The translations under genes were made by a program, and so were the position numbers. Positions 1-64,000 of a stretch of DNA of 64,000 nucleotides are shown here, piece after piece (within the stretch, counting starts at the first letter, position 1; each line of letters starts with the position of its first letter). The notes under the pieces were generated by a model. The model searched no databases and was not told the DNA's origin. It saw nothing but the letters and a program-made list of their open reading frames with translations. This DNA comes from an uncultured Lachnospiraceae bacterium (GTDB lineage: Bacteria; Bacillota; Clostridia; Lachnospirales; Lachnospiraceae): contig CALWLI010000001.1 of the NCBI GenBank assembly GCA_944381485.1, positions 1-64,000 of the forward strand. Reading direction: 5' to 3'.

Positions 1-53
1 CGTTTTTTTCGGTTTTTTGTTTTGAAGGTATGTCATCAACATACGACCGACAA

Positions 54-127
54 GCCTCAATAGCTCAGTTGGTTAGAGCATCTGACTGTTAATCAGGGGG
101 TCCCAGGTTCAAGTCCTGGTTGGGGCG
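54..127 (+). tRNA. tRNA-Asn (GTT)
   Basis: A full cloverleaf is visible. The 7-bp acceptor stem GCCTCAA pairs with TTGGGGC (one G-U), the D-stem is GCTC/GAGC, and the anticodon loop CTGTTAA gives anticodon GTT. The T-arm loop is TTCAAGT. The discriminator is G and CCA is not encoded. A terminator follows within 20 nt. Confidence 0.97.
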
Positions 128-144
128 CTAAATAATTTATGTAG

Positions 145-174
145 AGATTAAGTCCTTACTTAATCTTTTTTTTT
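145..174 (+). terminator. Terminator after tRNA-Asn
   Basis: The 9-bp stem AGATTAAGT/ACTTAATCT with loop CCTT is followed by an uninterrupted run of T. It closes the tRNA-Asn transcript before the acetyltransferase gene. Confidence 0.85.
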
Positions 175-195
175 GCAAAAAAACGGAGGTGGAGA

Positions 196-738
196 ATGGA
201 ATTAAAAGATGCTTTGAAAGCAGGGTATATCGGAGACCTTAAAAGACTTTATGATGAGGCTTTCCCTGATGATGAGAAGAAGCCTTTTGACTACATGCTT
301 AAACTTACTGATGCAGGAAAGATGGAGATGCTTGCGGTAGAGGAGGAGGGTAGATTTGCGGGACTTATCATTAATCTCCTCTGCAGTGACGATGTGGCTC
401 TCCTTGACTATTTTGCTGTGGATCCTTCTATGCGCTCTTTCGGAATAGGCGGAAGGGCTCTCAAGCTTCTTCTTGAGAAGTTTTCCGATAAAAAGCTCAT
501 ATTTGAGATAGAAAGGCCTGACAGTGCTCTTCCCGACACAGATATGAAAGCCAGAAGGAAGAGGTTTTATTTGAGAAACGGAGTTAAGGAGACAGGAGTC
601 TTTGCAAATGTTTATAATACCGACTTTGAGCTTTTGACTAACGACGGCAAGCTTAAGTACGATGAGTATGTAATGGCTTTGAGGGATGCCATGGGCGACA
701 GAGTCGATGAATTATTAAAGCCACGGGAATTATTCTAA
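196..738 (+). CDS. GNAT-family N-acetyltransferase
   Basis: This 180-residue protein looks like a single GNAT domain, which moves an acetyl group from acetyl-CoA to an amine. Residues about 70-95 hold the typical core: strand LLDYFAVDPSMRSFGIG followed by GGRALKLLLEK, which fits the acetyl-CoA pyrophosphate loop (R/Q-x-x-G-x-G/A). The start is set by GGAGGTGG just upstream of the ATG. It stands alone between a terminator and the ftsH promoter. The substrate cannot be told from sequence. A small-molecule or antibiotic acetylase and a protein acetylase are equally possible. Confidence 0.8.
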   Translation: MELKDALKAGYIGDLKRLYDEAFPDDEKKPFDYMLKLTDAGKMEMLAVEEEGRFAGLIINLLCSDDVALLDYFAVDPSMRSFGIGGRALKLLLEKFSDKKLIFEIERPDSALPDTDMKARRKRFYLRNGVKETGVFANVYNTDFELLTNDGKLKYDEYVMALRDAMGDRVDELLKPRELF

Positions 739-765
739 AACTTTTATTAAAAAAAAATATTTTTG

Positions 766-794
766 TTGAAGATTAAGGCCCTGAGTAATAAAAT
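766..794 (+). promoter_or_regulatory. Probable ftsH promoter
   Basis: TTGAAG and TAAAAT are separated by 17 nt, a good match to a vegetative sigma-A promoter. It lies about 130 nt before the ftsH start, leaving a structured leader. Confidence 0.5.
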
Positions 795-875
795 TCCTTT
801 GTCGGTGTTTTTCACAATTAAAACATAGTGATCAGATATCATTTAACTTAAAATCATATATGAAGGAGAGCCGAT

Positions 876-911
876 CCGGAAAAGATATGTACCAGATACC
901 TGCTTTTCCGG
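876..911 (+). other. Hairpin in the ftsH leader
   Basis: CCGGAAAAG pairs with CTTTTCCGG (9 bp, perfect) around an 18-nt loop, ending 15 nt before the ftsH ATG. No T-run follows, so it is not a terminator. It could protect the mRNA or tune ribosome access. Confidence 0.45.
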
Positions 912-926
912 CGGGAAAGTGAAGGA

Positions 927-2948
927 ATGAAAATTTTAAAAAGGAAAAAAGGCCCTGCTGTAAGCAAGGTCGGACTAGGGAACATTTTTGACGGCTTGGA
1001 CAATGATCAAGGAGTAAAAAACAATCAGAGCTCCGGAAACCGTCAGGGCCAGGGTAATCAGGGCGGCAATGGCCCTGCAGGTCAGAAGTCCCCTCTTATG
1101 TACTATACTGTTGCTGTGATAGTCATAATGCTGTTACTCAATTTTTTTGTGTATCCGGGACTTACAAAGAAGAATGTAGAGCAGGTAAACTACAATGAGT
1201 TTATAGAGGCTCTGGATAAGAGAGCTGTCGACGAGATAGAGCTCAATCAGGACAGCATAGCATTCACTCTTAAGGACCACAACAATGTTGTGTTTGAAAC
1301 AGGAAGGATCAACTATGACGGTGAAGTCGACAGGATGCTTGAGTCAGGAGCTGACTTTACTCAGGAGATACCGAAGTCTGTATCTCCCATAGTTCTTCTC
1401 ATTTACAACATGCTGCCCCTAATCATTTTCTTGGTTTTGGGATATTTTCTCTCGAAAAAGATGCAGAGCTCCATGGGCGGCGGTTTTGGCGGTATGCCCT
1501 TCGGCAAGTCAAATGCAAAGATATATCAGAAGGACACCACGGGAGTGACTTTCAAGGATGTTGCCGGTGAGGACGAAGCAAAAGAGCTTCTCACAGAGAT
1601 AGTTGACTTTTTGCACAGACCTGAAAAATATAAGTCCATAGGTGCAAAGATACCTAAGGGCGCCCTGCTTGTAGGACCTCCGGGAACAGGTAAGACTCTT
1701 CTTGCAAAGGCCGTTGCAGGTGAGGCCGACGTTCCCTTTTTCTCCATCTCAGGCTCAGAGTTTGTGGAGATGTTTGTGGGAATGGGCGCGGCTAAGGTGA
1801 GAGATCTTTTCAAACAGGCTGAGGACAAGGCACCATGCATAATATTTATAGATGAGATAGATGCCATAGGAAAGAAGAGAGGTGCAAACGGCATATCCGG
1901 AAACGACGAGAGAGAACAGACCCTAAACCAACTTCTCACGGAAATGGACGGATTTGACGGAACTAAGGGAGTTGTGGTGCTGGCGGCCACAAACCAGCCG
2001 GACGCCCTTGACCCTGCGCTTTTAAGACCCGGAAGATTTGACAGGAGGATACCTGTTGAGCTTCCCGACATGCAGGGAAGGGAAGACATACTCAGAGTCC
2101 ATGCAAAGGATGTCAAGATGTCCGGAAATGTTGATCTTTCTGCGATTGCAAAGGCCTGCCCCGGAGCCAGCGGAGCTGAGCTTGCAAACATCATAAATGA
2201 GGCTGCCTTAAGAGCCGTAAGAGCGGGAAGAGAGCGAGTGGTACAGTCAGACCTTGAGGAGAGCATAGAGGTTGTAATAGCAGGATATCAAAAGAAGAAC
2301 AAGGTGCTCTCGGACAAGGAGAAGCTCATCGTTGCCTACCATGAGGTTGGACACGCCCTTGTGGCTGCAAAGCAGACTGACTCGGCTCCGGTACACAAGA
2401 TCACCATAATCCCCAGGACTTCGGGAGCCCTCGGATATACTATGCAGGTGGATGACGACGGAAATCACTATCTTCTCAGCAAGGAAGAGCTTGAGAATAA
2501 GATAGCCACACTTACAGGAGGCCGTGCGGCAGAGGAGATAATATTTAAGACCTGCACAACAGGCGCCTCAAACGACATAGAGCAGGCCACAAAGATAGCC
2601 AGACAGATGATCATGAGGTATGGAATGAGCGAGGACTTCGACATGGTAGCCATGGAAAATGTGGGTAATCAGTATCTGGGAGGGGATGCCTCCATTGCCT
2701 GCTCGCCTGAGACCATGACGCTCATAGATAAAAAAGTGGTAGAGCTTGTTAAAAAGCAGCATGATAAGGCTGTAGCTATACTTAACGACAATATTATGAA
2801 GCTTCATGAGATAGTAAAGTATCTCTATGACAAGGAGACAATAACAGGCGAGGAGTTTATGGCTATACTTACTTCAGAGGAGAACACTCTTACAAAGAGC
2901 ACTGACGAGATAGAAAAAGACATAGCCCCTGACAAAACAGAGGAATAA
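927..2948 (+). CDS. ftsH: ATP-dependent zinc metalloprotease FtsH
   Basis: Membrane-anchored AAA+ protease that degrades misassembled membrane proteins and short-lived regulators. The 673 residues comprise a long Asn/Gln/Gly-rich cytosolic tail (about 1-55), TM1 (about 58-77), an extracytoplasmic domain, TM2 (about 152-175), and an AAA+ module with Walker A GPPGTGKT (250-257), Walker B IIFIDEID and the SRH. The M41 protease domain follows, with the zinc motif HEVGH at 472-476. The N-terminal tail before TM1 is longer than in most FtsH proteins, which begin almost at TM1. GAAGGA sits directly against this ATG, so an alternative start cannot be excluded, but no other in-frame start has a better site before TM1. 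Confidence 0.97.
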   Translation: MKILKRKKGPAVSKVGLGNIFDGLDNDQGVKNNQSSGNRQGQGNQGGNGPAGQKSPLMYYTVAVIVIMLLLNFFVYPGLTKKNVEQVNYNEFIEALDKRAVDEIELNQDSIAFTLKDHNNVVFETGRINYDGEVDRMLESGADFTQEIPKSVSPIVLLIYNMLPLIIFLVLGYFLSKKMQSSMGGGFGGMPFGKSNAKIYQKDTTGVTFKDVAGEDEAKELLTEIVDFLHRPEKYKSIGAKIPKGALLVGPPGTGKTLLAKAVAGEADVPFFSISGSEFVEMFVGMGAAKVRDLFKQAEDKAPCIIFIDEIDAIGKKRGANGISGNDEREQTLNQLLTEMDGFDGTKGVVVLAATNQPDALDPALLRPGRFDRRIPVELPDMQGREDILRVHAKDVKMSGNVDLSAIAKACPGASGAELANIINEAALRAVRAGRERVVQSDLEESIEVVIAGYQKKNKVLSDKEKLIVAYHEVGHALVAAKQTDSAPVHKITIIPRTSGALGYTMQVDDDGNHYLLSKEELENKIATLTGGRAAEEIIFKTCTTGASNDIEQATKIARQMIMRYGMSEDFDMVAMENVGNQYLGGDASIACSPETMTLIDKKVVELVKKQHDKAVAILNDNIMKLHEIVKYLYDKETITGEEFMAILTSEENTLTKSTDEIEKDIAPDKTEE

Positions 2949-2952
2949 ATAC

Positions 2953-2980
2953 TTGCTTTTAATGAAATTAGTGTTATAAT
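2953..2980 (+). promoter_or_regulatory. Promoter of the rimP-nusA-infB operon
   Basis: TTGCTT and a perfect TATAAT, 16 nt apart, lie just after the ftsH stop codon. This is the natural promoter for the translation-factor operon that follows. Confidence 0.6.
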
Positions 2981-3000
2981 AAATACGATATAACTGTTGT

Positions 3001-3032
3001 TTTGAGGAGTGGACGTAAGTTCACTCCTCAAA
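3001..3032 (+). other. Hairpin in the rimP operon leader
   Basis: An 11-bp perfect stem (TTTGAGGAGTG with CACTCCTCAAA) encloses a 10-nt loop. It starts about 20 nt after the promoter -10 box and has no T-run. It contains an AGGAG-like sequence on its 5' arm, which would be sequestered. It is a candidate 5' UTR control or stability element. Confidence 0.45.
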
Positions 3033-3065
3033 AATTTGTATTGTATTTTGCCGGATTGGAGAAAA

Positions 3066-3365
3066 ATGAAGGATTATTTGGAGAGAGTTGACGGATTTCT
3101 TATTCCCTTTCTTGATAAAGAGGGGTACATCCTTGTTAAGTCGGAGTTTGTCGAGGAGGAAGGCAATTTCTACCTCAGGGCATACATAGACTTTAAGGAG
3201 AAGGATGAGGAAAAGGGCGGCATATCCATCGATGACTGTGTGAAGGTCTCAAGATGGCTGGGGAAACGCCTTGACAAGGAGGATTTCATAAAGGAGGCAT
3301 ATACACTTGAAGTATGCTCTCCCGGCTTTTTGAACCCGGAGGAGTCCGACAAAAGCGAGGAGTAA
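3066..3365 (+). CDS. rimP: Ribosome maturation factor RimP, short form
   Basis: RimP helps assemble the 30S subunit. This copy has only 99 residues from the ATG after TTGGAGAAAA. It holds the N-terminal RimP domain (FLIPFLDKEGYILVKSEF, then DDCVKVSRWLGKRLD) and stops just after YTLEVCSPGF, the end of the conserved LEVSSPG motif. The usual C-terminal SH3-like domain of about 70 residues is absent and replaced by an acidic ESDKSEE tail. A longer reading from 3009 would start inside the leader hairpin and lacks a ribosome site. Position directly before nusA supports the identity. Confidence 0.82.
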   Translation: MKDYLERVDGFLIPFLDKEGYILVKSEFVEEEGNFYLRAYIDFKEKDEEKGGISIDDCVKVSRWLGKRLDKEDFIKEAYTLEVCSPGFLNPEESDKSEE

Positions 3366-3429
3366 GAGCTCGGATCCGATTTTATAAAAAATGAAAGGAA
3401 TTTGCCCATAAGGCGGAGGAAAAAGAAAA

Positions 3430-4656
3430 ATGAACACCGAATTGAAAGAAGCACTGCAATTACTGGGAAAGGAAAGGAACATTCCTGAGGAGGCATTACT
3501 TGAGGCCATTCAAAATTCACTTATGATAGCCTGCAAGAACCATTTCGGAAAGTCGGACAATATAATAGTAAACATTGATCCTGACACCTATGAGTACAAG
3601 ATACTTCAGCAGAAGGAAGTGGTTGAGACTGTTGAGGATCCCGTGCTGCAGATAAACCTTGCTGATGCCAGAATGATCGAGCCTAAAGCAGAGCTTGGAG
3701 ATGTCATAAATATCGAGATAGATTCAAGAAAATTCGGACGTATAGCTACCCAGAACGCAAAGGGAGTTATAGTCCAGAAGATCAAGGAAGAAGAGAGAAA
3801 TTCCGTATACAACGAATTTGCAGCTCATGAGCACGGCATAATGACAGGAATAGTTCAGAGATTTTTGGGTAAAAACATCTCTATAAATCTTGGACAGGCT
3901 GATGCCATACTTGCCGAGAGCGAGCAGGTAAAGACGGAGAGCTACAGGCCCCAGCAGAGGCTCAAGGTATATGTCCTTGAAGTGAAGAACAATCCCAGAG
4001 GACCCAGGATATCAGTTTCAAGGACCCATCCCGATCTTGTCAGATGTCTTTTTGAGCAGGAGGTATCAGAGGTTAAGGACGGAACAGTAGAGATAAAGGC
4101 CATAGCCAGAGAGGCCGGCTCAAGGACAAAGATGGCGGTGCTCTCGAACGATGAGAATGTAGATCCCGTAGGAGCCTGCGTCGGAGTAAACGGAGTCAGA
4201 GTAAACGCCGTAGTGGATGAGCTGTACGGAGAAAAGATAGATATTATAAACTGGGATGACAATCCTGCATATCTTATAGAGAACGCTTTGAGCCCCGCAA
4301 AGGTAATATGCGTAGTTGCCGACGAGGATAATAAGGAGGCAAAGGTAATAGTCCCTGATTTCCAGCTCTCACTTGCTATAGGTAAAGAGGGACAGAATGC
4401 CAGACTTGCGGCGAAGCTTACAGGATACAAGATAGACATAAAGTCCGAGACCCAGGCACAGGAATCAGGATTATTTGAGGAGCTGGGAATGGAGGTCCCT
4501 CAGTCCGGAGAAGAGGATGAATATTACGCAGAGATCCTGGCGGACAAGATGGGCGGAGTGATCGAAGACGAAGAGTATGATGCCGATGAGGCGGAGGAGA
4601 CTTCGGATGAGGCACAATACGGAGAAACTGAAAACGGAAATGAAGACGAAGAGTAA
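3430..4656 (+). CDS. nusA: Transcription termination/antitermination factor NusA
   Basis: RNA-polymerase-binding factor controlling pausing, termination and antitermination. The 408 residues show the NusA N-terminal domain (1-125), an S1 domain around 130-200, and two KH domains around 205-345, with VGACVGVNGVRVNAVVDEL in KH1 and SLAIGKEGQNARLAAKLTG in KH2. An acidic tail of about 50 residues, rich in Glu/Asp, follows. The start is set by GGCGGAGGAAAAAG upstream. The last 17 nt overlap the ylxR start, indicating coupled translation. Confidence 0.97.
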   Translation: MNTELKEALQLLGKERNIPEEALLEAIQNSLMIACKNHFGKSDNIIVNIDPDTYEYKILQQKEVVETVEDPVLQINLADARMIEPKAELGDVINIEIDSRKFGRIATQNAKGVIVQKIKEEERNSVYNEFAAHEHGIMTGIVQRFLGKNISINLGQADAILAESEQVKTESYRPQQRLKVYVLEVKNNPRGPRISVSRTHPDLVRCLFEQEVSEVKDGTVEIKAIAREAGSRTKMAVLSNDENVDPVGACVGVNGVRVNAVVDELYGEKIDIINWDDNPAYLIENALSPAKVICVVADEDNKEAKVIVPDFQLSLAIGKEGQNARLAAKLTGYKIDIKSETQAQESGLFEELGMEVPQSGEEDEYYAEILADKMGGVIEDEEYDADEAEETSDEAQYGETENGNEDEE

Positions 4657-4957
4657 TGGTGGAAGCATTAAAGCCAATAAGCATGTACCTCAAAGGACCT
4701 GCATAGGGTGCAGAAAGTCAAAGGATAAATCCGAGCTCTTAAGAATAGTCTGCGGCGAGGACGGCTCTGTGACAGTTGACGAGAGCATGAAAGCTCCCGG
4801 AAGAGGAGCATATATATGCAAGGATATGAGCTGCTTTGACAGGGCGGTGAAGACAAAGGCCATTGAAAGAGCACTTAAGCTTACTGCGGGAAAAACGGAT
4901 ACAAAAGACCTTAGGGCCCTGATCGAAGCCCGGATCGAGGTAAATGCGGAAAGCTGA
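4640..4957 (+). CDS. rnpM: YlxR family RNA-binding protein (RnpM)
   Basis: YlxR proteins bind RNA; the family was recently linked to modulation of RNase P. The diagnostic motifs are present: RTCIGCRKSKDKSELLRIV and the GRGAYIC loop, followed by a helical tail. The ATG chosen overlaps the nusA end by 17 nt and gives 105 residues, close to family length; a longer reading from 4577 adds an Arg-rich artefact from the acidic nusA tail in another frame. The gene lies in its conserved place between nusA and ylxQ. Confidence 0.9.
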   Translation: MKTKSNGGSIKANKHVPQRTCIGCRKSKDKSELLRIVCGEDGSVTVDESMKAPGRGAYICKDMSCFDRAVKTKAIERALKLTAGKTDTKDLRALIEARIEVNAES

Positions 4958-4981
4958 TTTAAAGAGGAAACAGATTTTTAT

Positions 4982-5320
4982 ATGAATGATATTGAAAGAA
5001 AAAGACTTTACGGCCTCATAGGCATTTGCGCAAAGGCCGGCAAGATACGCTCGGGAGAATTCAGCACCGAGAAGTCCGTGAAGAGCGGTAAGGCAAAGCT
5101 TGTCATAGTGGCAAACGATGCCTCCGAAAAGACAAAAAAAAGGTTCTCTGATATGGCGGAGTTCAGGCAGATACCTTTTAACGCGGATCTGTGCGACAAG
5201 GACACCTTGGGCCATATAATCGGAAGGGAATTCAGAGCATCTCTGGCGGTCGAGGACGCAGGGCTTGCCAAGAATATATTATCACTGATAAATGGAGGGA
5301 ATGAGAATGGGAACAGATAA
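4982..5320 (+). CDS. ylxQ: YlxQ, L7Ae-family ribosome-associated protein
   Basis: This 112-residue protein is a single L7Ae/L30e fold that binds kink-turn RNA. Characteristic features are [20 protein letters not shown] near the N terminus and [17 protein letters not shown] in the middle. AAAGAGGAAACAG precedes the ATG. The 3' end overlaps the chosen infB start by 14 nt. The gene belongs to the nusA-infB operon. Confidence 0.92.
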
Positions 5321-7883
5321 GAATGAAGATATAAAAAAGCCTCAGGGAACTGACGGCCAGGCCAAGGCACCTGCAAAAAAGAAGCTCAGCGTAGTTTTCC
5401 GTTCTCAAAACTCACAGAGTATGAAGGAGCTGCCCAGAGGACTCAGAAAGGCTGTATCTCAGGACGGAGCGCAGAAGAGCCCTGCACAGGGAAAAGAGCC
5501 TGTAAAGAAAGGACCCAGGCCACTTCCACCCGGAACGAAGCCTGTGAAGCCTGCTGTATTCGGAGAGGAAAAGCCCGCGGAAAAGAGGACTGAGGGAGTA
5601 AGAAGAAACAATGCTGAGGGCCCTAAGAAAAACCGCGAAGGCATGAGACAGGAGGGAAGCGCAGAGAATTCCAAGCCCCGCTTCGAGGATAGAGACAAAG
5701 GCGATCGCTTCAGGTTTAAGAACAGAAACGAGGGAGAAAGGCCTGAGAGGAGCGAGAGAACCGAAAGGGGAGACAGAACTCAGGGCCAGGGAGACAGATT
5801 CCGCCATAACAGGAACTCAGGAGATCAGTTTGAGGACAACTCAAAGAGACAGGCAGGGGGACAGAAGCCCGATGCCAAGAACAGAGATCGCAGAAGGGGA
5901 GGAAAGCCTGCAACAGGAGAGAACTCTGCCGCCTTTGATGAGCCTGCATCAAAGCCCTCGTCAGGAAGAAATAAGAATGCTCATGTAAATGACAAGAAGC
6001 AGCGTGATAAGAAGGATAAGTATAAGGACGATATAAGTGATGTAAGGCTTCAGAAGCCCGGCAAGGGGGCATTTATCAAGCCCGAGCCGAAGAAGGAGAA
6101 GCCGGAGGATGACATCAAAGTGATCATTCTTCCTGAAAGCCTCACAATAAGAGAGCTTGCCGATAAACTCAAGATCCAGCCCTCTATAATAGTTAAGAAG
6201 CTGTTCCTTCAGGGAAAGATGGTGACACCTAATACCGACCTCAGCTATGAGGAGGCCGAAGAGATAGCTATGGAATATGATATCCTCTGTGAGAAGGAAG
6301 AGAAGGTGGATGTCATAGCCGAGATCCTCAAGGAAGATGAGGAGAATGAGAAGGACATGGTGCCCAGAAGCCCGGTAGTATGTGTAATGGGTCACGTTGA
6401 CCACGGTAAGACCTCCTTGCTTGACGCAATAAGACAGACAAACGTCACAGCAAAGGAAGCAGGAGGAATAACTCAGCATATAGGAGCCTCAGTAGTCAGA
6501 GTGGGAGACAGGAAAATAACCTTCCTTGATACTCCCGGACACGAGGCCTTTACAGCAATGAGACTAAGAGGCGCCCAGTCAACAGATATAGCCATACTTG
6601 TTGTGGCTGCCGATGACGGAGTTAAGCCTCAGACCATAGAAGCCATAAACCATGCCAAGGCTGCAGGAGTTGAGATAGTTGTAGCCATCAACAAGATAGA
6701 TAAGCCGGCGGCAAACATAGACAGAGTCAAGCAGGAGCTGGCTGAGCAGGGCCTTATCTCCGAGGATTGGGGAGGCTCTGTGACCATGGTGCCGGTATCC
6801 GCAAAGAGCAAGGAGGGTATAGCTGATCTCCTTGACATGGTACTCCTTGAGGCGGATGTACTGGAGCTCAAGGCAAATCCCAACAGAAAAGCAAGGGGTA
6901 TAGTCATAGAGGCCGAGCTGGATAAGGGACGCGGTCCTGTTGCCACAGTCCTTGTGCAGAAGGGAACCTTAAAGGTCGGTGACAATGTAGCCGCAGGAGC
7001 ATCCTACGGCAAGGTCCGTGCGATGATAGACGACAAGGGAAACAGGGTGAAGAAAGCGGGACCCTCCACACCTGTGGAGATACTGGGCTTAAACGATGTT
7101 CCCAACGCAGGAGAGATATTCATGGGCTGCGACAACGAGAAGGACGCAAGAAATATTGCGGAGACCTTCATCTCCGAGAACAAGAATAAGCTTCTTGAGG
7201 AGACAAAGCAGAAGATGAATCTTGATGATCTCTTCGACCAGATAAAGGCGGGAAATGTTAAGGAGCTTCCTATAATCGTAAAGGCGGATGTACAGGGCTC
7301 TGTGGAGGCTGTAAAGCAGTCTCTCTATAAGCTCTCCAACGACGAGGTGGCTGTAAATGTGATTCACTCCGGAGTGGGAGCCATAAACGAGTCCGATGTA
7401 AACCTGGCCTCAGCTTCAAATGCTATAATCATAGGCTTTAATATAAAGCCTGATGCGACAGCAAAGGGAATTGCGGAGCAGGAAAAGGTAGACATAAGGC
7501 TTTACAAGGTCATCTACCAGGCAATAGAGGACATAGAGGCGGCTCTGACAGGAATGCTGGCTCCTGTCTACGAGGAGAAGGTAATAGGACATGCCATTGT
7601 AAGACAGCTGTTTAAGGCATCAGGTGTGGGAACTATTGCAGGATCTTATGTGACAGACGGACTGGTAGAGAGAGGAGCAAGTGCAAGGATATTCAGAGGC
7701 AAGGACAAGCTCTTCGAGGGACCTATAGCATCTGTGAAGAGATTCAAGGACGATGTCAAGGAAGTAAAGACAGGCTACGAGTGCGGACTGGTATTTGAAG
7801 GATTCTCCGATCTTGCAGAGGATGACAATATTGAGGTCTTCAAGATGGTGGAGGTTCCCAGGACCATGAAAAGCAAGAATTGA
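5307..7883 (+). CDS. infB: Translation initiation factor IF-2
   Basis: GTPase that places initiator tRNA on the 30S subunit and promotes subunit joining. The first 270 or so residues are a low-complexity Arg/Lys/Glu/Asn-rich linker. An IF2N domain ([20 protein letters not shown]) follows, then the G domain with [17 protein letters not shown] and NKID, and the C-terminal beta-barrels and initiator-tRNA-binding domain. Three ATGs compete (5292, 5301, 5307). GGAGGG at 5294-5299 is 7 nt before 5307, which decides the start. The protein has 858 residues, within the range for linker-rich IF-2. Confidence 0.96.
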
Positions 7884-7904
7884 TAGATAAAGAAAAGATA
7901 CCCT

Positions 7905-7931
7905 AAGGCAGCATGGAAGACCGGCTGCCTT
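7905..7931 (+). other. Intercistronic hairpin between infB and rbfA
   Basis: AAGGCAGC pairs with GCTGCCTT around an 11-nt loop. No T-run follows, so it looks like an mRNA processing or stability element, not a terminator. Confidence 0.4.
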
Positions 7932-7961
7932 ATCGGCTGTTAAAATACAAAAGGAAAAGAC

Positions 7962-8363
7962 ATGAAAAAGGGAAGTATAAAAAACAACAGAATAAACGGG
8001 GAGGTCATGAGAGAACTCTCCCTTATAATAAGAGACGAGGTAAAGGATCCCAGAATAGATCCCCTTATGAGTATAACCCATGTGGAGGTGACGCCCGATC
8101 TTCAGTTCTGCAAGTGCTTTGTGTCTACTCTCGGTGGGGATGAGTCCCTGAAGAAGACGGTGGAAGGCCTTAAGAATGCGGAGGGGTATATAAGAAGGGA
8201 ATTGGCTCACAGAGTCAATCTCAGAAAAACACCCATAATCCAGTTTATCGCCGACAAGAGCATTGAGTACGGAGTCAACATGAGCCATATGATCGATGTA
8301 GTGGCCATGGAGGACGAGATGAAGAAAAACAGGGCGGAGAATGAAGATGAGGGAGAGATTTAA
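7962..8363 (+). CDS. rbfA: Ribosome-binding factor A
   Basis: 30S maturation factor with a single KH-like fold. The 133 residues show the family pattern NNRINGEVMRELSLIIRDEV, DPLMSITHVEVTPDLQFCKC and LRKTPIIQFIADKSIEYG. The start follows AAGGAAAAG. Its 3' end overlaps nrnA by 17 nt. The short acidic C-terminal tail is normal for the family. Confidence 0.95.
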   Translation: MKKGSIKNNRINGEVMRELSLIIRDEVKDPRIDPLMSITHVEVTPDLQFCKCFVSTLGGDESLKKTVEGLKNAEGYIRRELAHRVNLRKTPIIQFIADKSIEYGVNMSHMIDVVAMEDEMKKNRAENEDEGEI

Positions 8364-9315
8364 TGAGCTCATAAGAGCTTCGGAAAGCATATGCATACTG
8401 GGACACATAAGCCCTGACGGAGATTGCGCCGGATCAACCCTGGGAGTTTTCAACTATATAAGCTGCCTCTGCGAAAAAGAAGGCTTGAAAAAGAATGTAA
8501 AGGTATACCTTGAAGAGCTTTCCGAGAAGTTTTCATATCTCAAGGGCTACGAGCTTATATCCCATGACCCGGAGGAAAAAATAAACTACGACCTTGCCAT
8601 AGTATGCGACTGCGGAGATTTTGCGAGAATGGGCAAATTTATGCGCTATGCCAAGGAAGCCAAGGGGATATTTTGCGCGGATCATCATATTACAAACACA
8701 GGCTTCGGAGACAGCTTTGTCATAAAGCCTGAGGCTTCTTCCACCTGCGAAGTGGTTTACGATCTCTTCCTCAAGGAATATGTGGACAAAAATGCGGCTG
8801 AGTGCATATATACAGGTATAGTACATGACACGGGAGTCTTCAGATATTCATGTACTTCAGCTCATACTATGGAAATTGCCGGAGAGTGCATGTCTCTGGG
8901 AATAGATTTCGGGAGTATTATAGATGACAGCTTTTTTGCCATGACTTACTCACAGAAGCAGATACTCGGCAGGGCACTTATGGAGAGCCGGATATCGGAG
9001 GACGGGAAGATAGTTTATTCCGCTATAGGCTCAGGCATAATGAAGCTCTACGGTGTGAGCAAAAAAGATATGGACGGCATAATAGATGAGCTGCGCACGA
9101 CAAAGGGAGCTCTATGCGCTGTTTTCATGTATCAAATGATAACAGGACAGTACAAGATAAGCCTCAGATCCAACACGGATGAGCTGGACGTCAGCAAGGT
9201 AGCGGCCTGCTTTGGTGGCGGCGGACATGTGAGGGCTGCAGGATGCTCCCTGTCAGGCAATCCGGAGGATATAGTAAAAAAGCTGACAGAAAAAATAAGG
9301 CTTCAGATAGGATAA
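8347..9315 (+). CDS. nrnA: DHH-family oligoribonuclease / pAp phosphatase NrnA
   Basis: NrnA hydrolyses short RNA oligomers and 3'-phosphoadenosine 5'-phosphate with a two-metal centre. DHH motifs are present in order: ILGHISPDGDC (about 18-28), a CDCGD motif near 83-87, DHHITN about 109-114, and the DHHA1 C-terminal GGGHVRAAG. GGAG at 8336-8339 is 7 nt from the ATG at 8347 but only 1 nt from the ATG at 8341, so the former is chosen (322 residues). It overlaps rbfA and is followed 1 nt later by truB-ribF. Confidence 0.92.
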   Translation: MRERFNELIRASESICILGHISPDGDCAGSTLGVFNYISCLCEKEGLKKNVKVYLEELSEKFSYLKGYELISHDPEEKINYDLAIVCDCGDFARMGKFMRYAKEAKGIFCADHHITNTGFGDSFVIKPEASSTCEVVYDLFLKEYVDKNAAECIYTGIVHDTGVFRYSCTSAHTMEIAGECMSLGIDFGSIIDDSFFAMTYSQKQILGRALMESRISEDGKIVYSAIGSGIMKLYGVSKKDMDGIIDELRTTKGALCAVFMYQMITGQYKISLRSNTDELDVSKVAACFGGGGHVRAAGCSLSGNPEDIVKKLTEKIRLQIG

Positions 9316-9316
9316 G

Positions 9317-10984
9317 ATGAAAAATATTTATAATGGCTTTTTAAATATATATAAGGAAAAGGGCTGGACCTCCATGGATGCCGTTGCAAAACTAAGAGGC
9401 ATCTTAGGTATGAGAAAGATAGGCCATGCAGGTACCCTTGACCCCATGGCTGAGGGAGTCCTTCCTGTTGCTCTGGGAAAGGCGACAAAACAGATAGATG
9501 CCGTTACGGAAGGAACAAAGACCTATGTCTGCGGCTTGCTTATAGGAAGAAGCACAGACACCCAGGATATAACAGGAAGCACTACGGCTGAGATGTCCGA
9601 GGAAAAGCTTGAGGCGTGGAGAGATGAGGCAAAACCATCTGCAGAGGAAGCAATAAGCTCTGTCATAAAAAGCTTTGAAGGTGAGTCGGAGCAGCTTACC
9701 CCAATGTATTCCGCAAGGAAGGTGGGGGGAAAGAAGCTCTACGAGTATGCCAGAGAGGGAAAAGAGGTAGAGAGAAAGAAGAAAAAAATTACAATTTATA
9801 ATATTGTAATTGAAAAAATAGATTTTCCCCACATTGTTATGACTGTAACCTGCTCAAAAGGCACATACATAAGAACTCTCTGCCATGACATAGGAGAAAA
9901 GCTGGGAACAGGTGCATGTATGGAAGCTCTGCTCAGGACGAAGGTAGGGAAATTTGAGCTTAAGGATGCTCTTAAGCTTTCGGAGATAGAAAGCATAAGA
10001 GATGAGGGCAGGATAGACGAGGTGCTGAGCATTGAGACAGACACGGCCGTTGCCATAGGAAAGTTTGACGGCAGCCACTGCGGACACAAAAAGCTTTTAA
10101 AGGAGCTTATGAGGGATGCCTCGGAGAGAAAGCTCAAGACCTGTGTAATAATCTTTGACATGAAGAAAAAGAATCTCAACAGCCTGTCTGACAGAAGGAA
10201 GGAGTTTTATGACCTGGGTATAGACTATGTCATAGAGCTGCCCTTTACAGAAGAGCTGAGGTCGATGAGAGCCGAGGATTTTGTGAGAGATATACTGATA
10301 AAAAAGTATAAGATGAAACATATTACGGCAGGGCCCGACATAAGCTTCGGCTACAACAAGGAGGGGGATGCCGAACTCCTCAGATCACTCTCACCAAAGT
10401 ATGGCTACAGCCTTCACATAATCAAGAAGCTGACAGAGTATGACAGGGAGATCAGCTCCAGCTTCATAAAGGAAGAACTCTCAAAGGGAAATATGGAGAG
10501 GGTAAATGAGCTTTTGGGCTATAACTACTCCTTTACGGGAACTGTAGTACACGGGAGACATCTGGGAGAGACAGTCTTGGGCTTTCCCACAATGAACCTG
10601 ATCATAGATAAGGAGAGGATGCTCCCTCCTTTCGGTGTATATGCCGTGAGAGTCTACATTTATCCTGAGAAAGATCCTGAGGCTTCTAAAGGAAGAAGAG
10701 GGAGAGAGAAGGGGAATGAGGAGCCTGAGAAAATGTACGGCATTGCCAATCTTGGCTTAAAGCCTACTGTATCAGACGAGCCGGATTATGACCCCGAAAG
10801 AGTTGACCTTGAGACAAATGTGTTTGACTATTCAGATGACGCCTACGGAAGGACAATAAAGGTTGAACTTTTAAGCTTTATAAGGCCGGAGAAAAAATTC
10901 AACAGCCTGGAAGAAGTCAGGGAGCAGCTCCTTACAAAGGACATAGGGAGAGCCAAGGAGATTTTAAATAAAATCAAATGCTGA
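9317..10984 (+). CDS. truB-ribF: Fused tRNA pseudouridine-55 synthase TruB and FAD synthetase/riboflavin kinase RibF
   Basis: One uninterrupted 555-residue frame carries two enzymes. Residues 1 to about 230 are TruB, which makes pseudouridine 55 in the tRNA T-loop; GHAGTLDPMAEGVLPV contains the catalytic Asp (D42). From about residue 239 RibF begins: AIGKFDGSHCGHKKL is the FMN adenylyltransferase nucleotide-binding site. The riboflavin kinase domain follows, with GRHLGETVLGFPTMNL and its PTxN-like motif, NLGLKPTV, and a final AKEIL helix. TruB lacks the usual C-terminal extension and passes straight into RibF. In most bacteria truB and ribF are adjacent separate genes, so fusion of neighbours is a simple origin. 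Confidence 0.92.
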   Translation: MKNIYNGFLNIYKEKGWTSMDAVAKLRGILGMRKIGHAGTLDPMAEGVLPVALGKATKQIDAVTEGTKTYVCGLLIGRSTDTQDITGSTTAEMSEEKLEAWRDEAKPSAEEAISSVIKSFEGESEQLTPMYSARKVGGKKLYEYAREGKEVERKKKKITIYNIVIEKIDFPHIVMTVTCSKGTYIRTLCHDIGEKLGTGACMEALLRTKVGKFELKDALKLSEIESIRDEGRIDEVLSIETDTAVAIGKFDGSHCGHKKLLKELMRDASERKLKTCVIIFDMKKKNLNSLSDRRKEFYDLGIDYVIELPFTEELRSMRAEDFVRDILIKKYKMKHITAGPDISFGYNKEGDAELLRSLSPKYGYSLHIIKKLTEYDREISSSFIKEELSKGNMERVNELLGYNYSFTGTVVHGRHLGETVLGFPTMNLIIDKERMLPPFGVYAVRVYIYPEKDPEASKGRRGREKGNEEPEKMYGIANLGLKPTVSDEPDYDPERVDLETNVFDYSDDAYGRTIKVELLSFIRPEKKFNSLEEVREQLLTKDIGRAKEILNKIKC

Positions 10985-10997
10985 AAGAATTAAACAA

Positions 10998-11026
10998 TTG
11001 ACAAAAGTACAGCTTAATGCTAAACT
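10998..11026 (+). promoter_or_regulatory. rpsO promoter
   Basis: A perfect TTGACA and TAAACT are separated by 17 nt. The promoter starts a transcript with a leader of about 130 nt before rpsO. Confidence 0.7.
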
Positions 11027-11092
11027 CAAAAAGTTGAATCGCCCGAGCACGGTCTTTAGGGACTCCACCGGAGGCTTTGTTTGAGGCAGGTA

Positions 11093-11141
11093 TTCGCGGT
11101 ATAAGTAAGGACAGCTTCAGTCTGACCGATACTTTCGCGAA
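11093..11141 (+). promoter_or_regulatory. Structured rpsO leader, candidate S15 autoregulatory site
   Basis: TTCGCG (11093-11098) pairs with CGCGAA (11136-11141), with further inner pairing between AAGTA and TACTT type arms, ending 10 nt before the AGGAGG of rpsO. S15 represses its own mRNA through leader structures in several bacteria. The role here is an inference from position and pairing. Confidence 0.4.
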
Positions 11142-11165
11142 AAGTATAATCAGGAGGAAATGAAA

Positions 11166-11432
11166 ATGATAAGCAAAGAGAAAAAGCAGGAGATCATCAA
11201 GAACTTCGGACGTAAGGAGGGAGACACAGGTTCACCCGAGGTACAGATAGCAGTTCTTACAGAGAGGATCAACGAGCTCACAGAGCACCTTAAGAAGAAC
11301 CCCAAGGACCACCACTCAAGAAGAGGACTTCTCATGATGGTAGGTCACAGAAGAGGACTTCTTGACTACCTTGCAAAGAAGGATCTTGAGGGCTACAGAG
11401 CACTTATAGCTAAGCTTGGAATCCGTAAGTAA
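11166..11432 (+). CDS. rpsO: 30S ribosomal protein S15
   Basis: Primary 16S rRNA-binding protein of the 30S platform. The 88 residues starting [11 protein letters not shown] contain the classic [26 protein letters not shown] and [10 protein letters not shown] signatures. AGGAGG at 11152-11157 is 8 nt before this ATG and 2 nt before an upstream ATG at 11160, so the former is used and gives the usual family length. The gene has its own promoter, leader and terminator. Confidence 0.97.
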
Positions 11433-11456
11433 TTTAAATAATGCTAACTATAAAAT

Positions 11457-11499
11457 TACCCCTTGGCAGAAGAAAAGTACTTTTGCAAGGGGTATTTTT
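11457..11499 (+). terminator. rpsO terminator
   Basis: TACCCCTTG pairs with CAAGGGGTA, with inner pairing of AAAAGTACTTTT, followed by TTTTT. A strong intrinsic terminator. Confidence 0.9.
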
Positions 11500-11614
11500 G
11501 CGATTACAGGGTATTTAAGAGAAAATTTGCTTGTAAATATCCATAAATAGTTTAAAATAATATAGGACTTTAGAAGAGAGTTGGAAAGATAAGAAAGGAA
11601 AAGGAATAATTAAG

Positions 11615-13807
11615 ATGTACGATGAATTCAATACGTACTCAAAGCCTTTGGCAAAAGAGTACAAGACTTATTCCATGGAGCTCTGCGGCAGAACCTTGTC
11701 AGTGGATATCGGCAGAGTGGCGGCACAGGCGAATGGGGCCGCATTGATGCATTACGGAGATACTACAGTGCTTTCTACAGCGACGGCTTCAAAGGAGCCC
11801 AGAGAGGGAATAGATTTCTTCCCTTTGAGCGTGGAGTACGAAGAGAAACAGTATGCCGCAGGTAAAATACCCGGCGGTTTTAATAAGAGAGAGGGAAAGC
11901 CCTCAGAGCATGCCATACTCACATCGAGAGTTATAGACAGGCCCATGAGACCTCTTTTCCCCAAGGACTACAGAAACGACGTCACCCTGAACAACCTGGT
12001 ACTCAGCGTGGATCCGGACTGCGCTCCTGAGGTGACAGCTATGCTTGGAGCATCTCTTGCGACAGCAATATCCGATATTCCCTTTGACGGACCCTGCGCC
12101 GCCACTATGGTGGGACTCATTGACGGAGAGCTTGTCTTCAACCCTACAAACGATGAGAAGCAGAAGTCTGATCTCGCTCTCACAGTTGCCTCCACAAGGG
12201 AAAAGGTGATAATGATAGAGGCCGGGGCAAATGAGGTGTCAGATGAGGTCATGATCGATGCCATTTACAAGGCCCATGAGATAAACCAAAAGATAATAGC
12301 TTGGATGGACGGCATAGTAGAAGAGATAGGAAAGGCAAAGCACAGCTATCAGTCCTGCGCTGTACCGGAGGAGTTGATGGAGGCTATTAAGGCGGAGGTC
12401 CCCGCTGAGGAGATGGAGACTGCCGTATTCTGCGATGACAAGCAGCAGAGAGACAAAAATATTGATGAGATCACAGCCCGTCTCAAGGAGAAGTTCGCCG
12501 ACAATGAGGAGTGGCTCGGACTTTTGGGAGACGCTATCTATCAGTACGAGAAGAAGACTGTGAGAAAGATGATCCTTAAGGACAGAAAGAGACCTGACGG
12601 AAGAGGTATTTCCGAGATAAGGCCCCTGGCGGCAGAGGTTGATGTGGTGCCCAGAGTCCACGGCTCAGGAATGTTTACAAGAGGCCAGACTCAGATACTA
12701 AACATCTGTACTCTCGCACCCCTCTCTGATGCCCAGAAGATAGACGGACTCGACGAGAACGTTACCCAGAAGAGATATATGCACCATTATAACTTCCCCT
12801 CATACTCGGTGGGAGAGACCAAGGTGTCAAGAGGTCCCGGAAGGCGTGAGATAGGACACGGAGCTTTGGCTGAGAAAGCCCTTATACCCGTGCTTCCCTC
12901 GGAGGAGGAGTTCCCCTACGCCATAAGGACAGTATCTGAGACCATGGAGTCCAACGGATCCACTTCACAGGCCTCTGTTTGTGCTTCATCTCTCTCTCTG
13001 ATGGCTGCAGGTGTGCCCATTAAGACCATGGTGGCAGGAATTTCCTGCGGACTTGTAACAGGAGATACAGATGATGACTACATTGTGCTCACAGATATTC
13101 AGGGACTTGAGGATTTCTTCGGAGATATGGACTTTAAGGTTGCAGGAACCCACAAGGGAATCACAGCCATCCAGATGGATATAAAGATCCACGGCCTTAC
13201 AAGAGCCATCGTTGAGGAAGCTATAAAGCGCACCCACGAGGCCCGCCTCTACATAATGGACGAGATCATGGCTCCCGTCATAAGCGAGCCCAGAAAGGAG
13301 CTCTCAAAGTACGCTCCCAAGATCAGAATGACCTCCATAGATCCCTCAAAGATCGGAGATGTGGTAGGAAAGCAGGGCAAGACCATCAACAAGATAATAG
13401 AGGAGACCGGAGTTTCTATAGATATTGAGGATGACGGAAGAGTTTCAGTATGCGGCACTGATGAGAGCATGATAGAGAAGGCTATAGAGATCATTGAGGG
13501 CATAGTGACAGAGGCTGAGCCCGGAATGGTTGTCTCAGGAAAGGTATTCAATATCATGAGCTTCGGAGCCCAGGTTGAGTTCCTCTATAATAAGAAGGGG
13601 CTCATCCACATTTCAAAGCTTGCAGACAAGAGAGTGGGCAAGGTTGAAGATGTCGTAAAGGTTGGAGATGAGGTCACTGTAAAGATCCTTGAGATCGACA
13701 AGATGGGAAGGATAAACCTCAGCATGAGACCTTCAGACATAAATGCCGGAAACAGGATAAAGAGAGAGAAGCACTCGGATGCGGATCAGAACGAAGTTGA
13801 TGAGTAA
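11615..13807 (+). CDS. pnp: Polyribonucleotide nucleotidyltransferase (PNPase)
   Basis: Phosphorolytic 3'-5' exoribonuclease of the RNA degradosome. The 730 residues include two RNase PH domains (about 15-225 and 320-545) around an all-helical linker, then KH (IDPSKIGDVVGKQGKTINKI) and S1 (GMVVSGKVFNIMSFGAQVEF) domains. The segment with SVGETKVSRGPGRREIGHG marks the second, active core. The ribosome site is weak (AAAGGAAAAGGAAT). The 3' end overlaps the peptidase gene by 8 nt. It follows rpsO, the usual order. Confidence 0.97.
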   Translation: MYDEFNTYSKPLAKEYKTYSMELCGRTLSVDIGRVAAQANGAALMHYGDTTVLSTATASKEPREGIDFFPLSVEYEEKQYAAGKIPGGFNKREGKPSEHAILTSRVIDRPMRPLFPKDYRNDVTLNNLVLSVDPDCAPEVTAMLGASLATAISDIPFDGPCAATMVGLIDGELVFNPTNDEKQKSDLALTVASTREKVIMIEAGANEVSDEVMIDAIYKAHEINQKIIAWMDGIVEEIGKAKHSYQSCAVPEELMEAIKAEVPAEEMETAVFCDDKQQRDKNIDEITARLKEKFADNEEWLGLLGDAIYQYEKKTVRKMILKDRKRPDGRGISEIRPLAAEVDVVPRVHGSGMFTRGQTQILNICTLAPLSDAQKIDGLDENVTQKRYMHHYNFPSYSVGETKVSRGPGRREIGHGALAEKALIPVLPSEEEFPYAIRTVSETMESNGSTSQASVCASSLSLMAAGVPIKTMVAGISCGLVTGDTDDDYIVLTDIQGLEDFFGDMDFKVAGTHKGITAIQMDIKIHGLTRAIVEEAIKRTHEARLYIMDEIMAPVISEPRKELSKYAPKIRMTSIDPSKIGDVVGKQGKTINKIIEETGVSIDIEDDGRVSVCGTDESMIEKAIEIIEGIVTEAEPGMVVSGKVFNIMSFGAQVEFLYNKKGLIHISKLADKRVGKVEDVVKVGDEVTVKILEIDKMGRINLSMRPSDINAGNRIKREKHSDADQNEVDE

Positions 13808-15002
13808 AAGGAATTTAAAAAATAAAATACTTGTTGTTTCATTGATATTTACCATGGGGGCATCTCCCATGGTAAATCCTTATGCTGCCGTCATATGGTC
13901 ACCCGGAACCTCCGCAAACTCAGGACCAGGGGCAACAGGAAACACAGGTGAGACCGACTGGAGCAAGGTGGCGAAGGGCGCCATGAATATTGATCAAAGC
14001 ATACCTCGGGGAACAGTGAATTTCACTTCCATGGAGGTTCCTGACCCCATAGTCAAGGTGGCGGACAAATACAGCTATGATTTCATGGTACATGATCTTG
14101 AGGAACTGAAAAAAAAGTATTCGGATCACATGTCCTACAGAAGCATAGGAAGCACTTATGACGGGCGCAATATATATGAGGTGACGGTAGGCAATCCAAA
14201 CGCGAGAAACCATGTGCTCATACCTGCCGCCATACATGCGAGGGAGTACATAACCACCAACCTCTGTATGAAGCAGATAGAGTATGCTCTGTACTACTAT
14301 GAGAGCGGGGGCTGGGACGGAAAGCGGCTTTCGGATATGTTTGAGTCCACCTGCCTTCATTTCGTGCCCATGGCAAATCCCGACGGGGTGAGCATAAGCC
14401 AATTCGGGCTTGACGGCATAAGAAATGAGGAGCTTAAAGAGGGCATCCGAAAGATATATGAGGATGACCTTAAAGCAGGTAGGACCTCGGACGGCTTTGA
14501 CAAGTATCTTGTGAGATGGAAGGCCAATGTCAGAGGGGTAAACCTCAACCAAAATTTCGATGCAAATTGGGAGGAGGCGAGAGGATCCTCAGACGTCCCC
14601 TCATACTCCTACTACAGCGGAGAGAGACCTGAGTCGGAGAGAGAGTCTCAGGCTCTGGCAAACCTTTTCAGGAGCCGCAGCTACAAGGCGGTAATAAACT
14701 ATCATTCCATGGGAAAGGTCATATACTGGGATATAGAAGGCAACAAGGTAAGGGAGAAGTCCAGATTTTTGGCAAACAACATGCTTGCTCTCACAGGCTA
14801 TCAGATGCTCTACTCGGGAGAAGGCGGAGGCTTTAAGGACTATGTGCAGACCTACGGCCAAGGCACACCTTCTGTTACACTTGAGGTGGGAAAGGGAGAG
14901 GCACCTGTGCCCTCCTCACAGATGGATGAGATATGGGCTGAAAACAAGTTTGTCTGGCTCTATGCTCTCAAGTATGCTGTTGACGGCTACTATCAGTATT
15001 GA
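13800..15002 (+). CDS. Secreted M14-family zinc carboxypeptidase
   Basis: Predicted exported metallo-carboxypeptidase of 400 residues, likely acting on cell-wall peptides or environmental peptides. The signal peptide (about 1-31) has a Lys-rich start, a hydrophobic core and an A-x-A-like end. The catalytic domain holds the zinc motif HAREY (H146, E149), the third ligand in NYHSMGKVIYW, and the catalytic glutamate in SVTLEVGKGEAPV. The ATG at 13800 overlaps the pnp stop; an in-frame ATG at 13779 adds seven residues before the Lys-rich start. The substrate is unknown. A gamma-D-glutamyl-diamino acid peptidase role is possible but unproven. Confidence 0.88.
   Translation: MSKRNLKNKILVVSLIFTMGASPMVNPYAAVIWSPGTSANSGPGATGNTGETDWSKVAKGAMNIDQSIPRGTVNFTSMEVPDPIVKVADKYSYDFMVHDLEELKKKYSDHMSYRSIGSTYDGRNIYEVTVGNPNARNHVLIPAAIHAREYITTNLCMKQIEYALYYYESGGWDGKRLSDMFESTCLHFVPMANPDGVSISQFGLDGIRNEELKEGIRKIYEDDLKAGRTSDGFDKYLVRWKANVRGVNLNQNFDANWEEARGSSDVPSYSYYSGERPESERESQALANLFRSRSYKAVINYHSMGKVIYWDIEGNKVREKSRFLANNMLALTGYQMLYSGEGGGFKDYVQTYGQGTPSVTLEVGKGEAPVPSSQMDEIWAENKFVWLYALKYAVDGYYQY
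13847..13877 (+). repeat. Perfect 12-bp inverted repeat within a signal-peptide coding region
   Basis: ATTTACCATGGG pairs perfectly with CCCATGGTAAAT around a 7-nt loop, starting about 45 nt after the start codon of the M14 peptidase. No T-run follows. Such a stable hairpin early in a coding region would affect translation or mRNA decay. Confidence 0.8.
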
Positions 15003-15066
15003 TGCCTGAGGAAATTTATTCGTTAAGAAGGACTAAAATATACATTATTATTCAGAGGAGCTTATT

Positions 15067-16527
15067 ATGAAGAAGATAAGGACTCGCTACGCTCCGTCAC
15101 CTACAGGGCGTATGCATGTGGGAAATTTGAGGACAGCGCTTTATGCCTATCTTATAGCAAAGCATGAGGGGGGAGACTTCCTCCTCAGAATTGAGGACAC
15201 GGATCAGGAACGTGAGATGGAGGGGGCTGTAGACATAATCTATGACACCCTCAGGCAGACAGGGCTTATACACGATGAAGGCCCTGACAAGGACGGAGGC
15301 TGCGGACCTTATGTCCAGTCCGAGAGGCAGGCACAGGGCATATATTTAAAGTATGCAAAGATGCTGGTGGAAAAGGGCGAGGCCTATTATTGCTTCTGCA
15401 CCCCTGAGAGGCTTGAGTCTTTAAAGACTGTTGTAAACGGCGAGGAGATAATGCAGTATGACAAGCACTGCCTGTCTCTCTCAAAGGAAGAAGTGGAGGA
15501 GAAGCTGAAGGCGGGCATACCCTATGTGATAAGACAGAATAACCCCAGGGAGGGGCAGACCACCTTCCATGACGAGCTTTACGGGGACATTACAGTGGAC
15601 AATGCGGAGCTGGATGATATGGTGCTTATAAAATCCGACGGATTTCCCACCTACAACTTTGCCAATGTGGTGGATGACCATCTCATGGGCATAACACATG
15701 TGGTAAGGGGAAATGAGTACCTGTCCTCGGCACCCAAGTACAACAGGCTCTACGAGGCCTTCGGCTGGGAGGTGCCGGTATATATACACTGCCCTCTGAT
15801 AACAGATGAGACTCACAAAAAGCTTTCAAAGAGGAGCGGACATTCGTCCTTTGAGGATCTCATAGACCAGGGATACATTCCGGAGGCGGTAGTGAATTTT
15901 GTTTCACTTTTGGGCTGGTCTCCTGATTCCGACAGAGAGATATTCAGTCTCGAGGAGCTGGTAAAGGAATTCGACTATCACAGAATATCTAAGAGCCCTG
16001 CGGTATTTGATATGGTCAAGCTCTCCTGGATGAACGGAGAGTACCTCAAGGCTATGGATTTTGACAGATTCTACGAGCTTGCCGAGCCGTATATAAAAAA
16101 GATCATCAAAAAGCCCTATGATCTCAAAAAGATAGCGAACATGGTAAAGACACGTATAGAGGTATTGCCGGATATAGAGGGGCACATCGACTTTTTTGAG
16201 GAGATGCCTGAATATGACATATCAATGTACAACCATAAAAAGATGAAATCCACTCCGGAGACATCTCTCTCAGTGCTCACCGATGTCATTCCTCTTATGG
16301 AGAAGCAGGAGGACTTCGGGAATGACGCCCTGTTTGAGACTTTAAAGAAATACGGAGAGGAAAAGTCCTACAAGACCGGATTTATCATGTGGCCTATAAG
16401 GACTGCACTCTCAGGGAGAGAGATGACACCTGCAGGTGCTACTGAGATAATGGAGGTCCTTGGCAAGGAGGAGTCCCTAAAGAGATTAAAGGCTGCGGTG
16501 GAGAAACTTAAATCCGAGCTTTCATAA
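15067..16527 (+). CDS. gltX: Glutamyl-tRNA synthetase
   Basis: Class I aminoacyl-tRNA synthetase charging tRNA-Glu. The 486 residues carry the HIGH-type motif in [20 protein letters not shown] and the KMSKS-type motif [12 protein letters not shown], plus the GluRS anticodon-binding C-terminal domain. GAGGAGC precedes the ATG. No glutaminyl-tRNA synthetase is in this window. Clostridia often make Gln-tRNA by transamidation, so the enzyme may be non-discriminating, but the sequence alone does not decide this. Confidence 0.96.
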
Positions 16528-16536
16528 AAGAAATAA

Positions 16537-16576
16537 AAGGCGACAGGAGTTTATTTATCCCGCCGTCTTTTTTCTT
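16537..16576 (+). terminator. Imperfect terminator after gltX
   Basis: AGGCGACAGG and CCCGCCGTCT can pair imperfectly (with a G-U and mismatches) and are followed by TTTTTTC. It separates gltX from the marR promoter. Confidence 0.5.
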
Positions 16577-16603
16577 GACATTTATCTCTAATTAGAGTAA
16601 TAT
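16575..16603 (+). promoter_or_regulatory. marR promoter with operator palindrome
   Basis: TTGACA (16575-16580) and TAATAT (16598-16603) are 17 nt apart. The spacer contains the perfect 12-bp palindrome CTCTAATTAGAG (16586-16597), placed to block RNA polymerase. MarR proteins commonly bind such palindromes and repress their own operon, so autoregulation of the marR-nitroreductase pair is likely. Confidence 0.75.
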
Positions 16604-16622
16604 CCTATAAGGAGGGAAAAAT

Positions 16623-17045
16623 ATGGAAGATACTGAATTGAAGATACTCATCGGATTACACAGAATATGTAATGAGGCGGACCGCAGGACTTCGCAGCTT
16701 GCGGCAGGCTATGGCTTGAGCCTGGGTCAGTTTGCCGTGCTGGAGGCCCTCTATCACAAGGGGGACCTGAGTGTAGGAGAGGTTCAGAGAAAGATATTGA
16801 GCAGCAGCGGCACTATGCCTGTGATCGTGAGAAACCTTGAAAAGAGAGGCCTGCTGACAAAAAGCCCGGACGGTGAAGACAGAAGGAGGAATATCCTCCA
16901 TATAACAGAGGAGGGCAGAAAGCTTATAGCTGAGATATTTCCCCTTAACAAGGAGCTGGTACTTGAGTCACTGTCACCCCTTTCAAGGGAGGAAAAAGAT
17001 GCTCTTCTAAAACTCCTGAAGAAACTTAAGAGACATACAGCGTAA
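16623..17045 (+). CDS. MarR-family transcriptional regulator
   Basis: Winged-helix dimer of 140 residues that should repress its own promoter. The core includes LSLGQFAVLEALYHKGDLSV, the recognition helix region SSSGTMPVIVRNLEKRGLL, and the wing motif SPDGEDRRRNILHITEEG with the conserved D-x-R-R. The Ser-Ser-Gly-Thr-Met segment resembles the OhrR/SarZ-like branch. AAGGAGGG precedes the ATG. The nitroreductase gene follows 34 nt later, so the ligand may be a nitro or quinone compound or an oxidant; this is inference. Confidence 0.92.
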   Translation: MEDTELKILIGLHRICNEADRRTSQLAAGYGLSLGQFAVLEALYHKGDLSVGEVQRKILSSSGTMPVIVRNLEKRGLLTKSPDGEDRRRNILHITEEGRKLIAEIFPLNKELVLESLSPLSREEKDALLKLLKKLKRHTA

Positions 17046-17079
17046 CACAATGAACAGGAATGACACGGAGGTAAAAATA

Positions 17080-17652
17080 ATGAAGACAACAGAAGCATTG
17101 AGAGCGCGCAGGACGTATTACAATATAAAAAAGGAGATACCTGCAGACATAGAAAAGGTAAACGAGATGATAAGAGAGCTGACAGAGTTGGTCCCGGATG
17201 CCTTCAATATGAAGAGCAGCCGCATAGTCGTGGCGGAGGGAGAGATGCAGGACAGGCTCTGGGATACCATCTATGAAGCCTTTGCCGGAAAGGTGAAGAG
17301 GGAGAAGATCGACAGCTTTTCCCGGGGAGCCGGAACAATTCTCTACTTTTATGACAGGGAGACGGTGGAGAGACTTCAAAAAAGCTTTCCGGAATACGCT
17401 CAAAACTTCCCTGTTTGGGCCAACCAAGCAAGCGCCATGCTGCAGCTTGCAATATGGTCAGGACTGAGGGAGCTGGGAATAGGTGCCTCCCTTCAGCACT
17501 ATAATCCTGTCATAGACAAAAAAGTGAAGGAACTTTTGGACATACCTAAAAGCTATGAGTTGGTAGCTCAGATGCCCTTCGGAGGCATAGTCAGCGAGCC
17601 GGAACCCAAGGAGAGAGAGGATATAGCTAAGAGGGTAAGGATAGTAGGTTAA
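17080..17652 (+). CDS. Nitroreductase-family flavoprotein (Frm2/HBN1-like)
   Basis: FMN-dependent NAD(P)H oxidoreductase of 190 residues. It has ALRARRTYYN at the start, a region VPDAFNMKSSRIVVAEG matching the Frm2-like branch, and the C-terminal GIGASLQHYNPVID flavin-contact segment. GGAGG at 17067-17071 is 8 nt before the ATG at 17080, preferred over an in-frame ATG at 17050. Cotranscription with marR suggests induction by its substrates, plausibly nitroaromatic or lipid-like electrophiles. Confidence 0.85.
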   Translation: MKTTEALRARRTYYNIKKEIPADIEKVNEMIRELTELVPDAFNMKSSRIVVAEGEMQDRLWDTIYEAFAGKVKREKIDSFSRGAGTILYFYDRETVERLQKSFPEYAQNFPVWANQASAMLQLAIWSGLRELGIGASLQHYNPVIDKKVKELLDIPKSYELVAQMPFGGIVSEPEPKEREDIAKRVRIVG

Positions 17653-17790
17653 ATTTGAGACAGCCCATAGCTTAAAGGAAACGTAAGCTTAAAATACATA
17701 TTTTGTAAAATATACAAAAAGGAATTATGCTACCATATTATTCAGTATTGTGTAAAATTGAGCTTATTATAGGAAAGAGGCAGTAGAGCT

Positions 17791-18666
17791 ATGAGGAAAT
17801 CTTTAAAGACTATACTTGCGGCAGGATTTTTTGCCGCCGCTTTGTCAACTGTAGCCTATGGGGCAGGTTGGGAGCAGACAGGTGATGTCTGGCACTATAC
17901 GGACGAGAGCGGAAACAGGCTTAAGGGTTGGCATAATATAAAGGAGGAGAACGGCGACAAGACTTACTGGTACTATTTCGACCCCTCCACAGGAGATATG
18001 GCTACAGGCTGGAAAGAGATAAAGGAAGAAAACAGTGAGGCTAAGCATTACTATTTCTTCGACGAGGTAAACGGTGCCATGTGGGTGGATATGATAACCC
18101 CTGACGGCAGCTATGTAAACTCGGACGGAGTTTGGATTAAGGAGGGAAAGCCTGCGGAGTCTTCCGAACCCGAGGCTTCAAAGCCTGCAGAGACTGAGGC
18201 TGATGAGACAGAGAGCACTGCCACAGAGACAACTGAGGCGGCTGAAGAAACAAATATCGACAAAAGTGAGTACGCAGACAAGCTTGTAAGCCTTATAAAC
18301 GAGAAAAGAAGAGCTCAGGGTCTTTCTGAATTCAATAGGGATGAGAGGCTTGAGGCGGGAGCCGAGATAAGAGCAGAGGAGCTTACGATCTCCTACAGCA
18401 GCTTAAGGCCTGACGGCAATAAGTCCAAGTACGCAATAGACGGATGGGAAAACTATACTGCCCTTGTTGAGATAAAAGACAAATCAGCCTCTCCTGAGGC
18501 GACAATGGAAAACTGGTTCAAGGAGAGAACATCCGAGAGCCTTATACTCACCGACAGCTTTTCTCAGGGAGGAAAGACCTTTTCCTTTACAGATATAGGA
18601 GTAGGATGCAAGGAAAAGGACGGAGAGCTCTATTTTGCCCTGTTCTTAAACGGCCACGCTGAATAG
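17791..18666 (+). CDS. Secreted CAP-domain protein with cell-wall-binding repeats
   Basis: The 291-residue exported protein has a signal peptide (1-24, ending VAYGAG), then Trp/Tyr-rich repeats at about 26-115 of the choline-binding or cell-wall-binding type (GWHNIKEENGDKTYWYYFD and a second copy GWKEIKEENSEAKHYYFFD). A Ser/Thr/Glu-rich linker (about 117-160) follows. The last 130 residues form a CAP/SCP domain: VSLINEKRRAQGLSEFNRD and ending GVGCKEKDGELYFALF. CAP domains are found in many secreted clostridial proteins, mostly of unknown function. The helicase gene follows after 19 nt. Confidence 0.85.
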   Translation: MRKSLKTILAAGFFAAALSTVAYGAGWEQTGDVWHYTDESGNRLKGWHNIKEENGDKTYWYYFDPSTGDMATGWKEIKEENSEAKHYYFFDEVNGAMWVDMITPDGSYVNSDGVWIKEGKPAESSEPEASKPAETEADETESTATETTEAAEETNIDKSEYADKLVSLINEKRRAQGLSEFNRDERLEAGAEIRAEELTISYSSLRPDGNKSKYAIDGWENYTALVEIKDKSASPEATMENWFKERTSESLILTDSFSQGGKTFSFTDIGVGCKEKDGELYFALFLNGHAE

Positions 18667-18685
18667 GGAGGTGCAGGAGAGCATA

Positions 18686-20599
18686 ATGGAATTCAACGGG
18701 GCTCAGCTTGAGGCCCTAAAACACGGAGACGGCCCCATGATGGTTCTTGCAGGGCCAGGCTCCGGAAAAACTACAGTGCTCACGGAAAGGCTCCTGTATC
18801 TGACAGAGGAGAAAAAAGTAAGAGGCGAAAACATACTGGTGATAACCTTTTCCTCTGCCGCTGCAGTAGAGATGGAGAAAAGATACAGCTTAAGGGCCGG
18901 CGATTTTACTGAAGGCATAAGCTTCGGGACCTTTCACTCCGTGTTTTTCAGAATACTTACGCGTCACCTACCCTACACAAAGAACAGTATTGCGGATGAC
19001 AGGCGAAGAAGAGAAATAATAAAGGAGCTGCTTTCAAGAAAGGACAGCAGGCTGAGATACGGAGATGAGCTTACAGAGAATATTCTCTCAGAGATAAGCT
19101 TTATAAAAAACACCGGGAAAAGACCTTCTGACCTTCCTGAAAGCAGCTTTTCCTCTTTGGAAAGAGAGGACTTTCTCAACATATATAAGGCTTATGAAAA
19201 AGCACTGGCGGATGAGGGAAGGCTTGACTTTGACGATATGCTTTTAAAGTGCCGCGAGCTGTTTTTGAAGAGGCCTGATATTCTTTCTCAATACAGAGAT
19301 CTGTACAGATACATTTTGGTGGATGAATTTCAGGATATAAATCAGATACAGTATGATGTGCTTAAGCTTTTGGCTTCACCTTTAAACAATCTTTTCGTGG
19401 TGGGGGACGACGATCAGAGCATATACAGCTTCAGGGGAGCGGATCCTGAGATAATGCTGAGTTTTCCAAAGGATTTTCCCGATTCCCGCAAGGTGTTGCT
19501 TGCCACAAATTACAGATCTTCTTCAAACATAGTCGAGAGTTCTCTCAGACTGATCTCACACAATAAAACAAGATATAAGAAGGCATTTAAAGCTCACAGA
19601 GGCCCTTTTGAGCCCTTAAGCATCAAAGTATTTGACTCCGAGAGAGAGGAAAATGAAAGGCTTATAAGGGACTTTAAGAAATACAGAGAGCAGGGAGTCG
19701 ACCTTTCAAAAATCGCGGTCTTATACAGGACAAACAGTGTCCCTGAGAGACTCTGCCTTGAGCTTTCAAAAGCGGGAATAGGCTTTTCGATGAAAGAAAA
19801 GATAAAGGATGTCTTTGAAAGCAGGGCAGGCAGAGATGTGATGGCATATCTCTGCCTCGGAGAGAAGGTGGCACTTTGGGAGAAGGGTATAAAGATGAGC
19901 TTCCCTGTGGACTCCTTTCTCAGGATCATGAACCGCCCGGTCAGGTACATCAGCAGGGAGGCCGTGAGAAATGCGGACAGCTCTGATGCGGGGAGTTTTT
20001 TTTCTTCGCTGGAGGAGTTTTACAGGGAAAGGACTGCAACAAGAAGGGAGATAAGAAGGCTCTTCGGAGAGCTTTCCCTGATAGGAAACTCTGATATAAA
20101 GACCGCTTTGGACATCATAAAATATAAGACGGGCTATGAGAGCCGCCTTAAGGAATTCAGCGAGGGCAGGGAGGCAAAGGAAATTCTGTCTTCTCTTTAC
20201 AAGCTTTCAGACTTTGCTGAGGATGCAAAGGACTTAAGGGGCCTGAGGCTTCTGATAGAGGCAAGGAGAGAAAGCCTGAGGGCAGGGCATGGAAAGGCCG
20301 GAGTGAAAGATAAAAATTGTATTAATTTTATGACTTTCCATGCATCAAAGGGATTGGAATTTGATATAGTATATATAATCGATGCCATTGAGGGAATAAC
20401 TCCATACAAGAGGGCTGAGGGCAGGAAGGCCTTGGAGGAGGAGAGAAGGATGTTTTATGTGGCTATGACCAGAGCCAAAAATATACTTCACATATTCTAC
20501 ACAAAGTCTCATTACAATAAAGCCTGTAAAAGGTCCGGATTTATTGCGGAGATAGGAGAGGAGAAGATCAAAATACCATGGAAGAGCTTAAGGTTTTGA
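18686..20599 (+). CDS. UvrD/Rep-type superfamily 1 DNA helicase
   Basis: ATP-dependent 3'-5' DNA helicase of 637 residues, shorter than PcrA. The SF1A motifs occur in order: Walker A AGPGSGKTTVLTERL (about 21-35), motif II LVDEFQDINQIQ, motif III GDDDQSIYSFRGAD, motif IV NYRSS, motif V TFHASKGLEFDIVYI and motif VI EERRMFYVAMTRAKN. It lacks the PcrA/UvrD C-terminal Tudor-like tail. AGGAGA lies 5 nt before the ATG at 18686, preferred over GTG 18671. It is distinct from the PcrA gene at 59807. Its 3' end overlaps the response regulator gene by 22 nt, an unusual partner. Confidence 0.92.
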   Translation: MEFNGAQLEALKHGDGPMMVLAGPGSGKTTVLTERLLYLTEEKKVRGENILVITFSSAAAVEMEKRYSLRAGDFTEGISFGTFHSVFFRILTRHLPYTKNSIADDRRRREIIKELLSRKDSRLRYGDELTENILSEISFIKNTGKRPSDLPESSFSSLEREDFLNIYKAYEKALADEGRLDFDDMLLKCRELFLKRPDILSQYRDLYRYILVDEFQDINQIQYDVLKLLASPLNNLFVVGDDDQSIYSFRGADPEIMLSFPKDFPDSRKVLLATNYRSSSNIVESSLRLISHNKTRYKKAFKAHRGPFEPLSIKVFDSEREENERLIRDFKKYREQGVDLSKIAVLYRTNSVPERLCLELSKAGIGFSMKEKIKDVFESRAGRDVMAYLCLGEKVALWEKGIKMSFPVDSFLRIMNRPVRYISREAVRNADSSDAGSFFSSLEEFYRERTATRREIRRLFGELSLIGNSDIKTALDIIKYKTGYESRLKEFSEGREAKEILSSLYKLSDFAEDAKDLRGLRLLIEARRESLRAGHGKAGVKDKNCINFMTFHASKGLEFDIVYIIDAIEGITPYKRAEGRKALEEERRMFYVAMTRAKNILHIFYTKSHYNKACKRSGFIAEIGEEKIKIPWKSLRF

Positions 20600-21249
20600 T
20601 AGTAGATGACGAGGAGAGGATGAGAAAGCTTGTAAACGATTTCCTGACCGCAAAGGGATTTAAGGTTTTGGAGGCGGCAGACGGTGAAGAAGCCATAGAC
20701 TTGTTTTGCGCCGAGAAGGATATAGCGCTCATACTTCTGGATGTGATGATGCCGAAGATGAACGGATGGGAGGTGCTTAAGGCTATCAGAAAGATATCAA
20801 AGGTGCCCATAATAATGCTGACGGCAAGAGGAGAGGAGCAGGACGAGCTGCAGGGATTTAAGCTGGGAGTCGACGAGTACATAACAAAGCCCTTCTCCCC
20901 CAAGATACTCACAGCCAGGGTGGATGCGATACTTAGGCGTACAGGCCGAAGCAAGTCGGATGTCACTGAGGCCGCAGGTATCACTATAGATAAGACCGCC
21001 CATGAGGTGAGAGTTGACGGAAAGACAGTGGATCTGAGCTACAAGGAGTTTGAGCTTTTGGACTACTTTATACAGAACAAGGGTATAGCTCTGTCAAGAG
21101 AAAATATACTGAATAATGTCTGGGACTACGACTACTTCGGAGATGCCAGGACCATAGATACCCATGTCAAAAAGCTCAGGGCAAAGCTCGGGCCTTCCGG
21201 GGAAGCGATAAAGACGATCTGGGGAATGGGCTATAAATTTGAAGCATAG
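20578..21249 (+). CDS. OmpR-family response regulator
   Basis: DNA-binding two-component regulator of 223 residues. The receiver domain has the acid pocket DD at 10-11, the phosphoacceptor D55 in LILLDVMMPKMNGWEV, the conserved Thr in MLTARGEE and Lys in TKPFSP. The winged-helix effector domain (about 128-223) ends in IKTIWGMGYKFEA. The cognate kinase follows 27 nt downstream. Targets are unknown. Confidence 0.95.
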   Translation: MEELKVLIVDDEERMRKLVNDFLTAKGFKVLEAADGEEAIDLFCAEKDIALILLDVMMPKMNGWEVLKAIRKISKVPIIMLTARGEEQDELQGFKLGVDEYITKPFSPKILTARVDAILRRTGRSKSDVTEAAGITIDKTAHEVRVDGKTVDLSYKEFELLDYFIQNKGIALSRENILNNVWDYDYFGDARTIDTHVKKLRAKLGPSGEAIKTIWGMGYKFEA

Positions 21250-21276
21250 ATAAAGCTCTCAGGGAGGTGAGCATCT

Positions 21277-22986
21277 GTGAAGCATTCTATCAGGACAAGG
21301 TTCACCCTGATCTTCATAGGGATAATGGCCTTGATACTTTTGGCCATGTACGGAGTAAATAAATACTTCCTCGAGGATTATTACATGAGTAATAAGGTCG
21401 AGGTGCTTAAAGGGGCCTACATAACTATTGACAGGCTCCTTTTGGGAATAGAAAAAGAGGGAAAGAGCATTACCGATGTGGTGGCGGAGGAATTCGGAAA
21501 GAATATTGAGGATTCAAAGACCGTCGCATCCTTCAGAGAGCTCAACGATAATTCAAATATAAATATAGTTCTCATCGATCCTCAGGGGAATGAGGTCATT
21601 GCCGCCAGCAGGGAGGGAAGCTTTATGGCGGACAAGCTGAGATACTATCTCAGCACACTGAAAGAAGAAACCGAGGAAAAAGATGAGGAGGATCCGTATG
21701 TGGGAAGCTTTCCTTTCCTTTTTCATCTTAAGGACAAGTTTGAGAAGATTGAGCTCTCGGTTAAAAGCATAGAGAATAAAGTCCTTCCACAGGCCCCCAC
21801 TTTTGATCCCCTTGCAAATGCGGAGATAATATACCAAAATGATCTCTACAGGATACAGAGGACCTTCGACAGGAGGTCGAACACAGCTTATCTTGAGAGC
21901 TGGGGATATTTTACCGACGGGGGAACAGAGTTTCTTATGTCAATGCCCGTATCTCTCATACATGACAGCGTGGATATAACCAACAAGTTCCTTCTCATGG
22001 TGGGAATAATAGTCCTCATGGTGGGCAGTGCTATTGTATATGTAACGACCGGGATAATCACAAAGCCCATAAACAAGCTTGCAAGGATATCGGAGTGCAT
22101 GACTGCCCTCGATTTCGAGACGAGATATGAGGGGAATGCCAAGGATGAGATAGGTATACTCGGCCACAGCATGAACACTATGTCGGTGAGGCTGGAGAAG
22201 ACTATAGCCGAGCTTAAAACGGCAAACAATAAGCTGCTGCAGGATATAGACGAAAAGAATAAGATAGATGAGATGCGAAGAGACTTTATTGCCAATGTAT
22301 CGCACGAGTTGAAAACCCCCATTGCCCTTATTCAGGGCTATGCCGAGGGCTTGACTGAGGGGCTTGCGGAGGAGGCGGAGAGCAGGGACTACTATTGCAA
22401 TGTGATAGTTGATGAGGCTGCGAAGATGAACGCCATGGTAAAGCAGCTGACTTCGCTTAACAATCTGGAGTTCGGAAATGACAAGACGGAGTTTGACAGG
22501 TTCGATGTGGTGGAGCTTATAAAGAGCCTTTTGGAGAGCCAGAACCTGGTCATAAAGAAAAAGGAGGCCAAGGTGGAGCTTGTAGCTCCTGAGCATGCCT
22601 ACGTCTGGGCGGACGAATTTAAGATAGAGGAGGTGCTGACCAATTACTTTACAAACGCTTTAAATCATCTTGACGGTGAGAGGAAGATAGTCATAACGGT
22701 AAGGGAAGAGGCAAAAACTGAGGGTGACAGTGAAGAAGTCCTTCCTGACAAGCGCATAATAAGAGTCAGTGTCTTTAATACCGGAGAGAATATTCCGGAA
22801 GAGGATCTTGAAAAGATATGGGACAAGTTTTATAAGGTGGACAAGGCCAGGACCAGGGCCTACGGTGGAAGCGGAATAGGATTAAGCATAGTGAAGGCCA
22901 TAATTGAATCCCACAATCAGAGCTGCAGTGTAAGGAATAAAAAAACAGGAGTTGAATTTGATTTTACTCTTGACGCGGATAAATAA
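21277..22986 (+). CDS. Sensor histidine kinase (HAMP-HisKA-HATPase)
   Basis: Membrane kinase of 569 residues partnering the preceding response regulator. TM1 is at about 10-28. A large extracellular sensor domain follows, then TM2 at about 238-260, HAMP and HisKA with FIANVSHELKTPIALIQGYA, where H343 is the phosphorylated histidine. The HATPase has an N-box near NYFTNALNHL and GGSGIGLSIVK. The start is GTG after AGGGAGGTGAG. The tRNA-Pro promoter overlaps its 3' end. Confidence 0.95.
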   Translation: MKHSIRTRFTLIFIGIMALILLAMYGVNKYFLEDYYMSNKVEVLKGAYITIDRLLLGIEKEGKSITDVVAEEFGKNIEDSKTVASFRELNDNSNINIVLIDPQGNEVIAASREGSFMADKLRYYLSTLKEETEEKDEEDPYVGSFPFLFHLKDKFEKIELSVKSIENKVLPQAPTFDPLANAEIIYQNDLYRIQRTFDRRSNTAYLESWGYFTDGGTEFLMSMPVSLIHDSVDITNKFLLMVGIIVLMVGSAIVYVTTGIITKPINKLARISECMTALDFETRYEGNAKDEIGILGHSMNTMSVRLEKTIAELKTANNKLLQDIDEKNKIDEMRRDFIANVSHELKTPIALIQGYAEGLTEGLAEEAESRDYYCNVIVDEAAKMNAMVKQLTSLNNLEFGNDKTEFDRFDVVELIKSLLESQNLVIKKKEAKVELVAPEHAYVWADEFKIEEVLTNYFTNALNHLDGERKIVITVREEAKTEGDSEEVLPDKRIIRVSVFNTGENIPEEDLEKIWDKFYKVDKARTRAYGGSGIGLSIVKAIIESHNQSCSVRNKKTGVEFDFTLDADK

Positions 22987-22998
22987 GTGTGATATAGT
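22970..22998 (+). promoter_or_regulatory. tRNA-Pro promoter
   Basis: TTGACG and TATAGT with a 17-nt spacer, overlapping the end of the kinase gene and starting transcription about 22 nt before the tRNA. Confidence 0.65.
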
Positions 22999-23026
22999 AT
23001 CTATCGTTCTCAGAACAACACTTATT

Positions 23027-23101
23027 CGGGGTGTGGCTCAGTTTGGCTAGAGCGTCCGGTTAGGGACCGGGAGGTCGCAAGTTCAAATCTTGTCACTCCG
23101 A
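23027..23101 (+). tRNA. tRNA-Pro with anticodon AGG
   Basis: The acceptor stem CGGGGTG/CACTCCG begins with C, as is usual for bacterial tRNA-Pro. The D-stem is GCTC/GAGC. The anticodon stem TCCGG/CCGGG encloses TTAGGGA, so positions 34-36 are A-G-G. The T-arm is GCAAG/CTTGT and the discriminator is A. CCA is not encoded. Bacterial tRNA-Pro normally has UGG, GGG or CGG. A34 would likely need conversion to inosine, the TadA reaction known for tRNA-Arg(ACG). Confidence 0.93.
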
Positions 23102-23121
23102 CTACAGAGAACGAAAAGGAA

Positions 23122-23164
23122 GGACCCTGAGTATCGTTTACAGACGGTACTCAGGGTCTTTTCG
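23122..23164 (+). terminator. Terminator after tRNA-Pro
   Basis: GACCCTGAGTA pairs with TACTCAGGGTC (11 bp, extended by ATCG/CGGT pairing), followed by TTTT. Confidence 0.9.
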
Positions 23165-23291
23165 TATTGAAATCCCTGCGGTTCTGCATTATAATACTGA
23201 AAAAGAATGTATTAAATTTCATTCATAGTAAGAAAAAAAAGACAGCATGTTTTCAACTCTACAGAAAAATAAAAATTAAGGGGTCATTGTA

Positions 23292-24212
23292 TTGAAAACA
23301 GAGTTTTTAAAAAGCTTTGTGGCAGTGGTGGAGAGCAAGAGCTTTTCCGTTGCCGCCAAGAGATTGTTCTTGTCTCAGCCCGCCATCAGCACTCACATAA
23401 AGCAGCTGGAGGAGGAACTGGGCGTCCAGCTTTTGACCAGGTCTACAAAGAATGTGCATCTGACGGAGACCGGACTTGCCTTCTATCCCTATGCCCAGAG
23501 ATTGATACGAACTGAGAGTGAGGCAATGTTTGCCCTTCACGGAAAGAAGAATACTCTCAGCGGGACAGTTCAGATAGCCGCCTCATCAGTGCCTGCAAAC
23601 TATATTTTGGTGGACTTTATCTCCTATATGGGCGACAAATATCAGGATATCAGCTTTAAGATCTCTGAGGGGGACAGCTCTGAGGTAATAAAAAATGTGC
23701 TGCATTTTGACACAGAGATAGGAGTCTGCGGATTTAAGCTTCCTAATAAGAAATGTCTGTATGAGGAGCTCTTTACGGACGACATAGTACTTATAACACC
23801 TAAGGATCCCTACTTCTCGGCTTTTTCCGGGAAAATGCAGCCGGAAGCTCTCCCTTCTCTCAGATTTATAGTAAGAGAGACCGGCAGCGGAACAGGCCTT
23901 GCAGCCCAAAATATTGAGCGAACTCTGGGCCTGTCGGAGAGGAATATGCGGGTCGTAGCTCAGGTGGAGGGAACAGAGCTCCTTAAGCGCTCGGTGGCCG
24001 CGGGAGTCGGCTGTGCCTTCATTTCAAAGCTTGCCGCCATGGATTATGTAAAGAGCGGAAAGGTCCTTATGTTCGAGTTTCCCGACATAAACTGTAAGAG
24101 GAGCTTTTATCTTGTACACCACAGGGAACGCATACTGGATCAGGCCGCAGCCATCACCATAAATGAGCTTTCAGAATACTGCAAGAAGAGAAATCAAAAG
24201 AAATCAAAGTAG
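23292..24212 (+). CDS. LysR-family regulator of the selenoprotein (Sao) cluster
   Basis: Transcription activator of 306 residues. The N-terminal helix-turn-helix is FLKSFVAVVESKSFSVAAKR with LSQPAISTHIKQLEEELGV. The rest is a periplasmic-binding-like effector domain, with SEGDSSEVIKNVLHF and RETGSGTGLAAQNIE. The start is TTG, 9 nt after AAGGGG. It lies at the left edge of the sao genes, converging with saoP. I recall NCBI naming a selenium-metabolism-associated LysR family, and this gene fits by context, but the specific subfamily needs a model search. It probably senses the cluster's substrate or selenium status. Confidence 0.85.
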   Translation: MKTEFLKSFVAVVESKSFSVAAKRLFLSQPAISTHIKQLEEELGVQLLTRSTKNVHLTETGLAFYPYAQRLIRTESEAMFALHGKKNTLSGTVQIAASSVPANYILVDFISYMGDKYQDISFKISEGDSSEVIKNVLHFDTEIGVCGFKLPNKKCLYEELFTDDIVLITPKDPYFSAFSGKMQPEALPSLRFIVRETGSGTGLAAQNIERTLGLSERNMRVVAQVEGTELLKRSVAAGVGCAFISKLAAMDYVKSGKVLMFEFPDINCKRSFYLVHHRERILDQAAAITINELSEYCKKRNQKKSK

Positions 24213-24240
24213 TTCACAAAAAGATATAAAATATTGCTGT

Positions 24241-24276
24241 AAAAAAGAGGGGCCGCTTCGCTGAAGCGGTCCCTCT
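24241..24276 (-). terminator. Terminator of saoP (minus strand)
   Basis: A 14-bp stem (AGAGGGGCCGCTTC with GAAGCGGTCCCTCT, one G-U) with a 3-nt loop is followed on the minus strand by TTTTTT. On the plus strand no T-run follows, so it mainly ends the saoP transcript. Confidence 0.85.
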
Positions 24277-24294
24277 CCTGATGTTAAAGCTCTG

Positions 24295-25122
24295 CTATGC
24301 CTCTCTCCATCTCAAGAGAAGCTTCTCTACCATCAACATTACGATATCTATCAAAAATCCTATTATACCCGCAATGATCATGTAGGCGATGACAGTATCT
24401 GTCTGCATATGTCCCTGAGCCTCCACCATGCAGTAACCGAAACCGGCACTGGTCGCTATGAACTCCGCTCATATGACTGACATCCAACCGAGACCTATGG
24501 CGAGTCTGATACCTGTGAGAACTCCGGGAAGAGATGCGGGAAGCACCACATCCTTAAGAACTCCTATGGTATTTGCCCCCATAGACCTGGCGGCGTTATA
24601 GAAATCTTTGCTGATATCCTGAACTCCTGCCACGGTATTTAATATTATGGTAAATATACCGCTGAAGGCTATCAGAAAGATAGTGGGTCCGTCACCTATG
24701 CCGAACCATACTATTGCCAGGGGTACCCAAGCCATGATAGGCACCTGTCTGAGTGAGTTGATAAAGGGCGACATGGTCGTCAGTACCTTGGGGAAAAAGC
24801 CCATAAGCATGCCTAAAGGATAGCCTACGATAAAGGCCACCAGAGAACCTATGAGAACTCTCCTCATAGTTATTCCCAGATTTTCAAGAACATAGAGATC
24901 CGTAAGGGAATATACTACCTGACCTAAAACATCCTCAAAATAGGGAAAAATAAAGGGCTGATCTACGACATGGGCCGCCACAGTCCAAATGAGACAGATA
25001 ATGGCCAGGGCTATAATGGCATGCAAATTGTAATTTTTCCCTCCCATCTTGCGCCAGCGTCGTCTGTCTGAATTTCGGGAAGCGGCAACCTGTCGATTTA
25101 AAGAACTCGCAGATTCACTCAA
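24295..25122 (-). CDS. saoP: ABC transporter permease, selenoprotein (SaoP), UGA at codon 218
   Basis: Inner-membrane permease of the nitrate/taurine importer type, 275 residues when the in-frame UGA at 24469-24471 is read as selenocysteine. Before it come about five hydrophobic segments and the EAA loop (NAARSMGANTIGVLKDVVLP, then PGVLTGIRLAIGLGWM). After it the frame continues AEFIATSAGFGYCMVEAQGH and a last TM, ending KLLLRWREA, exactly the end expected for this family. Family members normally have Ala, Val or Gly where U218 falls. The start is TTG behind AGGAGGAGAT. The gene is transcribed divergently from the other sao genes and alone; its ATPase and binding protein are at 26740 and 30636. 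A hairpin follows the UGA. Confidence 0.85.
24431..24451 (-). promoter_or_regulatory. Candidate SECIS hairpin of saoP
   Basis: On the minus strand, 17 nt after the UGA, CAGT-g-CCG pairs with CGG-tt-ACTG around the loop GTTT. A short hairpin with GU in its apical loop at this distance is what bacterial SelB binding requires. Confidence 0.6.
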
Positions 25123-25192
25123 AATATCTCCTCCTTTATTCAGTTTTCACTATAAATAATTATTAATATTTTCTGAGCATATCCTACCGGAA

Positions 25193-25273
25193 ATACTTAT
25201 TTGCAGAGTAGTAATATCATAAAAATTAATAAAGAAAAGGACACTTATTTACTTTTGTAATAAAAATAAGTAT
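25193..25273. promoter_or_regulatory. Divergent saoP/saoT control region with ACTTATTT repeats
   Basis: ATACTTATTT at 25193-25202 has its exact reverse complement AAATAAGTAT at 25264-25273, and a third copy ACACTTATTT lies at 25241-25250, making an inverted pair with a 13-nt gap at 25243-25271. The region separates divergent saoP and saoT. LysR regulators bind such interrupted dyads, so these are candidate operator sites; the assignment is inference. Confidence 0.5.
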
Positions 25274-25349
25274 GGGCTGTGATTTTAGGATATAGTAAAA
25301 AATGAAAAATAATGCAAGGGTGGAATAATTTTTTTTACAGGAGAATATA

Positions 25350-25604
25350 ATGGACAAGCCATGCATTGAATTTATAAGTGCATGCGGGTGATGTGAAATT
25401 TTTGCGGATCAGGTGGAATCCCTCAAAAATCAATATAAGGACCGCGTAAATGTGCGCATTTACAGGGCCGGAAAGGACTTTGACTATATCCCCAAATACG
25501 GCCTCATTACAAAGAGCATGTTGATAATAAATGAAAAAAAGGTTGTGAGAGATCTTACCAAAAAAAATGTCAGAGCTGCCTTTGAGGAGGCACTGAAAAA
25601 ATGA
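25350..25604 (+). CDS. saoT: Thioredoxin-like selenoprotein SaoT, copy 1, UGA at codon 14
   Basis: A small thioredoxin-like protein of 84 residues when the UGA at 25389-25391 is read as selenocysteine. The N terminus then reads MDKPCIEFISACGUC, with a redox motif C12-G-U14-C15 at the place of the thioredoxin CxxC. The rest carries GKDFDYIPKYG, KSMLIINEKKVV and a last helix AAFEEALKK. AGGAGA lies 5 nt before the ATG. Ordinary gene calling would either start internally at 25413 or miss it. The stop overlaps the saoE start as ATGA, so the two are translationally coupled. It is 50-60 percent similar by eye to the second copy at 28695. The likely role is metal or selenol transfer, or reduction, for SaoE. 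Confidence 0.88.
25398..25430 (+). promoter_or_regulatory. Candidate SECIS hairpin of saoT copy 1
   Basis: A lower stem ATTTTTG/CAAAAAT and an upper stem GGAT/ATCC, starting 14 nt after the UGA, enclose the loop CAGGTGGA. A GGU in the apical loop recalls the E. coli fdhF SECIS loop AGGUCU. Confidence 0.65.
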
Positions 25605-26728
25605 CATCATTTTTTTTATTCCTTTTAAGAGCTGTGGATTCAGGGTGGGGAATACTCTGCAGCTCATCAGTCTGGCTCCTGTTAAGCTTTCTGATCAGCG
25701 GATTCATCAGAGAATTCTTTGGATCTGACTGCCTTAAAAATACAGCTGTGGGCTCAAAAAAATTTACCGGGATAGTCCTTATGACCCTCTCGGGCCTGCT
25801 GATACCTGTGTGCAGCTGTGGCACTGCGATTTTGGGCATAGCCTGTTATTACAGTGGAGCTTATATCGGGCCCACCCTCGCTTTTATGACCGCAACTCCC
25901 ATGATAAATCCCATAGCTCTGATTTTGGTTTTCGGGCTCATGGGAAGAGAGGTGGGCCTATTTTATCTTGTTACGGGACTTACAGTACCCCTTATCCTGG
26001 GAGCCCTGTCAAACCTTCTTTTGGGGAAATCGCTTTACAGAGAGAAAAGCTTCATAAAAGAGACATTACATCCGGTGACGAATTCCGGGACAGGAGGAAG
26101 GAGCCTCATAAAGGCTGAGCCTGAGGACAAGCCCGCTTTTTGGGAGAGGATAATAAGAGGATTGAGGTCTTCCTTCGGAGATTTTTCTCTTATGATAAGT
26201 AAATATACAGTCACAGCTGTGATTTTTGCGGGCATATTTCTTTCAATAGTACCCGGCTCCTTCATACAGGAGTATCTTGCCGAGGCTCAGACCGTCACTC
26301 CTTGGGGAATACTTGTAGTGGGTGCACTTACATATGTGTGTGCTGTTGTTCATATTCCTTTTATAGCGGCTGTAATTGCCTCGGGGGCCCCACCGGGAGT
26401 GGCAGTCACCTTTTTGATGGCGGGAGCTGCCACAAATATCCCTGAGCTGATAACCATAGCAAAGACCATGGGAAAGAGGACAGCGCTTACCTACAGCATG
26501 TTTGTAAGCCTCATGGCTTTAGGCGCGGGATATATTGCAGATGCAGTCATAGGCCGGGAGATTTCGGAAATGCCGGACTTTGCAGTCACCCGGGGAGCCA
26601 TAGCAAATGCCAATATGCTGATAACAGATTTTCCCGACCTGCTACAAACATTGTGCAGCATTATTATTTTATGCCTTGCCTTTGCGGGATTCATGAAGAC
26701 CGGATCGGCAGAAAACAGGAAGAAGTAA
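25601..26728 (+). CDS. saoE: Permease-type efflux transporter SaoE, copy 1
   Basis: Polytopic membrane protein of 375 residues in the predicted-permease family that includes the organoarsenical exporter ArsP (DUF318/COG0701). Two blocks of about four TM helices flank a polar loop (about 150-185). The family signature PVCSCGTAILGIACYYSG is followed by MTATPMINPIALIL, and the second half has the related GVAVTFLMAGAATNIPELI. A cysteine pair in CSCG can bind thiophilic metals or metalloids. It overlaps saoT by 4 nt and is followed 11 nt later by saoA. The export role is inferred from ArsP. Confidence 0.88.
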   Translation: MTSFFLFLLRAVDSGWGILCSSSVWLLLSFLISGFIREFFGSDCLKNTAVGSKKFTGIVLMTLSGLLIPVCSCGTAILGIACYYSGAYIGPTLAFMTATPMINPIALILVFGLMGREVGLFYLVTGLTVPLILGALSNLLLGKSLYREKSFIKETLHPVTNSGTGGRSLIKAEPEDKPAFWERIIRGLRSSFGDFSLMISKYTVTAVIFAGIFLSIVPGSFIQEYLAEAQTVTPWGILVVGALTYVCAVVHIPFIAAVIASGAPPGVAVTFLMAGAATNIPELITIAKTMGKRTALTYSMFVSLMALGAGYIADAVIGREISEMPDFAVTRGAIANANMLITDFPDLLQTLCSIIILCLAFAGFMKTGSAENRKK

Positions 26729-26739
26729 AGGAGCTTAAG

Positions 26740-27579
26740 ATGTCGATAAGTGTAGAAAATATTACAAAGAGCTTTCAGGCAAGAAGGAAGGGTGAGGACA
26801 GGCTTGTGGTTCTCAAAGACATTTCCTTTTCTGTAAACGATGGAGAATTTGTAAGTCTCTTAGGACCCTCAGGCTGCGGAAAGACGACGACACTCACTAT
26901 CATAGCCGGCTTTCAGAAGGCCGATGAGGGGAGGATTATGGTAAAGGGACGCGAGGTGACAAAGCCGGGGCCTGACAGAGCTTTTATGTTCCAGAACTAC
27001 GCTCTCTTTCCCTGGCTTAAGGTTGGGGAAAATATAGAATATCCTATGATAAAAAAGAAGCTTAATAAGACGGAGAGAGAAAAGAGACTTATGGAGCTTC
27101 TTTCCATAGCACAGATGGAGGAGTACAAGGATTACTATATCCATGAGATCTCAGGAGGAATGAAGCAGAGGGTAGCCCTTTTGAGAGCTCTCGCCTGCGA
27201 CCCGGAGGTGCTTCTCATGGACGAGCCTCTGGGCGCCATAGACTTTCAGATGCGGCACATGCTACAGCAGCAGCTTGAAAGCATACTCATGCAGAAGAAC
27301 TGTACCTCACTGATGGTGACTCACGATGTGGATGAGTCCGTTTACCTGAGCGACAGGGTGGTCATCATGTCCAGAGACCACGGCAGGATACTTGAGGAGG
27401 TAAAGATAGACCTGCCACGTCCGAGAGACAGGGAGAGTGAAAAGTATCATTCTTATGTGGAGCACATCACCAATATCTTAAAGACAGCACTAAACGGAGA
27501 TGTTGTCACTCAGGAAGACAAGGATATTATGGAATTTATCAGAAAAAAGGAGGAAGAAGGCAAGGCGGATATTGCCTAA
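26740..27579 (+). CDS. saoA: ABC importer ATP-binding protein SaoA
   Basis: ATPase of a nitrate/sulfonate/taurine-type importer, 279 residues. Walker A is GPSGCGKT (42-49), the Q-loop lies in MFQNYALFPWLKVGENI, the signature is ISGGMKQRVALLRAL, and Walker B is VLLMDEPLGAIDF, with the H-loop in LMVTHDVDESVYLSDRV. AAGGAG lies 6 nt before the ATG. A longer reading from 26653 runs back into saoE and is not used. Its permease (saoP) is transcribed on the other strand and its binding protein (saoB) is 3 kb downstream. Confidence 0.92.
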   Translation: MSISVENITKSFQARRKGEDRLVVLKDISFSVNDGEFVSLLGPSGCGKTTTLTIIAGFQKADEGRIMVKGREVTKPGPDRAFMFQNYALFPWLKVGENIEYPMIKKKLNKTEREKRLMELLSIAQMEEYKDYYIHEISGGMKQRVALLRALACDPEVLLMDEPLGAIDFQMRHMLQQQLESILMQKNCTSLMVTHDVDESVYLSDRVVIMSRDHGRILEEVKIDLPRPRDRESEKYHSYVEHITNILKTALNGDVVTQEDKDIMEFIRKKEEEGKADIA

Positions 27580-27600
27580 GTAATTATTTATGGAAAAATA

Positions 27601-28221
27601 ATGGAACAAAATGTACACAAGAAATTTAACAAAAGACAAAATGACCTTCGTCTCTATATTATAAATAAGGTCATAGATGAAAAATCCTTTAATATAAAAA
27701 AGAACGGAAAAGAGGCTATGAGGGACCTTGATATGTCTCAGGAGGAGTATGATGAGGCGACAGAGGTACTTAAGTTTCAGGACGGATTGGTGACGGATGA
27801 GGAGGACAATGTGGATTTCATCTATCCGGTGTCAGCTCTGCCCACGAATCACCATGTAAGGACAGATGACGGCAGAGAGTTTTGTGCCATGTGTGCCATA
27901 GACTCCATGGGGGCAGCATTCACACTCCACACAGATACTGTGGTGGATTCAGTATGCGCAGTATGCGGAGAGCCTGTACATGTGGAGATAGAGGGAGGAA
28001 AGATAAAGTTTTATTCCCCTGAAGGGCTCCACGCCTTGACCTTCCCACTGGGGGAGATATCCAACTGGTCAGGCAGCTGCTGAAATACCATGAATTTCTT
28101 CTGCAGTTCTGCAGAATTCGATAAGTATGCCGAGGACATGGAGCTTGACAAAAACATAATAATAAAATGCGATGCAAAAAAGGCCCTTGAGGCGGCAAAG
28201 GATATTTTTTCTGTCGATTAA
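27601..28221 (+). CDS. saoL: MerB-like organometal lyase selenoprotein SaoL, UGA at codon 161
   Basis: The 206-residue protein aligns by eye with MerB, the alkylmercury lyase that breaks carbon-mercury bonds. A winged-helix-like N-terminal half is followed by LPTNHHV and EFCAMCAIDSMG, where C98 and D101 match MerB C96 and D99. A Cys pair C119/C122 and YSPEGLHALTFPLG follow. The frame meets UGA at 28081-28083 and continues WSGSC-U-NTMNFFCSS. U161 then falls on MerB C159, the second catalytic cysteine, followed by the same FF pair. If the UGA is read as stop, the catalytic centre is lost. The ribosome site is weak. A hairpin follows the UGA. The bond cleaved need not be C-Hg; the substrate is unknown. 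Confidence 0.87.
28099..28116 (+). promoter_or_regulatory. Candidate SECIS hairpin of saoL
   Basis: TTCTGCA pairs perfectly with TGCAGAA around the loop GTTC, starting 15 nt after the UGA. This is the strongest of the five candidates. Confidence 0.7.
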
Positions 28222-28262
28222 AATAATAAAATTTAATATACAAAGCTTAAGGAGGAAAAATA

Positions 28263-28595
28263 ATGAAGGTTGCATATTTGCTGGAGTCAAATAACGTAAG
28301 GGATATACTTGAGAACATGATAGTTCCTCAGCTGGAAGAGGGAAGACACGTGGCTGAGGTTGCGGGAATGATGTTCTTCTATGACAATACCTTTATCATG
28401 CAGGAGGGATCTGATCTTGGAGAGAGGATAGCCGAGCTTGCGGACAAGCTGGGAATACTTCTTATGTGCTGTGACAGATGCTGTTATCAGAGAGATATTG
28501 CAGACAAGCTTATAGCTCCCTGCGGAATAGGATGCTTCCCCAATGTATATGCCGCATTGGCCCCTGCAGGAGTTGATCAGGTAATAACACTCTAA
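28263..28595 (+). CDS. saoD: DsrE-like cysteine-rich protein SaoD
   Basis: The 110-residue protein has the overall pattern of DsrE/DsrF-like sulfur-relay proteins: N-terminal strand KVAYLLES, a middle MMFFYDNTFIM and ADKLGILLMCCDRCC. Six cysteines fall in two groups, C69-C70-x2-C73-C74 and C87-x3-C91 in the APCGIGCFPNVYAAL loop. They could bind or relay a thiophilic ion, selenium or sulfur. AAGGAGG precedes the ATG. It lies between saoL and the second saoT-saoE pair. No UGA interrupts it. The assignment to DsrE is moderate, and the position within the cluster is the stronger evidence. Confidence 0.75.
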   Translation: MKVAYLLESNNVRDILENMIVPQLEEGRHVAEVAGMMFFYDNTFIMQEGSDLGERIAELADKLGILLMCCDRCCYQRDIADKLIAPCGIGCFPNVYAALAPAGVDQVITL

Positions 28596-28616
28596 AATCG
28601 CAGAGACATAAAAAGG

Positions 28617-28652
28617 GGGAGCGCTGCAGACCGGAAGGTAAGCAGTGCTCCC
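28617..28652 (+). other. Hairpin between saoD and saoT copy 2
   Basis: GGGAGCGCTGC pairs with GCAGTGCTCCC (11 bp, one G-U) around a 14-nt loop. Only TGTTTGTG follows, a poor T-run. It may be a weak terminator or processing site that lowers expression of the downstream half of the cluster. Confidence 0.5.
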
Positions 28653-28694
28653 TGTTTGTGAAAAATAAAGAGCTTCACAGAGGGAGGGAAGGAT

Positions 28695-28952
28695 ATGAAT
28701 AAGCCTTGTGTGGAATATATCTGTGCATGTGCGTGATGCGAGGTATATGTGGGGTTCGTTGAATCCCTTAAGAAAAAATATGAGGGCAGGGTGGAGACAG
28801 TCATCTACAAAGCGGGGAAGGACTTTGACTATATCAAAAAATATGGGGCAGTATCTAAAAGCCTTCTGGTGATAAACGAGTCGAAGGCTGTCCGCAACAT
28901 AAACAAAACCACCATAGCTCAAGCATTTGAGGAGGCGATCAGCACATGTTAG
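28695..28952 (+). CDS. saoT: Thioredoxin-like selenoprotein SaoT, copy 2, UGA at codon 14
   Basis: The second SaoT has 85 residues with UGA at 28734-28736 read as selenocysteine: MNKPCVEYICACAUC, motif C12-A-U14-C15 with an extra C10. GKDFDYIKKYG and KSLLVINESKAVRNI repeat the pattern of copy 1, and a terminal Cys ends the protein (AISTC). AGGGAGGGAAGG lies just before the ATG. Its stop codon overlaps the second saoE start by 7 nt. The UGA is in exactly the same codon as in copy 1, which argues strongly against a sequencing error. Confidence 0.88.
28751..28767 (+). promoter_or_regulatory. Candidate SECIS hairpin of saoT copy 2
   Basis: GGGGTTC pairs with GAATCCC (one G-T) around loop GTT, starting 14 nt after the UGA. 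Confidence 0.6.
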
Positions 28953-30052
28953 GAGAGTTTATAAAATTTGTACCGGAGGTAATATACTCATCGTTCAACA
29001 TGCTGTGCGGATCATCGGGTTGGATGATAGTAAGCTTTTTTATAGCAGGTGCATTGCATGAATTTCTAAGCCCTGAGAGGCTGAGAAGAAGTTCCATAGG
29101 AACCAAAAAGTTTACAGGTGTATTGTGGAGCACCCTCTCCGGAGCCCTGATACCCATATGCAGCTGTGGAACGATCCCTTTGGGAATAAGCCTTTATTAT
29201 TCGGGAGCTTTTTTGGGGCCTACACTTGCCTTTATGACCTCATCACCCATGATAAATCCTATGGCTGTGATACTTGCCTTCGGGCTTTTGGGGCCTCAGA
29301 TCTGGATAATATATTTTCTCACAGGACTGATAGCTCCTCTCATAATAGGAACCATAGCAAACAAGTTTGCAGGAGATGAGATCTGCATATTCGGGCCTGA
29401 CGGGAAACCTGATGAGGCTCCGGGGATCAAGCTGGAAGAGGAGAAGAGAAGCATACTCTCTCAGATAATCTCAGGGCTGCACTGGTCTTTTACGGAACTT
29501 GCCTTGACTGTTGCAAAGTATACGGTTTCGGGAATGCTGGTTGCCGGACTGCTATTCAGCATAGTTCCCCAGTCATTTATTCAAAATTACCTGGGAAATC
29601 CGGGGTTTATCTCCCTCCTGGGTATAACTGTCATAGCAGCTCTGATGTATGTATGTGCAGTGGGACATATGCCCTTTATAGCCGCCCTGGTTGCAAGCGG
29701 AGCGGCTCCCGGAGTAGCCATAACCTTCCTCATGGCGGGAGCCTCGACGAATATTCCGGAGCTTATAACCATATCAAAGACCATAGGCAAGCGAGCCGCC
29801 TTTATGTATTTCTTCATGGTGACTCTCATATCAAACTGTGTAGGCTATCTGGCAAATCAGCTTTTGATGCCGGGCTTTAAGCCGGTAATAGATTTTGATA
29901 CTACCCACAAGACCATAGAGATGGCAAATCACTTTATTGTTCCCATGCCGGAGTGGTTTCAGTACACATGCAGCTTCGTACTCATAGGCTATGCATGTAT
30001 ATCTGTATTTCAGTGGTTTAAAAAGAACTTTATTAAGCCCAAGGAAGCGTAA
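28946..30052 (+). CDS. saoE: Permease-type efflux transporter SaoE, copy 2
   Basis: The 368-residue paralogue of the permease at 25601, in the ArsP-like DUF318 family. PICSCGTIPLGISLYYSGAF is followed by FMTSSPMINPMAVILAFGLLG; the second half has GVAITFLMAGASTNIPELI. The central loop (about 150-175) differs from copy 1. It overlaps saoT copy 2 by 7 nt. Paralogous T-E pairs at both ends of the lyase genes suggest either two substrates, or a hetero-oligomeric pump; the sequence does not decide. Confidence 0.88.
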   Translation: MLGEFIKFVPEVIYSSFNMLCGSSGWMIVSFFIAGALHEFLSPERLRRSSIGTKKFTGVLWSTLSGALIPICSCGTIPLGISLYYSGAFLGPTLAFMTSSPMINPMAVILAFGLLGPQIWIIYFLTGLIAPLIIGTIANKFAGDEICIFGPDGKPDEAPGIKLEEEKRSILSQIISGLHWSFTELALTVAKYTVSGMLVAGLLFSIVPQSFIQNYLGNPGFISLLGITVIAALMYVCAVGHMPFIAALVASGAAPGVAITFLMAGASTNIPELITISKTIGKRAAFMYFFMVTLISNCVGYLANQLLMPGFKPVIDFDTTHKTIEMANHFIVPMPEWFQYTCSFVLIGYACISVFQWFKKNFIKPKEA

Positions 30053-30078
30053 AAGAAGGAGATTAGGACAGTCGTAAG

Positions 30079-30636
30079 ATGAGAAAGAATGAGAGCGAAG
30101 AAAAAAAGATCAGCTTATCTTATATCCTTATAAGGGCCTTGATAGTTTTGGCTGCACTTATTGTGGCCTTCCTGCTGAACCGATTTCTTTTGGAAAAGGA
30201 GGCCGAGCAGAAGAGCTCAGGCAGAGGATTTGTTTATGATCCAATGGTTCCTGAGGATAATAAGACCCTTGTGGACTTTAAGGCGGCTTACCCTGACAGA
30301 CGTGTGGTCATGGCTTGTGAAAATGATGTCACTGATGACGGAATAGCTGATCTTCTTGTTATCTATAAGGAAGACCACGAGCATGAAGGCAGGAAAGAGG
30401 AAATAACGAGGCTTGTAGTATGCATTGTTCAAGAGGATGGAAGCTACGTATATACGGAGCCCATACCCGCCCCCATAGAGAATCAGGGGATACAATTTAA
30501 AAATATAGACCGTGAAGGGGAGATGGAATTTATTGTGGCCGGAGAGAAGAACGGAAAGGCGGGGTATGCCATTTACAGGATGATAGACGGCGTTCCCACG
30601 GATCTGTTCGGTGACGGAATGGAAGATTGCTGCTGA
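30079..30636 (+). CDS. saoC: Membrane-anchored Cys-Cys-terminal protein SaoC
   Basis: The 185-residue protein has one N-terminal TM anchor (about 15-38), then an extracytoplasmic domain with VFG-free beta-rich repeats such as VTDDGIADLLVIYKED and REGEMEFIVAGEKNGKAGYA. It ends EDCC. Two cysteines at the very C terminus could form a redox or metal-docking site on the outside of the membrane. I recall an NCBI name for this family describing a Cys-Cys-COOH (seleno)protein. The stop TGA overlaps the saoB ATG (TGATG), so the two are coupled. Readthrough would add only 14 unrelated residues, so the TGA is taken as a true stop. Confidence 0.78.
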   Translation: MRKNESEEKKISLSYILIRALIVLAALIVAFLLNRFLLEKEAEQKSSGRGFVYDPMVPEDNKTLVDFKAAYPDRRVVMACENDVTDDGIADLLVIYKEDHEHEGRKEEITRLVVCIVQEDGSYVYTEPIPAPIENQGIQFKNIDREGEMEFIVAGEKNGKAGYAIYRMIDGVPTDLFGDGMEDCC

Positions 30637-31430
30637 TGGATATTATCAGAAAGAGCTTTATCTGCGGAGCCTTATTTGTAGCTGTCCTCTTTACGGCGGG
30701 ACTGTTACTTCCGAAAGAGGAACCGAGAAATCCGGAAGTGAAGCTCAGGGTAGGAGCGGGAGATGACATTTCAGGACTTTTTCTCAGAGAGGTGGAGGCC
30801 GAATCGGCGGGAGAGCTTATACTATCTGATGACTTTATGGAGGGCTACGAGTTCAAGGATTGCTGAAGTAATACAGCACAATGGGCCTTGAGCTCATACG
30901 AGATAGATGCGGCCTTTTCCTGTGCCCACATGGCCAAGCATCTTATAGAAGAAAATGGGGATTTTATCATATATGCCCCGATAATCATGAACTCGGAATT
31001 TTTGGCCACACAAAAGGACCTGTCTGAGATAAAGTCGGTTGCCATAGGACAAAACAGGAAATATCTGGGGGATTCCATCAAGGAGAGCTATGACAATGTG
31101 AAGAGCATAGTTGAGATCAATTCCGCAAGCTTGCAGTTTGCCCTGGTGACAGGAAATACAGATGCTGTGGTACTTGACATAACCAAGCTTTCGGCAATGA
31201 GAGACTGCAGCTTCTACCCTGTGAGACAAGACGACTATATCTCCTATGTGCTTTTGATAAATAAGAGGATAATAGGAACAGAGGCCTTTGACCGGTTTAC
31301 AGAGTGCTGCGACAGGGTATCTGAGAGACTGGGAAATGAATCAGCTCTAATATCCGCCATTTCTGACTACACGGGAGAAAGCTTTGAAATGCCTTCGGAA
31401 AACCATATAAAATTTCTCAAGATAAACTGA
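30636..31430 (+). CDS. saoB: ABC importer substrate-binding selenoprotein SaoB, UGA at codon 77
   Basis: Substrate-binding protein of 264 residues, tethered by one N-terminal TM (about 5-25). No lipobox is seen. The frame is interrupted by UGA at 30864-30866 and continues DC-U-SNTAQWALSSYEIDAAF, a typical helix of NMT1/TauA-like binding proteins, whose family pattern has a short residue at this place. The remainder has NGDFIIYAPIIMNSEF, AVVLDITKL and a C-terminal helix. The two halves are 7 codons apart as separate readings and in the same frame, so one gene is certain. Sec next to Cys76 suggests direct capture of a thiophilic ligand at the binding cleft. Confidence 0.85.
30881..30897 (+). 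promoter_or_regulatory. Candidate SECIS hairpin of saoB
   Basis: ATGGGC pairs with GCTCAT (one G-T) around loop CTTGA, starting 14 nt after the UGA. Confidence 0.6.
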
Positions 31431-31431
31431 A

Positions 31432-31472
31432 AGGACTGCTGAAGCTCAAAGGCCTAAGCAGTCCTGAATTTG
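31432..31472 (+). terminator. Terminator at the end of the sao genes
   Basis: AGGACTGCT pairs perfectly with AGCAGTCCT. Only GAATTTGATTT follows, so the T-run is weak. It lies between the converging saoB and response regulator genes. Confidence 0.6.
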
Positions 31473-31507
31473 ATTTAAAAACTAATATTCTTAAAACCCG
31501 GAAGAGA

Positions 31508-32203
31508 TCAGGGGACGAAATAATATCCCTTTCCCCAAGCTGTCATAAGGTGAGCGGGCTCGGAGGGATCCGACTCGATCTTGTCCCTTATCCTCTTTAT
31601 GTATACAAGCATCTTTGTCCTGTCAAACTCTCCTGTACCCCAAACATCCCTGAAAAGCTCTTCCTTTGAGATGATCTCTCCGGGCCTCTCCATAAGCTTA
31701 CAGAGTATGGAAAACTCCTTGGAGCTTAGGGATATTTCTTTTCCCTTGCGAAAGGCCTTTTGTATATTCGGCTTCAGGACAAAATCTCCGCAGCTTATCT
31801 CTGAAACAAGTGAATGGCCCTCGACAGAGTATTCCTTGTTCCTTCTGAGAAGAGCCCTTATCTTGGAGACGAGGACAGCGGTGCTGAAGGGCTTTGTAAT
31901 ATAGTCATCAGCCCCAAGACCGTATCCCTTTATCATGGAGGCATCCTCTCCCAAGCCGCTGAGAACGATGACCGGGACAAAGATCCCCCTATCACGTATG
32001 GACTCAAGGAAGGAGAAACCGTCAGTCCCAGGCATAAGTATATCCAAAAGAACTATGTCAAAGCTCCTGCGGGAAAGAAGATCGAGGGATTCCTCTGCGC
32101 TGCCTGAGGTGGCAACAATCATTCCCTCCGCACTGAGAGCGGCTTTTATGGCTGTTCTCACAGCCTTTTCATCATCTGTTACAAGTACAGAAATAGGTTC
32201 CAT
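31508..32203 (-). CDS. OmpR-family response regulator
   Basis: Receiver plus winged-helix regulator of 231 residues. Receiver: acid pocket DD at 10-11, phosphoacceptor D54 in IVLLDILMPGTDGFSFLE, and ITKPFS with the conserved Lys. The DNA-binding domain (about 130-231) ends WGKGYYFVP. It is divergent from the kinase at 32332, so the 128-nt gap probably holds shared promoters. It converges on the sao cluster, but whether it controls it is unknown. Confidence 0.94.
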   Translation of the reverse strand: MEPISVLVTDDEKAVRTAIKAALSAEGMIVATSGSAEESLDLLSRRSFDIVLLDILMPGTDGFSFLESIRDRGIFVPVIVLSGLGEDASMIKGYGLGADDYITKPFSTAVLVSKIRALLRRNKEYSVEGHSLVSEISCGDFVLKPNIQKAFRKGKEISLSSKEFSILCKLMERPGEIISKEELFRDVWGTGEFDRTKMLVYIKRIRDKIESDPSEPAHLMTAWGKGYYFVP

Positions 32204-32331
32204 GCATGAAAATCCTTTCGGTAAAGTCTGTAAAACAGTTTCTTTTGTCCGGCAAAATGATATATAATTATTCGGAATTTAGTTAATTATACCTGAGGGG
32301 CCCTGCTTAATCAAGGAAACAGATAAAAAAT

Positions 32332-34002
32332 ATGAATGAGCTTAAAGATAAATCGGAAAAAAAATGGGGATTTAAGTTTTATGCGGTGATCGCTGTGATC
32401 GGCATAATCACAGTGGTATTTGCCGCGTTTTTTTCTTATCATACCGTAAAGAATGCTCTTGTGGAGAGTGAGACAAAGAGCCTTATGAGTCTTGCTGAGA
32501 CAGGAGCCTCAAGCCTTGAGGAGAATTTCCGGGAGAAAGAAAATCTTATTTTGAGTATTTACGGAGATGACTTCCATTCCATGGAGGATTTTGAGGCCTC
32601 CATGGACAAGATATTTTGCGATAAAAGATTTTATACAAAAAATGACTACGAGCATTTGCCTGAAAAGAATGGGGATCAGTGCAAAAAAGCAATGGCTGAG
32701 CCTGATAAAGTAATAAGCGGACCTACGGTTTACAGGTACGGCAGGTACTATGTTTTCTATATGACAAAGGCCATAACGGTTGAGGGGGAGAGAGTGGGGG
32801 TCCTTCAGTTCGAGTGGAATCTCAACAGCATATTCGATCAGCTGGAGACTCTGTCGGAACTCGAGATAAACAATAACGGATACTGCTATGTGAATAACAG
32901 AGAAGGGCTGACAGTTATGGCTGAGGATGATCACCACAGGGAGCTTTCAGGCTCAGGAGGGCCGGAGCCTGAAGGAAAGAAGGCGAAGGCGGGGATATAT
33001 CCCTCATATACCCTGAAAAACGGAGTGCCGGTTAAAAGCAATACTCTGACAGCAGCCGCCTCAGCTGAAGCGGGAGACGAGCTGTTTACTGTCTATGTGG
33101 TTGAGGATTACGATCTTCTGGTAAAGCCTATAGAGAGGCTGTCCTTTTATCTTACACTGTCGGGTGCTGTGATCTTTCTGTGGCTTACGGCTTCGTTTTT
33201 GTTCTACATGAGGACTGCAAAGAGGGAATCGGAACTGAGCCTACGGCTTAAATACGAGGAGAGCCTTGAAAAGAGGGATGAACTGCTGAGGATATATAAC
33301 AGAGACAAGGAGCTGACCTCACTTTGGGGAGTGCTGGCTCATGAGTTCAATAATCAGATGACACCGATACTTATATACGCTGAGCTGTTTAAGAATAACA
33401 GCACGGTGTCAAAGCTCCTTCCGGAAGAAACAGAAGAGCTCTATCAGGCTTGTGAACATTGCTCGGCTCTCTCAAAACAGATGCTTCAGTTTTCAAGAGC
33501 CGGAAGAGCGGAGAGAAAGAGGGAGGAATTCAATGCCTCACAGGAGGTTAGGTTGAGCTTAAGAATGGTGGAGAGGCTTATTCCCGACAATGTGGAATTC
33601 AAATATTTTGTCAGCAAAAAGGACTTTTATGTTTTGGGACAGACAGGAATGCTTTCACAGATAATACTTAACCTCTCCAATAATGCTCTGAGAGCCCTTA
33701 AGGACAAGGAGGGAGGAGTGCTGGAGATCACCTTCGGGAGAAGCAAGGAAAACGACAAATTTGTAAATCTGATAGTGGAAGATAACGGCACAGGCATTCC
33801 AGGGGAGCTTCAGCGTCATATTTTCGAGCCGTTTTTTACCACAAAGCCCCCGGAGGAGGGAAGCGGCATAGGACTTACTGTTGTGGCAAGGCTTTTGCAG
33901 GAAAACGGAGGGTACATAGATGCGGCATCAGAGCCGGGTCGGGGGAGCCGTTTCACAGCAGTTCTGCCCTGCACAGTAAGGGAGGATAAAGCTGACAGGT
34001 AG
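32332..34002 (+). CDS. Sensor histidine kinase with dCache-like sensor
   Basis: Membrane kinase of 556 residues, presumably partnering the divergent regulator. TM1 is at about 18-38. An extracellular domain of about 230 residues resembles a Cache sensor (SETKSLMSLAETGASSLEEN, then GVLQFEWNLNSIFDQLETL and YCYVNNREGLTVM). TM2 is at about 272-292. The DHp helix is unusual: VLAHEFNNQMTPILIYAELF, of the AHEFNN type seen in soluble NtrB-like kinases, with H337 phosphorylated. HATPase motifs are LNLSNNALRALK and GSGIGLTVVARLL. Cache domains often sense organic acids or amino acids; the ligand is unknown. Confidence 0.92.
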   Translation: MNELKDKSEKKWGFKFYAVIAVIGIITVVFAAFFSYHTVKNALVESETKSLMSLAETGASSLEENFREKENLILSIYGDDFHSMEDFEASMDKIFCDKRFYTKNDYEHLPEKNGDQCKKAMAEPDKVISGPTVYRYGRYYVFYMTKAITVEGERVGVLQFEWNLNSIFDQLETLSELEINNNGYCYVNNREGLTVMAEDDHHRELSGSGGPEPEGKKAKAGIYPSYTLKNGVPVKSNTLTAAASAEAGDELFTVYVVEDYDLLVKPIERLSFYLTLSGAVIFLWLTASFLFYMRTAKRESELSLRLKYEESLEKRDELLRIYNRDKELTSLWGVLAHEFNNQMTPILIYAELFKNNSTVSKLLPEETEELYQACEHCSALSKQMLQFSRAGRAERKREEFNASQEVRLSLRMVERLIPDNVEFKYFVSKKDFYVLGQTGMLSQIILNLSNNALRALKDKEGGVLEITFGRSKENDKFVNLIVEDNGTGIPGELQRHIFEPFFTTKPPEEGSGIGLTVVARLLQENGGYIDAASEPGRGSRFTAVLPCTVREDKADR

Positions 34003-34136
34003 AGATTTATTATTTTTTATGATAAAGACTTTTTTTATTATTTTATTTTGCTATCATACAACCGGGAATATGTATGATAATATGATGTCTGATATAATAT
34101 GAGCATAATGTTAAAAAATTCCTGAAGGAGAAAACT

Positions 34137-36251
34137 ATGGGAGAGGTAAAGAAGCTTAAAGCCATATGCGGCATATGCCCTGACAAGTGCGATATAGTGG
34201 CAACAGTTGAGGACGGAAGGCTTGTAAAGGTGGAGCCTGACAGAGATTCAAAGAGGGGCAGAGTATGTCCCAGAGGAGCATTGGCTCCTGAGATCGTATA
34301 CAGCCCTAAAAGAATATTAAAGCCTCTTATAAGGACCGGGGAGAAGGGAAGCGGTGAGTTTAAAGAGGTGGAGTTTTCAGAGGCTCTGGACTATGCCGCC
34401 TCAAAAATAAAGGAGGTAGCGGATAAGTACGGACCGGATGCTCTTGTGTCCTATGTGGGCTCATCCGGAAGAGAGCCCTCGACTATGCGCTGCTTTGCGG
34501 GAAAGGACGCCTTCTTTTCACACTTGGGAGGTATAAACGATACCACATGCAGCTCAACCTGTAACTTTGCCTCCTATGTGATGGCTCCGGTGACGGTGTT
34601 CGGAATAAGCCAGCCTGAGGTCTACCCGGATGTGGCGAATTCCTCACTTATATTCGTTATGGGAAAAAATCCCGCCACGGACTCCGGGTATCCTGCTCTC
34701 TACCATAACCTGAAAAAAGCTCGCGAGAGAGGGGCTAAGGTCATTGTCATAGATCCCAGAGGAGACTGCAACAACCGAGAATATGACGAGTGGGTTCCTG
34801 TTATCCCGGGAACAGACGGTGCTCTTGTAATGGCCATGCTGAAGCTTGTAGTTGAGTCTTGCCGCTATGACAGGGACTTTACGGAAAAGTATGTATCAGG
34901 CTTTGAGGAGCTATCATCCTATCTCTCAGGGCTCAAGCTCTCGGAGCTCTCAGAGGCCTGCGGAATACCTCAGGATAAAATAGAGGAGCTTACCGAGGCC
35001 TTTCTCAGAGAAAAATCTTCATTTATAGCCTACACAGGTACTGAATACCAATATTCAGGCATACAGACCAACAGGGCCCTCTGGATACTTTGGGGTATCT
35101 GCGGCAAGCTGGACGTGGCAGGAGGAATGAGATTTTCGGGAAAATCATACAGGGAAATGAAGATGAGAGCTGTGCCCGAGGGCAAAAAGCCCATAGGCTG
35201 CGACAGCCATCCTCTCTACTACATGATGAACGGGGGAGCTCAGCTGGGAGAAGAATTTCTCACGGCGGTTTTGGAGGACCGACCTTATCCTGTGAGAGGA
35301 TATCTTCTCTGCGCGGGAGGTACATCTCTTACCTTCCCTGAGCAGAAGAGGTGGGAGGAAGCCTACAGGAAGCTTGATATATTTATTGTGCTTGAGAGAT
35401 TCATGACCAATGACGCGAGGTTCGCGGATGTTATTTTCCCCGCCACCACCTACTTTGAAAATGAGTCCATAGTAAAGATCCCCGGAGGAACACAGCTGAG
35501 AAGGAGGGTCATAGAGCCTGTGGGGGAGGCAAAGTGCGACACCTTCATACTTCAGGCTTTGGCGGAAAGGCTCGGATTCGGAGAGGCCTATCCAAAGAAC
35601 GATGAGGAGATGCTTTTGTGGCTTGCAGGAGGAGATCAGGGCTTTGTGGATGAGCTTAAGAAAGCTCAATACGGCATAATGGACAGGACCTTTGATGAGG
35701 AGAAAAAATACGAGTCGGGAATGCTCAGGGCTGACGGAAAAGCGGGATTTCCCACCCCAAGCGGAAAACTCGAAATTATTTCTTCTGTAATAGAAAGTGC
35801 GGGATATTCAAGCATTCCTGAATATCATGACATAAGAGAATTAAAGGAATTCGGCTCAAAAGAGGAATTCCCCATGATGATGACTACAGGAGCAAGAAGC
35901 CGTATCCGCTTTGCAAGCTTCGGTCCAAATGTGGATGAGATAGCAAAAGCGGAGCCGTATCCTCTCATGAGCATAGGTGAGGAGGACGCAAGGGAAAAGG
36001 GAATTTCCGAGGGAGATATGGTGAAGGTGGAGACTGCCTTCGGAAGCGGAGAATTTAAAGCACATATCTGTCTTATGGCAAAGGGCTGCATACACATACC
36101 CTTCGGAGGCGGAAGTCCATATATGACAGGTGGATGGAAGGAAGGAAACGTAAACAGACTGGCTTCCATGAGATACACGGATCCTCTGTCAGGCTATATA
36201 ACCTACAAGTCCTTGCCCTGCAGGATAAAAAAGGCGGAAAACAATGCATAA
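34137..36251 (+). CDS. Molybdopterin-dependent oxidoreductase, formate dehydrogenase/thiosulfate reductase-like
   Basis: The 704-residue protein belongs to the DMSO-reductase superfamily. An N-terminal [4Fe-4S] site has Cys at 11, 14, 18 and 44 (ICGICPDKC, then GRVCPRG). FVMGKNPATDSGYP and VIVIDPRGD are pterin-contact motifs, and the C-terminal beta-barrel domain has EDAREKGISEGDMV. The likely metal ligand is Cys in DTTCSSTCNF (about 138-142); no in-frame UGA occurs, so it is not a selenocysteine enzyme. No signal peptide or Tat motif is seen, so it is cytoplasmic. It overlaps the MobA-MoeA-MobB gene by 8 nt, coupling enzyme to cofactor supply. The substrate is uncertain. Confidence 0.9.
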   Translation: MGEVKKLKAICGICPDKCDIVATVEDGRLVKVEPDRDSKRGRVCPRGALAPEIVYSPKRILKPLIRTGEKGSGEFKEVEFSEALDYAASKIKEVADKYGPDALVSYVGSSGREPSTMRCFAGKDAFFSHLGGINDTTCSSTCNFASYVMAPVTVFGISQPEVYPDVANSSLIFVMGKNPATDSGYPALYHNLKKARERGAKVIVIDPRGDCNNREYDEWVPVIPGTDGALVMAMLKLVVESCRYDRDFTEKYVSGFEELSSYLSGLKLSELSEACGIPQDKIEELTEAFLREKSSFIAYTGTEYQYSGIQTNRALWILWGICGKLDVAGGMRFSGKSYREMKMRAVPEGKKPIGCDSHPLYYMMNGGAQLGEEFLTAVLEDRPYPVRGYLLCAGGTSLTFPEQKRWEEAYRKLDIFIVLERFMTNDARFADVIFPATTYFENESIVKIPGGTQLRRRVIEPVGEAKCDTFILQALAERLGFGEAYPKNDEEMLLWLAGGDQGFVDELKKAQYGIMDRTFDEEKKYESGMLRADGKAGFPTPSGKLEIISSVIESAGYSSIPEYHDIRELKEFGSKEEFPMMMTTGARSRIRFASFGPNVDEIAKAEPYPLMSIGEEDAREKGISEGDMVKVETAFGSGEFKAHICLMAKGCIHIPFGGGSPYMTGGWKEGNVNRLASMRYTDPLSGYITYKSLPCRIKKAENNA

Positions 36252-38583
36252 ATATAAATATTTGATCCTAAGCGGAGGTAAAAACCGCAGGATGCATGGG
36301 AGAAATAAGCTCTTTATGGAAGTGGGAGGTAAAATCAGGCTTGAGGCCATAAGGGAACTGATAGAAGCTACAGAGAGTGCTTCAGGAATGGGCCTTTATG
36401 GAGAAAAGCCTGAGATACTCTTATCAACCGCTCCCCTTAAAGACATTGCTGAAGATGACCGGAGGCTCTATGAGTCCTCCGGACTTCCTGTAATAGAGGA
36501 CATAATAGGAGACAAAGGACCTTTGGGAGGCATACTAAGCGGACTTGAAAGCAGGGACTGTGAGGCCCTTCTTGTTATATCATCAGACTTTTTTTCGCCG
36601 GATGATGACATACTTACACCCCTTATCAGTAATTACAGGGAGACAGGAAGGCCTACATTTTACAGGAAGGATCCGGGATATGCACATCCTCTTCCGGGAA
36701 TATATACAAGGGACATGCTCAGTAAGCTTAGGGAGGCAACACAGGGAGGAAAGCTGAGGCTTTCAGGATTTGTGGAGAGCTTTTCAAAGGACCATACTGT
36801 GGATATTTTAGAGCTTTCTTCGGGAAAAACATTTTATAACCTTAACACGGCTTATGATGTAATGAGGGTGGAGGGACTTGCTGAACATAAGACATCATCA
36901 GTGACTCTTGAGGAGGCTTTAAGCCTTGCAAAGGAGACCTTTCCTCCACTTAAAGGCTCAGAGGAGCTTTCCCTGTATGAGGCCACAGGAAGGTATATCG
37001 CAGAGGATTACAGGGCTCCTAATCCCCAGCCTCCCTTCAGGAGATCACCTCTTGACGGATACGCTGTCAGATCCTCTGATTTAAGAGGAGCTTCAAAGTC
37101 TTCACCTGTAACACTCAAGGTCTCAGAAATCTCCTATGCGGGAGACAAAAGACAGCTTGAGATAAAGGCGGGGGAGGCCGTAAGGATAATGACAGGGGCA
37201 CCCATACCTGAGGGGGCTGATACTGTTATAATGCAGGAGATGACAGACGGAGCTGAGGGAGTAAGAGATGAGACGGGAGTCTATCGGCCAGGGAAAGTAA
37301 AGATATACTGCGAGTCAGGCCGGGGGAAAAATATAGTTCCTGAGGGAGAAGACTATGGCAAAGGCGAACTGCTTGTGAGAAAGGGAGAAAAGCTTCTTGC
37401 CCCTCAGGCAGCTCTCCTGGCTTCCATGGGAGCGGGAAGAGTTAAGCTCAGTCCTCGGGTGAGGATATCTGTATTTTCCACAGGAGACGAGCTTGTTGCT
37501 CCGGGGGAGGAAGCGGGCTACGGAAAGATATATGATTCCAACCTTCCCGGTGCAGTTGCTGTCTTTAAGCTGTGTGGGGAAGAGATCGTCAGGGCAGAGA
37601 GACTGAGAGATGAGGAGGACAGCATATATAAAAAGATGAGGGAAGCCCTTTCTGACTCGGACATGGTAGTTACCACAGGAGGAGTATCTGTTGGGAAGAA
37701 GGATCTGATGCCCCGGGTGCTGGAAAGACTTGGAGCAGGAACTGTATTTAAAGGAATACTTATGAAGCCGGGAATGCCTACAAGATGTGCTGAGTGTATG
37801 GGAAAGCCGATATTCTGCCTTTCCGGAAATCCTGCCGCAGCCTTTACCCATATGGAGCTCTTGATAAAGCCCTTTCTAAGGCATCTTCACGGGATAAGAG
37901 AGGATATCCCTTGGAGAAAGGGCAGAGCCATGCTTGTGGACAGTATAGAAAAGAAAAGCCCGAGGCGAAGGGTGCTGAGGGGATATACTGAGGGCGGGAG
38001 AGTATACTTCCCCGGAGGAAGGTTTTCCTCAGGAAGCCTGAGAGGCTTGGAGCAAAGCAACTGCTTTATAGACATACCTGAGGGCAACCCGGCACTTTGT
38101 CCGGGGAGCATAGTTGATGTCATATATCAGGATGTTGAAAATAAGGGTATGACAGGAGAGTATACAGTCAAAAAGCCCTTCATATATGCAGTCAGCGGCT
38201 ATAAGAACACAGGAAAGACGAGACTTGTAAACGAGCTTTTAAGGAGACTCAAGAAGGCAGGGATAAAGGCGGCCTGTATAAAGCATGACGGGCATGACTT
38301 TATACCTGACGTGCCGGGAACAGACAGCTTTTCCTTCAGGGAGGCAGGAGCCTTAGGCTGCGGAGTATTCTCGGGAAGAAGATTCATGATCACAAGGGAG
38401 CAGGCCGTGGATGAGCTCTTTATGGCAGCTGCCTTTCCGGATGCCGAGATAATATTGATCGAAGGCTTAAAGGAGAGTGATCATCCCAAGTATGTCTGCA
38501 GCTATCCGGAAAAGGAGGCGGATCCTGACCGTGTCTTTGAAGCTATGATGAGGCTTTACTCAGAGTACCGGAAGGAGCTGTAG
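36244..38583 (+). CDS. Fused molybdenum cofactor protein MobA-MoeA-MobB
   Basis: One 779-residue frame carries three cofactor enzymes. Residues 1 to about 200 are MobA-like, with LSGGKNRRMHGRNKL corresponding to the MobA nucleotide-binding loop, which adds a nucleotide to molybdopterin. Residues about 215-630 are MoeA, which inserts molybdenum (RRSPLDGYAVRSSDL, MTGAPIPEGADTVIMQE, TTGGVSVGKKDL, SGNPAAAF). Residues about 640-779 are MobB, a P-loop GTPase with GYKNTGKTRLVNELLRRL. The gene overlaps the oxidoreductase by 8 nt. Such pairs are usually separate genes; a triple fusion is rare. The N-terminal MobA part is divergent and may be active on a different nucleotide, such as CTP. Confidence 0.9.
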   Translation: MHKYKYLILSGGKNRRMHGRNKLFMEVGGKIRLEAIRELIEATESASGMGLYGEKPEILLSTAPLKDIAEDDRRLYESSGLPVIEDIIGDKGPLGGILSGLESRDCEALLVISSDFFSPDDDILTPLISNYRETGRPTFYRKDPGYAHPLPGIYTRDMLSKLREATQGGKLRLSGFVESFSKDHTVDILELSSGKTFYNLNTAYDVMRVEGLAEHKTSSVTLEEALSLAKETFPPLKGSEELSLYEATGRYIAEDYRAPNPQPPFRRSPLDGYAVRSSDLRGASKSSPVTLKVSEISYAGDKRQLEIKAGEAVRIMTGAPIPEGADTVIMQEMTDGAEGVRDETGVYRPGKVKIYCESGRGKNIVPEGEDYGKGELLVRKGEKLLAPQAALLASMGAGRVKLSPRVRISVFSTGDELVAPGEEAGYGKIYDSNLPGAVAVFKLCGEEIVRAERLRDEEDSIYKKMREALSDSDMVVTTGGVSVGKKDLMPRVLERLGAGTVFKGILMKPGMPTRCAECMGKPIFCLSGNPAAAFTHMELLIKPFLRHLHGIREDIPWRKGRAMLVDSIEKKSPRRRVLRGYTEGGRVYFPGGRFSSGSLRGLEQSNCFIDIPEGNPALCPGSIVDVIYQDVENKGMTGEYTVKKPFIYAVSGYKNTGKTRLVNELLRRLKKAGIKAACIKHDGHDFIPDVPGTDSFSFREAGALGCGVFSGRRFMITREQAVDELFMAAAFPDAEIILIEGLKESDHPKYVCSYPEKEADPDRVFEAMMRLYSEYRKEL

Positions 38584-38610
38584 GGCTCATTATAAGGGGT
38601 CTTTGCCGCC

Positions 38611-39753
38611 TCAGATAAGGTTTGTAAAAAGAAAGGCCTGAAATGAGAGCACAAGAAGAAAGAGCAAGTTCCAAAGGGTAAACACCTTCATAAAGCTCAT
38701 CTTTTTAAAGGGATACTCATGGGCATAGAACTTAAATGCTATAAGGCTTGCCAGGGAAGCTATCAGTGTGCCCAGACCCCCTATATTTACTGCAGTGATA
38801 AGAAGAGTCAGATCATTCGTAAATCCGGAGAGGAGTATAGCCGCAGGCACATTGCTTATCACCTGGCTTGCAAGTATTCCCGCAAGGAGCTCATGGCCGT
38901 CTACAATGGCCATAAGAGCGGAATTCAGCTCCGGAATGCGCTTTAAGTTTCCTATAAATATAAAGAAACATACAAAGGTCAGAAGAAGGAAATAGTCCAC
39001 CGAGCAAAAAAGCTTTTTGTTTACAATAAATACGATCAGAGAGACACAGATCAGAGCAGGAATAAAAGAAATTATCCTGAACACTACCAAAAGGCAGACA
39101 AAAAGCAGTAATATATACATAAGGAGCCTGTAGAGTGATCCCCTGTCTCCCAAAGCGGCTGAGACGCCTGCATTTATTGCCGCCTTAGCCTGTACAGCCT
39201 CGGCTTTCTCAAAACAAAGAGCGATAATAAGTATTATGAGAGAGGAGAGGGCATATGGAAGGACGGCAAAGGCAAATTCCTGATAGCCCATTCCGGAGGC
39301 GGAGAAGAGATAGAGGTTTTGGGGATTGCCTATAGGGGTAGCCATGCTTCCCAGATTGGCGGCTATGGTCTCAAGAACTATGAGCTTTAAAAGCCTGTCC
39401 TCCCTCTCTATCATTTTAAATATGAGAAGAGTAAATGGGATAAAGGTTATCAGAGCCACATCGTTGGTGATGATCATGCTTGAGAAAAAGCAGAGCAGTA
39501 CGAGGAAAAGAGAGAGCTTTCTCAGATCTCCCGCCTTCTTTAAAAGCCGTCCTCCGAAAAATTCAAATATTCCCAGAGATTTGAAGCCCGCTACTATGAG
39601 CATCAGACAGAAAAGAAGAGCCAGAGTGCGATAGTCCGGGTAGGAGAGATACAGTGAGTCGGGGATAACAATGAAGGAGGAGATAAGTGCGAGGACCAGT
39701 GAAACACAAAATACAGTCTCCCCTTTAAAAAATGCTTTGAAACGAGCAGCCAT
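38611..39753 (-). CDS. SLC13/ArsB-type anion transporter
   Basis: Polytopic membrane protein of 380 residues, related to citrate/arsenite (ion transporter superfamily) permeases. About 10-11 hydrophobic helices are visible. Conserved signs are GSMATPIGNPQNLYLF and, in the second half, SQVISNVPAAILLSGFTND followed by NIGGLGTLIASLASLI, the re-entrant loop pattern of the family. The minus-strand start follows AAGGAG by 7 nt (MAARFKAF); a longer reading begins 13 codons earlier without a site. Neighbouring molybdenum genes might hint at an oxyanion substrate, but that is speculative. Confidence 0.88.
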   Translation of the reverse strand: MAARFKAFFKGETVFCVSLVLALISSFIVIPDSLYLSYPDYRTLALLFCLMLIVAGFKSLGIFEFFGGRLLKKAGDLRKLSLFLVLLCFFSSMIITNDVALITFIPFTLLIFKMIEREDRLLKLIVLETIAANLGSMATPIGNPQNLYLFSASGMGYQEFAFAVLPYALSSLIILIIALCFEKAEAVQAKAAINAGVSAALGDRGSLYRLLMYILLLFVCLLVVFRIISFIPALICVSLIVFIVNKKLFCSVDYFLLLTFVCFFIFIGNLKRIPELNSALMAIVDGHELLAGILASQVISNVPAAILLSGFTNDLTLLITAVNIGGLGTLIASLASLIAFKFYAHEYPFKKMSFMKVFTLWNLLFLLVLSFQAFLFTNLI

Positions 39754-39855
39754 ACATAACTCCTTAAAAATACGATTTTTTACAAACGGCAATATTATAG
39801 CTCAGAGAGATTTGAAAGACAATATTTAACAGAGACAGGAAGGGAGAAAACAAAG

Positions 39856-40713
39856 ATGAAGACAGCTTTTTTCGGACTGGGGAATATGGGGCTTCCCATA
39901 GCTTTAAACCTTTTAAAAAACGGACACGAGGTCAGCTCCTTCGTGCACAAAAAGGGGGAGGGCCCAAAGGCTCTTTCAGAGGCAGGAGGGATTATAGCGT
40001 ACTCAGCCTGTGAGGCGGTTAAGGGGGCGGATGTAATATTTACCATAGTCCCTGATGACAAGGCTCTTTCAGAGCTTATGCTTAAAGAAAACATGCATGA
40101 AGCCGTGAAGGAGGGGGCAGTGATAGTTGAAATGACCTCCTGCTCTCCGGAAACTGTCATAAAGCTTGCAGATGCCTACAGAGACAAAAAGGTGGAGGTG
40201 CTTGACGCCCCTGTATCAGGTGGAGTGAAGGCTGCGAGAAATGCAGCAATGACCTTTATGTGCTCCGGAGCTGAGGAGCTCTTTGAGAGGATGAAGCCTC
40301 TTCTCTCTCAGCTGGGCACAAAATTATTTTATGTGGGAAAGCTTGGAGACGGAAAACGGATAAAATCTCTCAACAATCTCCTGGCGGCAATAAACGCCAT
40401 AGGAATATGCGAGGCTGCAAATACTGTGAAAAAGCAGGGCATAGATCCGAAGATATTTGAGGCGGTGGTGATGGAGAGCTCAGGGGGATCCACCCAGCTT
40501 AAGAACAATTTCATGAGGATAATAGAGGAGAACTTCACACCGAATTTTTCAATGGAGCTTATGAGAAAGGACGTGGGCCTTGCCTCAAAGCTTGAGGAGG
40601 GGATATACACTCCCCTCTCCGATAGAGCCCTTGACATACTTAAGGAGGGGGCTGTGTTTGACGGAGAAAACTATACAGCTGTGGCAAAGCTGGGAAATAA
40701 AAACAGCCTGTAG
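39856..40713 (+). CDS. NAD(P)-dependent beta-hydroxyacid dehydrogenase (3-hydroxyisobutyrate dehydrogenase family)
   Basis: The 285-residue oxidoreductase has the N-terminal Rossmann motif FFGLGNMGLPIALNLLKNGH, the substrate-binding DAPVSGGVKAARNAAMTFM, and catalytic lysine in the GDGKRIKSLNNLLAAIN segment. This matches 3-hydroxyisobutyrate/tartronate semialdehyde/2-hydroxymethylglutarate type enzymes. AGGGAG lies upstream of the ATG. No pathway partners flank it, so the substrate is open. Confidence 0.9.
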   Translation: MKTAFFGLGNMGLPIALNLLKNGHEVSSFVHKKGEGPKALSEAGGIIAYSACEAVKGADVIFTIVPDDKALSELMLKENMHEAVKEGAVIVEMTSCSPETVIKLADAYRDKKVEVLDAPVSGGVKAARNAAMTFMCSGAEELFERMKPLLSQLGTKLFYVGKLGDGKRIKSLNNLLAAINAIGICEAANTVKKQGIDPKIFEAVVMESSGGSTQLKNNFMRIIEENFTPNFSMELMRKDVGLASKLEEGIYTPLSDRALDILKEGAVFDGENYTAVAKLGNKNSL

Positions 40714-40765
40714 ACACGCCGATATCCTCTGCAGCATCCCATGGTAAAAAAGATTACAGTTTTCC

Positions 40766-40822
40766 TTGACAAAACAGTTTTTGAGAAATAAAATATAACA
40801 GTGTTATATAGCGGTGTTATAT
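40766..40822 (+). promoter_or_regulatory. tetR promoter with operator repeats
   Basis: TTGACA (40766-40771) and TAAAAT (40789-40794) are 17 nt apart. The palindrome ATATAACA-G-TGTTATAT (40793-40809) overlaps the -10 box and start site, and its half-site GTGTTATAT recurs at 40814-40822. This is an autoregulatory TetR operator arrangement. Confidence 0.8.
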
Positions 40823-40838
40823 AAAAGGATGGATATGT

Positions 40839-41456
40839 ATGGGCGAAGCAGAGACAAGGACTTTAAGCTTGATCCATTCGTCGGCTATGCAGGAATTTCT
40901 TGAAAAAGATTTTAAATCTGCTTCCTTACGTAATATTGTGAAAAAAGCCGGTGTAACGACAGGTGCGTTCTACGGCTATTATGCCAGCAAGGAAAGCCTT
41001 TTTGAATCGTTGGTTTGTGAACAATATGAGCATTTTATGGGGCTTTTTAAGAAAGCACAGCAAGATTTTTCCGATATTCCACAGGAGGAGCAGCCAAAAC
41101 ATTTGGGTGACATATCCGGAGCATGCATGGATGAAATGCTTTTATATGCCTATCAGCATTTAAATGTATTTAAACTCATCCTCTGCCATTCTGAAGGGAC
41201 ACGTTTTTCCGGTTTAATTGATGAGATGGTGGAAATAGAGATCAAAGGGACGCATGACTACTTAACTGTACTTGAAAAATTAGGCAGACCTGCGCCGCCT
41301 ATTGATGAGCATTTGGAACATGTATTGATTACCGGCATGTTTAACACGTTTTTTGAGCTGATCATTCATGAAATGCCACTCGAAAAAGCTCAGTATTATT
41401 TAAAAGAAATGCGGGCGTTTTATACTGCCGGATGGATGAAAATTATGGGGCAATAA
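40839..41456 (+). CDS. TetR-family transcriptional regulator
   Basis: Repressor of 205 residues. The N-terminal HTH reads KSASLRNIVKKAGVTTGAFYGYYASKESL with its recognition helix TTGAFYGYY. The rest is a helical ligand domain. AAAGGATGG precedes the ATG. It heads a cassette with two ABC exporter genes 110 nt downstream. Codon use differs from its neighbours, with more CGN arginine codons and fewer AGA/AGG. It is probably derepressed by the exported drug or lipid. Confidence 0.9.
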   Translation: MGEAETRTLSLIHSSAMQEFLEKDFKSASLRNIVKKAGVTTGAFYGYYASKESLFESLVCEQYEHFMGLFKKAQQDFSDIPQEEQPKHLGDISGACMDEMLLYAYQHLNVFKLILCHSEGTRFSGLIDEMVEIEIKGTHDYLTVLEKLGRPAPPIDEHLEHVLITGMFNTFFELIIHEMPLEKAQYYLKEMRAFYTAGWMKIMGQ

Positions 41457-41565
41457 GCCCTATGATTTTTGCTCTTTAGTTAGCCAAAACTAACTATATT
41501 ATTTAATATTCTTCACCGCTCTATGAGTTTCTTATCAAAAAATTAACTTTCAAGGAGGTTTTTGT

Positions 41566-43341
41566 GTGAAAAAGCAATCGGATTTATCAAAGCTGATGTC
41601 TTATGCCGGCAAACACAGGGTATTAACCTATCTCTCGTGGATATTGTCGGTCATAAGCGCCCTGATCGCTCTTGTACCGTTTTGGTACATATGGCGTATC
41701 ATTCGCGATGTGCTGGCAGTTGCCCCGGATTTTACACAGGCGGGAAATATTGCGAGTTACGGTTGGTCTGCCGTATTGTTTGCAGTGATTTCCATTGTTA
41801 TATACATCGGCGCCTTAATGTGTTCCCATCTGAGCGCCTTCCGGGTAGCTTCCAATATCCGTAAAGAACTCATGCGGCACATTGCATCACTGCCGCTTGG
41901 AGTAACAGAAAAGTACGGAAGCGGGAACCTTAGGAGGATTGTCAATACATCCTCCTCGGCGACGGAAAACTATCTGGCGCACAGGCTGCCGGACAAAGCA
42001 GGGGCGATTGCTACTCCGGTAGGGCTTCTCGTTTTGCTGCTTTCCTTTGACCGGAGGCTGGGACTGCTGAGCCTGATTCCGGTTGTGCTTGGATTTCTCA
42101 TTATGATGAAAATGACAGGCGCGGGAATGGAACAGAAAATGCGGGAATATCAAAACTCTCTTTCCGCTATGTCCAATGAAGCGGTCGAATATGTAAGAGG
42201 CATCCCTGTAGTAAAAACATTTGGGCAAACCATATTCTCCTTTAAACGCTTTAAAGCTGCGATTGACAACTACGAGAAGTGGGTCATCGCCTACACAAAA
42301 GCATTGCGTCTGCCTATGATGTTTTATACAACGGCTATAAACGGAGTGTTTGCTTTCTTAATTGCCGGGGGAATCCTTTTGTCAAGGGACGGTGTGTCAA
42401 AGGAGCTGTTACTGAATCTGATTTTTTATATTATCATTACTCCTGTTATAGGTACAACGCTTACAAAGATTATGTTTATGAGTGAAGACGCCATGATTGT
42501 CAGCGACGCGATCAACAGGATCGATGAAGTACTGCGGGAAAAACCATTGCCGGAAAGCCCGGTAAACAAAGAGACGAAGAACAACGGGGTTGTGTTGGAA
42601 CATGTCAGCTACAGCTACGACGGAAAGAAAAATGCGTTAAACGATGTTTCATTGACTATTCAGCCGGGGCAGACTGTCGCGTTTGTAGGTGAGTCAGGCG
42701 GAGGCAAGACTACCCTCGCCAATCTTATCACAAGATTCTTTGATCCTCAAAAAGGACGAGTTTTGATTGGAAATATTGATATACGCGACATCCCGAAAGA
42801 AACACTTATGAACAAGGTGTCGTTTGTTTTTCAAAACAGTCGGCTGCTCAAAACATCGATCTTTGAAAATGTACGTATGGGGAATCCCGCTGCAACTCGT
42901 GACGAAATCATACAAGCATTGGAGGCCGCTCAATGTATGGATATTATTGAAAAGATGCCGAATGGCGTAGATACAGTAGTTGGCGGGAATGGTGTGTACC
43001 TGTCCGGCGGAGAGCAGCAGAGAATCTCTATTGCCCGGGCGATCCTGAAAAACGCACCGATTTTAATCTTGGATGAAGCTACCGCCTTCGCCGATCCTGA
43101 CAATGAAGTGCGGGTACAACAGGCTCTGTCTGTGCTGTCAAAGGGGAAAACCGTAATTATGATTGCTCACAGGCTCTCTTCCGTTACAAGAGCGGATTGT
43201 ATTTATGTATTGCAGGATGGCGAGATAATCGAAAGTGGAACGCACAGCGAGTTAATAGAACAAAACGGCAGGTTTGCCCAAATGTGGAAAAATTATTGCG
43301 AAGCGGTGGAATGGAAGATTGCAAAGGAGGCAAGAGCATGA
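41566..43341 (+). CDS. ABC exporter, fused TM and ATPase, subunit 1
   Basis: Half-transporter of 591 residues with six TM helices (about 20-325) and a C-terminal ATPase. Walker A is GESGGGKT, the signature is LSGGEQQRISIARA, Walker B is ILILDEATAFADPDNE with the catalytic Glu. The start is GTG after AAGGAGG. Its stop overlaps the next gene's ATG (ATGA), so the two form a heterodimer. The pair resembles YbtPQ/IrtAB-type and multidrug exporters. Foreign-looking codon use runs through the whole cassette (40793-45068). Confidence 0.92.
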   Translation: MKKQSDLSKLMSYAGKHRVLTYLSWILSVISALIALVPFWYIWRIIRDVLAVAPDFTQAGNIASYGWSAVLFAVISIVIYIGALMCSHLSAFRVASNIRKELMRHIASLPLGVTEKYGSGNLRRIVNTSSSATENYLAHRLPDKAGAIATPVGLLVLLLSFDRRLGLLSLIPVVLGFLIMMKMTGAGMEQKMREYQNSLSAMSNEAVEYVRGIPVVKTFGQTIFSFKRFKAAIDNYEKWVIAYTKALRLPMMFYTTAINGVFAFLIAGGILLSRDGVSKELLLNLIFYIIITPVIGTTLTKIMFMSEDAMIVSDAINRIDEVLREKPLPESPVNKETKNNGVVLEHVSYSYDGKKNALNDVSLTIQPGQTVAFVGESGGGKTTLANLITRFFDPQKGRVLIGNIDIRDIPKETLMNKVSFVFQNSRLLKTSIFENVRMGNPAATRDEIIQALEAAQCMDIIEKMPNGVDTVVGGNGVYLSGGEQQRISIARAILKNAPILILDEATAFADPDNEVRVQQALSVLSKGKTVIMIAHRLSSVTRADCIYVLQDGEIIESGTHSELIEQNGRFAQMWKNYCEAVEWKIAKEARA

Positions 43342-45068
43342 TAAAAGCATTGCAAAGACGTTTTGCGTTATCGAGGCAAGGAGCCGTGGATTTAATCAAA
43401 GGCTGCATCACCTGTGTCGTGCAGGATATTTCTTTTATGATTCCTGTAGGACTTTTATACAAGTTTGTCATGGACATGATGAATGGAGGTATAAACGGAA
43501 GTCGTATCCCCTTTTATGCAGTGGGAGTTTTGCTTTGCTTATGCTTCATTTTTGCTGCAACCTATTTTCAATACAACGCAACCTATCTGGCTACTTATGT
43601 GGAGAGTGGGGTAAGACGTATTTCTTTAGCGGAACAGCTTCGCAAAATCCCTCTCTCTTTTTTCGGGAAAAAGGACCTTGCCGATTTGACAAACTCCATA
43701 ATGGGAGACTGTGCCACTTTGGAAACCGCTTTTTCTCATTATGTACCGGCTTTAGCAGGCTCTCTGATTTCCACAACGCTGATTTCAGTTTGCCTTTTTT
43801 TCTATGACCGGCGTATGGCCCTTGCGGCAGTTTGGGTTTTGCCGGTGGCTTTCACCATTACAATTTTTTCAGGCCGCATACAGGAATATTTTAACAGGAA
43901 ATCCGTAGCGGCAAATGTTGCCCTTGAAAGTGGCGTTCAGGAGTGCATTGAAAGCTTACAGGACTTAAAGGCAAATAATGCGGAAGAAGCCTATTTAAAA
44001 GAACTGAATAAGAAAATTGATTACGTGGAGAAAAGGCACATCATTACAGAACTTGGCACCGCCCTTTTTGTTGTCTCCTCTACTTTAATTCTGAAATTCG
44101 GAATAGCTACGGTAGCGCTTGTGGGCTCTGTGCTGCTTGTGCAAGGTGAAATAGAGATCCCTTTGTTTTTCCTGTTTTTGCTGGTGGCGTCCAGACTATA
44201 TGCCCCGTTGGAAGGAGCTTTGCAAAATCTGGCAGCTGTTATTTCGACAAAAACCAATATTGACCGCATGAACGAAATTCTTGATCACCCCATTCAAATG
44301 GGAAAAGGGCAACTGACAAACAAAGGGTACGATATCGTTTTCGACCATGTGGGCTTTTCCTATCATGCCGGTGAAACAGTATTAAAAGATGTGTCATTTA
44401 CAGCAAAGCAAGGGGAAGTTACTGCTTTGGTCGGGCCCTCAGGAGGAGGAAAAACAACTGTTTCCCGTCTTGCCGCTCGTTTTTGGGATATTGGCAAAGG
44501 AAAAATTACAGTAGGAGGCATGGATATTTCACAAATAGAGCCGGAAACCTTGTTGTCGTTGTATTCCATTGTATTTCAAGACGTAACATTGTTTAACAAT
44601 ACTATTCTGGAAAATATCCGTATTGGCAGAAAGGATGCCACCGATGAAGAAGTAATACAAGCGGCAAGGCTTGCAAACTGCGAGGAGTTCACCTTAAAAC
44701 TCCCGGATGGCTATAACAGCATGATAGGGGAAAACGGCTGCGAACTTTCCGGAGGAGAAAGACAACGAATTTCCATTGCCCGGGCTTTTCTCAAAAATGC
44801 ACCGATTATCTTACTTGATGAAGCTACAGCAAGCCTCGACGTTGAAAATGAAACCCTCATACAGACCGCTTTATCGCGGCTTATAAAAGACAAGACAGTG
44901 TTTGTTATCGCTCATCGTATGCGTACTGTAAGTGGTGCAGATAAAGTGGTGGTACTTTCAGACGGAATCGTCTCCGAACAGGGAGCGCCGGAAGAATTGA
45001 TGCGAACAGGTAAGATTTATCCCCATATGATGCAACTGCAAATGCTGAGCGGAAGTTGGGGGATATGA
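43338..45068 (+). CDS. ABC exporter, fused TM and ATPase, subunit 2
   Basis: Partner half-transporter of 576 residues. Six TM helices precede an ATPase with GPSGGGKTTVSRLAAR, LSGGERQRISIARAF and IILLDEATASLDVENE. The Walker motifs of both subunits look intact, so both ATP sites may be active. The ATG at 43338, 8 nt after AGGAGG and overlapping the previous stop, is preferred over an upstream in-frame reading from 43197. The substrate is unknown. Confidence 0.92.
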   Translation: MIKALQRRFALSRQGAVDLIKGCITCVVQDISFMIPVGLLYKFVMDMMNGGINGSRIPFYAVGVLLCLCFIFAATYFQYNATYLATYVESGVRRISLAEQLRKIPLSFFGKKDLADLTNSIMGDCATLETAFSHYVPALAGSLISTTLISVCLFFYDRRMALAAVWVLPVAFTITIFSGRIQEYFNRKSVAANVALESGVQECIESLQDLKANNAEEAYLKELNKKIDYVEKRHIITELGTALFVVSSTLILKFGIATVALVGSVLLVQGEIEIPLFFLFLLVASRLYAPLEGALQNLAAVISTKTNIDRMNEILDHPIQMGKGQLTNKGYDIVFDHVGFSYHAGETVLKDVSFTAKQGEVTALVGPSGGGKTTVSRLAARFWDIGKGKITVGGMDISQIEPETLLSLYSIVFQDVTLFNNTILENIRIGRKDATDEEVIQAARLANCEEFTLKLPDGYNSMIGENGCELSGGERQRISIARAFLKNAPIILLDEATASLDVENETLIQTALSRLIKDKTVFVIAHRMRTVSGADKVVVLSDGIVSEQGAPEELMRTGKIYPHMMQLQMLSGSWGI

Positions 45069-45132
45069 TGAATGTGCATTTGCAGCTGATCTTTTCAGGT
45101 GATTCTTGATACTGTTTTGTTAGTAACTCTCT

Positions 45133-46500
45133 TTATGGCCTCGCTTTTTTCTTGCCGTTAAGCTCCGGCATTATCATCAAAAGCATTGCGGTGAAGCATA
45201 TAGTGCCGCCCACCACATTAGATATGGGCTCCGCCATAAATACTCCGTGGGCTCCAAGTCCTGCAACATGGGGGAGTATAATGGTAAGAGGCACAACGAT
45301 TATAACCTTCCTCAATATTGAGAAAAATATGGTCTGCTTCTTTTTTCCAAGGGACTTGAAGACCATTTGACCGCTGAACTGCAGTGCCTGGAATATGTAG
45401 GCAAAGTAGTAGGTGTGAAGAGAGGTCACTGCCACAGAAAGAAGGGAGCTGTCGGAATTAAATATACTTATAAAGAAAACAGGGAAGAGGAAGATAAGAA
45501 GCCATACGACTCCTGTGTAGGTGAGGGTGGCCCCTGTCACCAAAAATATGGCTTTTTTTACATCCTTATATTTCCCGGCTCCGTAGTTGTAGCTAAGCAC
45601 AGGTGAGGCTCCATCCGTGATGGCCAGAGCCGGAGTGTCAAGTATCTGCCTTACTGAATTGATGATGGTCATGGCTGATATGTACATGTCGCCGCCGAAG
45701 GTCCCCAGCACATTGTTGTTGATTACCTGAATAAGGCTGTTGTTTATCTGCATTACAAAGCTTGAAACACCCAGTCCCACAATGTTTTTTACAGTTGATG
45801 CCTTGAGGGATTTGGGAATTTTAAGCGAGAGTTTAAGCTCCGCCTTGTCCGAGGTCAAAAAATGCAGTACAAACATGGCGGATATGAACTGAGAGATGAT
45901 GGTTGCAAGGGCAGCACCGGAAACTCCCATATCAAAGAGGAAAATAAATATGGGATCCAGTATTATATTTGCCATGGCTCCCACAAAGACTGTCATCATA
46001 CCCACAGAGGAAAAGCCCTGGGAATTTATAAAAGGATTGAGGCCAAGGGCTGTCATTGAGAATACAGTGCCTGCAAGGTATATCCTCATGTAGGGTTCGG
46101 CATAGACTATAGTGATATCGGAGGCTCCGAAAAGATAGAGCACGGGCCTTAAAAACAGCTCTCCAAAAAGAGTGAGGACGAGGGCTGTGATGATCAGCAG
46201 ATAAAAGGAGGTGTTCATGATCTCCTGAGCCCCGGTGAGATTCTTGCGGCCCCTCTCTATGGAGCAGAGGGGAGCGCCGCCGACGCCGTAAAGATTTGTG
46301 AAGGCTGTTACTATGGTTATCAGGGGAAAACATATACCCACCCCTCCCAAAGCCGTAACTCCGACTTCCGGGATCCTGCCTATGTATACTCGGTCCACAA
46401 TGTTGTACATGAGATTTAATACCTGGGCAACCAACATTGGGAAGGCCGCATAAAAAATATTCTGAGCTGTTTTTCCGTTTGAAAAATCTATCTGTTTCAT
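45133..46500 (-). CDS. MATE-family multidrug efflux transporter
   Basis: Twelve-helix cation/drug antiporter of 455 residues. The N-terminal FYAAFPMLVAQVLNLMYNIV and RVYIGRIPEVGVTALGGVG are family hallmarks, as is the second-half PALAITDGASPVLSYNYGAG. Divergent from the cytidine deaminase gene. The drug or toxin exported is unknown. Confidence 0.92.
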   Translation of the reverse strand: MKQIDFSNGKTAQNIFYAAFPMLVAQVLNLMYNIVDRVYIGRIPEVGVTALGGVGICFPLITIVTAFTNLYGVGGAPLCSIERGRKNLTGAQEIMNTSFYLLIITALVLTLFGELFLRPVLYLFGASDITIVYAEPYMRIYLAGTVFSMTALGLNPFINSQGFSSVGMMTVFVGAMANIILDPIFIFLFDMGVSGAALATIISQFISAMFVLHFLTSDKAELKLSLKIPKSLKASTVKNIVGLGVSSFVMQINNSLIQVINNNVLGTFGGDMYISAMTIINSVRQILDTPALAITDGASPVLSYNYGAGKYKDVKKAIFLVTGATLTYTGVVWLLIFLFPVFFISIFNSDSSLLSVAVTSLHTYYFAYIFQALQFSGQMVFKSLGKKKQTIFFSILRKVIIVVPLTIILPHVAGLGAHGVFMAEPISNVVGGTICFTAMLLMIMPELNGKKKARP

Positions 46501-46581
46501 AAACGCAGGACCTCTGATATAATTAGTATTTAATAATGCAATGAATAATATAACACTAAATTAAAAAAGGAGGAAGACAAA

Positions 46582-47040
46582 ATGGCGAAAAACACGGAAG
46601 CTAAGGTTTATGAGGAGCTTACAGCTGCCGCCTTGGCAAAGCTTACGGACTCCTATGTCCCATACTCACACTTTAATGTGGCGGCCGCCCTCCTGTGCCG
46701 AGACGGCGATATCGTTACAGGGATAAATATAGAAAATGCTGCCTACGGTGCGGGCATATGTGCGGAGCGCACAGCGATTTTCAAGGCTGTGAGCGAGGGA
46801 AAGAAAGACTTTGAAGCCATCGCTGTCGTCGGGTGCAGATCAGAGCACCTTGCGACTGAGGAATATAAAAAGGGAATACTTCCTGACTACTGCCCACCCT
46901 GCGGTATCTGCAGACAGGTGATGAGGGAATTCACGGATCCCAACAGCTTTAAGATAATACTTGCAAGGAGCGTAGAAGACCTGAAGATATATACTCTGGA
47001 AGAACTTTTGGTTGACAGCTTCGGCCCTGAGAACCTGTAG
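46582..47040 (+). CDS. cdd: Cytidine deaminase
   Basis: Zinc enzyme converting cytidine and deoxycytidine to uridine forms in pyrimidine salvage. The 152 residues include SHFNVAAALLCRDGDIVTGI, the catalytic C-A-E in GICAERTAIFK, and the zinc pair in PPCGICRQVMREF. AGGAGG lies before the ATG. It stands alone between MATE and the 6S RNA region. Confidence 0.95.
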   Translation: MAKNTEAKVYEELTAAALAKLTDSYVPYSHFNVAAALLCRDGDIVTGINIENAAYGAGICAERTAIFKAVSEGKKDFEAIAVVGCRSEHLATEEYKKGILPDYCPPCGICRQVMREFTDPNSFKIILARSVEDLKIYTLEELLVDSFGPENL

Positions 47041-47077
47041 CAGTTTAAGAGCTTATATCACGGCTTCAAACTTACTG

Positions 47078-47107
47078 TTGAAATGGTGATAATACTTATG
47101 ATAAAAT
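47078..47107 (+). promoter_or_regulatory. Promoter of the 6S RNA
   Basis: TTGAAA and TAAAAT with an 18-nt spacer place the start site near 47113, at the 5' arm of the predicted closing stem. Confidence 0.5.
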
Positions 47108-47112
47108 AAAGA

Positions 47113-47290
47113 CACCTGGGATGTTCGAGGTATCTGATTTAATTACTTCCACAAATTGACATACGGGATTCCGGTATTATGATGTGGATATCGGGCCACC
47201 TTTGAGTGGATGGTTGAAGCGGTCTTCGAGGAAACCCACCTGGCGTAAAGCTGGGAGTCACTTACAGGTATACGGCATCTTGGGCCTTTA
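47113..47290 (+). ncRNA. ssrS: Probable 6S RNA
   Basis: The 390-nt gap between cdd and the next marR gene has no gene. The 5' arm CCTGGGATG (47115-47123) pairs with CATCTTGGG (47276-47284), nine pairs with three G-U. Both ends match the E. coli 6S RNA ends: GATGTTCG after the 5' arm and CGGCATCT before the 3' end. The middle forms a long stem with a hairpin TCCACA/TGTGGA. This is the open-promoter mimic that binds sigma-A polymerase. Promoter and terminator flank it. Confidence 0.7.
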
Positions 47291-47300
47291 AAAAAATATG

Positions 47301-47330
47301 ACACAGAGCTTTGGACTCTGTGTTTTTTTT
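47301..47330 (+). terminator. Terminator of the 6S RNA
   Basis: ACACAGAG pairs with CTCTGTGT around a 7-nt loop and is followed by a run of eight T. Confidence 0.9.
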
Positions 47331-47351
47331 GTGAAAATTTTTCTTCTTTTA

Positions 47352-47398
47352 TTGACAATAAGGATAAAACAAAGTAATATACTGTTCGCACCCGAACA
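47352..47398 (+). promoter_or_regulatory. marR promoter and operator
   Basis: TTGACA and TAATAT are 17 nt apart. Immediately after the -10 box lies TGTTCG-cacc-CGAACA (47383-47398), an inverted repeat well placed for autorepression by the downstream MarR protein. Confidence 0.7.
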
Positions 47399-47431
47399 AT
47401 ATGCGAGGTTTCAGGAAGGGAGGTAAGACAG

Positions 47432-47893
47432 TTGGAATATGATTGCGGTGCGTATATAAACATACTTTCAAACAAGGTCAAGTCGCGGCTCGACTCCGCC
47501 ATCTCGGATTTCGGCATAACAGGAGTGCAGAGCCGGTTTATTTTTTACATTTTGACACACTACAAAAAGGCTCCGGTATTTCAGAGGGACATAGAGAATG
47601 CCTACAGGATAGGCAGATCAACGGCCACAGGAGTGCTCAACCTCATGGAAAAAAACGGCCTTATAGTGAGACAAAGTGTGGATACAGATGCCAGGCTTAA
47701 AAGCCTGATCCCCACAAAAAAGGCAGAGGAGCTTAACGAGAGGGTAAGAGAGATACTGAAAGAGACAGATTCGATACTCACAAGGGGACTTTCGGATGAG
47801 AACATAGCTCTTTTTAAGGAAGTGGCAAAAAAAATGATATTGAACCTTGAAGAATTTGAGGACAGCCATAAGCATGGCTGCCGGATAGAATAA
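47432..47893 (+). CDS. MarR-family transcriptional regulator
   Basis: Winged-helix regulator of 153 residues heading the ABC exporter operon. The HTH includes ENAYRIGRSTATGVLNLMEK and the wing DTDARLKSLIPTKKAEELN. The start is TTG, 8 nt after GGGAGG. Genes 47920 and 49658 follow without a terminator, so it is expected to control the exporter, possibly in response to a toxic substrate. Confidence 0.92.
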   Translation: MEYDCGAYINILSNKVKSRLDSAISDFGITGVQSRFIFYILTHYKKAPVFQRDIENAYRIGRSTATGVLNLMEKNGLIVRQSVDTDARLKSLIPTKKAEELNERVREILKETDSILTRGLSDENIALFKEVAKKMILNLEEFEDSHKHGCRIE

Positions 47894-47919
47894 AGAAGAC
47901 AAAAGGAGGAATGACTCAG

Positions 47920-49668
47920 ATGATAAAGATCTTGGCTCGCAGCGTGCGTGAGTATAAGAAAGCTGCCATACTGACCCCCATTCTGGTAATAGTGGAGGTC
48001 ATTTTGGAATGTCTTATACCCTTTGTTATAGCCAATCTGGTAAACGAGATGCAGGCGGGATGTTCCATGGATGTTATTGTGAGCTACGGAGTGAAGCTGA
48101 TAGTAATGTCCGTAGTATCACTTATCTTCGGCGCAGCCGCGGGAGCTACCTGTGCAAGGGCTTCGGCAGGCTATGCCAGAAACTTGAGGAAGGATATGTT
48201 CTATAAGATACAGGACTATTCCTTCGAGAACATCGACAAATTTTCCGTATCAAGCCTGGTTACACGTCTTACCACGGATATAACCAATGTGCAGATGGCT
48301 TTCATGATGATAATAAGAGTGGCGATCAGATGTCCTCTTATGCTGGTATTCTCATTTGCCATGGGATTTATCATGGGTGGAAAGCTTGCCATGATATTCC
48401 TGTTTACTATTCCCTTACTGGGAATAGGCCTTTTCCTTGTCATAAGGAAGGCCATGCCTCTTTTCAGAAGCGTGTTCAGGAAATATGACGCCTTAAATGA
48501 CTCGGTACAGGAAAATGTGCAGGCGATGCGCGTGGTAAAGTCCTATGTCAGGGAGGACTTTGAGAAAGAAAAGTTCGGAGCTGCTGCAAAGGATGTACAG
48601 AAGGACTTTACAAAGGCTGAGCGCATAATGGCTATAAACAACCCTATGATGCAGTTCTGCGTATATGCAGGAATGGTATTTGTGCTGTCCTACGGCTCCT
48701 ACGCCGTTATAACAAGCAGAGGTCTTGACATAAATGTGGGACAGATGTCAGCTATGGTGACCTACAGCTTCCAGATACTCATGAGCCTTATGATGGTGTC
48801 CATGGTATTTACTATGATAACCATGTCTGCGGAATCTGCGGAGAGGATAGTGGAGGTGCTGAGCGAGGAGAGCACACTTAAGAATCCTGAGAATCCTGTA
48901 ATGGAGGTAAAGGACGGATCCATAGACTTTGAAAATGTCAGCTTCAAGTATTCCAAGAAAGCTGACCGAATGGCTCTCTCTGACATAAATCTCCACATAA
49001 ATTCAGGAGAGGTAATAGGCATATTGGGAGGCACCGGCTCTTCAAAGACCACACTTATACAGCTCATTCCCCGTCTCTATGATGTCACGGAGGGAAGCGT
49101 AAAGGTCGGAGGACTTGACGTCAAAGACTATGATCTGGAGACACTCAGGAATCAGGTGGCTGTAGTGCTTCAGAAGAACGTTCTGTTTTCCGGAACTATA
49201 AAGGACAACCTTCGCTGGGGAAATCCCAATGCCACTGACGAGGAGATGGAGGAGGCCTGCAGGCTTGCTCAGGCGGATGAATTCATAAAGCTTTTCCCCG
49301 ACAAGTATGACACATGGATAGAACAGGGCGGAACCAATGTTTCAGGAGGACAGAAGCAGCGACTTTGCATAGCCAGAGCCCTCTTGAAAAAGCCCAAGGT
49401 GCTTATACTGGATGACTCCACAAGTGCCGTGGACACCAGGACAGACGCCCTCATAAGAAAGGGCTTCAGAGAATTTATACCTGACACCACCAAGATAATC
49501 ATAGCTCAGCGTGTAGCCAGCGTTCAGGATGCCGACAGGATAATCCTTATGGAGGGCGGCAGGATAAGCGCTGTGGGAAGCCATGATGAGCTTATGAAGA
49601 CCAACGAGATATACAGAGACATATACAGGACACAGAACAGAGCGGGAGGTGATAAGGATGGCGAATAA
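47920..49668 (+). CDS. Heterodimeric ABC exporter subunit with degenerate ATP site
   Basis: Half-transporter of 582 residues with six TM helices and an ATPase. Walker A reads GGTGSSKT, with Ser where the P-loop usually has Gly. The catalytic base after Walker B is Asp, not Glu (VLILDDSTSAVDTRTD). These features mark the non-catalytic site of BmrCD/TM287-288-type heterodimers. AGGAGG is 10 nt before the ATG at 47920, preferred over the ATG at 47911, which lies too close. It overlaps its partner gene by 11 nt. Confidence 0.92.
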   Translation: MIKILARSVREYKKAAILTPILVIVEVILECLIPFVIANLVNEMQAGCSMDVIVSYGVKLIVMSVVSLIFGAAAGATCARASAGYARNLRKDMFYKIQDYSFENIDKFSVSSLVTRLTTDITNVQMAFMMIIRVAIRCPLMLVFSFAMGFIMGGKLAMIFLFTIPLLGIGLFLVIRKAMPLFRSVFRKYDALNDSVQENVQAMRVVKSYVREDFEKEKFGAAAKDVQKDFTKAERIMAINNPMMQFCVYAGMVFVLSYGSYAVITSRGLDINVGQMSAMVTYSFQILMSLMMVSMVFTMITMSAESAERIVEVLSEESTLKNPENPVMEVKDGSIDFENVSFKYSKKADRMALSDINLHINSGEVIGILGGTGSSKTTLIQLIPRLYDVTEGSVKVGGLDVKDYDLETLRNQVAVVLQKNVLFSGTIKDNLRWGNPNATDEEMEEACRLAQADEFIKLFPDKYDTWIEQGGTNVSGGQKQRLCIARALLKKPKVLILDDSTSAVDTRTDALIRKGFREFIPDTTKIIIAQRVASVQDADRIILMEGGRISAVGSHDELMKTNEIYRDIYRTQNRAGGDKDGE

Positions 49669-51568
49669 TACTTCTATGAGAGGAAAAAGAGCTCCCAAGG
49701 GAGTACTTAAGAGGACCATACGCACTGTTTTCGAGTTCTATCCGGTGCTTTTACCTCTTGCAATAGGTTGCATACTTATAAACGCCATAGTCAGCTCCGT
49801 CCCTTCGGTATTCATGCAGAACGTAATAGCTGTGGTTGAGGACACCTTTGCCACAGGGGACTGGGCAAGGGCGGTAGGGCCCATAGCAAAGCTCCTTACC
49901 ATACTCATAAGCATGTATGTCATAAGCCTTATAGCCGGCGCCACATTCAACCAGCTTATGGCTGTGATCACCCAGGGAACACTTTCAAAGCTCAGACAAA
50001 AGATGTTTGACCACATGCAGAGCCTTCCCATAAGCTACTTCGACACCCACAATCACGGTGATATCATGAGCTTTTACACCAATGATATAGATACACTGAG
50101 GCAGCTTATAAGCCAAAGCCTTCCCCAGCTTCTGATCTCGGGAGTGACGCTGACGACAGTATTTTGCATCATGCTCTACTACAGCATCTGGCTTGCCCTT
50201 GTTGTTGTCTGCGGAGTGCTTATAATGACTGTTGTGGTCCGCTATGTCACGGGACATTCATCCCGCTATTTCCTGAAGCAGCAGATAACCATAGCAAAGA
50301 CCGAGGGCTTCATGGAAGAGATGATGAACGGCCAGAAGGTCATAAAGGTATTCTGCCATGAGGATGGTGCCAAAGCGGATTTTGACAAGGTAAATGACGA
50401 GCTCTTTGAGAATTCCGAGAAGGCCAACAGATTTGCAAATATCCTTATGCCTCTTTTGGGAAACATAGGTAACGTTATGTATGTTATCGTTGCCCTGGTA
50501 GGAGGAAGCCTTCTTTTGGCGGGAGCTCCTAACCTGAGCATTTCAGGATTGGCTTTAAACATAAGTATAGTGGTACCCTTCCTGAACATGACAAAGCAGT
50601 TTGCAGGAGCCATAGGCCAGGTATCAAACCAGGTGAACATGATAGTAATGGGACTTGCGGGAGCCCACAGGATATTTGAGCTTTTGGACGAGGAGCCCGA
50701 GACTGATGAGGGATATGTGACTCTGGTAAATGCTGTTGAGAATGAAGACAGAAGCATCGAGGAGGCGGACCACAGGACCGGGGTTTGGGCTTGGAAGCAT
50801 CCTCACCATGACGGCACAGTCACATATACGAAGCTTACAGGAGACATACGTTTCTTTGACGTAGACTTTGCCTACGTTCCCGGAAAAGTAGTTCTTCACA
50901 ACATATCGCTCTATGCAAAGCCCGGACAGAAGATAGCCTTCGTAGGTTCTACAGGAGCGGGAAAAACTACTATTACAAACCTGATAAACCGCTTCTATGA
51001 CATTGCCGACGGAAAGATCAGATATGACGGTATAAACATAAACAAGATAAAGAAGGACGATCTCAGACACAGCTTGGGAATAGTACTTCAGGACACCAAT
51101 CTCTTCACAGGAACGGTTATGGAAAATATCCGCTATGGAAAGCTGGATGCCACGGATGAGGAATGCGTAGCTGCAGCCAAGCTTGCGGGAGCGGACGACT
51201 TTATAAGACGTCTTCCGGACGGATATAACACAAAGCTTACAGGAAACGGAGCCAACCTGAGCCAGGGCCAGAGACAGCTTTTGGCCATAGCGAGAGCCGC
51301 AGTAGCCGATCCGCCCGTCATGATAATGGACGAGGCCACCAGCTCCATAGACACCCATACAGAGGCTATAGTGCAGAGGGGTATGGACGCCCTTATGAAG
51401 GGCAGGACCACCTTTGTCATCGCCCACAGGCTGTCAACGGTTCAGAACTCAAACGCCATCATGGTATTGGACCACGGCCGCATTATAGAGAGAGGAACCC
51501 ATGAGGATCTCATAAAGCTTAAGGGCACCTACTATCAGCTTTACACAGGAGCACTGGAGCTTGACTAA
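49658..51568 (+). CDS. Heterodimeric ABC exporter subunit with canonical ATP site
   Basis: Partner of 636 residues with six TM helices. The canonical ATPase has GSTGAGKTTITNLINRFYDI, LSQGQRQLLAIARA and VMIMDEATSSIDTHTE, where Glu is the catalytic base. A charged insertion (about 355-395) lies between the TM and ATPase domains, typical of the larger subunit. GGGAGGTG lies before the ATG at 49658. A terminator follows directly. Confidence 0.93.
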   Translation: MANNTSMRGKRAPKGVLKRTIRTVFEFYPVLLPLAIGCILINAIVSSVPSVFMQNVIAVVEDTFATGDWARAVGPIAKLLTILISMYVISLIAGATFNQLMAVITQGTLSKLRQKMFDHMQSLPISYFDTHNHGDIMSFYTNDIDTLRQLISQSLPQLLISGVTLTTVFCIMLYYSIWLALVVVCGVLIMTVVVRYVTGHSSRYFLKQQITIAKTEGFMEEMMNGQKVIKVFCHEDGAKADFDKVNDELFENSEKANRFANILMPLLGNIGNVMYVIVALVGGSLLLAGAPNLSISGLALNISIVVPFLNMTKQFAGAIGQVSNQVNMIVMGLAGAHRIFELLDEEPETDEGYVTLVNAVENEDRSIEEADHRTGVWAWKHPHHDGTVTYTKLTGDIRFFDVDFAYVPGKVVLHNISLYAKPGQKIAFVGSTGAGKTTITNLINRFYDIADGKIRYDGININKIKKDDLRHSLGIVLQDTNLFTGTVMENIRYGKLDATDEECVAAAKLAGADDFIRRLPDGYNTKLTGNGANLSQGQRQLLAIARAAVADPPVMIMDEATSSIDTHTEAIVQRGMDALMKGRTTFVIAHRLSTVQNSNAIMVLDHGRIIERGTHEDLIKLKGTYYQLYTGALELD

Positions 51569-51587
51569 GAAGAGAGCAAAAATTAAA

Positions 51588-51614
51588 GGCACAGCATTTC
51601 GCTGTGCCCTTTTT
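51588..51614. terminator. Bidirectional terminator
   Basis: GGCACAGC pairs with GCTGTGCC, followed by CTTTTTG on the plus strand and preceded by AATTAAA, which on the minus strand gives a T-run. It ends both converging transcripts. Confidence 0.85.
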
Positions 51615-51628
51615 GCTTTATAAAACAA

Positions 51629-52324
51629 TTACTCCTCAGTGATCTTTATCTCGGAGCTGTCATTGTCAGAGTCGATATCCTCATCCTCTTCCGGCTCTGC
51701 CGCAAAGAGACATTCATCCTCGGGGCTATCCTCCTCATCAACAGTATGGCTGTGCTTTTCGGCCTCCTCAGAGAGGTCGGCGGTGAGCTTCTCATCGATG
51801 GCCCTCTTCTTTTCCTCGGCCTCAGCCTCTATCTCCTCAAGATTCTTTTTGTACTCATCCTTTAAGCCTGATACAGTCTCAGTGAGAGCTCCGAATTTAT
51901 CTGAGACAGAGCCCTTGATATCAGAGAACATATCCTTGGCTGCAAACTTGATATTGCCCATGACCTCAGCCCTTGCGCTGTCAGGATCCTCCTTAAATTT
52001 TGAGTAGGTGTCCTTTACATGATCTGCTGCGCTCTTTCCGGCGGCAACTGTGATGGATCCCGCATCCACGGCAACTCTTCCTGCAGCTCCCGCAAGGTCC
52101 TTGGCGGCATTTTTAAGCTCGGCGGTATCCTTGAAATTAAGTGAGGTGTAGGTGCGCTTTGCGGCTTCCTTGACCTCTCCGCTGTCCCCCTCTATATCGT
52201 GGAAATCTTCCTTGGCCTTCTCCTTAAAATCGGTATAGTCCACCAGATATTTGACAGCCAAAGCTACAGCTCCCACAACTGCCGTAAAGCCTAAAAGACT
52301 TCCTATGCCCTTTTTTACACCCAT
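51629..52324 (-). CDS. YtxH-like membrane-anchored coiled-coil protein
   Basis: The 231-residue protein has one N-terminal TM (about 8-24, IGSLLGFTAVVGAVALAV), then a long amphipathic region rich in Lys, Glu and Ala with repeated helices (LKNAAKDLAGAAGRVAVDA) and a very acidic tail (SPEDECLFAAEPEEDEDIDS). AAGGAGGAAAG lies before the minus-strand ATG. It resembles YtxH/general-stress-type proteins in pattern only; no enzymatic motif is visible. Function unknown. Confidence 0.7.
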   Translation of the reverse strand: MGVKKGIGSLLGFTAVVGAVALAVKYLVDYTDFKEKAKEDFHDIEGDSGEVKEAAKRTYTSLNFKDTAELKNAAKDLAGAAGRVAVDAGSITVAAGKSAADHVKDTYSKFKEDPDSARAEVMGNIKFAAKDMFSDIKGSVSDKFGALTETVSGLKDEYKKNLEEIEAEAEEKKRAIDEKLTADLSEEAEKHSHTVDEEDSPEDECLFAAEPEEDEDIDSDNDSSEIKITEE

Positions 52325-52531
52325 AATACTTTCCTCCTTTTGTTGATTTACTAAAGCATGGAGATATATGAAGATCATACTTTAATTGTTTACATAATCA
52401 TAACATATTGGCTTAGGTTTAACAATAAATTTGTGTATATAGGCTGACTGCGGCTTCCATATCTGAGGTTTTACTTGACAAACACGGGTGCATTAATATA
52501 AGAAAAACTAAGATAAAAGGAGAGAGTGTAT

Positions 52532-53110
52532 ATGGGAATTGCTGAAATTTTTATGATAGGCGCAGGGCTTTCCATGGATGCCTTTGCAGCCTCTGTCTGT
52601 AAAGGGCTTTCCGCAGAGAGGATAAATCCGAAAAATGCTGTTATCACAGGTCTCTATTTCGGAGGCTTTCAGGCGGGAATGCCTCTTTTGGGCTATTTTC
52701 TCGGGACGGGATTTAAAGATGCCATAATGAGCATAGATCACTGGATAGCTTTTATTCTTTTGCTTTTGATAGGGCTTAATATGATAAAGGAATCTCGTGA
52801 GAAGGAAGACTGCGGCTGTGATAAAGGAGAGGAGACGGAGCTTTTCAGCCCCAAGGAGCTGCTGCCCTTGGCTGTGGGCACCAGCATAGATGCCCTTGCT
52901 GTGGGAGTAAGCTTTGCTTTCCTAAATGTAAACATAATCACTGCAGTATGTCTCATAGGAGTGACGACCTTTGTTTTCTCCGCTCTTGGAGTGGGGGCGG
53001 GAAGCCGCCTTGGCATGAGATTCAAATCATGGGCTGAGTTCGCGGGAGGTCTTATACTCATACTTATGGGTACAAAAATACTTCTTGAGCATCTGGGATT
53101 TTTGGGATAA
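52532..53110 (+). CDS. mntP: Manganese efflux pump MntP
   Basis: Six-helix manganese exporter of 192 residues with the two internally repeated halves and conserved acidic helices: GLSMDAFAASVCKGL in the first half and VGTSIDALAVGVSFAFL in the second. A Cys-rich segment EDCGCDKGEE sits in the central loop, unusual and possibly metal-binding. AGGAGAG is 6 nt before the ATG. A terminator follows. No yybP-ykoY riboswitch was seen in the 200 nt upstream. Confidence 0.92.
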   Translation: MGIAEIFMIGAGLSMDAFAASVCKGLSAERINPKNAVITGLYFGGFQAGMPLLGYFLGTGFKDAIMSIDHWIAFILLLLIGLNMIKESREKEDCGCDKGEETELFSPKELLPLAVGTSIDALAVGVSFAFLNVNIITAVCLIGVTTFVFSALGVGAGSRLGMRFKSWAEFAGGLILILMGTKILLEHLGFLG

Positions 53111-53112
53111 AA

Positions 53113-53176
53113 ATTCTCCTGTGGCGGGAGAAAAGAGCTTATGGCTTTTCCTCCTGCCCGGGGGAGTTTTTTCTTT
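53113..53176 (+). terminator. Terminator after mntP
   Basis: A long imperfect stem (CTCCTGTGG...AAAAG with CTTTTCCTCC...GGGGGAG) ends in TTTTTT. Confidence 0.75.
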
Positions 53177-53191
53177 ACTCTATTATCTTTT

Positions 53192-54340
53192 TTACTTCAT
53201 TATCTTTCTGAACAGAGCCTTTAGATCTTCAACTCCGGCGTCCTTGGGATTTCCGGGAGCGCAGGCATCTGCATGGGCTGACTCGGCAAGGAAATCAAGA
53301 TCCTCCTCCTTTATGGCCTCAAGATTTGTGGGTATACCGACGTCAACAGAAAGCTTGCGCACTGCATCCACAGCTGCCTTTCTGTACTCATCCTGACTCA
53401 TGGAATCAACATTTTTTACTCCCATAGCCCTTGCGATCTCGCGGTATTTTTCTCCGGTGCAGTCCGCATTGTACTCCATTACTATGGGGAGCATCATGGC
53501 ACAGGCAACTCCGTGGGGAGTGTCATAGACCGCTCCCAGTGTGTGGGCCATGGAGTGAGCTATTCCAAGCCCTACATTTGAGAAGCCCATTCCCGCAATG
53601 TACTGTCCCAGGGCCATTCTGTCCCTGCCTTCCTTCTCATTGGCCACGGCGCCTCTTAAGGACTTTGAGATGATCTCTATAGCCTTCAAATGGAACATAT
53701 CAGTCATCTCCCAGGCTGCCTTTGTGGTATAGCCCTCTATAGCGTGAGTGAGGGCGTCCATACCTGTGGCGGCTGTGAAGCTCTTCGGCATAGTTGCCAT
53801 CATATCAGGGTCGACTACTGCAACTACAGGCATATCGTGGGGATCTACACAAACAAACTTTCTTTTTCTTTCAACATCTGTGATTACGTAATTTATTGTC
53901 ACCTCAGCGGCTGTGCCTGCTGTGGTGGGAACAGCTATGATGGGGACACAGGGCTTAGTTGTGGGAGCTGTGCCCTCAAGGCTCCTCACATCCTCAAACT
54001 CAGGATTTACAATGATTATGCCTATGGCTTTGGCTGTATCCATGGAGGATCCGCCGCCTATAGCGATGATATAGTCTGCGCCTGAAGCCTTGAATGCCTC
54101 AACTCCGTGCTGAACATTCTCGATGGTGGGATTCGCCTTGATGTCTGAATAGATCTCATATGAAAGGCCTGCCTCGTCAAGGACATCTGTCACCTTCTTT
54201 GTGACATTGAACTTGATAAGGTCAGGATCGGAGCAGACAAAAGCCTTCTTGAAGGCTCTGGCCTTCGCCTCTGTGGCTATCTCCTTTATTGCTCCGGCTC
54301 CATGATAGGATGTCTCATTAAGCATTATTCTGTTTGCCAT
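53192..54340 (-). CDS. Iron-containing alcohol dehydrogenase
   Basis: Group III NAD-dependent dehydrogenase of 382 residues, reducing aldehydes or oxidising alcohols. Cofactor site: GGGSSMDTAKAIG. Metal-ligand region: GMDALTHAIEGYTT and GIAHSMAHTLGAVYDTPHG with the conserved Asp and three His. It resembles the 1,3-propanediol/butanol type. AAAGGAG lies upstream on the minus strand, and a perfect 20-bp palindrome lies 30 nt further up. Confidence 0.93.
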   Translation of the reverse strand: MANRIMLNETSYHGAGAIKEIATEAKARAFKKAFVCSDPDLIKFNVTKKVTDVLDEAGLSYEIYSDIKANPTIENVQHGVEAFKASGADYIIAIGGGSSMDTAKAIGIIIVNPEFEDVRSLEGTAPTTKPCVPIIAVPTTAGTAAEVTINYVITDVERKRKFVCVDPHDMPVVAVVDPDMMATMPKSFTAATGMDALTHAIEGYTTKAAWEMTDMFHLKAIEIISKSLRGAVANEKEGRDRMALGQYIAGMGFSNVGLGIAHSMAHTLGAVYDTPHGVACAMMLPIVMEYNADCTGEKYREIARAMGVKNVDSMSQDEYRKAAVDAVRKLSVDVGIPTNLEAIKEEDLDFLAESAHADACAPGNPKDAGVEDLKALFRKIMK

Positions 54341-54368
54341 TTTTCAAATCTCCTTTTCGAAAAATTAT

Positions 54369-54388
54369 TTGTATATAATTATATACAA
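54369..54388. promoter_or_regulatory. Perfect 20-bp palindrome upstream of the alcohol dehydrogenase
   Basis: TTGTATATAA followed directly by TTATATACAA is an exact inverted repeat. It lies 29 nt upstream of the Fe-ADH start. The AT-rich palindrome is a candidate operator. It resembles but does not equal the Rex consensus TTGTTAA-N4-TTAACAA. Confidence 0.6.
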
Positions 54389-54457
54389 TCAGAGGATTTG
54401 TTTTTAAGAAGTATTGTGAAAAAAATCACACTCCCTTTATAAATTTTTAATAAAAAA

Positions 54458-54484
54458 TTAGCACTCAAATATTGACAGTGCTAA
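54458..54484 (+). promoter_or_regulatory. CIRCE element at the groES-groEL promoter
   Basis: TTAGCACTC-N9-CAGTGCTAA matches the HrcA-binding CIRCE (TTAGCACTC-N9-GAGTGCTAA) except for one base. It overlaps the -35 box TTGACA (54472-54477), with TATTAT 17 nt on. HrcA therefore should repress groESL, relieved by heat shock. Confidence 0.92.
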
Positions 54485-54589
54485 TAACAGGTGGTATTAT
54501 ATGCTTCGGTTGGAGAAAAAGAGAAATATCAATACGGAATAAGGCCGTAGGAGATACTTAATCATTATATGTATTCAGGAGGTAAGATC

Positions 54590-54874
54590 ATGAAATTAGT
54601 TCCACTTGATGATAAGGTAGTTCTTAAAAAATTGCAGATGGAGGAGACCACAAAAAGCGGTATCGTCCTTCCCGGACAGGACAAGGAGAAGCCGGCTCAG
54701 GGAGAGGTCATTGCAGTAGGTCCCGGTGGAGTTGTTGACGGCAAGGAAGTAAAGATGCAGGTAAAGCCCGGAGACAAGGTGGTTTACTCAAAGTACTCGG
54801 GAACAGAGGTTGAGATCGAGGAGGAGAAGTTCCTTATAGTTAAGCAGAGCGATATCCTGGCTGTTATAGAGTAA
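54590..54874 (+). CDS. groES: Co-chaperonin GroES
   Basis: Heptameric lid of the GroEL chaperonin, 94 residues starting MKLVPLDDKVVLKKL. The mobile-loop region (about 16-32) is EETTKSGIVLPGQDKEK, followed by GEVIAVGPGGVVDGKE. The ATG 10 nt after AGGAGG is chosen over an earlier in-frame ATG at 54569. Controlled by the CIRCE upstream and cotranscribed with groEL. Confidence 0.97.
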   Translation: MKLVPLDDKVVLKKLQMEETTKSGIVLPGQDKEKPAQGEVIAVGPGGVVDGKEVKMQVKPGDKVVYSKYSGTEVEIEEEKFLIVKQSDILAVIE

Positions 54875-54908
54875 AGGGATTCGGATATAAACATAAATTC
54901 AGATATAA

Positions 54909-56552
<1,644 letters not shown>

Positions 56553-56584
56553 AAACAGGTATAAGAATATAAATATATGAGGAA

Positions 56585-56639
56585 ACTCCCTCACTCAGAG
56601 GACAGGCGCCCGGCCTGTTCCTGTGGGTGGGGGAGTTTT
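56585..56639 (+). terminator. groESL terminator
   Basis: AACTCCC and a nested ACAGGC/GGCCTGT stem pair with GGGGGAGTT, followed by TTTTT. Confidence 0.85.
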
Positions 56640-56735
56640 TCAGCCCTTACGATGTACTTTCAAAATATAATACTGTGTGTTAGAATAATCTGAGCATGTC
56701 ATTTAATATGGAAAAACCAAGGGAGGTCATTTGCT

Positions 56736-57956
56736 ATGAGAGCATATGAGAGATTTCTTAAATACATAAGTTTTGACACTCAGTCGGAGGCTGATTCGGA
56801 TACAGTCCCCTCCACAAAAAAGCAGCTCAAACTTGCAGAGGAGCTTAAAAATGAGCTTGAAAAGCTGGGGGCAAGGGATGTGGAACTGGCGGATACCGGC
56901 ATAGTTTATGCCTCCATACCTGCCTCAAAGGGAGCTGAGGAAAGGCCCGCCCTATGTCTTAACTCTCACATGGATACAGCTCCTGCAATGTCGGGAAAGG
57001 ACATAAAGGCAAGGATCATAGAGAATTATGACGGAGAAGATATAGTCTTAAATGAGGAGCAGAAAATAGTCACAAGAGTCAGTGAGTACCCTGTAATGAA
57101 AAGCTATATAGGGGAGGACCTTATAGTCACCGACGGAACCACTCTTCTGGGAGCCGATGACAAGGCGGGAGTTGCTGAGATCATGACTCTCTGCGAGAGG
57201 CTCATAAATGACGAGAGCCTTCCCCATCCTGAGCTTAAGATAATGTTTACCCCGGACGAGGAGATAGGAAGGGGAGCTGACAATGTGGACTACAAGAGAC
57301 TTGGGGCAGCCTACGGATATACTGTGGACGGAGAGGCCATAGACGAGTTCTCCTATGAGAACTTTAACGCGGCCTCTGCTGTGATAAATATAAGCGGAAT
57401 AAGCGCCCACACAGGGGCTGCAAAGCATGTCATGGTGAACTCCGCCCTCCTTGCCATGGAATTCAACTCTATGCTTCCTGAGGCGGACAGACCGGAGTGC
57501 ACAGAGGGCTACGAGGGTTTCTACCACTTGGACAGCATCACAGGAACAGTGGAGAGCACAAAGCTTGAGTATCTCATAAGAGATCACAGCAGAGAAAAAT
57601 TCGAAAAGAGAAAAGAGTTTTTGAGAAATACCGTGGACTTCCTAAACCGGAAATACGGTTATGAGGCCTTTAAGCTTGAGATAAGGGATTCCTACAGCAA
57701 TATGCTGGAGAAGGTGTCAGAGCACATGGAATTGGTGGAAAATGCTCTTCTGGCTCTCAAGGAGTCCGGAATAGAGGCGAGGGCCGTGGCCACAAGAGGC
57801 GGCACAGACGGGGCAAGGATGTCTTGGGAGGGGCTGCCCTGTCCCAACCTGGGAACAGGAGGAGCCAACTGCCACGGAAGACATGAGTGCATATCAGTTC
57901 AGAAGATGGACAAGATGGTAGAGGTGCTGGAGAGACTTGTAAGGAAGTTTGCATAA
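56736..57956 (+). CDS. pepT: Peptidase T (aminotripeptidase)
   Basis: M20 zinc tripeptidase of 406 residues. Zinc ligands and acid base fall in NSHMDTAPAMSGKD, LLGADDKAGVAEIM and FTPDEEIGRGADN; the dimerisation domain sits in the middle and the last ligand is H in GANCHGRHECIS. GGGAGG precedes the ATG. It releases N-terminal residues from tripeptides in the cytosol. The ApbE gene follows 6 nt later. Confidence 0.95.
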   Translation: MRAYERFLKYISFDTQSEADSDTVPSTKKQLKLAEELKNELEKLGARDVELADTGIVYASIPASKGAEERPALCLNSHMDTAPAMSGKDIKARIIENYDGEDIVLNEEQKIVTRVSEYPVMKSYIGEDLIVTDGTTLLGADDKAGVAEIMTLCERLINDESLPHPELKIMFTPDEEIGRGADNVDYKRLGAAYGYTVDGEAIDEFSYENFNAASAVINISGISAHTGAAKHVMVNSALLAMEFNSMLPEADRPECTEGYEGFYHLDSITGTVESTKLEYLIRDHSREKFEKRKEFLRNTVDFLNRKYGYEAFKLEIRDSYSNMLEKVSEHMELVENALLALKESGIEARAVATRGGTDGARMSWEGLPCPNLGTGGANCHGRHECISVQKMDKMVEVLERLVRKFA

Positions 57957-57962
57957 CAGGAT

Positions 57963-59066
57963 ATGGAAGAATTTAACAGAGATGAGGGCAAAACTTCAAA
58001 AAGGAGCCCTCTTAAAGATATGGCAGTCATTGTCTTTACGGCAGCAGTAATCTTCGCTCTACTATCAGGCTTTGGCGGACTCATACCTGTGGAGAGAGAA
58101 AACAGAGCTAAGGACAAAGCCTTTGAGATATACTCTGAAAGCGACTTTTTGCTGGACACCTTTTGTACGGTGAGTATCTACGGTGATGAGAGTGAGGCTG
58201 AAAGCGCTGAGGAGATACTGTCGGAGACAATGGAAAGGCTGAGAAGGCTTGATGATCTTTTAAATCCCTCCACAGAGGGCTCGGACACTTGGCGCATAAA
58301 TCACAGAACAGAAAATACTGTGGAGATATCCGAGACCACAGGAAGGATGCTTGAGAGCATAAGAGAGCTTGAGAGGGAAGCGGGAGGGGACTTTAACGTG
58401 GCCATAGAGCCTCTGAGCAGTCTCTGGAATTTTGACGAGAGAAGCTCGGCTCCATCTGAGGAGGAGATAAATGAAGCCCTCTCTCATGTACACTTTGAGG
58501 GCTGGAATGTGGAGAAAAAGGATTCCTCCAATGAGTATATATTTGTTACGGATAAAGATGACCTTAAAGTGGATCCGGGAGCCTTTGCCAAGGGCTTTAT
58601 AGCTGATGAGCTTAAAGCCTTCCTCAAGGAAAAAAAACTGTCCTCAGCCCTTATAAATCTTGGAGGAAATGTCCTCTGTCTCGGGAGCCTGCCTGACGGT
58701 GAGGCCTTTAAGATAGGCTTAAAAAAGCCTGAAAAGGGCAGTGATGAAAATATAGAGATACTCTCAGTAAATGACAGATCTGTAGTTACAGCAGGAATAT
58801 ATGAGCGCTCTTTCGAGGAGGATGGAGTGCTGTATCACCACATACTTGACACCGAAACCGGGTATCCTGTGCAGAATGATCTGGCTGCAGTCAGCATAGT
58901 GGGAGACAGCTCACTATGCTGTGATTTCCTGAGCACAACTCTTTTTATAAAGGGTGAGGAGGAGGGAAGGACCTTTCTTTGTGAGTTTAATGAGCAAAGA
59001 GGGCTTACAGGCGATGAAGCCTATGAAGCCTACTTTATAAAAAAAGACGGAAGCCTTGAGCGCTAA
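57963..59066 (+). CDS. apbE: FAD:protein FMN transferase (ApbE family)
   Basis: The 367-residue membrane-anchored enzyme attaches FMN covalently to target flavoproteins, such as RnfG/NqrB. After one TM (about 20-40) comes FLLDTFCTVSIYG, then DPGAFAKGFIADELKAFL and INLGGNVLCLGSLPDG, with the metal/FAD site HHILDTETGYPVQNDLAAV. No lipobox Cys is seen at the TM end. It follows pepT closely. The flavin substrates themselves are not in this window. Confidence 0.93.
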   Translation: MEEFNRDEGKTSKRSPLKDMAVIVFTAAVIFALLSGFGGLIPVERENRAKDKAFEIYSESDFLLDTFCTVSIYGDESEAESAEEILSETMERLRRLDDLLNPSTEGSDTWRINHRTENTVEISETTGRMLESIRELEREAGGDFNVAIEPLSSLWNFDERSSAPSEEEINEALSHVHFEGWNVEKKDSSNEYIFVTDKDDLKVDPGAFAKGFIADELKAFLKEKKLSSALINLGGNVLCLGSLPDGEAFKIGLKKPEKGSDENIEILSVNDRSVVTAGIYERSFEEDGVLYHHILDTETGYPVQNDLAAVSIVGDSSLCCDFLSTTLFIKGEEEGRTFLCEFNEQRGLTGDEAYEAYFIKKDGSLER

Positions 59067-59096
59067 GCCGGGCTTCCTGTAAATATCGTTATTTTT

Positions 59097-59732
59097 TTAC
59101 TTGGATTTTTTGTTTCGATCTCTGCTTTCCTCACTGATGGAGTCACAGAGCTTTTCGATGATAAGCTTTTTCAAGTATACATCAAAGGAGAGCTCGCATA
59201 TGAAGGAAAAAAGCCTCAGCTCTTCTCTGTCCTCCTCGCTAAGGGCGGCTATCTTCCCGTTATCCTCGCTGAAGGTCTGCTTTGCCAGCTTGAATTTTTC
59301 TTTGATGTCATTTTTGAGCACATTCATCTGGGAGTATTCCATGTTGAAGGCTTCCTTGTAAATGTCCTCCACATTGAGACCGTCGGAATTCTTAAAATAT
59401 CTGTTTATCAGAGGATCCAGTATGGTGGCAATGTCGCTCAGAGAGAGGACAGATTTATAGTAGTATATGAAAAGGAGTATGAACATGTGCTCCTTTGAAT
59501 ATTTTTTCTTGTCGGGAGCAGGCAGGATCTTGGCCTTGGCATAGTTGTTTATCATGGTCTTTGTAAGCACCTTGTCATCGTCATGCCTTTTGACCTTTTT
59601 AAGCCGCTCCTCCATCAGGCTGGTCACCTGATCCATATACAGATCAATAGAGGGTATCTGCTCGGGCTTTATATAGCTCAGCGTATCCAAAAATCTTAAC
59701 AGCTCGTGTAGCTTCCGGTCGTTTGAACTCAT
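59097..59732 (-). CDS. DUF1836 family protein
   Basis: The 211-residue protein matches DUF1836: VLTKTMINNYAKAKILP and KKKYSKEHMFILLFIYYYKS, then a helix LSDIATILDPLINRYF. The first segment has MerR-like helix-turn-helix character, so a DNA-binding role is plausible but unproven. The ATG follows GGAGGTAATTATACT on the minus strand; a longer reading begins 12 codons earlier. Terminal Lys/Arg-rich tail. Function unknown. Confidence 0.8.
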   Translation of the reverse strand: MSSNDRKLHELLRFLDTLSYIKPEQIPSIDLYMDQVTSLMEERLKKVKRHDDDKVLTKTMINNYAKAKILPAPDKKKYSKEHMFILLFIYYYKSVLSLSDIATILDPLINRYFKNSDGLNVEDIYKEAFNMEYSQMNVLKNDIKEKFKLAKQTFSEDNGKIAALSEEDREELRLFSFICELSFDVYLKKLIIEKLCDSISEESRDRNKKSK

Positions 59733-59806
59733 AGTATAATTACCTCCTATGCTATTATATAGTATCAAAAACCGGATTACAACAACTTTTATATTGAGGA
59801 GAAAAA

Positions 59807-62164
59807 ATGCCTGAACTTAACATAAGCTTAAATGAGAGACAGCTGGAGGCTGTGGAGCACACAGAGGGGCCCCTCTTGATACTTGCAGGAGCAGGTTCCG
59901 GAAAAACAAGAGTGCTCACCTACAGGATAGCCCATCTTATAGAGAAGGGCGTTTATCCCTGGGAGATACTTGCCATAACCTTTACTAATAAGGCGGCAGG
60001 GGAGATGAGAGAGAGGGTTGAGGGGATGCTGAGAGAGGGAACAAGTGTTTTTGTATCCACCTTCCACTCCATGTGCGTCAGATTCCTCAGAAAAAACATA
60101 GACAGATTGGGATATGGCAGAGACTTTACCATCTATGACACGGACGATCAGAGGACTGTGGCAAGACAGGTAATAAAAGACCTGGGCCTGGACTCGAAGA
60201 TATTCAGGGAGAGGGCTGTGCTCTCTGTTATCTCATCGCAGAAAAATGAGATGAGAGACTGTGAGATGTATGCGGCGGAGGCCGGAGATTTCTATGAGAA
60301 AAATGTGGCAAAGATATATACCCAATATCAGTCACGACTCAAAGCTAATAATGCTTTGGATTTTGACGATATTTTGCTTTTAACCGTAAAACTTTTCAAA
60401 GAAAATCCGGATGTGCTAATGGGCTATCAGGAGAGATTCCGCTATATAATGGTGGATGAGTATCAGGATACAAACACTGTCCAGTTTGAGCTGGTGAGGC
60501 TTTTGAGTGCAAGGCACAGGAATCTCTGCGTAGTCGGAGACGATGATCAGTCCATCTACAAGTTCAGGGGAGCAAATATAGAAAACATTTTGAGCTTTGA
60601 GAAGGCCTTTCCGGGAGCTTATGTCATAAAGCTTGAGCAGAACTACCGATCCACAAAAAATATTTTGAATGCCGCGAACGAGGTGATAAAAAACAATGTG
60701 GGAAGGAAGGAAAAACGGCTTTGGACAGACAACGAGGCAGGAGAGAAGCCGATCTTCAAGGAGTATGACACGGCGGGGGCCGAGGCTGATGCGGTGGTAA
60801 GCGAGGCGGCCTCCTGCGGACTTCCCTTAAAAAATCAGGCTGTTCTCTACAGGACAAATGCTCAGTCCAGACTTATTGAGGAGAGATGCATAGCGAGAAA
60901 TGTCCCTTACCGCATGGTGGGAGGAGTGAACTTCTATCAGAGAAAAGAGATAAAGGACGTGCTGTCCTACCTCAAAGTAACGGCAAACGGAGTTGACGAT
61001 CTGGCAGTGGAGAGGATAATAAATGTCCCCAAGAGAGGTATAGGAGCCACCACTGTATCCAGGGTAAAGGACTATGCAAGGATAAACTCTCTCAGCATGT
61101 ACGATGCACTTAAAAAGGCTCGGGAGATACCCGGAATCGGGGCGGCGGCAAAAAAGATAGCAGGCTTTGTGGAAGTGATAGAGGGCTTCAGAGAGAAGAA
61201 TGAGGACCCGCAGATAAGCATAAGAGATCTTATAGAATCGGTAAAGACCGACACAGGATATGAGGAGGAGCTGAGAAAGGATGACGAGATAGAGGCTCAG
61301 ACCAGAATAGAGAACATAGAAGAGCTTATAAACAAGGCGGTGAGCTTTGAGGATGACAGCTCCAATGATGACAGGAGCCTTTCAGCCTTTCTGGAGGAGG
61401 TCTCCCTGGTGGCTGACATAGATAATACAGACTTCGGAGACGACAGGCTTACGCTGATGACCCTCCACAGCGCAAAAGGGTTGGAGTTTGAAAAGGTCTA
61501 TCTTGTGGGCATGGAGGAGGGACTGTTTCCCTCCGCCTCCGCAATAAACTCGGATGATCCCGAGGGGGAGATAGAGGAGGAGAGAAGGCTCTGCTATGTG
61601 GGAATAACAAGAGCGAAAAGGATACTCAAGATGTCCTCTGCAAGGGAGAGGATGATAAACGGGGAGATGCGGTATGAAAAGCCTTCCCGGTTTGTGGCTG
61701 AGCTTCCCGAGGAAACTGTGGAGAAGGAGATGAGAAGCTTAAGACCCGCAAGATGGGAGGACTATGATGATGACTATGAATCGCCCATCCCCAGATCAAG
61801 GAGCTTTAAAAATGATCCTTCAAGCTTTGCCGGGAGATTCGGCTTCGGTACCCATACCGTAAATTACGGAGATGAGGGAGGGGTTCCCGGAAGAAATGTC
61901 ATGGTGGGGAGATTCGGAAGCCTTGACAGAAGCTCCAAGGGCCCCTCGTCAAAGAGAGTATCCTTCGGCAAGGAATTCTCCGTAAAAAAGCCTGAGCATC
62001 TTGATTACGGTGTCGGCGACAGAGTAAGACACATAAAATTCGGGGACGGGACCGTAAAAAATATAGAAGACGGCCCTAAGGACTATGAGGTGACGGTGGA
62101 CTTTGACTCTTATGGGGAGAAGCGCATGTTTGCAGGTTTCGCAAAGCTTGTCAAAATTAATTGA
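59807..62164 (+). CDS. pcrA: DNA helicase PcrA/UvrD
   Basis: Essential SF1A helicase of 785 residues used in repair and in removing RNA polymerase from DNA. Motifs: GAGSGKTRVLTYRIA, VDEYQDTNTVQFELV, GDDDQSIYKFRGANIENIL, NYRSTKNILNAAN, LHSAKGLEFEKVYLVGMEEG, RRLCYVGITRAK. The C terminus has the PcrA Tudor-like domain, VGDRVRHIKFGDGTVKNIE. The ATG lies after GAGGAG. It is distinct from the shorter helicase at 18686. Confidence 0.97.
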   Translation: MPELNISLNERQLEAVEHTEGPLLILAGAGSGKTRVLTYRIAHLIEKGVYPWEILAITFTNKAAGEMRERVEGMLREGTSVFVSTFHSMCVRFLRKNIDRLGYGRDFTIYDTDDQRTVARQVIKDLGLDSKIFRERAVLSVISSQKNEMRDCEMYAAEAGDFYEKNVAKIYTQYQSRLKANNALDFDDILLLTVKLFKENPDVLMGYQERFRYIMVDEYQDTNTVQFELVRLLSARHRNLCVVGDDDQSIYKFRGANIENILSFEKAFPGAYVIKLEQNYRSTKNILNAANEVIKNNVGRKEKRLWTDNEAGEKPIFKEYDTAGAEADAVVSEAASCGLPLKNQAVLYRTNAQSRLIEERCIARNVPYRMVGGVNFYQRKEIKDVLSYLKVTANGVDDLAVERIINVPKRGIGATTVSRVKDYARINSLSMYDALKKAREIPGIGAAAKKIAGFVEVIEGFREKNEDPQISIRDLIESVKTDTGYEEELRKDDEIEAQTRIENIEELINKAVSFEDDSSNDDRSLSAFLEEVSLVADIDNTDFGDDRLTLMTLHSAKGLEFEKVYLVGMEEGLFPSASAINSDDPEGEIEEERRLCYVGITRAKRILKMSSARERMINGEMRYEKPSRFVAELPEETVEKEMRSLRPARWEDYDDDYESPIPRSRSFKNDPSSFAGRFGFGTHTVNYGDEGGVPGRNVMVGRFGSLDRSSKGPSSKRVSFGKEFSVKKPEHLDYGVGDRVRHIKFGDGTVKNIEDGPKDYEVTVDFDSYGEKRMFAGFAKLVKIN

Positions 62165-62272
62165 TTATGCATAAATTTTGGTAGTTTAATAATATAATTA
62201 ATGGTATAATAGTAAAAAATCAGGACCGAGTATTATAAAGCTTTATGTACCCGGGACAAAAGGAGGTTTTTT

Positions 62273-62578
62273 ATGGACAGATTCAACGAGAAGCTTTCAG
62301 CTTTCAGACAGGATACCGGCGACAGGATAGAGGAGATCATCCACGGACTTAAGATGAAGGAGATCATCGAGAAGAACGAGGAAGAGGAGAAGACAAGAAA
62401 GATCATTATAGCTGTCTTTGCGATCGTGGGAATAGTTGCGGCTATAGCTGCTATCTCATATGCGGTATACAGATTTGTCACACCTGATTACCTTGAGGAC
62501 TATGAGGACGATTTTGATGATGACTTTCTCGACAGTATAGATGAGAAGGCCGAGGTGCCTGAGGAAAAGGCCGAGTAA
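62273..62578 (+). CDS. Small single-pass membrane protein of unknown function
   Basis: The 101-residue protein has an N-terminal charged helix (about 1-40), one TM (about 42-66, IIIAVFAIVGIVAAIAAISY) and an acidic tail with a run of Asp/Glu (YLEDYEDDFDDDFL). AGGAGG lies before the ATG. It overlaps nothing and sits 13 nt before rlmD. I do not recognise the family. Confidence 0.75.
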   Translation: MDRFNEKLSAFRQDTGDRIEEIIHGLKMKEIIEKNEEEEKTRKIIIAVFAIVGIVAAIAAISYAVYRFVTPDYLEDYEDDFDDDFLDSIDEKAEVPEEKAE

Positions 62579-62591
62579 GAGGAAATACCGA

Positions 62592-63863
62592 ATGGAAAAT
62601 ATCAACAACTGCCTGCTGGCAGGGATATGCGGCGGATGTAAACACACCGCCGTTTCCTATGCCGAGCAGCTGAAAATAAAAAACGACTATGTAAAAGAGC
62701 TGTTGGACAAAGCAGTGGAGAGCGAGTGCGAATATGAGGGCATAATTGAGAGCCCTCTTATTTTTGCCTACAGAAACAAGATGGAGTACAGCTTCGGAGA
62801 CGAGAGAAAGGACGGGCCTCTCACCTTGGGACTTCACAAGAAGAGGAGCTACTACGATGTCACAGACTGTGACTGCTGTCTTTTAGTACATGATGATTTC
62901 AACAGGATAGTCAAGGCCACCAAAGAATACTTTTCAGAGCTGGGTGTCACCTATAAGGATAAGAGGAGCCACAAGGGCTACTTAAGACATCTTCTTATAA
63001 GAAGGGCTGTAAACACAGGAGATATACTTGTTGACTTGGTAACTACAGGAGAGAGCCCTCGGAAGGTGGAAAAGCACAGCGACATAAACGATGACTCAAA
63101 GATACTTGAGTGCTACGACAGAGAAGAGGTCACAAAGGTCTGGTGCGACAGGATAAGAGAGCTGCCTCTTGAAGGAAACATAAGAGGGATACTTAACACT
63201 GTGAATGACAGCATGGCTGATGCCATAAAGAACGACAGGACGGACATACTCTACGGCGAAGACTTTATATATGAGGAGATACTGGGACTTAAGTTCAAGA
63301 TAACTCCCTTCTCTTTCTTCCAGACAAACTCAAAGGGGGCGGAAGTACTATACAAGAAGGCCAGGGAGTATGTGCTCTGGGATGACAAAGGAGGCCACGG
63401 AGAGGGACTCTCGGGAAAGACGGTCTATGACCTCTATTCGGGCACAGGCACAATAGCCCAGGTGCTCTCACCGAGCGCAAAGGAAGTGATAGGAGTGGAG
63501 ATAGTTGAGGAGGCTGTGGAGGCCGCAGGTCAGAATGCTAAGCTCAACGGACTTGAAAACTGCAGATTTATCGCGGGAGATGTGTTAAAGACTCTTGACA
63601 GCATACAGGAGAAGCCTGATCTCATAGTCCTGGATCCTCCCAGAGACGGAATAAATCCCAAGGCTCTTAAGAAGATAACAGACTATGGTGTTGAAAGGAT
63701 AGTATACATATCCTGCAAGGCACAGAGCCTTGCAAGGGACTTGGGCCCACTGCAGTATAGCGGCTACAGGCTCATAAAAGCCTGTGCCGTAGATCAATTC
63801 CCCTGGACTGATAATGTGGAGACTATCGCTTTACTTTCCAAGCATCAGACTGTAAACGCATAA
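62592..63863 (+). CDS. rlmD: 23S rRNA (uracil-5-)-methyltransferase RlmD/RumA family
   Basis: The 423-residue SAM-dependent methyltransferase makes 5-methyluridine. N-terminal [4Fe-4S] cysteines fall in NCLLAGICGGCKHTAVSY. The core carries DLYSGTGTIAQVL (SAM), FIAGDVLKTL, LDPPRDGINPKALKKI and the catalytic Cys in IVYISCKAQSL. No TRAM domain is seen before the Fe-S region. The start at 62592 follows GAGGAAATACC. A longer reading from 62541 overlaps the membrane protein gene. U1939 versus U747 specificity cannot be decided by eye. Confidence 0.92.
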   Translation: MENINNCLLAGICGGCKHTAVSYAEQLKIKNDYVKELLDKAVESECEYEGIIESPLIFAYRNKMEYSFGDERKDGPLTLGLHKKRSYYDVTDCDCCLLVHDDFNRIVKATKEYFSELGVTYKDKRSHKGYLRHLLIRRAVNTGDILVDLVTTGESPRKVEKHSDINDDSKILECYDREEVTKVWCDRIRELPLEGNIRGILNTVNDSMADAIKNDRTDILYGEDFIYEEILGLKFKITPFSFFQTNSKGAEVLYKKAREYVLWDDKGGHGEGLSGKTVYDLYSGTGTIAQVLSPSAKEVIGVEIVEEAVEAAGQNAKLNGLENCRFIAGDVLKTLDSIQEKPDLIVLDPPRDGINPKALKKITDYGVERIVYISCKAQSLARDLGPLQYSGYRLIKACAVDQFPWTDNVETIALLSKHQTVNA

Positions 63864-63894
63864 TATAACATATATTGTATCCGATATGGCCATG

Positions 63895-63936
63895 AAAAAA
63901 GCTGCGGCAGTTATCCCTAAGGAAGCTGCCGCAGTT
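63895..63936. terminator. Bidirectional terminator at the right edge
   Basis: CTGCGGCAG pairs perfectly with CTGCCGCAG. On the minus strand a run of six T follows; on the plus strand ATTTATTTT follows. It separates rlmD from the converging gene at the window edge. Confidence 0.75.
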
Positions 63937-63939
63937 GAT

Positions 63940-64000
63940 TTATTTTCCGAAATATTTTGCTATTTCCTCCATCCTTTCGGACTGGGCTACCTTGAAGGGG
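63940..64000 (-). CDS. 3' end of a gene running off the window
   Basis: On the minus strand an open frame enters from beyond the right edge and ends at TAA (63940-63942), reading KVAQSERMEEIAKYFGK at its C terminus. Twenty codons are too few to name it. Its terminator is the hairpin at 63895-63936. Confidence 0.55.
   Translation of the reverse strand, partial: PFKVAQSERMEEIAKYFGK

Follow-up and report, generated by a model that had tools for sequence, protein, structure and literature searches.

The lyase MerB of mer operons relies on Cys96, Asp99 and Cys159 as catalytic residues (PMC4525700, PMC8261052) and is encoded together with Mer transport proteins and the reductase MerA. A second system, the predicted 'Sec-assisted organometallic' (SAO) system (Haft and Gwadz 2023, as cited in PMC13188914), is described in that review as carrying selenocysteine (Sec) in SaoL (CU), SaoB (CU), SaoP, SaoT and SaoX; our literature search found no biochemical account of an organometal substrate for it. 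Other related parts are found in the nitrate, bicarbonate, taurine and sulfonate importers (NrtB, CmpB, TauA, SsuA), in the methylarsenite exporter ArsP (PMC11653729), and in TsoX of the Tso selenoprotein operon (Haft and Tolstoy 2025, as given in PMC13188914).

We examined a window of 64,000 nucleotides from an uncultured Lachnospiraceae bacterium, in which eleven adjacent sao and lysR genes were observed at positions 23292-31430, where an earlier note on this DNA had placed them (Table 1). All eleven proteins scored above their NCBIfam curated cut-offs in a profile search, with SaoP, SaoA, SaoB, SaoC, SaoD, SaoL, two SaoT, two SaoE and one LysR represented; an importer (SaoA, SaoB, SaoP) and the remaining SaoL, SaoT, SaoE, SaoC and SaoD parts lie within one cluster. 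The family names given in the earlier note, which had no experimental account of them, agree with these matches, but the system is already in print as a computational prediction. Judged by these matches, the cluster is one more member of predicted SAO. It differs from the SAO described in PMC13188914 in having two SaoT-SaoE pairs of distinct lineage, gene blocks ordered as a mosaic, a saoX that lies on a different contig and a plain Cys-Cys end in SaoC; the review's table gives SaoT as UxxC, whereas both SaoT proteins here are CxUC, with Sec as the third and not the first residue of the motif. To the SAO picture we add the position of the SaoL Sec on MerB Cys159, the putative ligand residues of SaoB and SaoX, genome counts for SelA and MerA, and the two-lineage mosaic.

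Table 1. Features of the sao cluster and its flanks, in window positions; bit scores are followed by the family cut-off in brackets.
Feature	Position	Strand	Evidence or remark
Left-boundary hairpin and short T run	23123..23158	+	read in sequence; between tRNA-Pro (23027-23102) and lysR
lysR	23292..24212	+	NF040786 'selenium metabolism-associated LysR', 291.2 bits (250)
saoP, ABC permease	24295..25122	-	NF040733, 390.6 bits (295)
saoP UGA	24471-24469	-	residue 218
Divergent saoP/saoT1 intergenic region	25123..25349	.	facing repeats near 25178-25294, by eye; candidate regulator site
saoT1, thioredoxin-like CxUC protein	25350..25604	+	NF040730, 108.6 bits (65)
saoT1 UGA	25389	+	residue 14
saoE1, ArsP_1/SO_0444-type permease	25601..26728	+	NF040736, 378.1 bits (325)
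saoA, ABC ATPase	26740..27579	+	NF040729, 428.3 bits (360)
saoL, MerB-like lyase	27601..28221	+	NF040728, 188.4 bits (140)
saoL UGA	28081	+	residue 161
Bacterial-SECIS-like hairpin of saoL	28099..28116	+	7-bp stem, loop GUUC; 1% of 300 shuffles equal
saoD, DsrE-related protein	28263..28595	+	NF040732, 171.5 bits (169), narrow
Hairpin in saoD-saoT2 gap	28617..28652	+	junction of lineage blocks; read in sequence; not among 8 scan sites
saoT2, thioredoxin-like CxUC protein	28695..28952	+	NF040730, 102.6 bits (65); SECIS-like hairpin after UGA
saoT2 UGA	28734	+	residue 14
saoE2, ArsP_1/SO_0444-type permease	28946..30052	+	NF040736, 539.5 bits (325)
saoC, Cys-Cys-ended protein	30079..30636	+	NF040734, 173.1 bits (80)
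saoB, substrate-binding protein	30636..31430	+	NF040727, 218.4 bits (140); N-terminal helix, predicted membrane anchor
saoB UGA	30864	+	residue 77
Right-boundary hairpin after saoB	31432..31465	+	read in sequence
Response regulator adjoining cluster	31508..32203	-	OmpR/PhoB-type models, none over cut-off among matches listed
Sensor histidine kinase adjoining cluster	32332..34002	+	profile search

Five genes (saoP, saoT1, saoL, saoT2 and saoB) contained an in-frame UGA within continuous homology, and conservation ran on beyond each, in agreement with the five recoded genes claimed before. Measured against four relatives, amino-acid identity after each UGA was about the level before it, and dN was below dS, or dS was saturated. 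Almost every locus in the alignments had either UGA or a Cys codon at the corresponding site, as at position 218 of saoP (UGA in 40 and Cys in 2 of 42). In these five genes UGA is probably translated as selenocysteine.

The further claim that a hairpin follows each UGA was borne out for saoL and saoT2 but not for saoT1, saoP or saoB. Using a simple bacterial-SECIS rule of our own (score >= 9) and 300 shuffles, we observed strong SECIS-like hairpins in saoL, in saoT2 (0.3% of shuffles equal) and in the off-window saoX (1%). By this rule saoT1 (32%) and saoP (78%) had no strong hairpin, and saoB had none at all. The saoP sequence does show a 4-bp stem closed by GUUU, but 10 of 100 codon shuffles gave one as good, short of significance, and folding energy alone was in none of the five genes better than in shuffles (z -1.0 to 0.6). 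Across related loci the rule was satisfied at 49 of 50 saoL, 32 of 41 saoT, 23 of 33 saoB and 5 of 41 saoP sites (counts converted from fractions), while 37 of 90 ordinary UGA stops used as a control also satisfied it. The saoC reading frame reaches its Cys-Cys end and then a UGA overlapping the saoB ATG, with no sign of recoding at this terminal UGA in this cluster; among 37 related loci, 32 SaoC proteins ended in CC and 4 in CU.

The genome itself carries selA, selB (365.9 bits, cut-off 242.25), selC (tRNA-Sec) and selD, the four genes that the earlier note had proposed to look for; their presence and the continued conservation past the UGA codons both favor its reading. SelA exceeded its cut-off in all 35 SAO genomes tested, and in 45 of 246 genomes of the same order, our own genome counted. 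A sixth recoded gene, saoX, was observed elsewhere in the genome (G000, contig C3), unlinked to the cluster and with one internal TGA; its protein scored 464.3 bits against a cut-off of 300.

Alignment of SaoL with the MerB structures 1s6l and 5c17 placed C98 on Cys96, D101 on Asp99 (a Ser in 5c17) and U161 on Cys159, such that the catalytic triad is kept with Sec replacing Cys159. C98, D101 and C160 were invariant in 52 of 52 loci, and position 161 was Sec in 51 and Cys in one. SaoL remained below the NCBIfam MerB cut-offs (41.2 bits versus 193, and 39.3 versus 200). Among 120 homologues listed, all 26 that were aligned terminated exactly at the Cys preceding the UGA, the point where gene callers stop. 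In a plasmid search the best 10 of 46 records matching SaoL were annotated merB (24-33% identity), and SaoB had no plasmid match. In contrast to the mer operon, the sao cluster has no MerA alongside; where mer encodes transport proteins and a reductase, it has an ABC importer and a permease exporter. MerA was not over its cut-off in our genome (best 44.7 bits versus 454.45; assembly ~91% complete) and exceeded it in one of 35 SAO genomes, that of locus L032. HgcB, the mercury-methylation ferredoxin, exceeded its cut-off in four of the 35, which was no enrichment over expectation; it did so in 61 of 115 genomes of the class to which one of the four belongs.

The importer resembles the NrtB/CmpB/TauA/SsuA systems in its permease and ATPase families and in its binding-protein folds. 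The SaoB model (pLDDT 89.4) had the two-lobe fold of type II substrate-binding proteins, with PDB matches such as MqnA, PqqT, TauA and SsuA (best E 4.8e-11; TM-scores 0.43-0.63, by query, among 50 matches listed), and the SaoX model, made from the protein of locus L010, was TauA-like (best E 4.5e-15). Residues D75, C76, C/U77, C96 and D181 were invariant in 37 SaoB sequences and sit directly after or at the ends of model strands 68-73, 92-96 and 177-181; C69, D70, H71, M72, H135, C/U212 and C250 were invariant in 27 SaoX sequences. The models thus indicate binding-protein folds with invariant Cys/Sec at strand ends, joined in SaoX by His and Met. These invariant residues set the SAO proteins apart from the known importers, as does a Sec within the permease, at a residue that is Ala in the aligned NrtB and CmpB. 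From permease anatomy, we take this Sec to lie in the helix after the ATPase-contacting loop.

Both SaoE proteins matched Pfam PF03773 ArsP_1 (144.4 and 169.6 bits, cut-off 32.3), the family to which ArsP presumably belongs, and their sole other NCBIfam match was the SO_0444 Cu/Zn family NF033936, below cut-off. They differ from these efflux permeases in having an equivalog family of their own and in being paired with SaoT. C72 and C74 of SaoE were present in 39 of 39 loci, with position 237 a Cys in 40 and Sec in one of 41, and C70, C73 and C91 of SaoD were invariant in all 33 loci. The SaoT proteins were weakly similar to TsoX (18.8 and 17.8 bits) but far under its cut-off of 52 bits, and the partner genes of the Tso operon are different. 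Two saoT-saoE pairs are present as had been noted, although trees of both families derive them from two SAO lineages and not from a doubling: saoT1 was nearest to L011 and Dorea-type loci, and saoT2 to L010 and L024. Our trees indicate a mosaic, in which saoP-T1-E1-A-L-D and the off-window saoX go with one lineage and saoT2-E2-C-B with another. The saoE1 copy was the faster-evolving one (end branch 0.8 versus 0.032 for saoE2; dN/dS 0.124 versus 0.022).

Our preferred reading, to which we give an even chance, is that the cluster with its five probable UGA-Sec genes imports an organometal of thiophilic character, an organomercurial being the likeliest, cleaves the carbon-metal bond with SaoL and exports the metal through SaoT and SaoE. 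The compound would be captured on Cys/Sec/His ligands of SaoB and SaoX and carried inward by SaoP and SaoA. SaoL may then hold the metal between Cys98 and Sec161, with Asp101 aiding the proton delivery that releases the carbon part, comparable to Cys96, Cys159 and Asp99 of MerB. Thiol/selenol exchange could hand the metal to SaoD and SaoT for export by SaoE, and SaoC, which ends in Cys-Cys or Cys-Sec, may serve as a relay on the membrane side. Unlike mer, the system lacks a mercuric reductase, so that export rather than reduction would dispose of the product, and the LysR of the selenium-metabolism family would couple expression to selenium supply. The families, conserved residues and sel genes agree with the import, Sec-dependent cleavage and export of a soft thiophilic compound proposed earlier; the cargo is what we infer.

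Among 147 ORFs neighboring SAO loci, matches to the double-cubane reductase model (17) and the selenium LysR model (8) were commonest (E 1e-20 or better), and two of the reductases checked singly were over cut-off. The 25 commonest families, in each library, did not include merA, merB, merT or merP, but only three regulators assigned to MerR, a broad family; no ars gene was among them. Several observations weigh against an organometal reading. The neighbor families fit selenium metabolism at least equally, with mercury itself named nowhere among the 25 commonest, and HgcB is not commoner than expected. The named kin of SaoE are arsenical or Cu/Zn transporters, saoX is unlinked, saoP, saoB and saoT1 are by our rule without strong SECIS, and one SAO genome does have MerA. 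Importing a poison merely for export also seems futile unless cleavage is itself a gain.

These neighbors, together with the selenium-associated LysR of the cluster and SelA in every SAO genome tested, would suit selenium scavenging, in which organoselenium is imported, Se is freed by SaoL or its partners and fed to SelD, and Sec serves selenylsulfide exchange with the cargo. PMC10418091 ties the reductase provisionally to selenium metabolism, and its Fig. 5 legend places Sao genes in methyltransferase clusters with a supposed action on methyl selenide, which also favors scavenging. We still consider this unlikely: the Cys/Cys/Asp residues of MerB metal-carbon protonolysis are fully conserved in SaoL, an ArsP-type exporter and the Cys/His/Met of the binding proteins better match a metal ion, and a selenoprotein-built system could be selenium-controlled whatever its cargo. 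To our knowledge, the protonolysis chemistry of MerB is unsuited to a C-Se bond. The ArsP_1 assignment of SaoE, and an importer type that could accommodate a larger organic compound, would allow for an organoarsenical (or organotin, -lead or -tellurium) cargo, with SaoL as an anaerobic carbon-metalloid lyase and SaoE exporting the product as ArsP does methylarsenite. The probability of this appears low, given the Cu/Zn family as the sole other match of SaoE and the lack of ars genes among the commonest neighbor families, and we know of no cleavage of C-As bonds by MerB.

It is also conceivable, and in our view improbable, that soft metals (selenol- or thiol-bound methylmercury or Hg) are stripped mainly to shield the cell's own selenoproteins, with cleavage secondary. 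Sec at nearly every station, SelA throughout the SAO genomes and the selenium LysR would all suit such a role, but it leaves the invariant full MerB triad and the need for an ABC importer unexplained. That the UGA codons are true stops in decayed or split genes is extremely improbable; the weak SECIS signal at saoP, saoB and saoT1 of this cluster is compatible with it, but the identity and purifying selection that persist past each UGA strongly contradict it, as do the near-universal UGA or Cys at this codon and the presence of the sel genes.

Returning to the organometal reading, methylmercury is degraded by gut microbes, yet Rothenberg 2016 (via PMC8220164) is cited as finding merB lacking in human fecal samples with inferred methylmercury loss, and mer gene abundance is reported not to follow fecal methylmercury in a clinical study (PMC5534341). 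In a 2021 survey, MerB homologues occurred without MerA in 895-906 genomes, from genera including Clostridioides and Clostridium (PMC8261052), and SaoL may be among these homologues. We tentatively suggest, while holding it rather doubtful, that SAO is the missing oxygen-free route of methylmercury breakdown, with a MerB bearing Sec at position 159, a Sec-gated ABC importer and a permease replacing mercuric reductase. SaoL would have been overlooked because the UGA at its catalytic residue truncates the enzyme in ordinary annotation, which would account for methylmercury loss in the gut without detectable merB. If so, the cluster is a candidate for methylmercury clearance by oxygen-free microbes, offering a testable enzyme, importer and exporter, and Sec would be a metal ligand along the entire transport-and-cleavage chain and not a redox catalyst.

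The cluster had been described as lying between two hairpin terminators. Flanking hairpins do exist, but neither was flagged by our terminator scan, which showed no excess over shuffles (8 versus a mean of 7.7). The saoX gene, the selenium-linked family of the LysR and the two-component system adjoining the cluster were absent from the earlier account. Relatives of the response regulator were observed in L010 (71%), L011 (61%), and L013 and L018 (48-50%), and those of the histidine kinase, sensor part included, in L010 (74%), L011 (57%), and L013, L017 and L018 (37-39%).

The eleven genes that the earlier note had placed in the cluster were all present, and ten of the eleven proteins matched NCBIfam Sao models over curated cut-offs, the models giving SaoP as permease, SaoA as ATPase and SaoB as binding protein. 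The LysR regulator scored 291.2 bits (cut-off 250) against NF040786, the name of which ties this family to selenium metabolism. Both saoT genes lie 5' of a saoE gene and overlap it. Because an excerpt of PMC13188914 already names this gene set the SAO ('Sec-assisted organometallic') operon, with credit to Haft and Gwadz 2023, the window cluster is a further member of a kind published as a prediction and not the first. An anti-phage system was rejected on a PADLOC search with SaoL and SaoC, the two proteins tried, which returned zero matches. A plasmid-borne resistance module was also rejected: all 46 plasmid records matching SaoL were below 60% identity (the ten listed of the 46 were annotated merB), and SaoB matched no plasmid record.

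Coordinates of features in the window, on other contigs of its genome (C10, C27, C31) and in related loci of other genomes (L010, L023, L034, L060)
Feature	Location	Remark
LysR, then saoP	within window 23292-31430	saoP on minus strand
saoT1-saoE1-saoA-saoL-saoD, then saoT2-saoE2-saoC-saoB	within window 23292-31430	plus strand
Facing repeats (by eye)	window 25178-25294	divergent saoP/saoT1 promoter region; candidate LysR sites
Two-component system	window 31508-34002	adjoins cluster
Molybdopterin oxidoreductase, thiosulfate reductase/formate dehydrogenase-related	window 34137-36251	below cut-offs of the 21 families listed
MobA-MoeA-MobB triple fusion	window 36244-38583	follows molybdopterin oxidoreductase
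selD (L095)	C10:4792-5721	single in-frame TGA
tRNA-Sec match	C31:9749-9841	contig end
tRNA-Sec match	C27:7-99	contig start; equal score
Cysteine desulfurase-family gene (L092)	C27:3497-4648	follows selB
Remnant of saoT1	L010:7653-7960	3' piece before saoE1 (by eye)
saoE with in-frame UGA	L023:6983-8101	
saoL setting, Desulfuromonas MAG	L060:4890-14030	
saoL setting, Desulfatitalea MAG	L034:7354-11447	

Five cluster genes are interrupted by an in-frame UGA, and identity to relatives persists 3' of each, with fewer replacement changes than silent ones. The comparison of saoT1 against the related locus L010 was left out of this test because L010 lacks saoT1, its partner there being a T2-type gene. 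A scan for SaoL-like stretches found 220 and kept 80. We counted 52 loci (L010-L061; 8 taken as near-duplicate strains, some cut by contig ends) and left out L062-L089, which had a SaoL/MerB-like match and no further convincing sao gene. Throughout the aligned loci the codon at the UGA site was UGA or Cys for SaoL (51 UGA, 1 Cys; n = 52), SaoP (40 and 2; n = 42) and SaoB (33 and 9; n = 42). A sixth recoded Sao gene, saoX, has one TGA and lies on a contig other than that of the cluster. The SaoC C-terminus was Cys-Cys in 32 of 37 loci and Cys-Sec in 4, with one unaligned. SaoT carried Sec at position 12 in 16 of 40 loci (L010-L059), at position 14 in 19 and at neither in 5, while Cys15 was invariant and always next to the Sec site; Sec alternates here between two places of one active site, a selenocysteine relocation. 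In one locus, L023, SaoE itself contained an in-frame UGA at a position that is Cys, a possible metal ligand, in the remaining 40 aligned loci.

The earlier note had further described a hairpin after each UGA. By a simple rule, saoL, saoT2 and saoX have clear SECIS-type hairpins 3' of the UGA; in saoT1, saoP and saoB the rule found a weak hairpin or none, so that the description is borne out for two of the five cluster genes. Nearly all saoL sites (49 of 50) agreed with a single-sequence SECIS rule, and by eye the aligned sites showed two hairpin registers; consensus folding across them returned no structure, and minimum free energy was uninformative as a SECIS test for the five window sites. 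The Sec machinery that the note had named was found complete in the window's own genome, which carries tRNA-Sec, selA, selB and selD, and Sec insertion at the cluster UGA codons is predicted. SelD of this genome is itself likely a selenoprotein. The doubled tRNA-Sec match probably stems from overlap in the assembly, and C31 and C27 may thus be neighbors. The cysteine desulfurase-family gene near selB resembles the Sec lyase SclA, scoring 362.7 bits against the SclA model, under its cut-off of 525. Among 35 genomes of the 52 loci, searched for SelA, MerA (mercuric reductase) and HgcB (mercury-methylation ferredoxin), SelA was over cut-off in all 35; it was over cut-off in 45 of 246 genomes of the window's own order, own genome included, some being weak matches over a low cut-off. 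SaoL was present in 1 of the 246 sampled, the window's own.

SaoL is not MerB, the mer-operon organomercurial lyase, by the curated MerB models (41.2 bits against 193). The two have their catalytic positions in common, with SaoL C98, D101 and Sec161 aligning with MerB Cys96, Asp99 and Cys159 in solved structures (1s6l, 5c17; 5c17 carries Ser at the Asp99 place). These three residues are the MerB catalytic set according to portions of PMC4525700 and PMC8261052. C98, D101 and C160 of SaoL were unchanged in 52 of 52 loci. The match to the catalytic set, together with the invariance of C98 and D101, argues that SaoL has retained the parts for metal-carbon protonolysis; a selenolate would replace the MerB thiolate.

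SaoB gave no Pfam match at E 0.1, and its model (pLDDT 89.4) predicted a type II binding-protein fold with an N-terminal anchor helix. In that model three strands have its invariant residues (D75, C76, C/U77, C96, D181) at their ends or just past them, which is where ligands bind in type II binding proteins. SaoX, for which the L010 protein was modeled, has a predicted TauA-like fold and keeps C69, H71, M72, H135, C/U212 and C250 across 27 sequences. As read from sequence, these conserved ligand residues would speak for a soft metal cargo. The Sec of SaoP aligns with an Ala in the permeases NrtB and CmpB. SaoE belongs among the ArsP_1 permeases (Pfam), with the CSC pair and a third Cys conserved and CSC invariant. 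Sequence searches of the PDB gave no credible relative for SaoD (best E 0.53) and none for SaoE at E 0.1.

We propose that a thiophilic organometal would be taken up, its metal-carbon bond cleaved by SaoL and the product exported, a reading to which we give roughly an even chance, with an organomercurial the likeliest cargo. The import, cleavage and export of the earlier note stood in outline, through protein families, conserved residues and sel genes, while cargo, transport direction, hand-over order and regulation are what we infer. An organoselenium cargo has its main support in a preprint, PMC10418091, of which the relevant portions link methyl-selenide clusters with double-cubane reductase and, in the legend of a figure, with Sao genes. 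Among 147 neighbor ORFs (at least 125 aa, no more than 1.8 kb from sao matches, near-duplicates and saoX removed; a wider first list held 280), 17 matched the double-cubane reductase model and 8 were LysR proteins matching NF040786, all at E 1e-20 or better; three were MerR-family regulators. The window's own genome also has a double-cubane reductase, on another contig than the cluster. We nevertheless rank organoselenium second, because the conserved chemistry of SaoL suits metal-carbon bonds. MerA was over cut-off in 1 of the 35 SAO genomes, with none over cut-off in the window's own; Clostridium hydrogeniformans and Tissierella pigra are among the carriers that have no MerA over cut-off. 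HgcB over cut-off in 4 of the 35 (L034, L041, L048, L058), none labelled Firmicutes, seemed to suggest a link to mercury methylators, which was rejected on the background of 61 of 115 genomes in the class of one of the four.

The cluster is a mosaic of lineages. Both saoT-saoE pairs of the earlier note are present, but they are not twins, and the trees gave no support for a tandem duplication. In the SaoE tree, E1 grouped with E1 of L010 and with L011 (99/92 support), near Dorea-type single copies, and E2 with E2 of L010 and with L024 from Negativibacillus (99/97). Quick trees placed P, T1, D and X nearest to L011 and, after it, to loci of Dorea type or from other Lachnospiraceae; L nearest to L010 and L011, then a mixed set; and T2, C and B nearest to L010, then L024, L021, L025 and L026. 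The placement of SaoA rests on L011 (0.38), since L024 (0.70) was as close as L023 (0.69) and L012 (0.73). L010 is a near relative with the same mosaic. The likeliest account of these trees is that a T2-E2-C-B block of another SAO lineage joined, or partly replaced, a Dorea-type operon, with the joint marked by the hairpin between saoD and saoT2, and that constraint on T1-E1 has relaxed. E1 evolves faster than E2 (dN/dS 0.124 and 0.022, silent sites being nearly saturated), yet keeps its CSC motif.

A shared regulator motif was sought and abandoned, the upstream regions of saoX and of relatives being by eye too AT-rich for a convincing one. Relatives of the adjoining kinase were observed by the clusters of L010 (74%), L011 (57%) and L013, L017 and L018 (37-39%). 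The arrangement in the Desulfuromonas and Desulfatitalea MAGs (L060 and L034) looks like a second setting of SaoL, with no SAO importer nearby. Two proteins adjoin SaoL in both: a 4Fe-4S dicluster/cysteine-rich one, related between the two MAGs and with a VTT domain detected in L034, and a homologous one of 290-298 aa, about 65% identical (YdjY domain in L060); in L060 the setting also follows a TRAP transporter.
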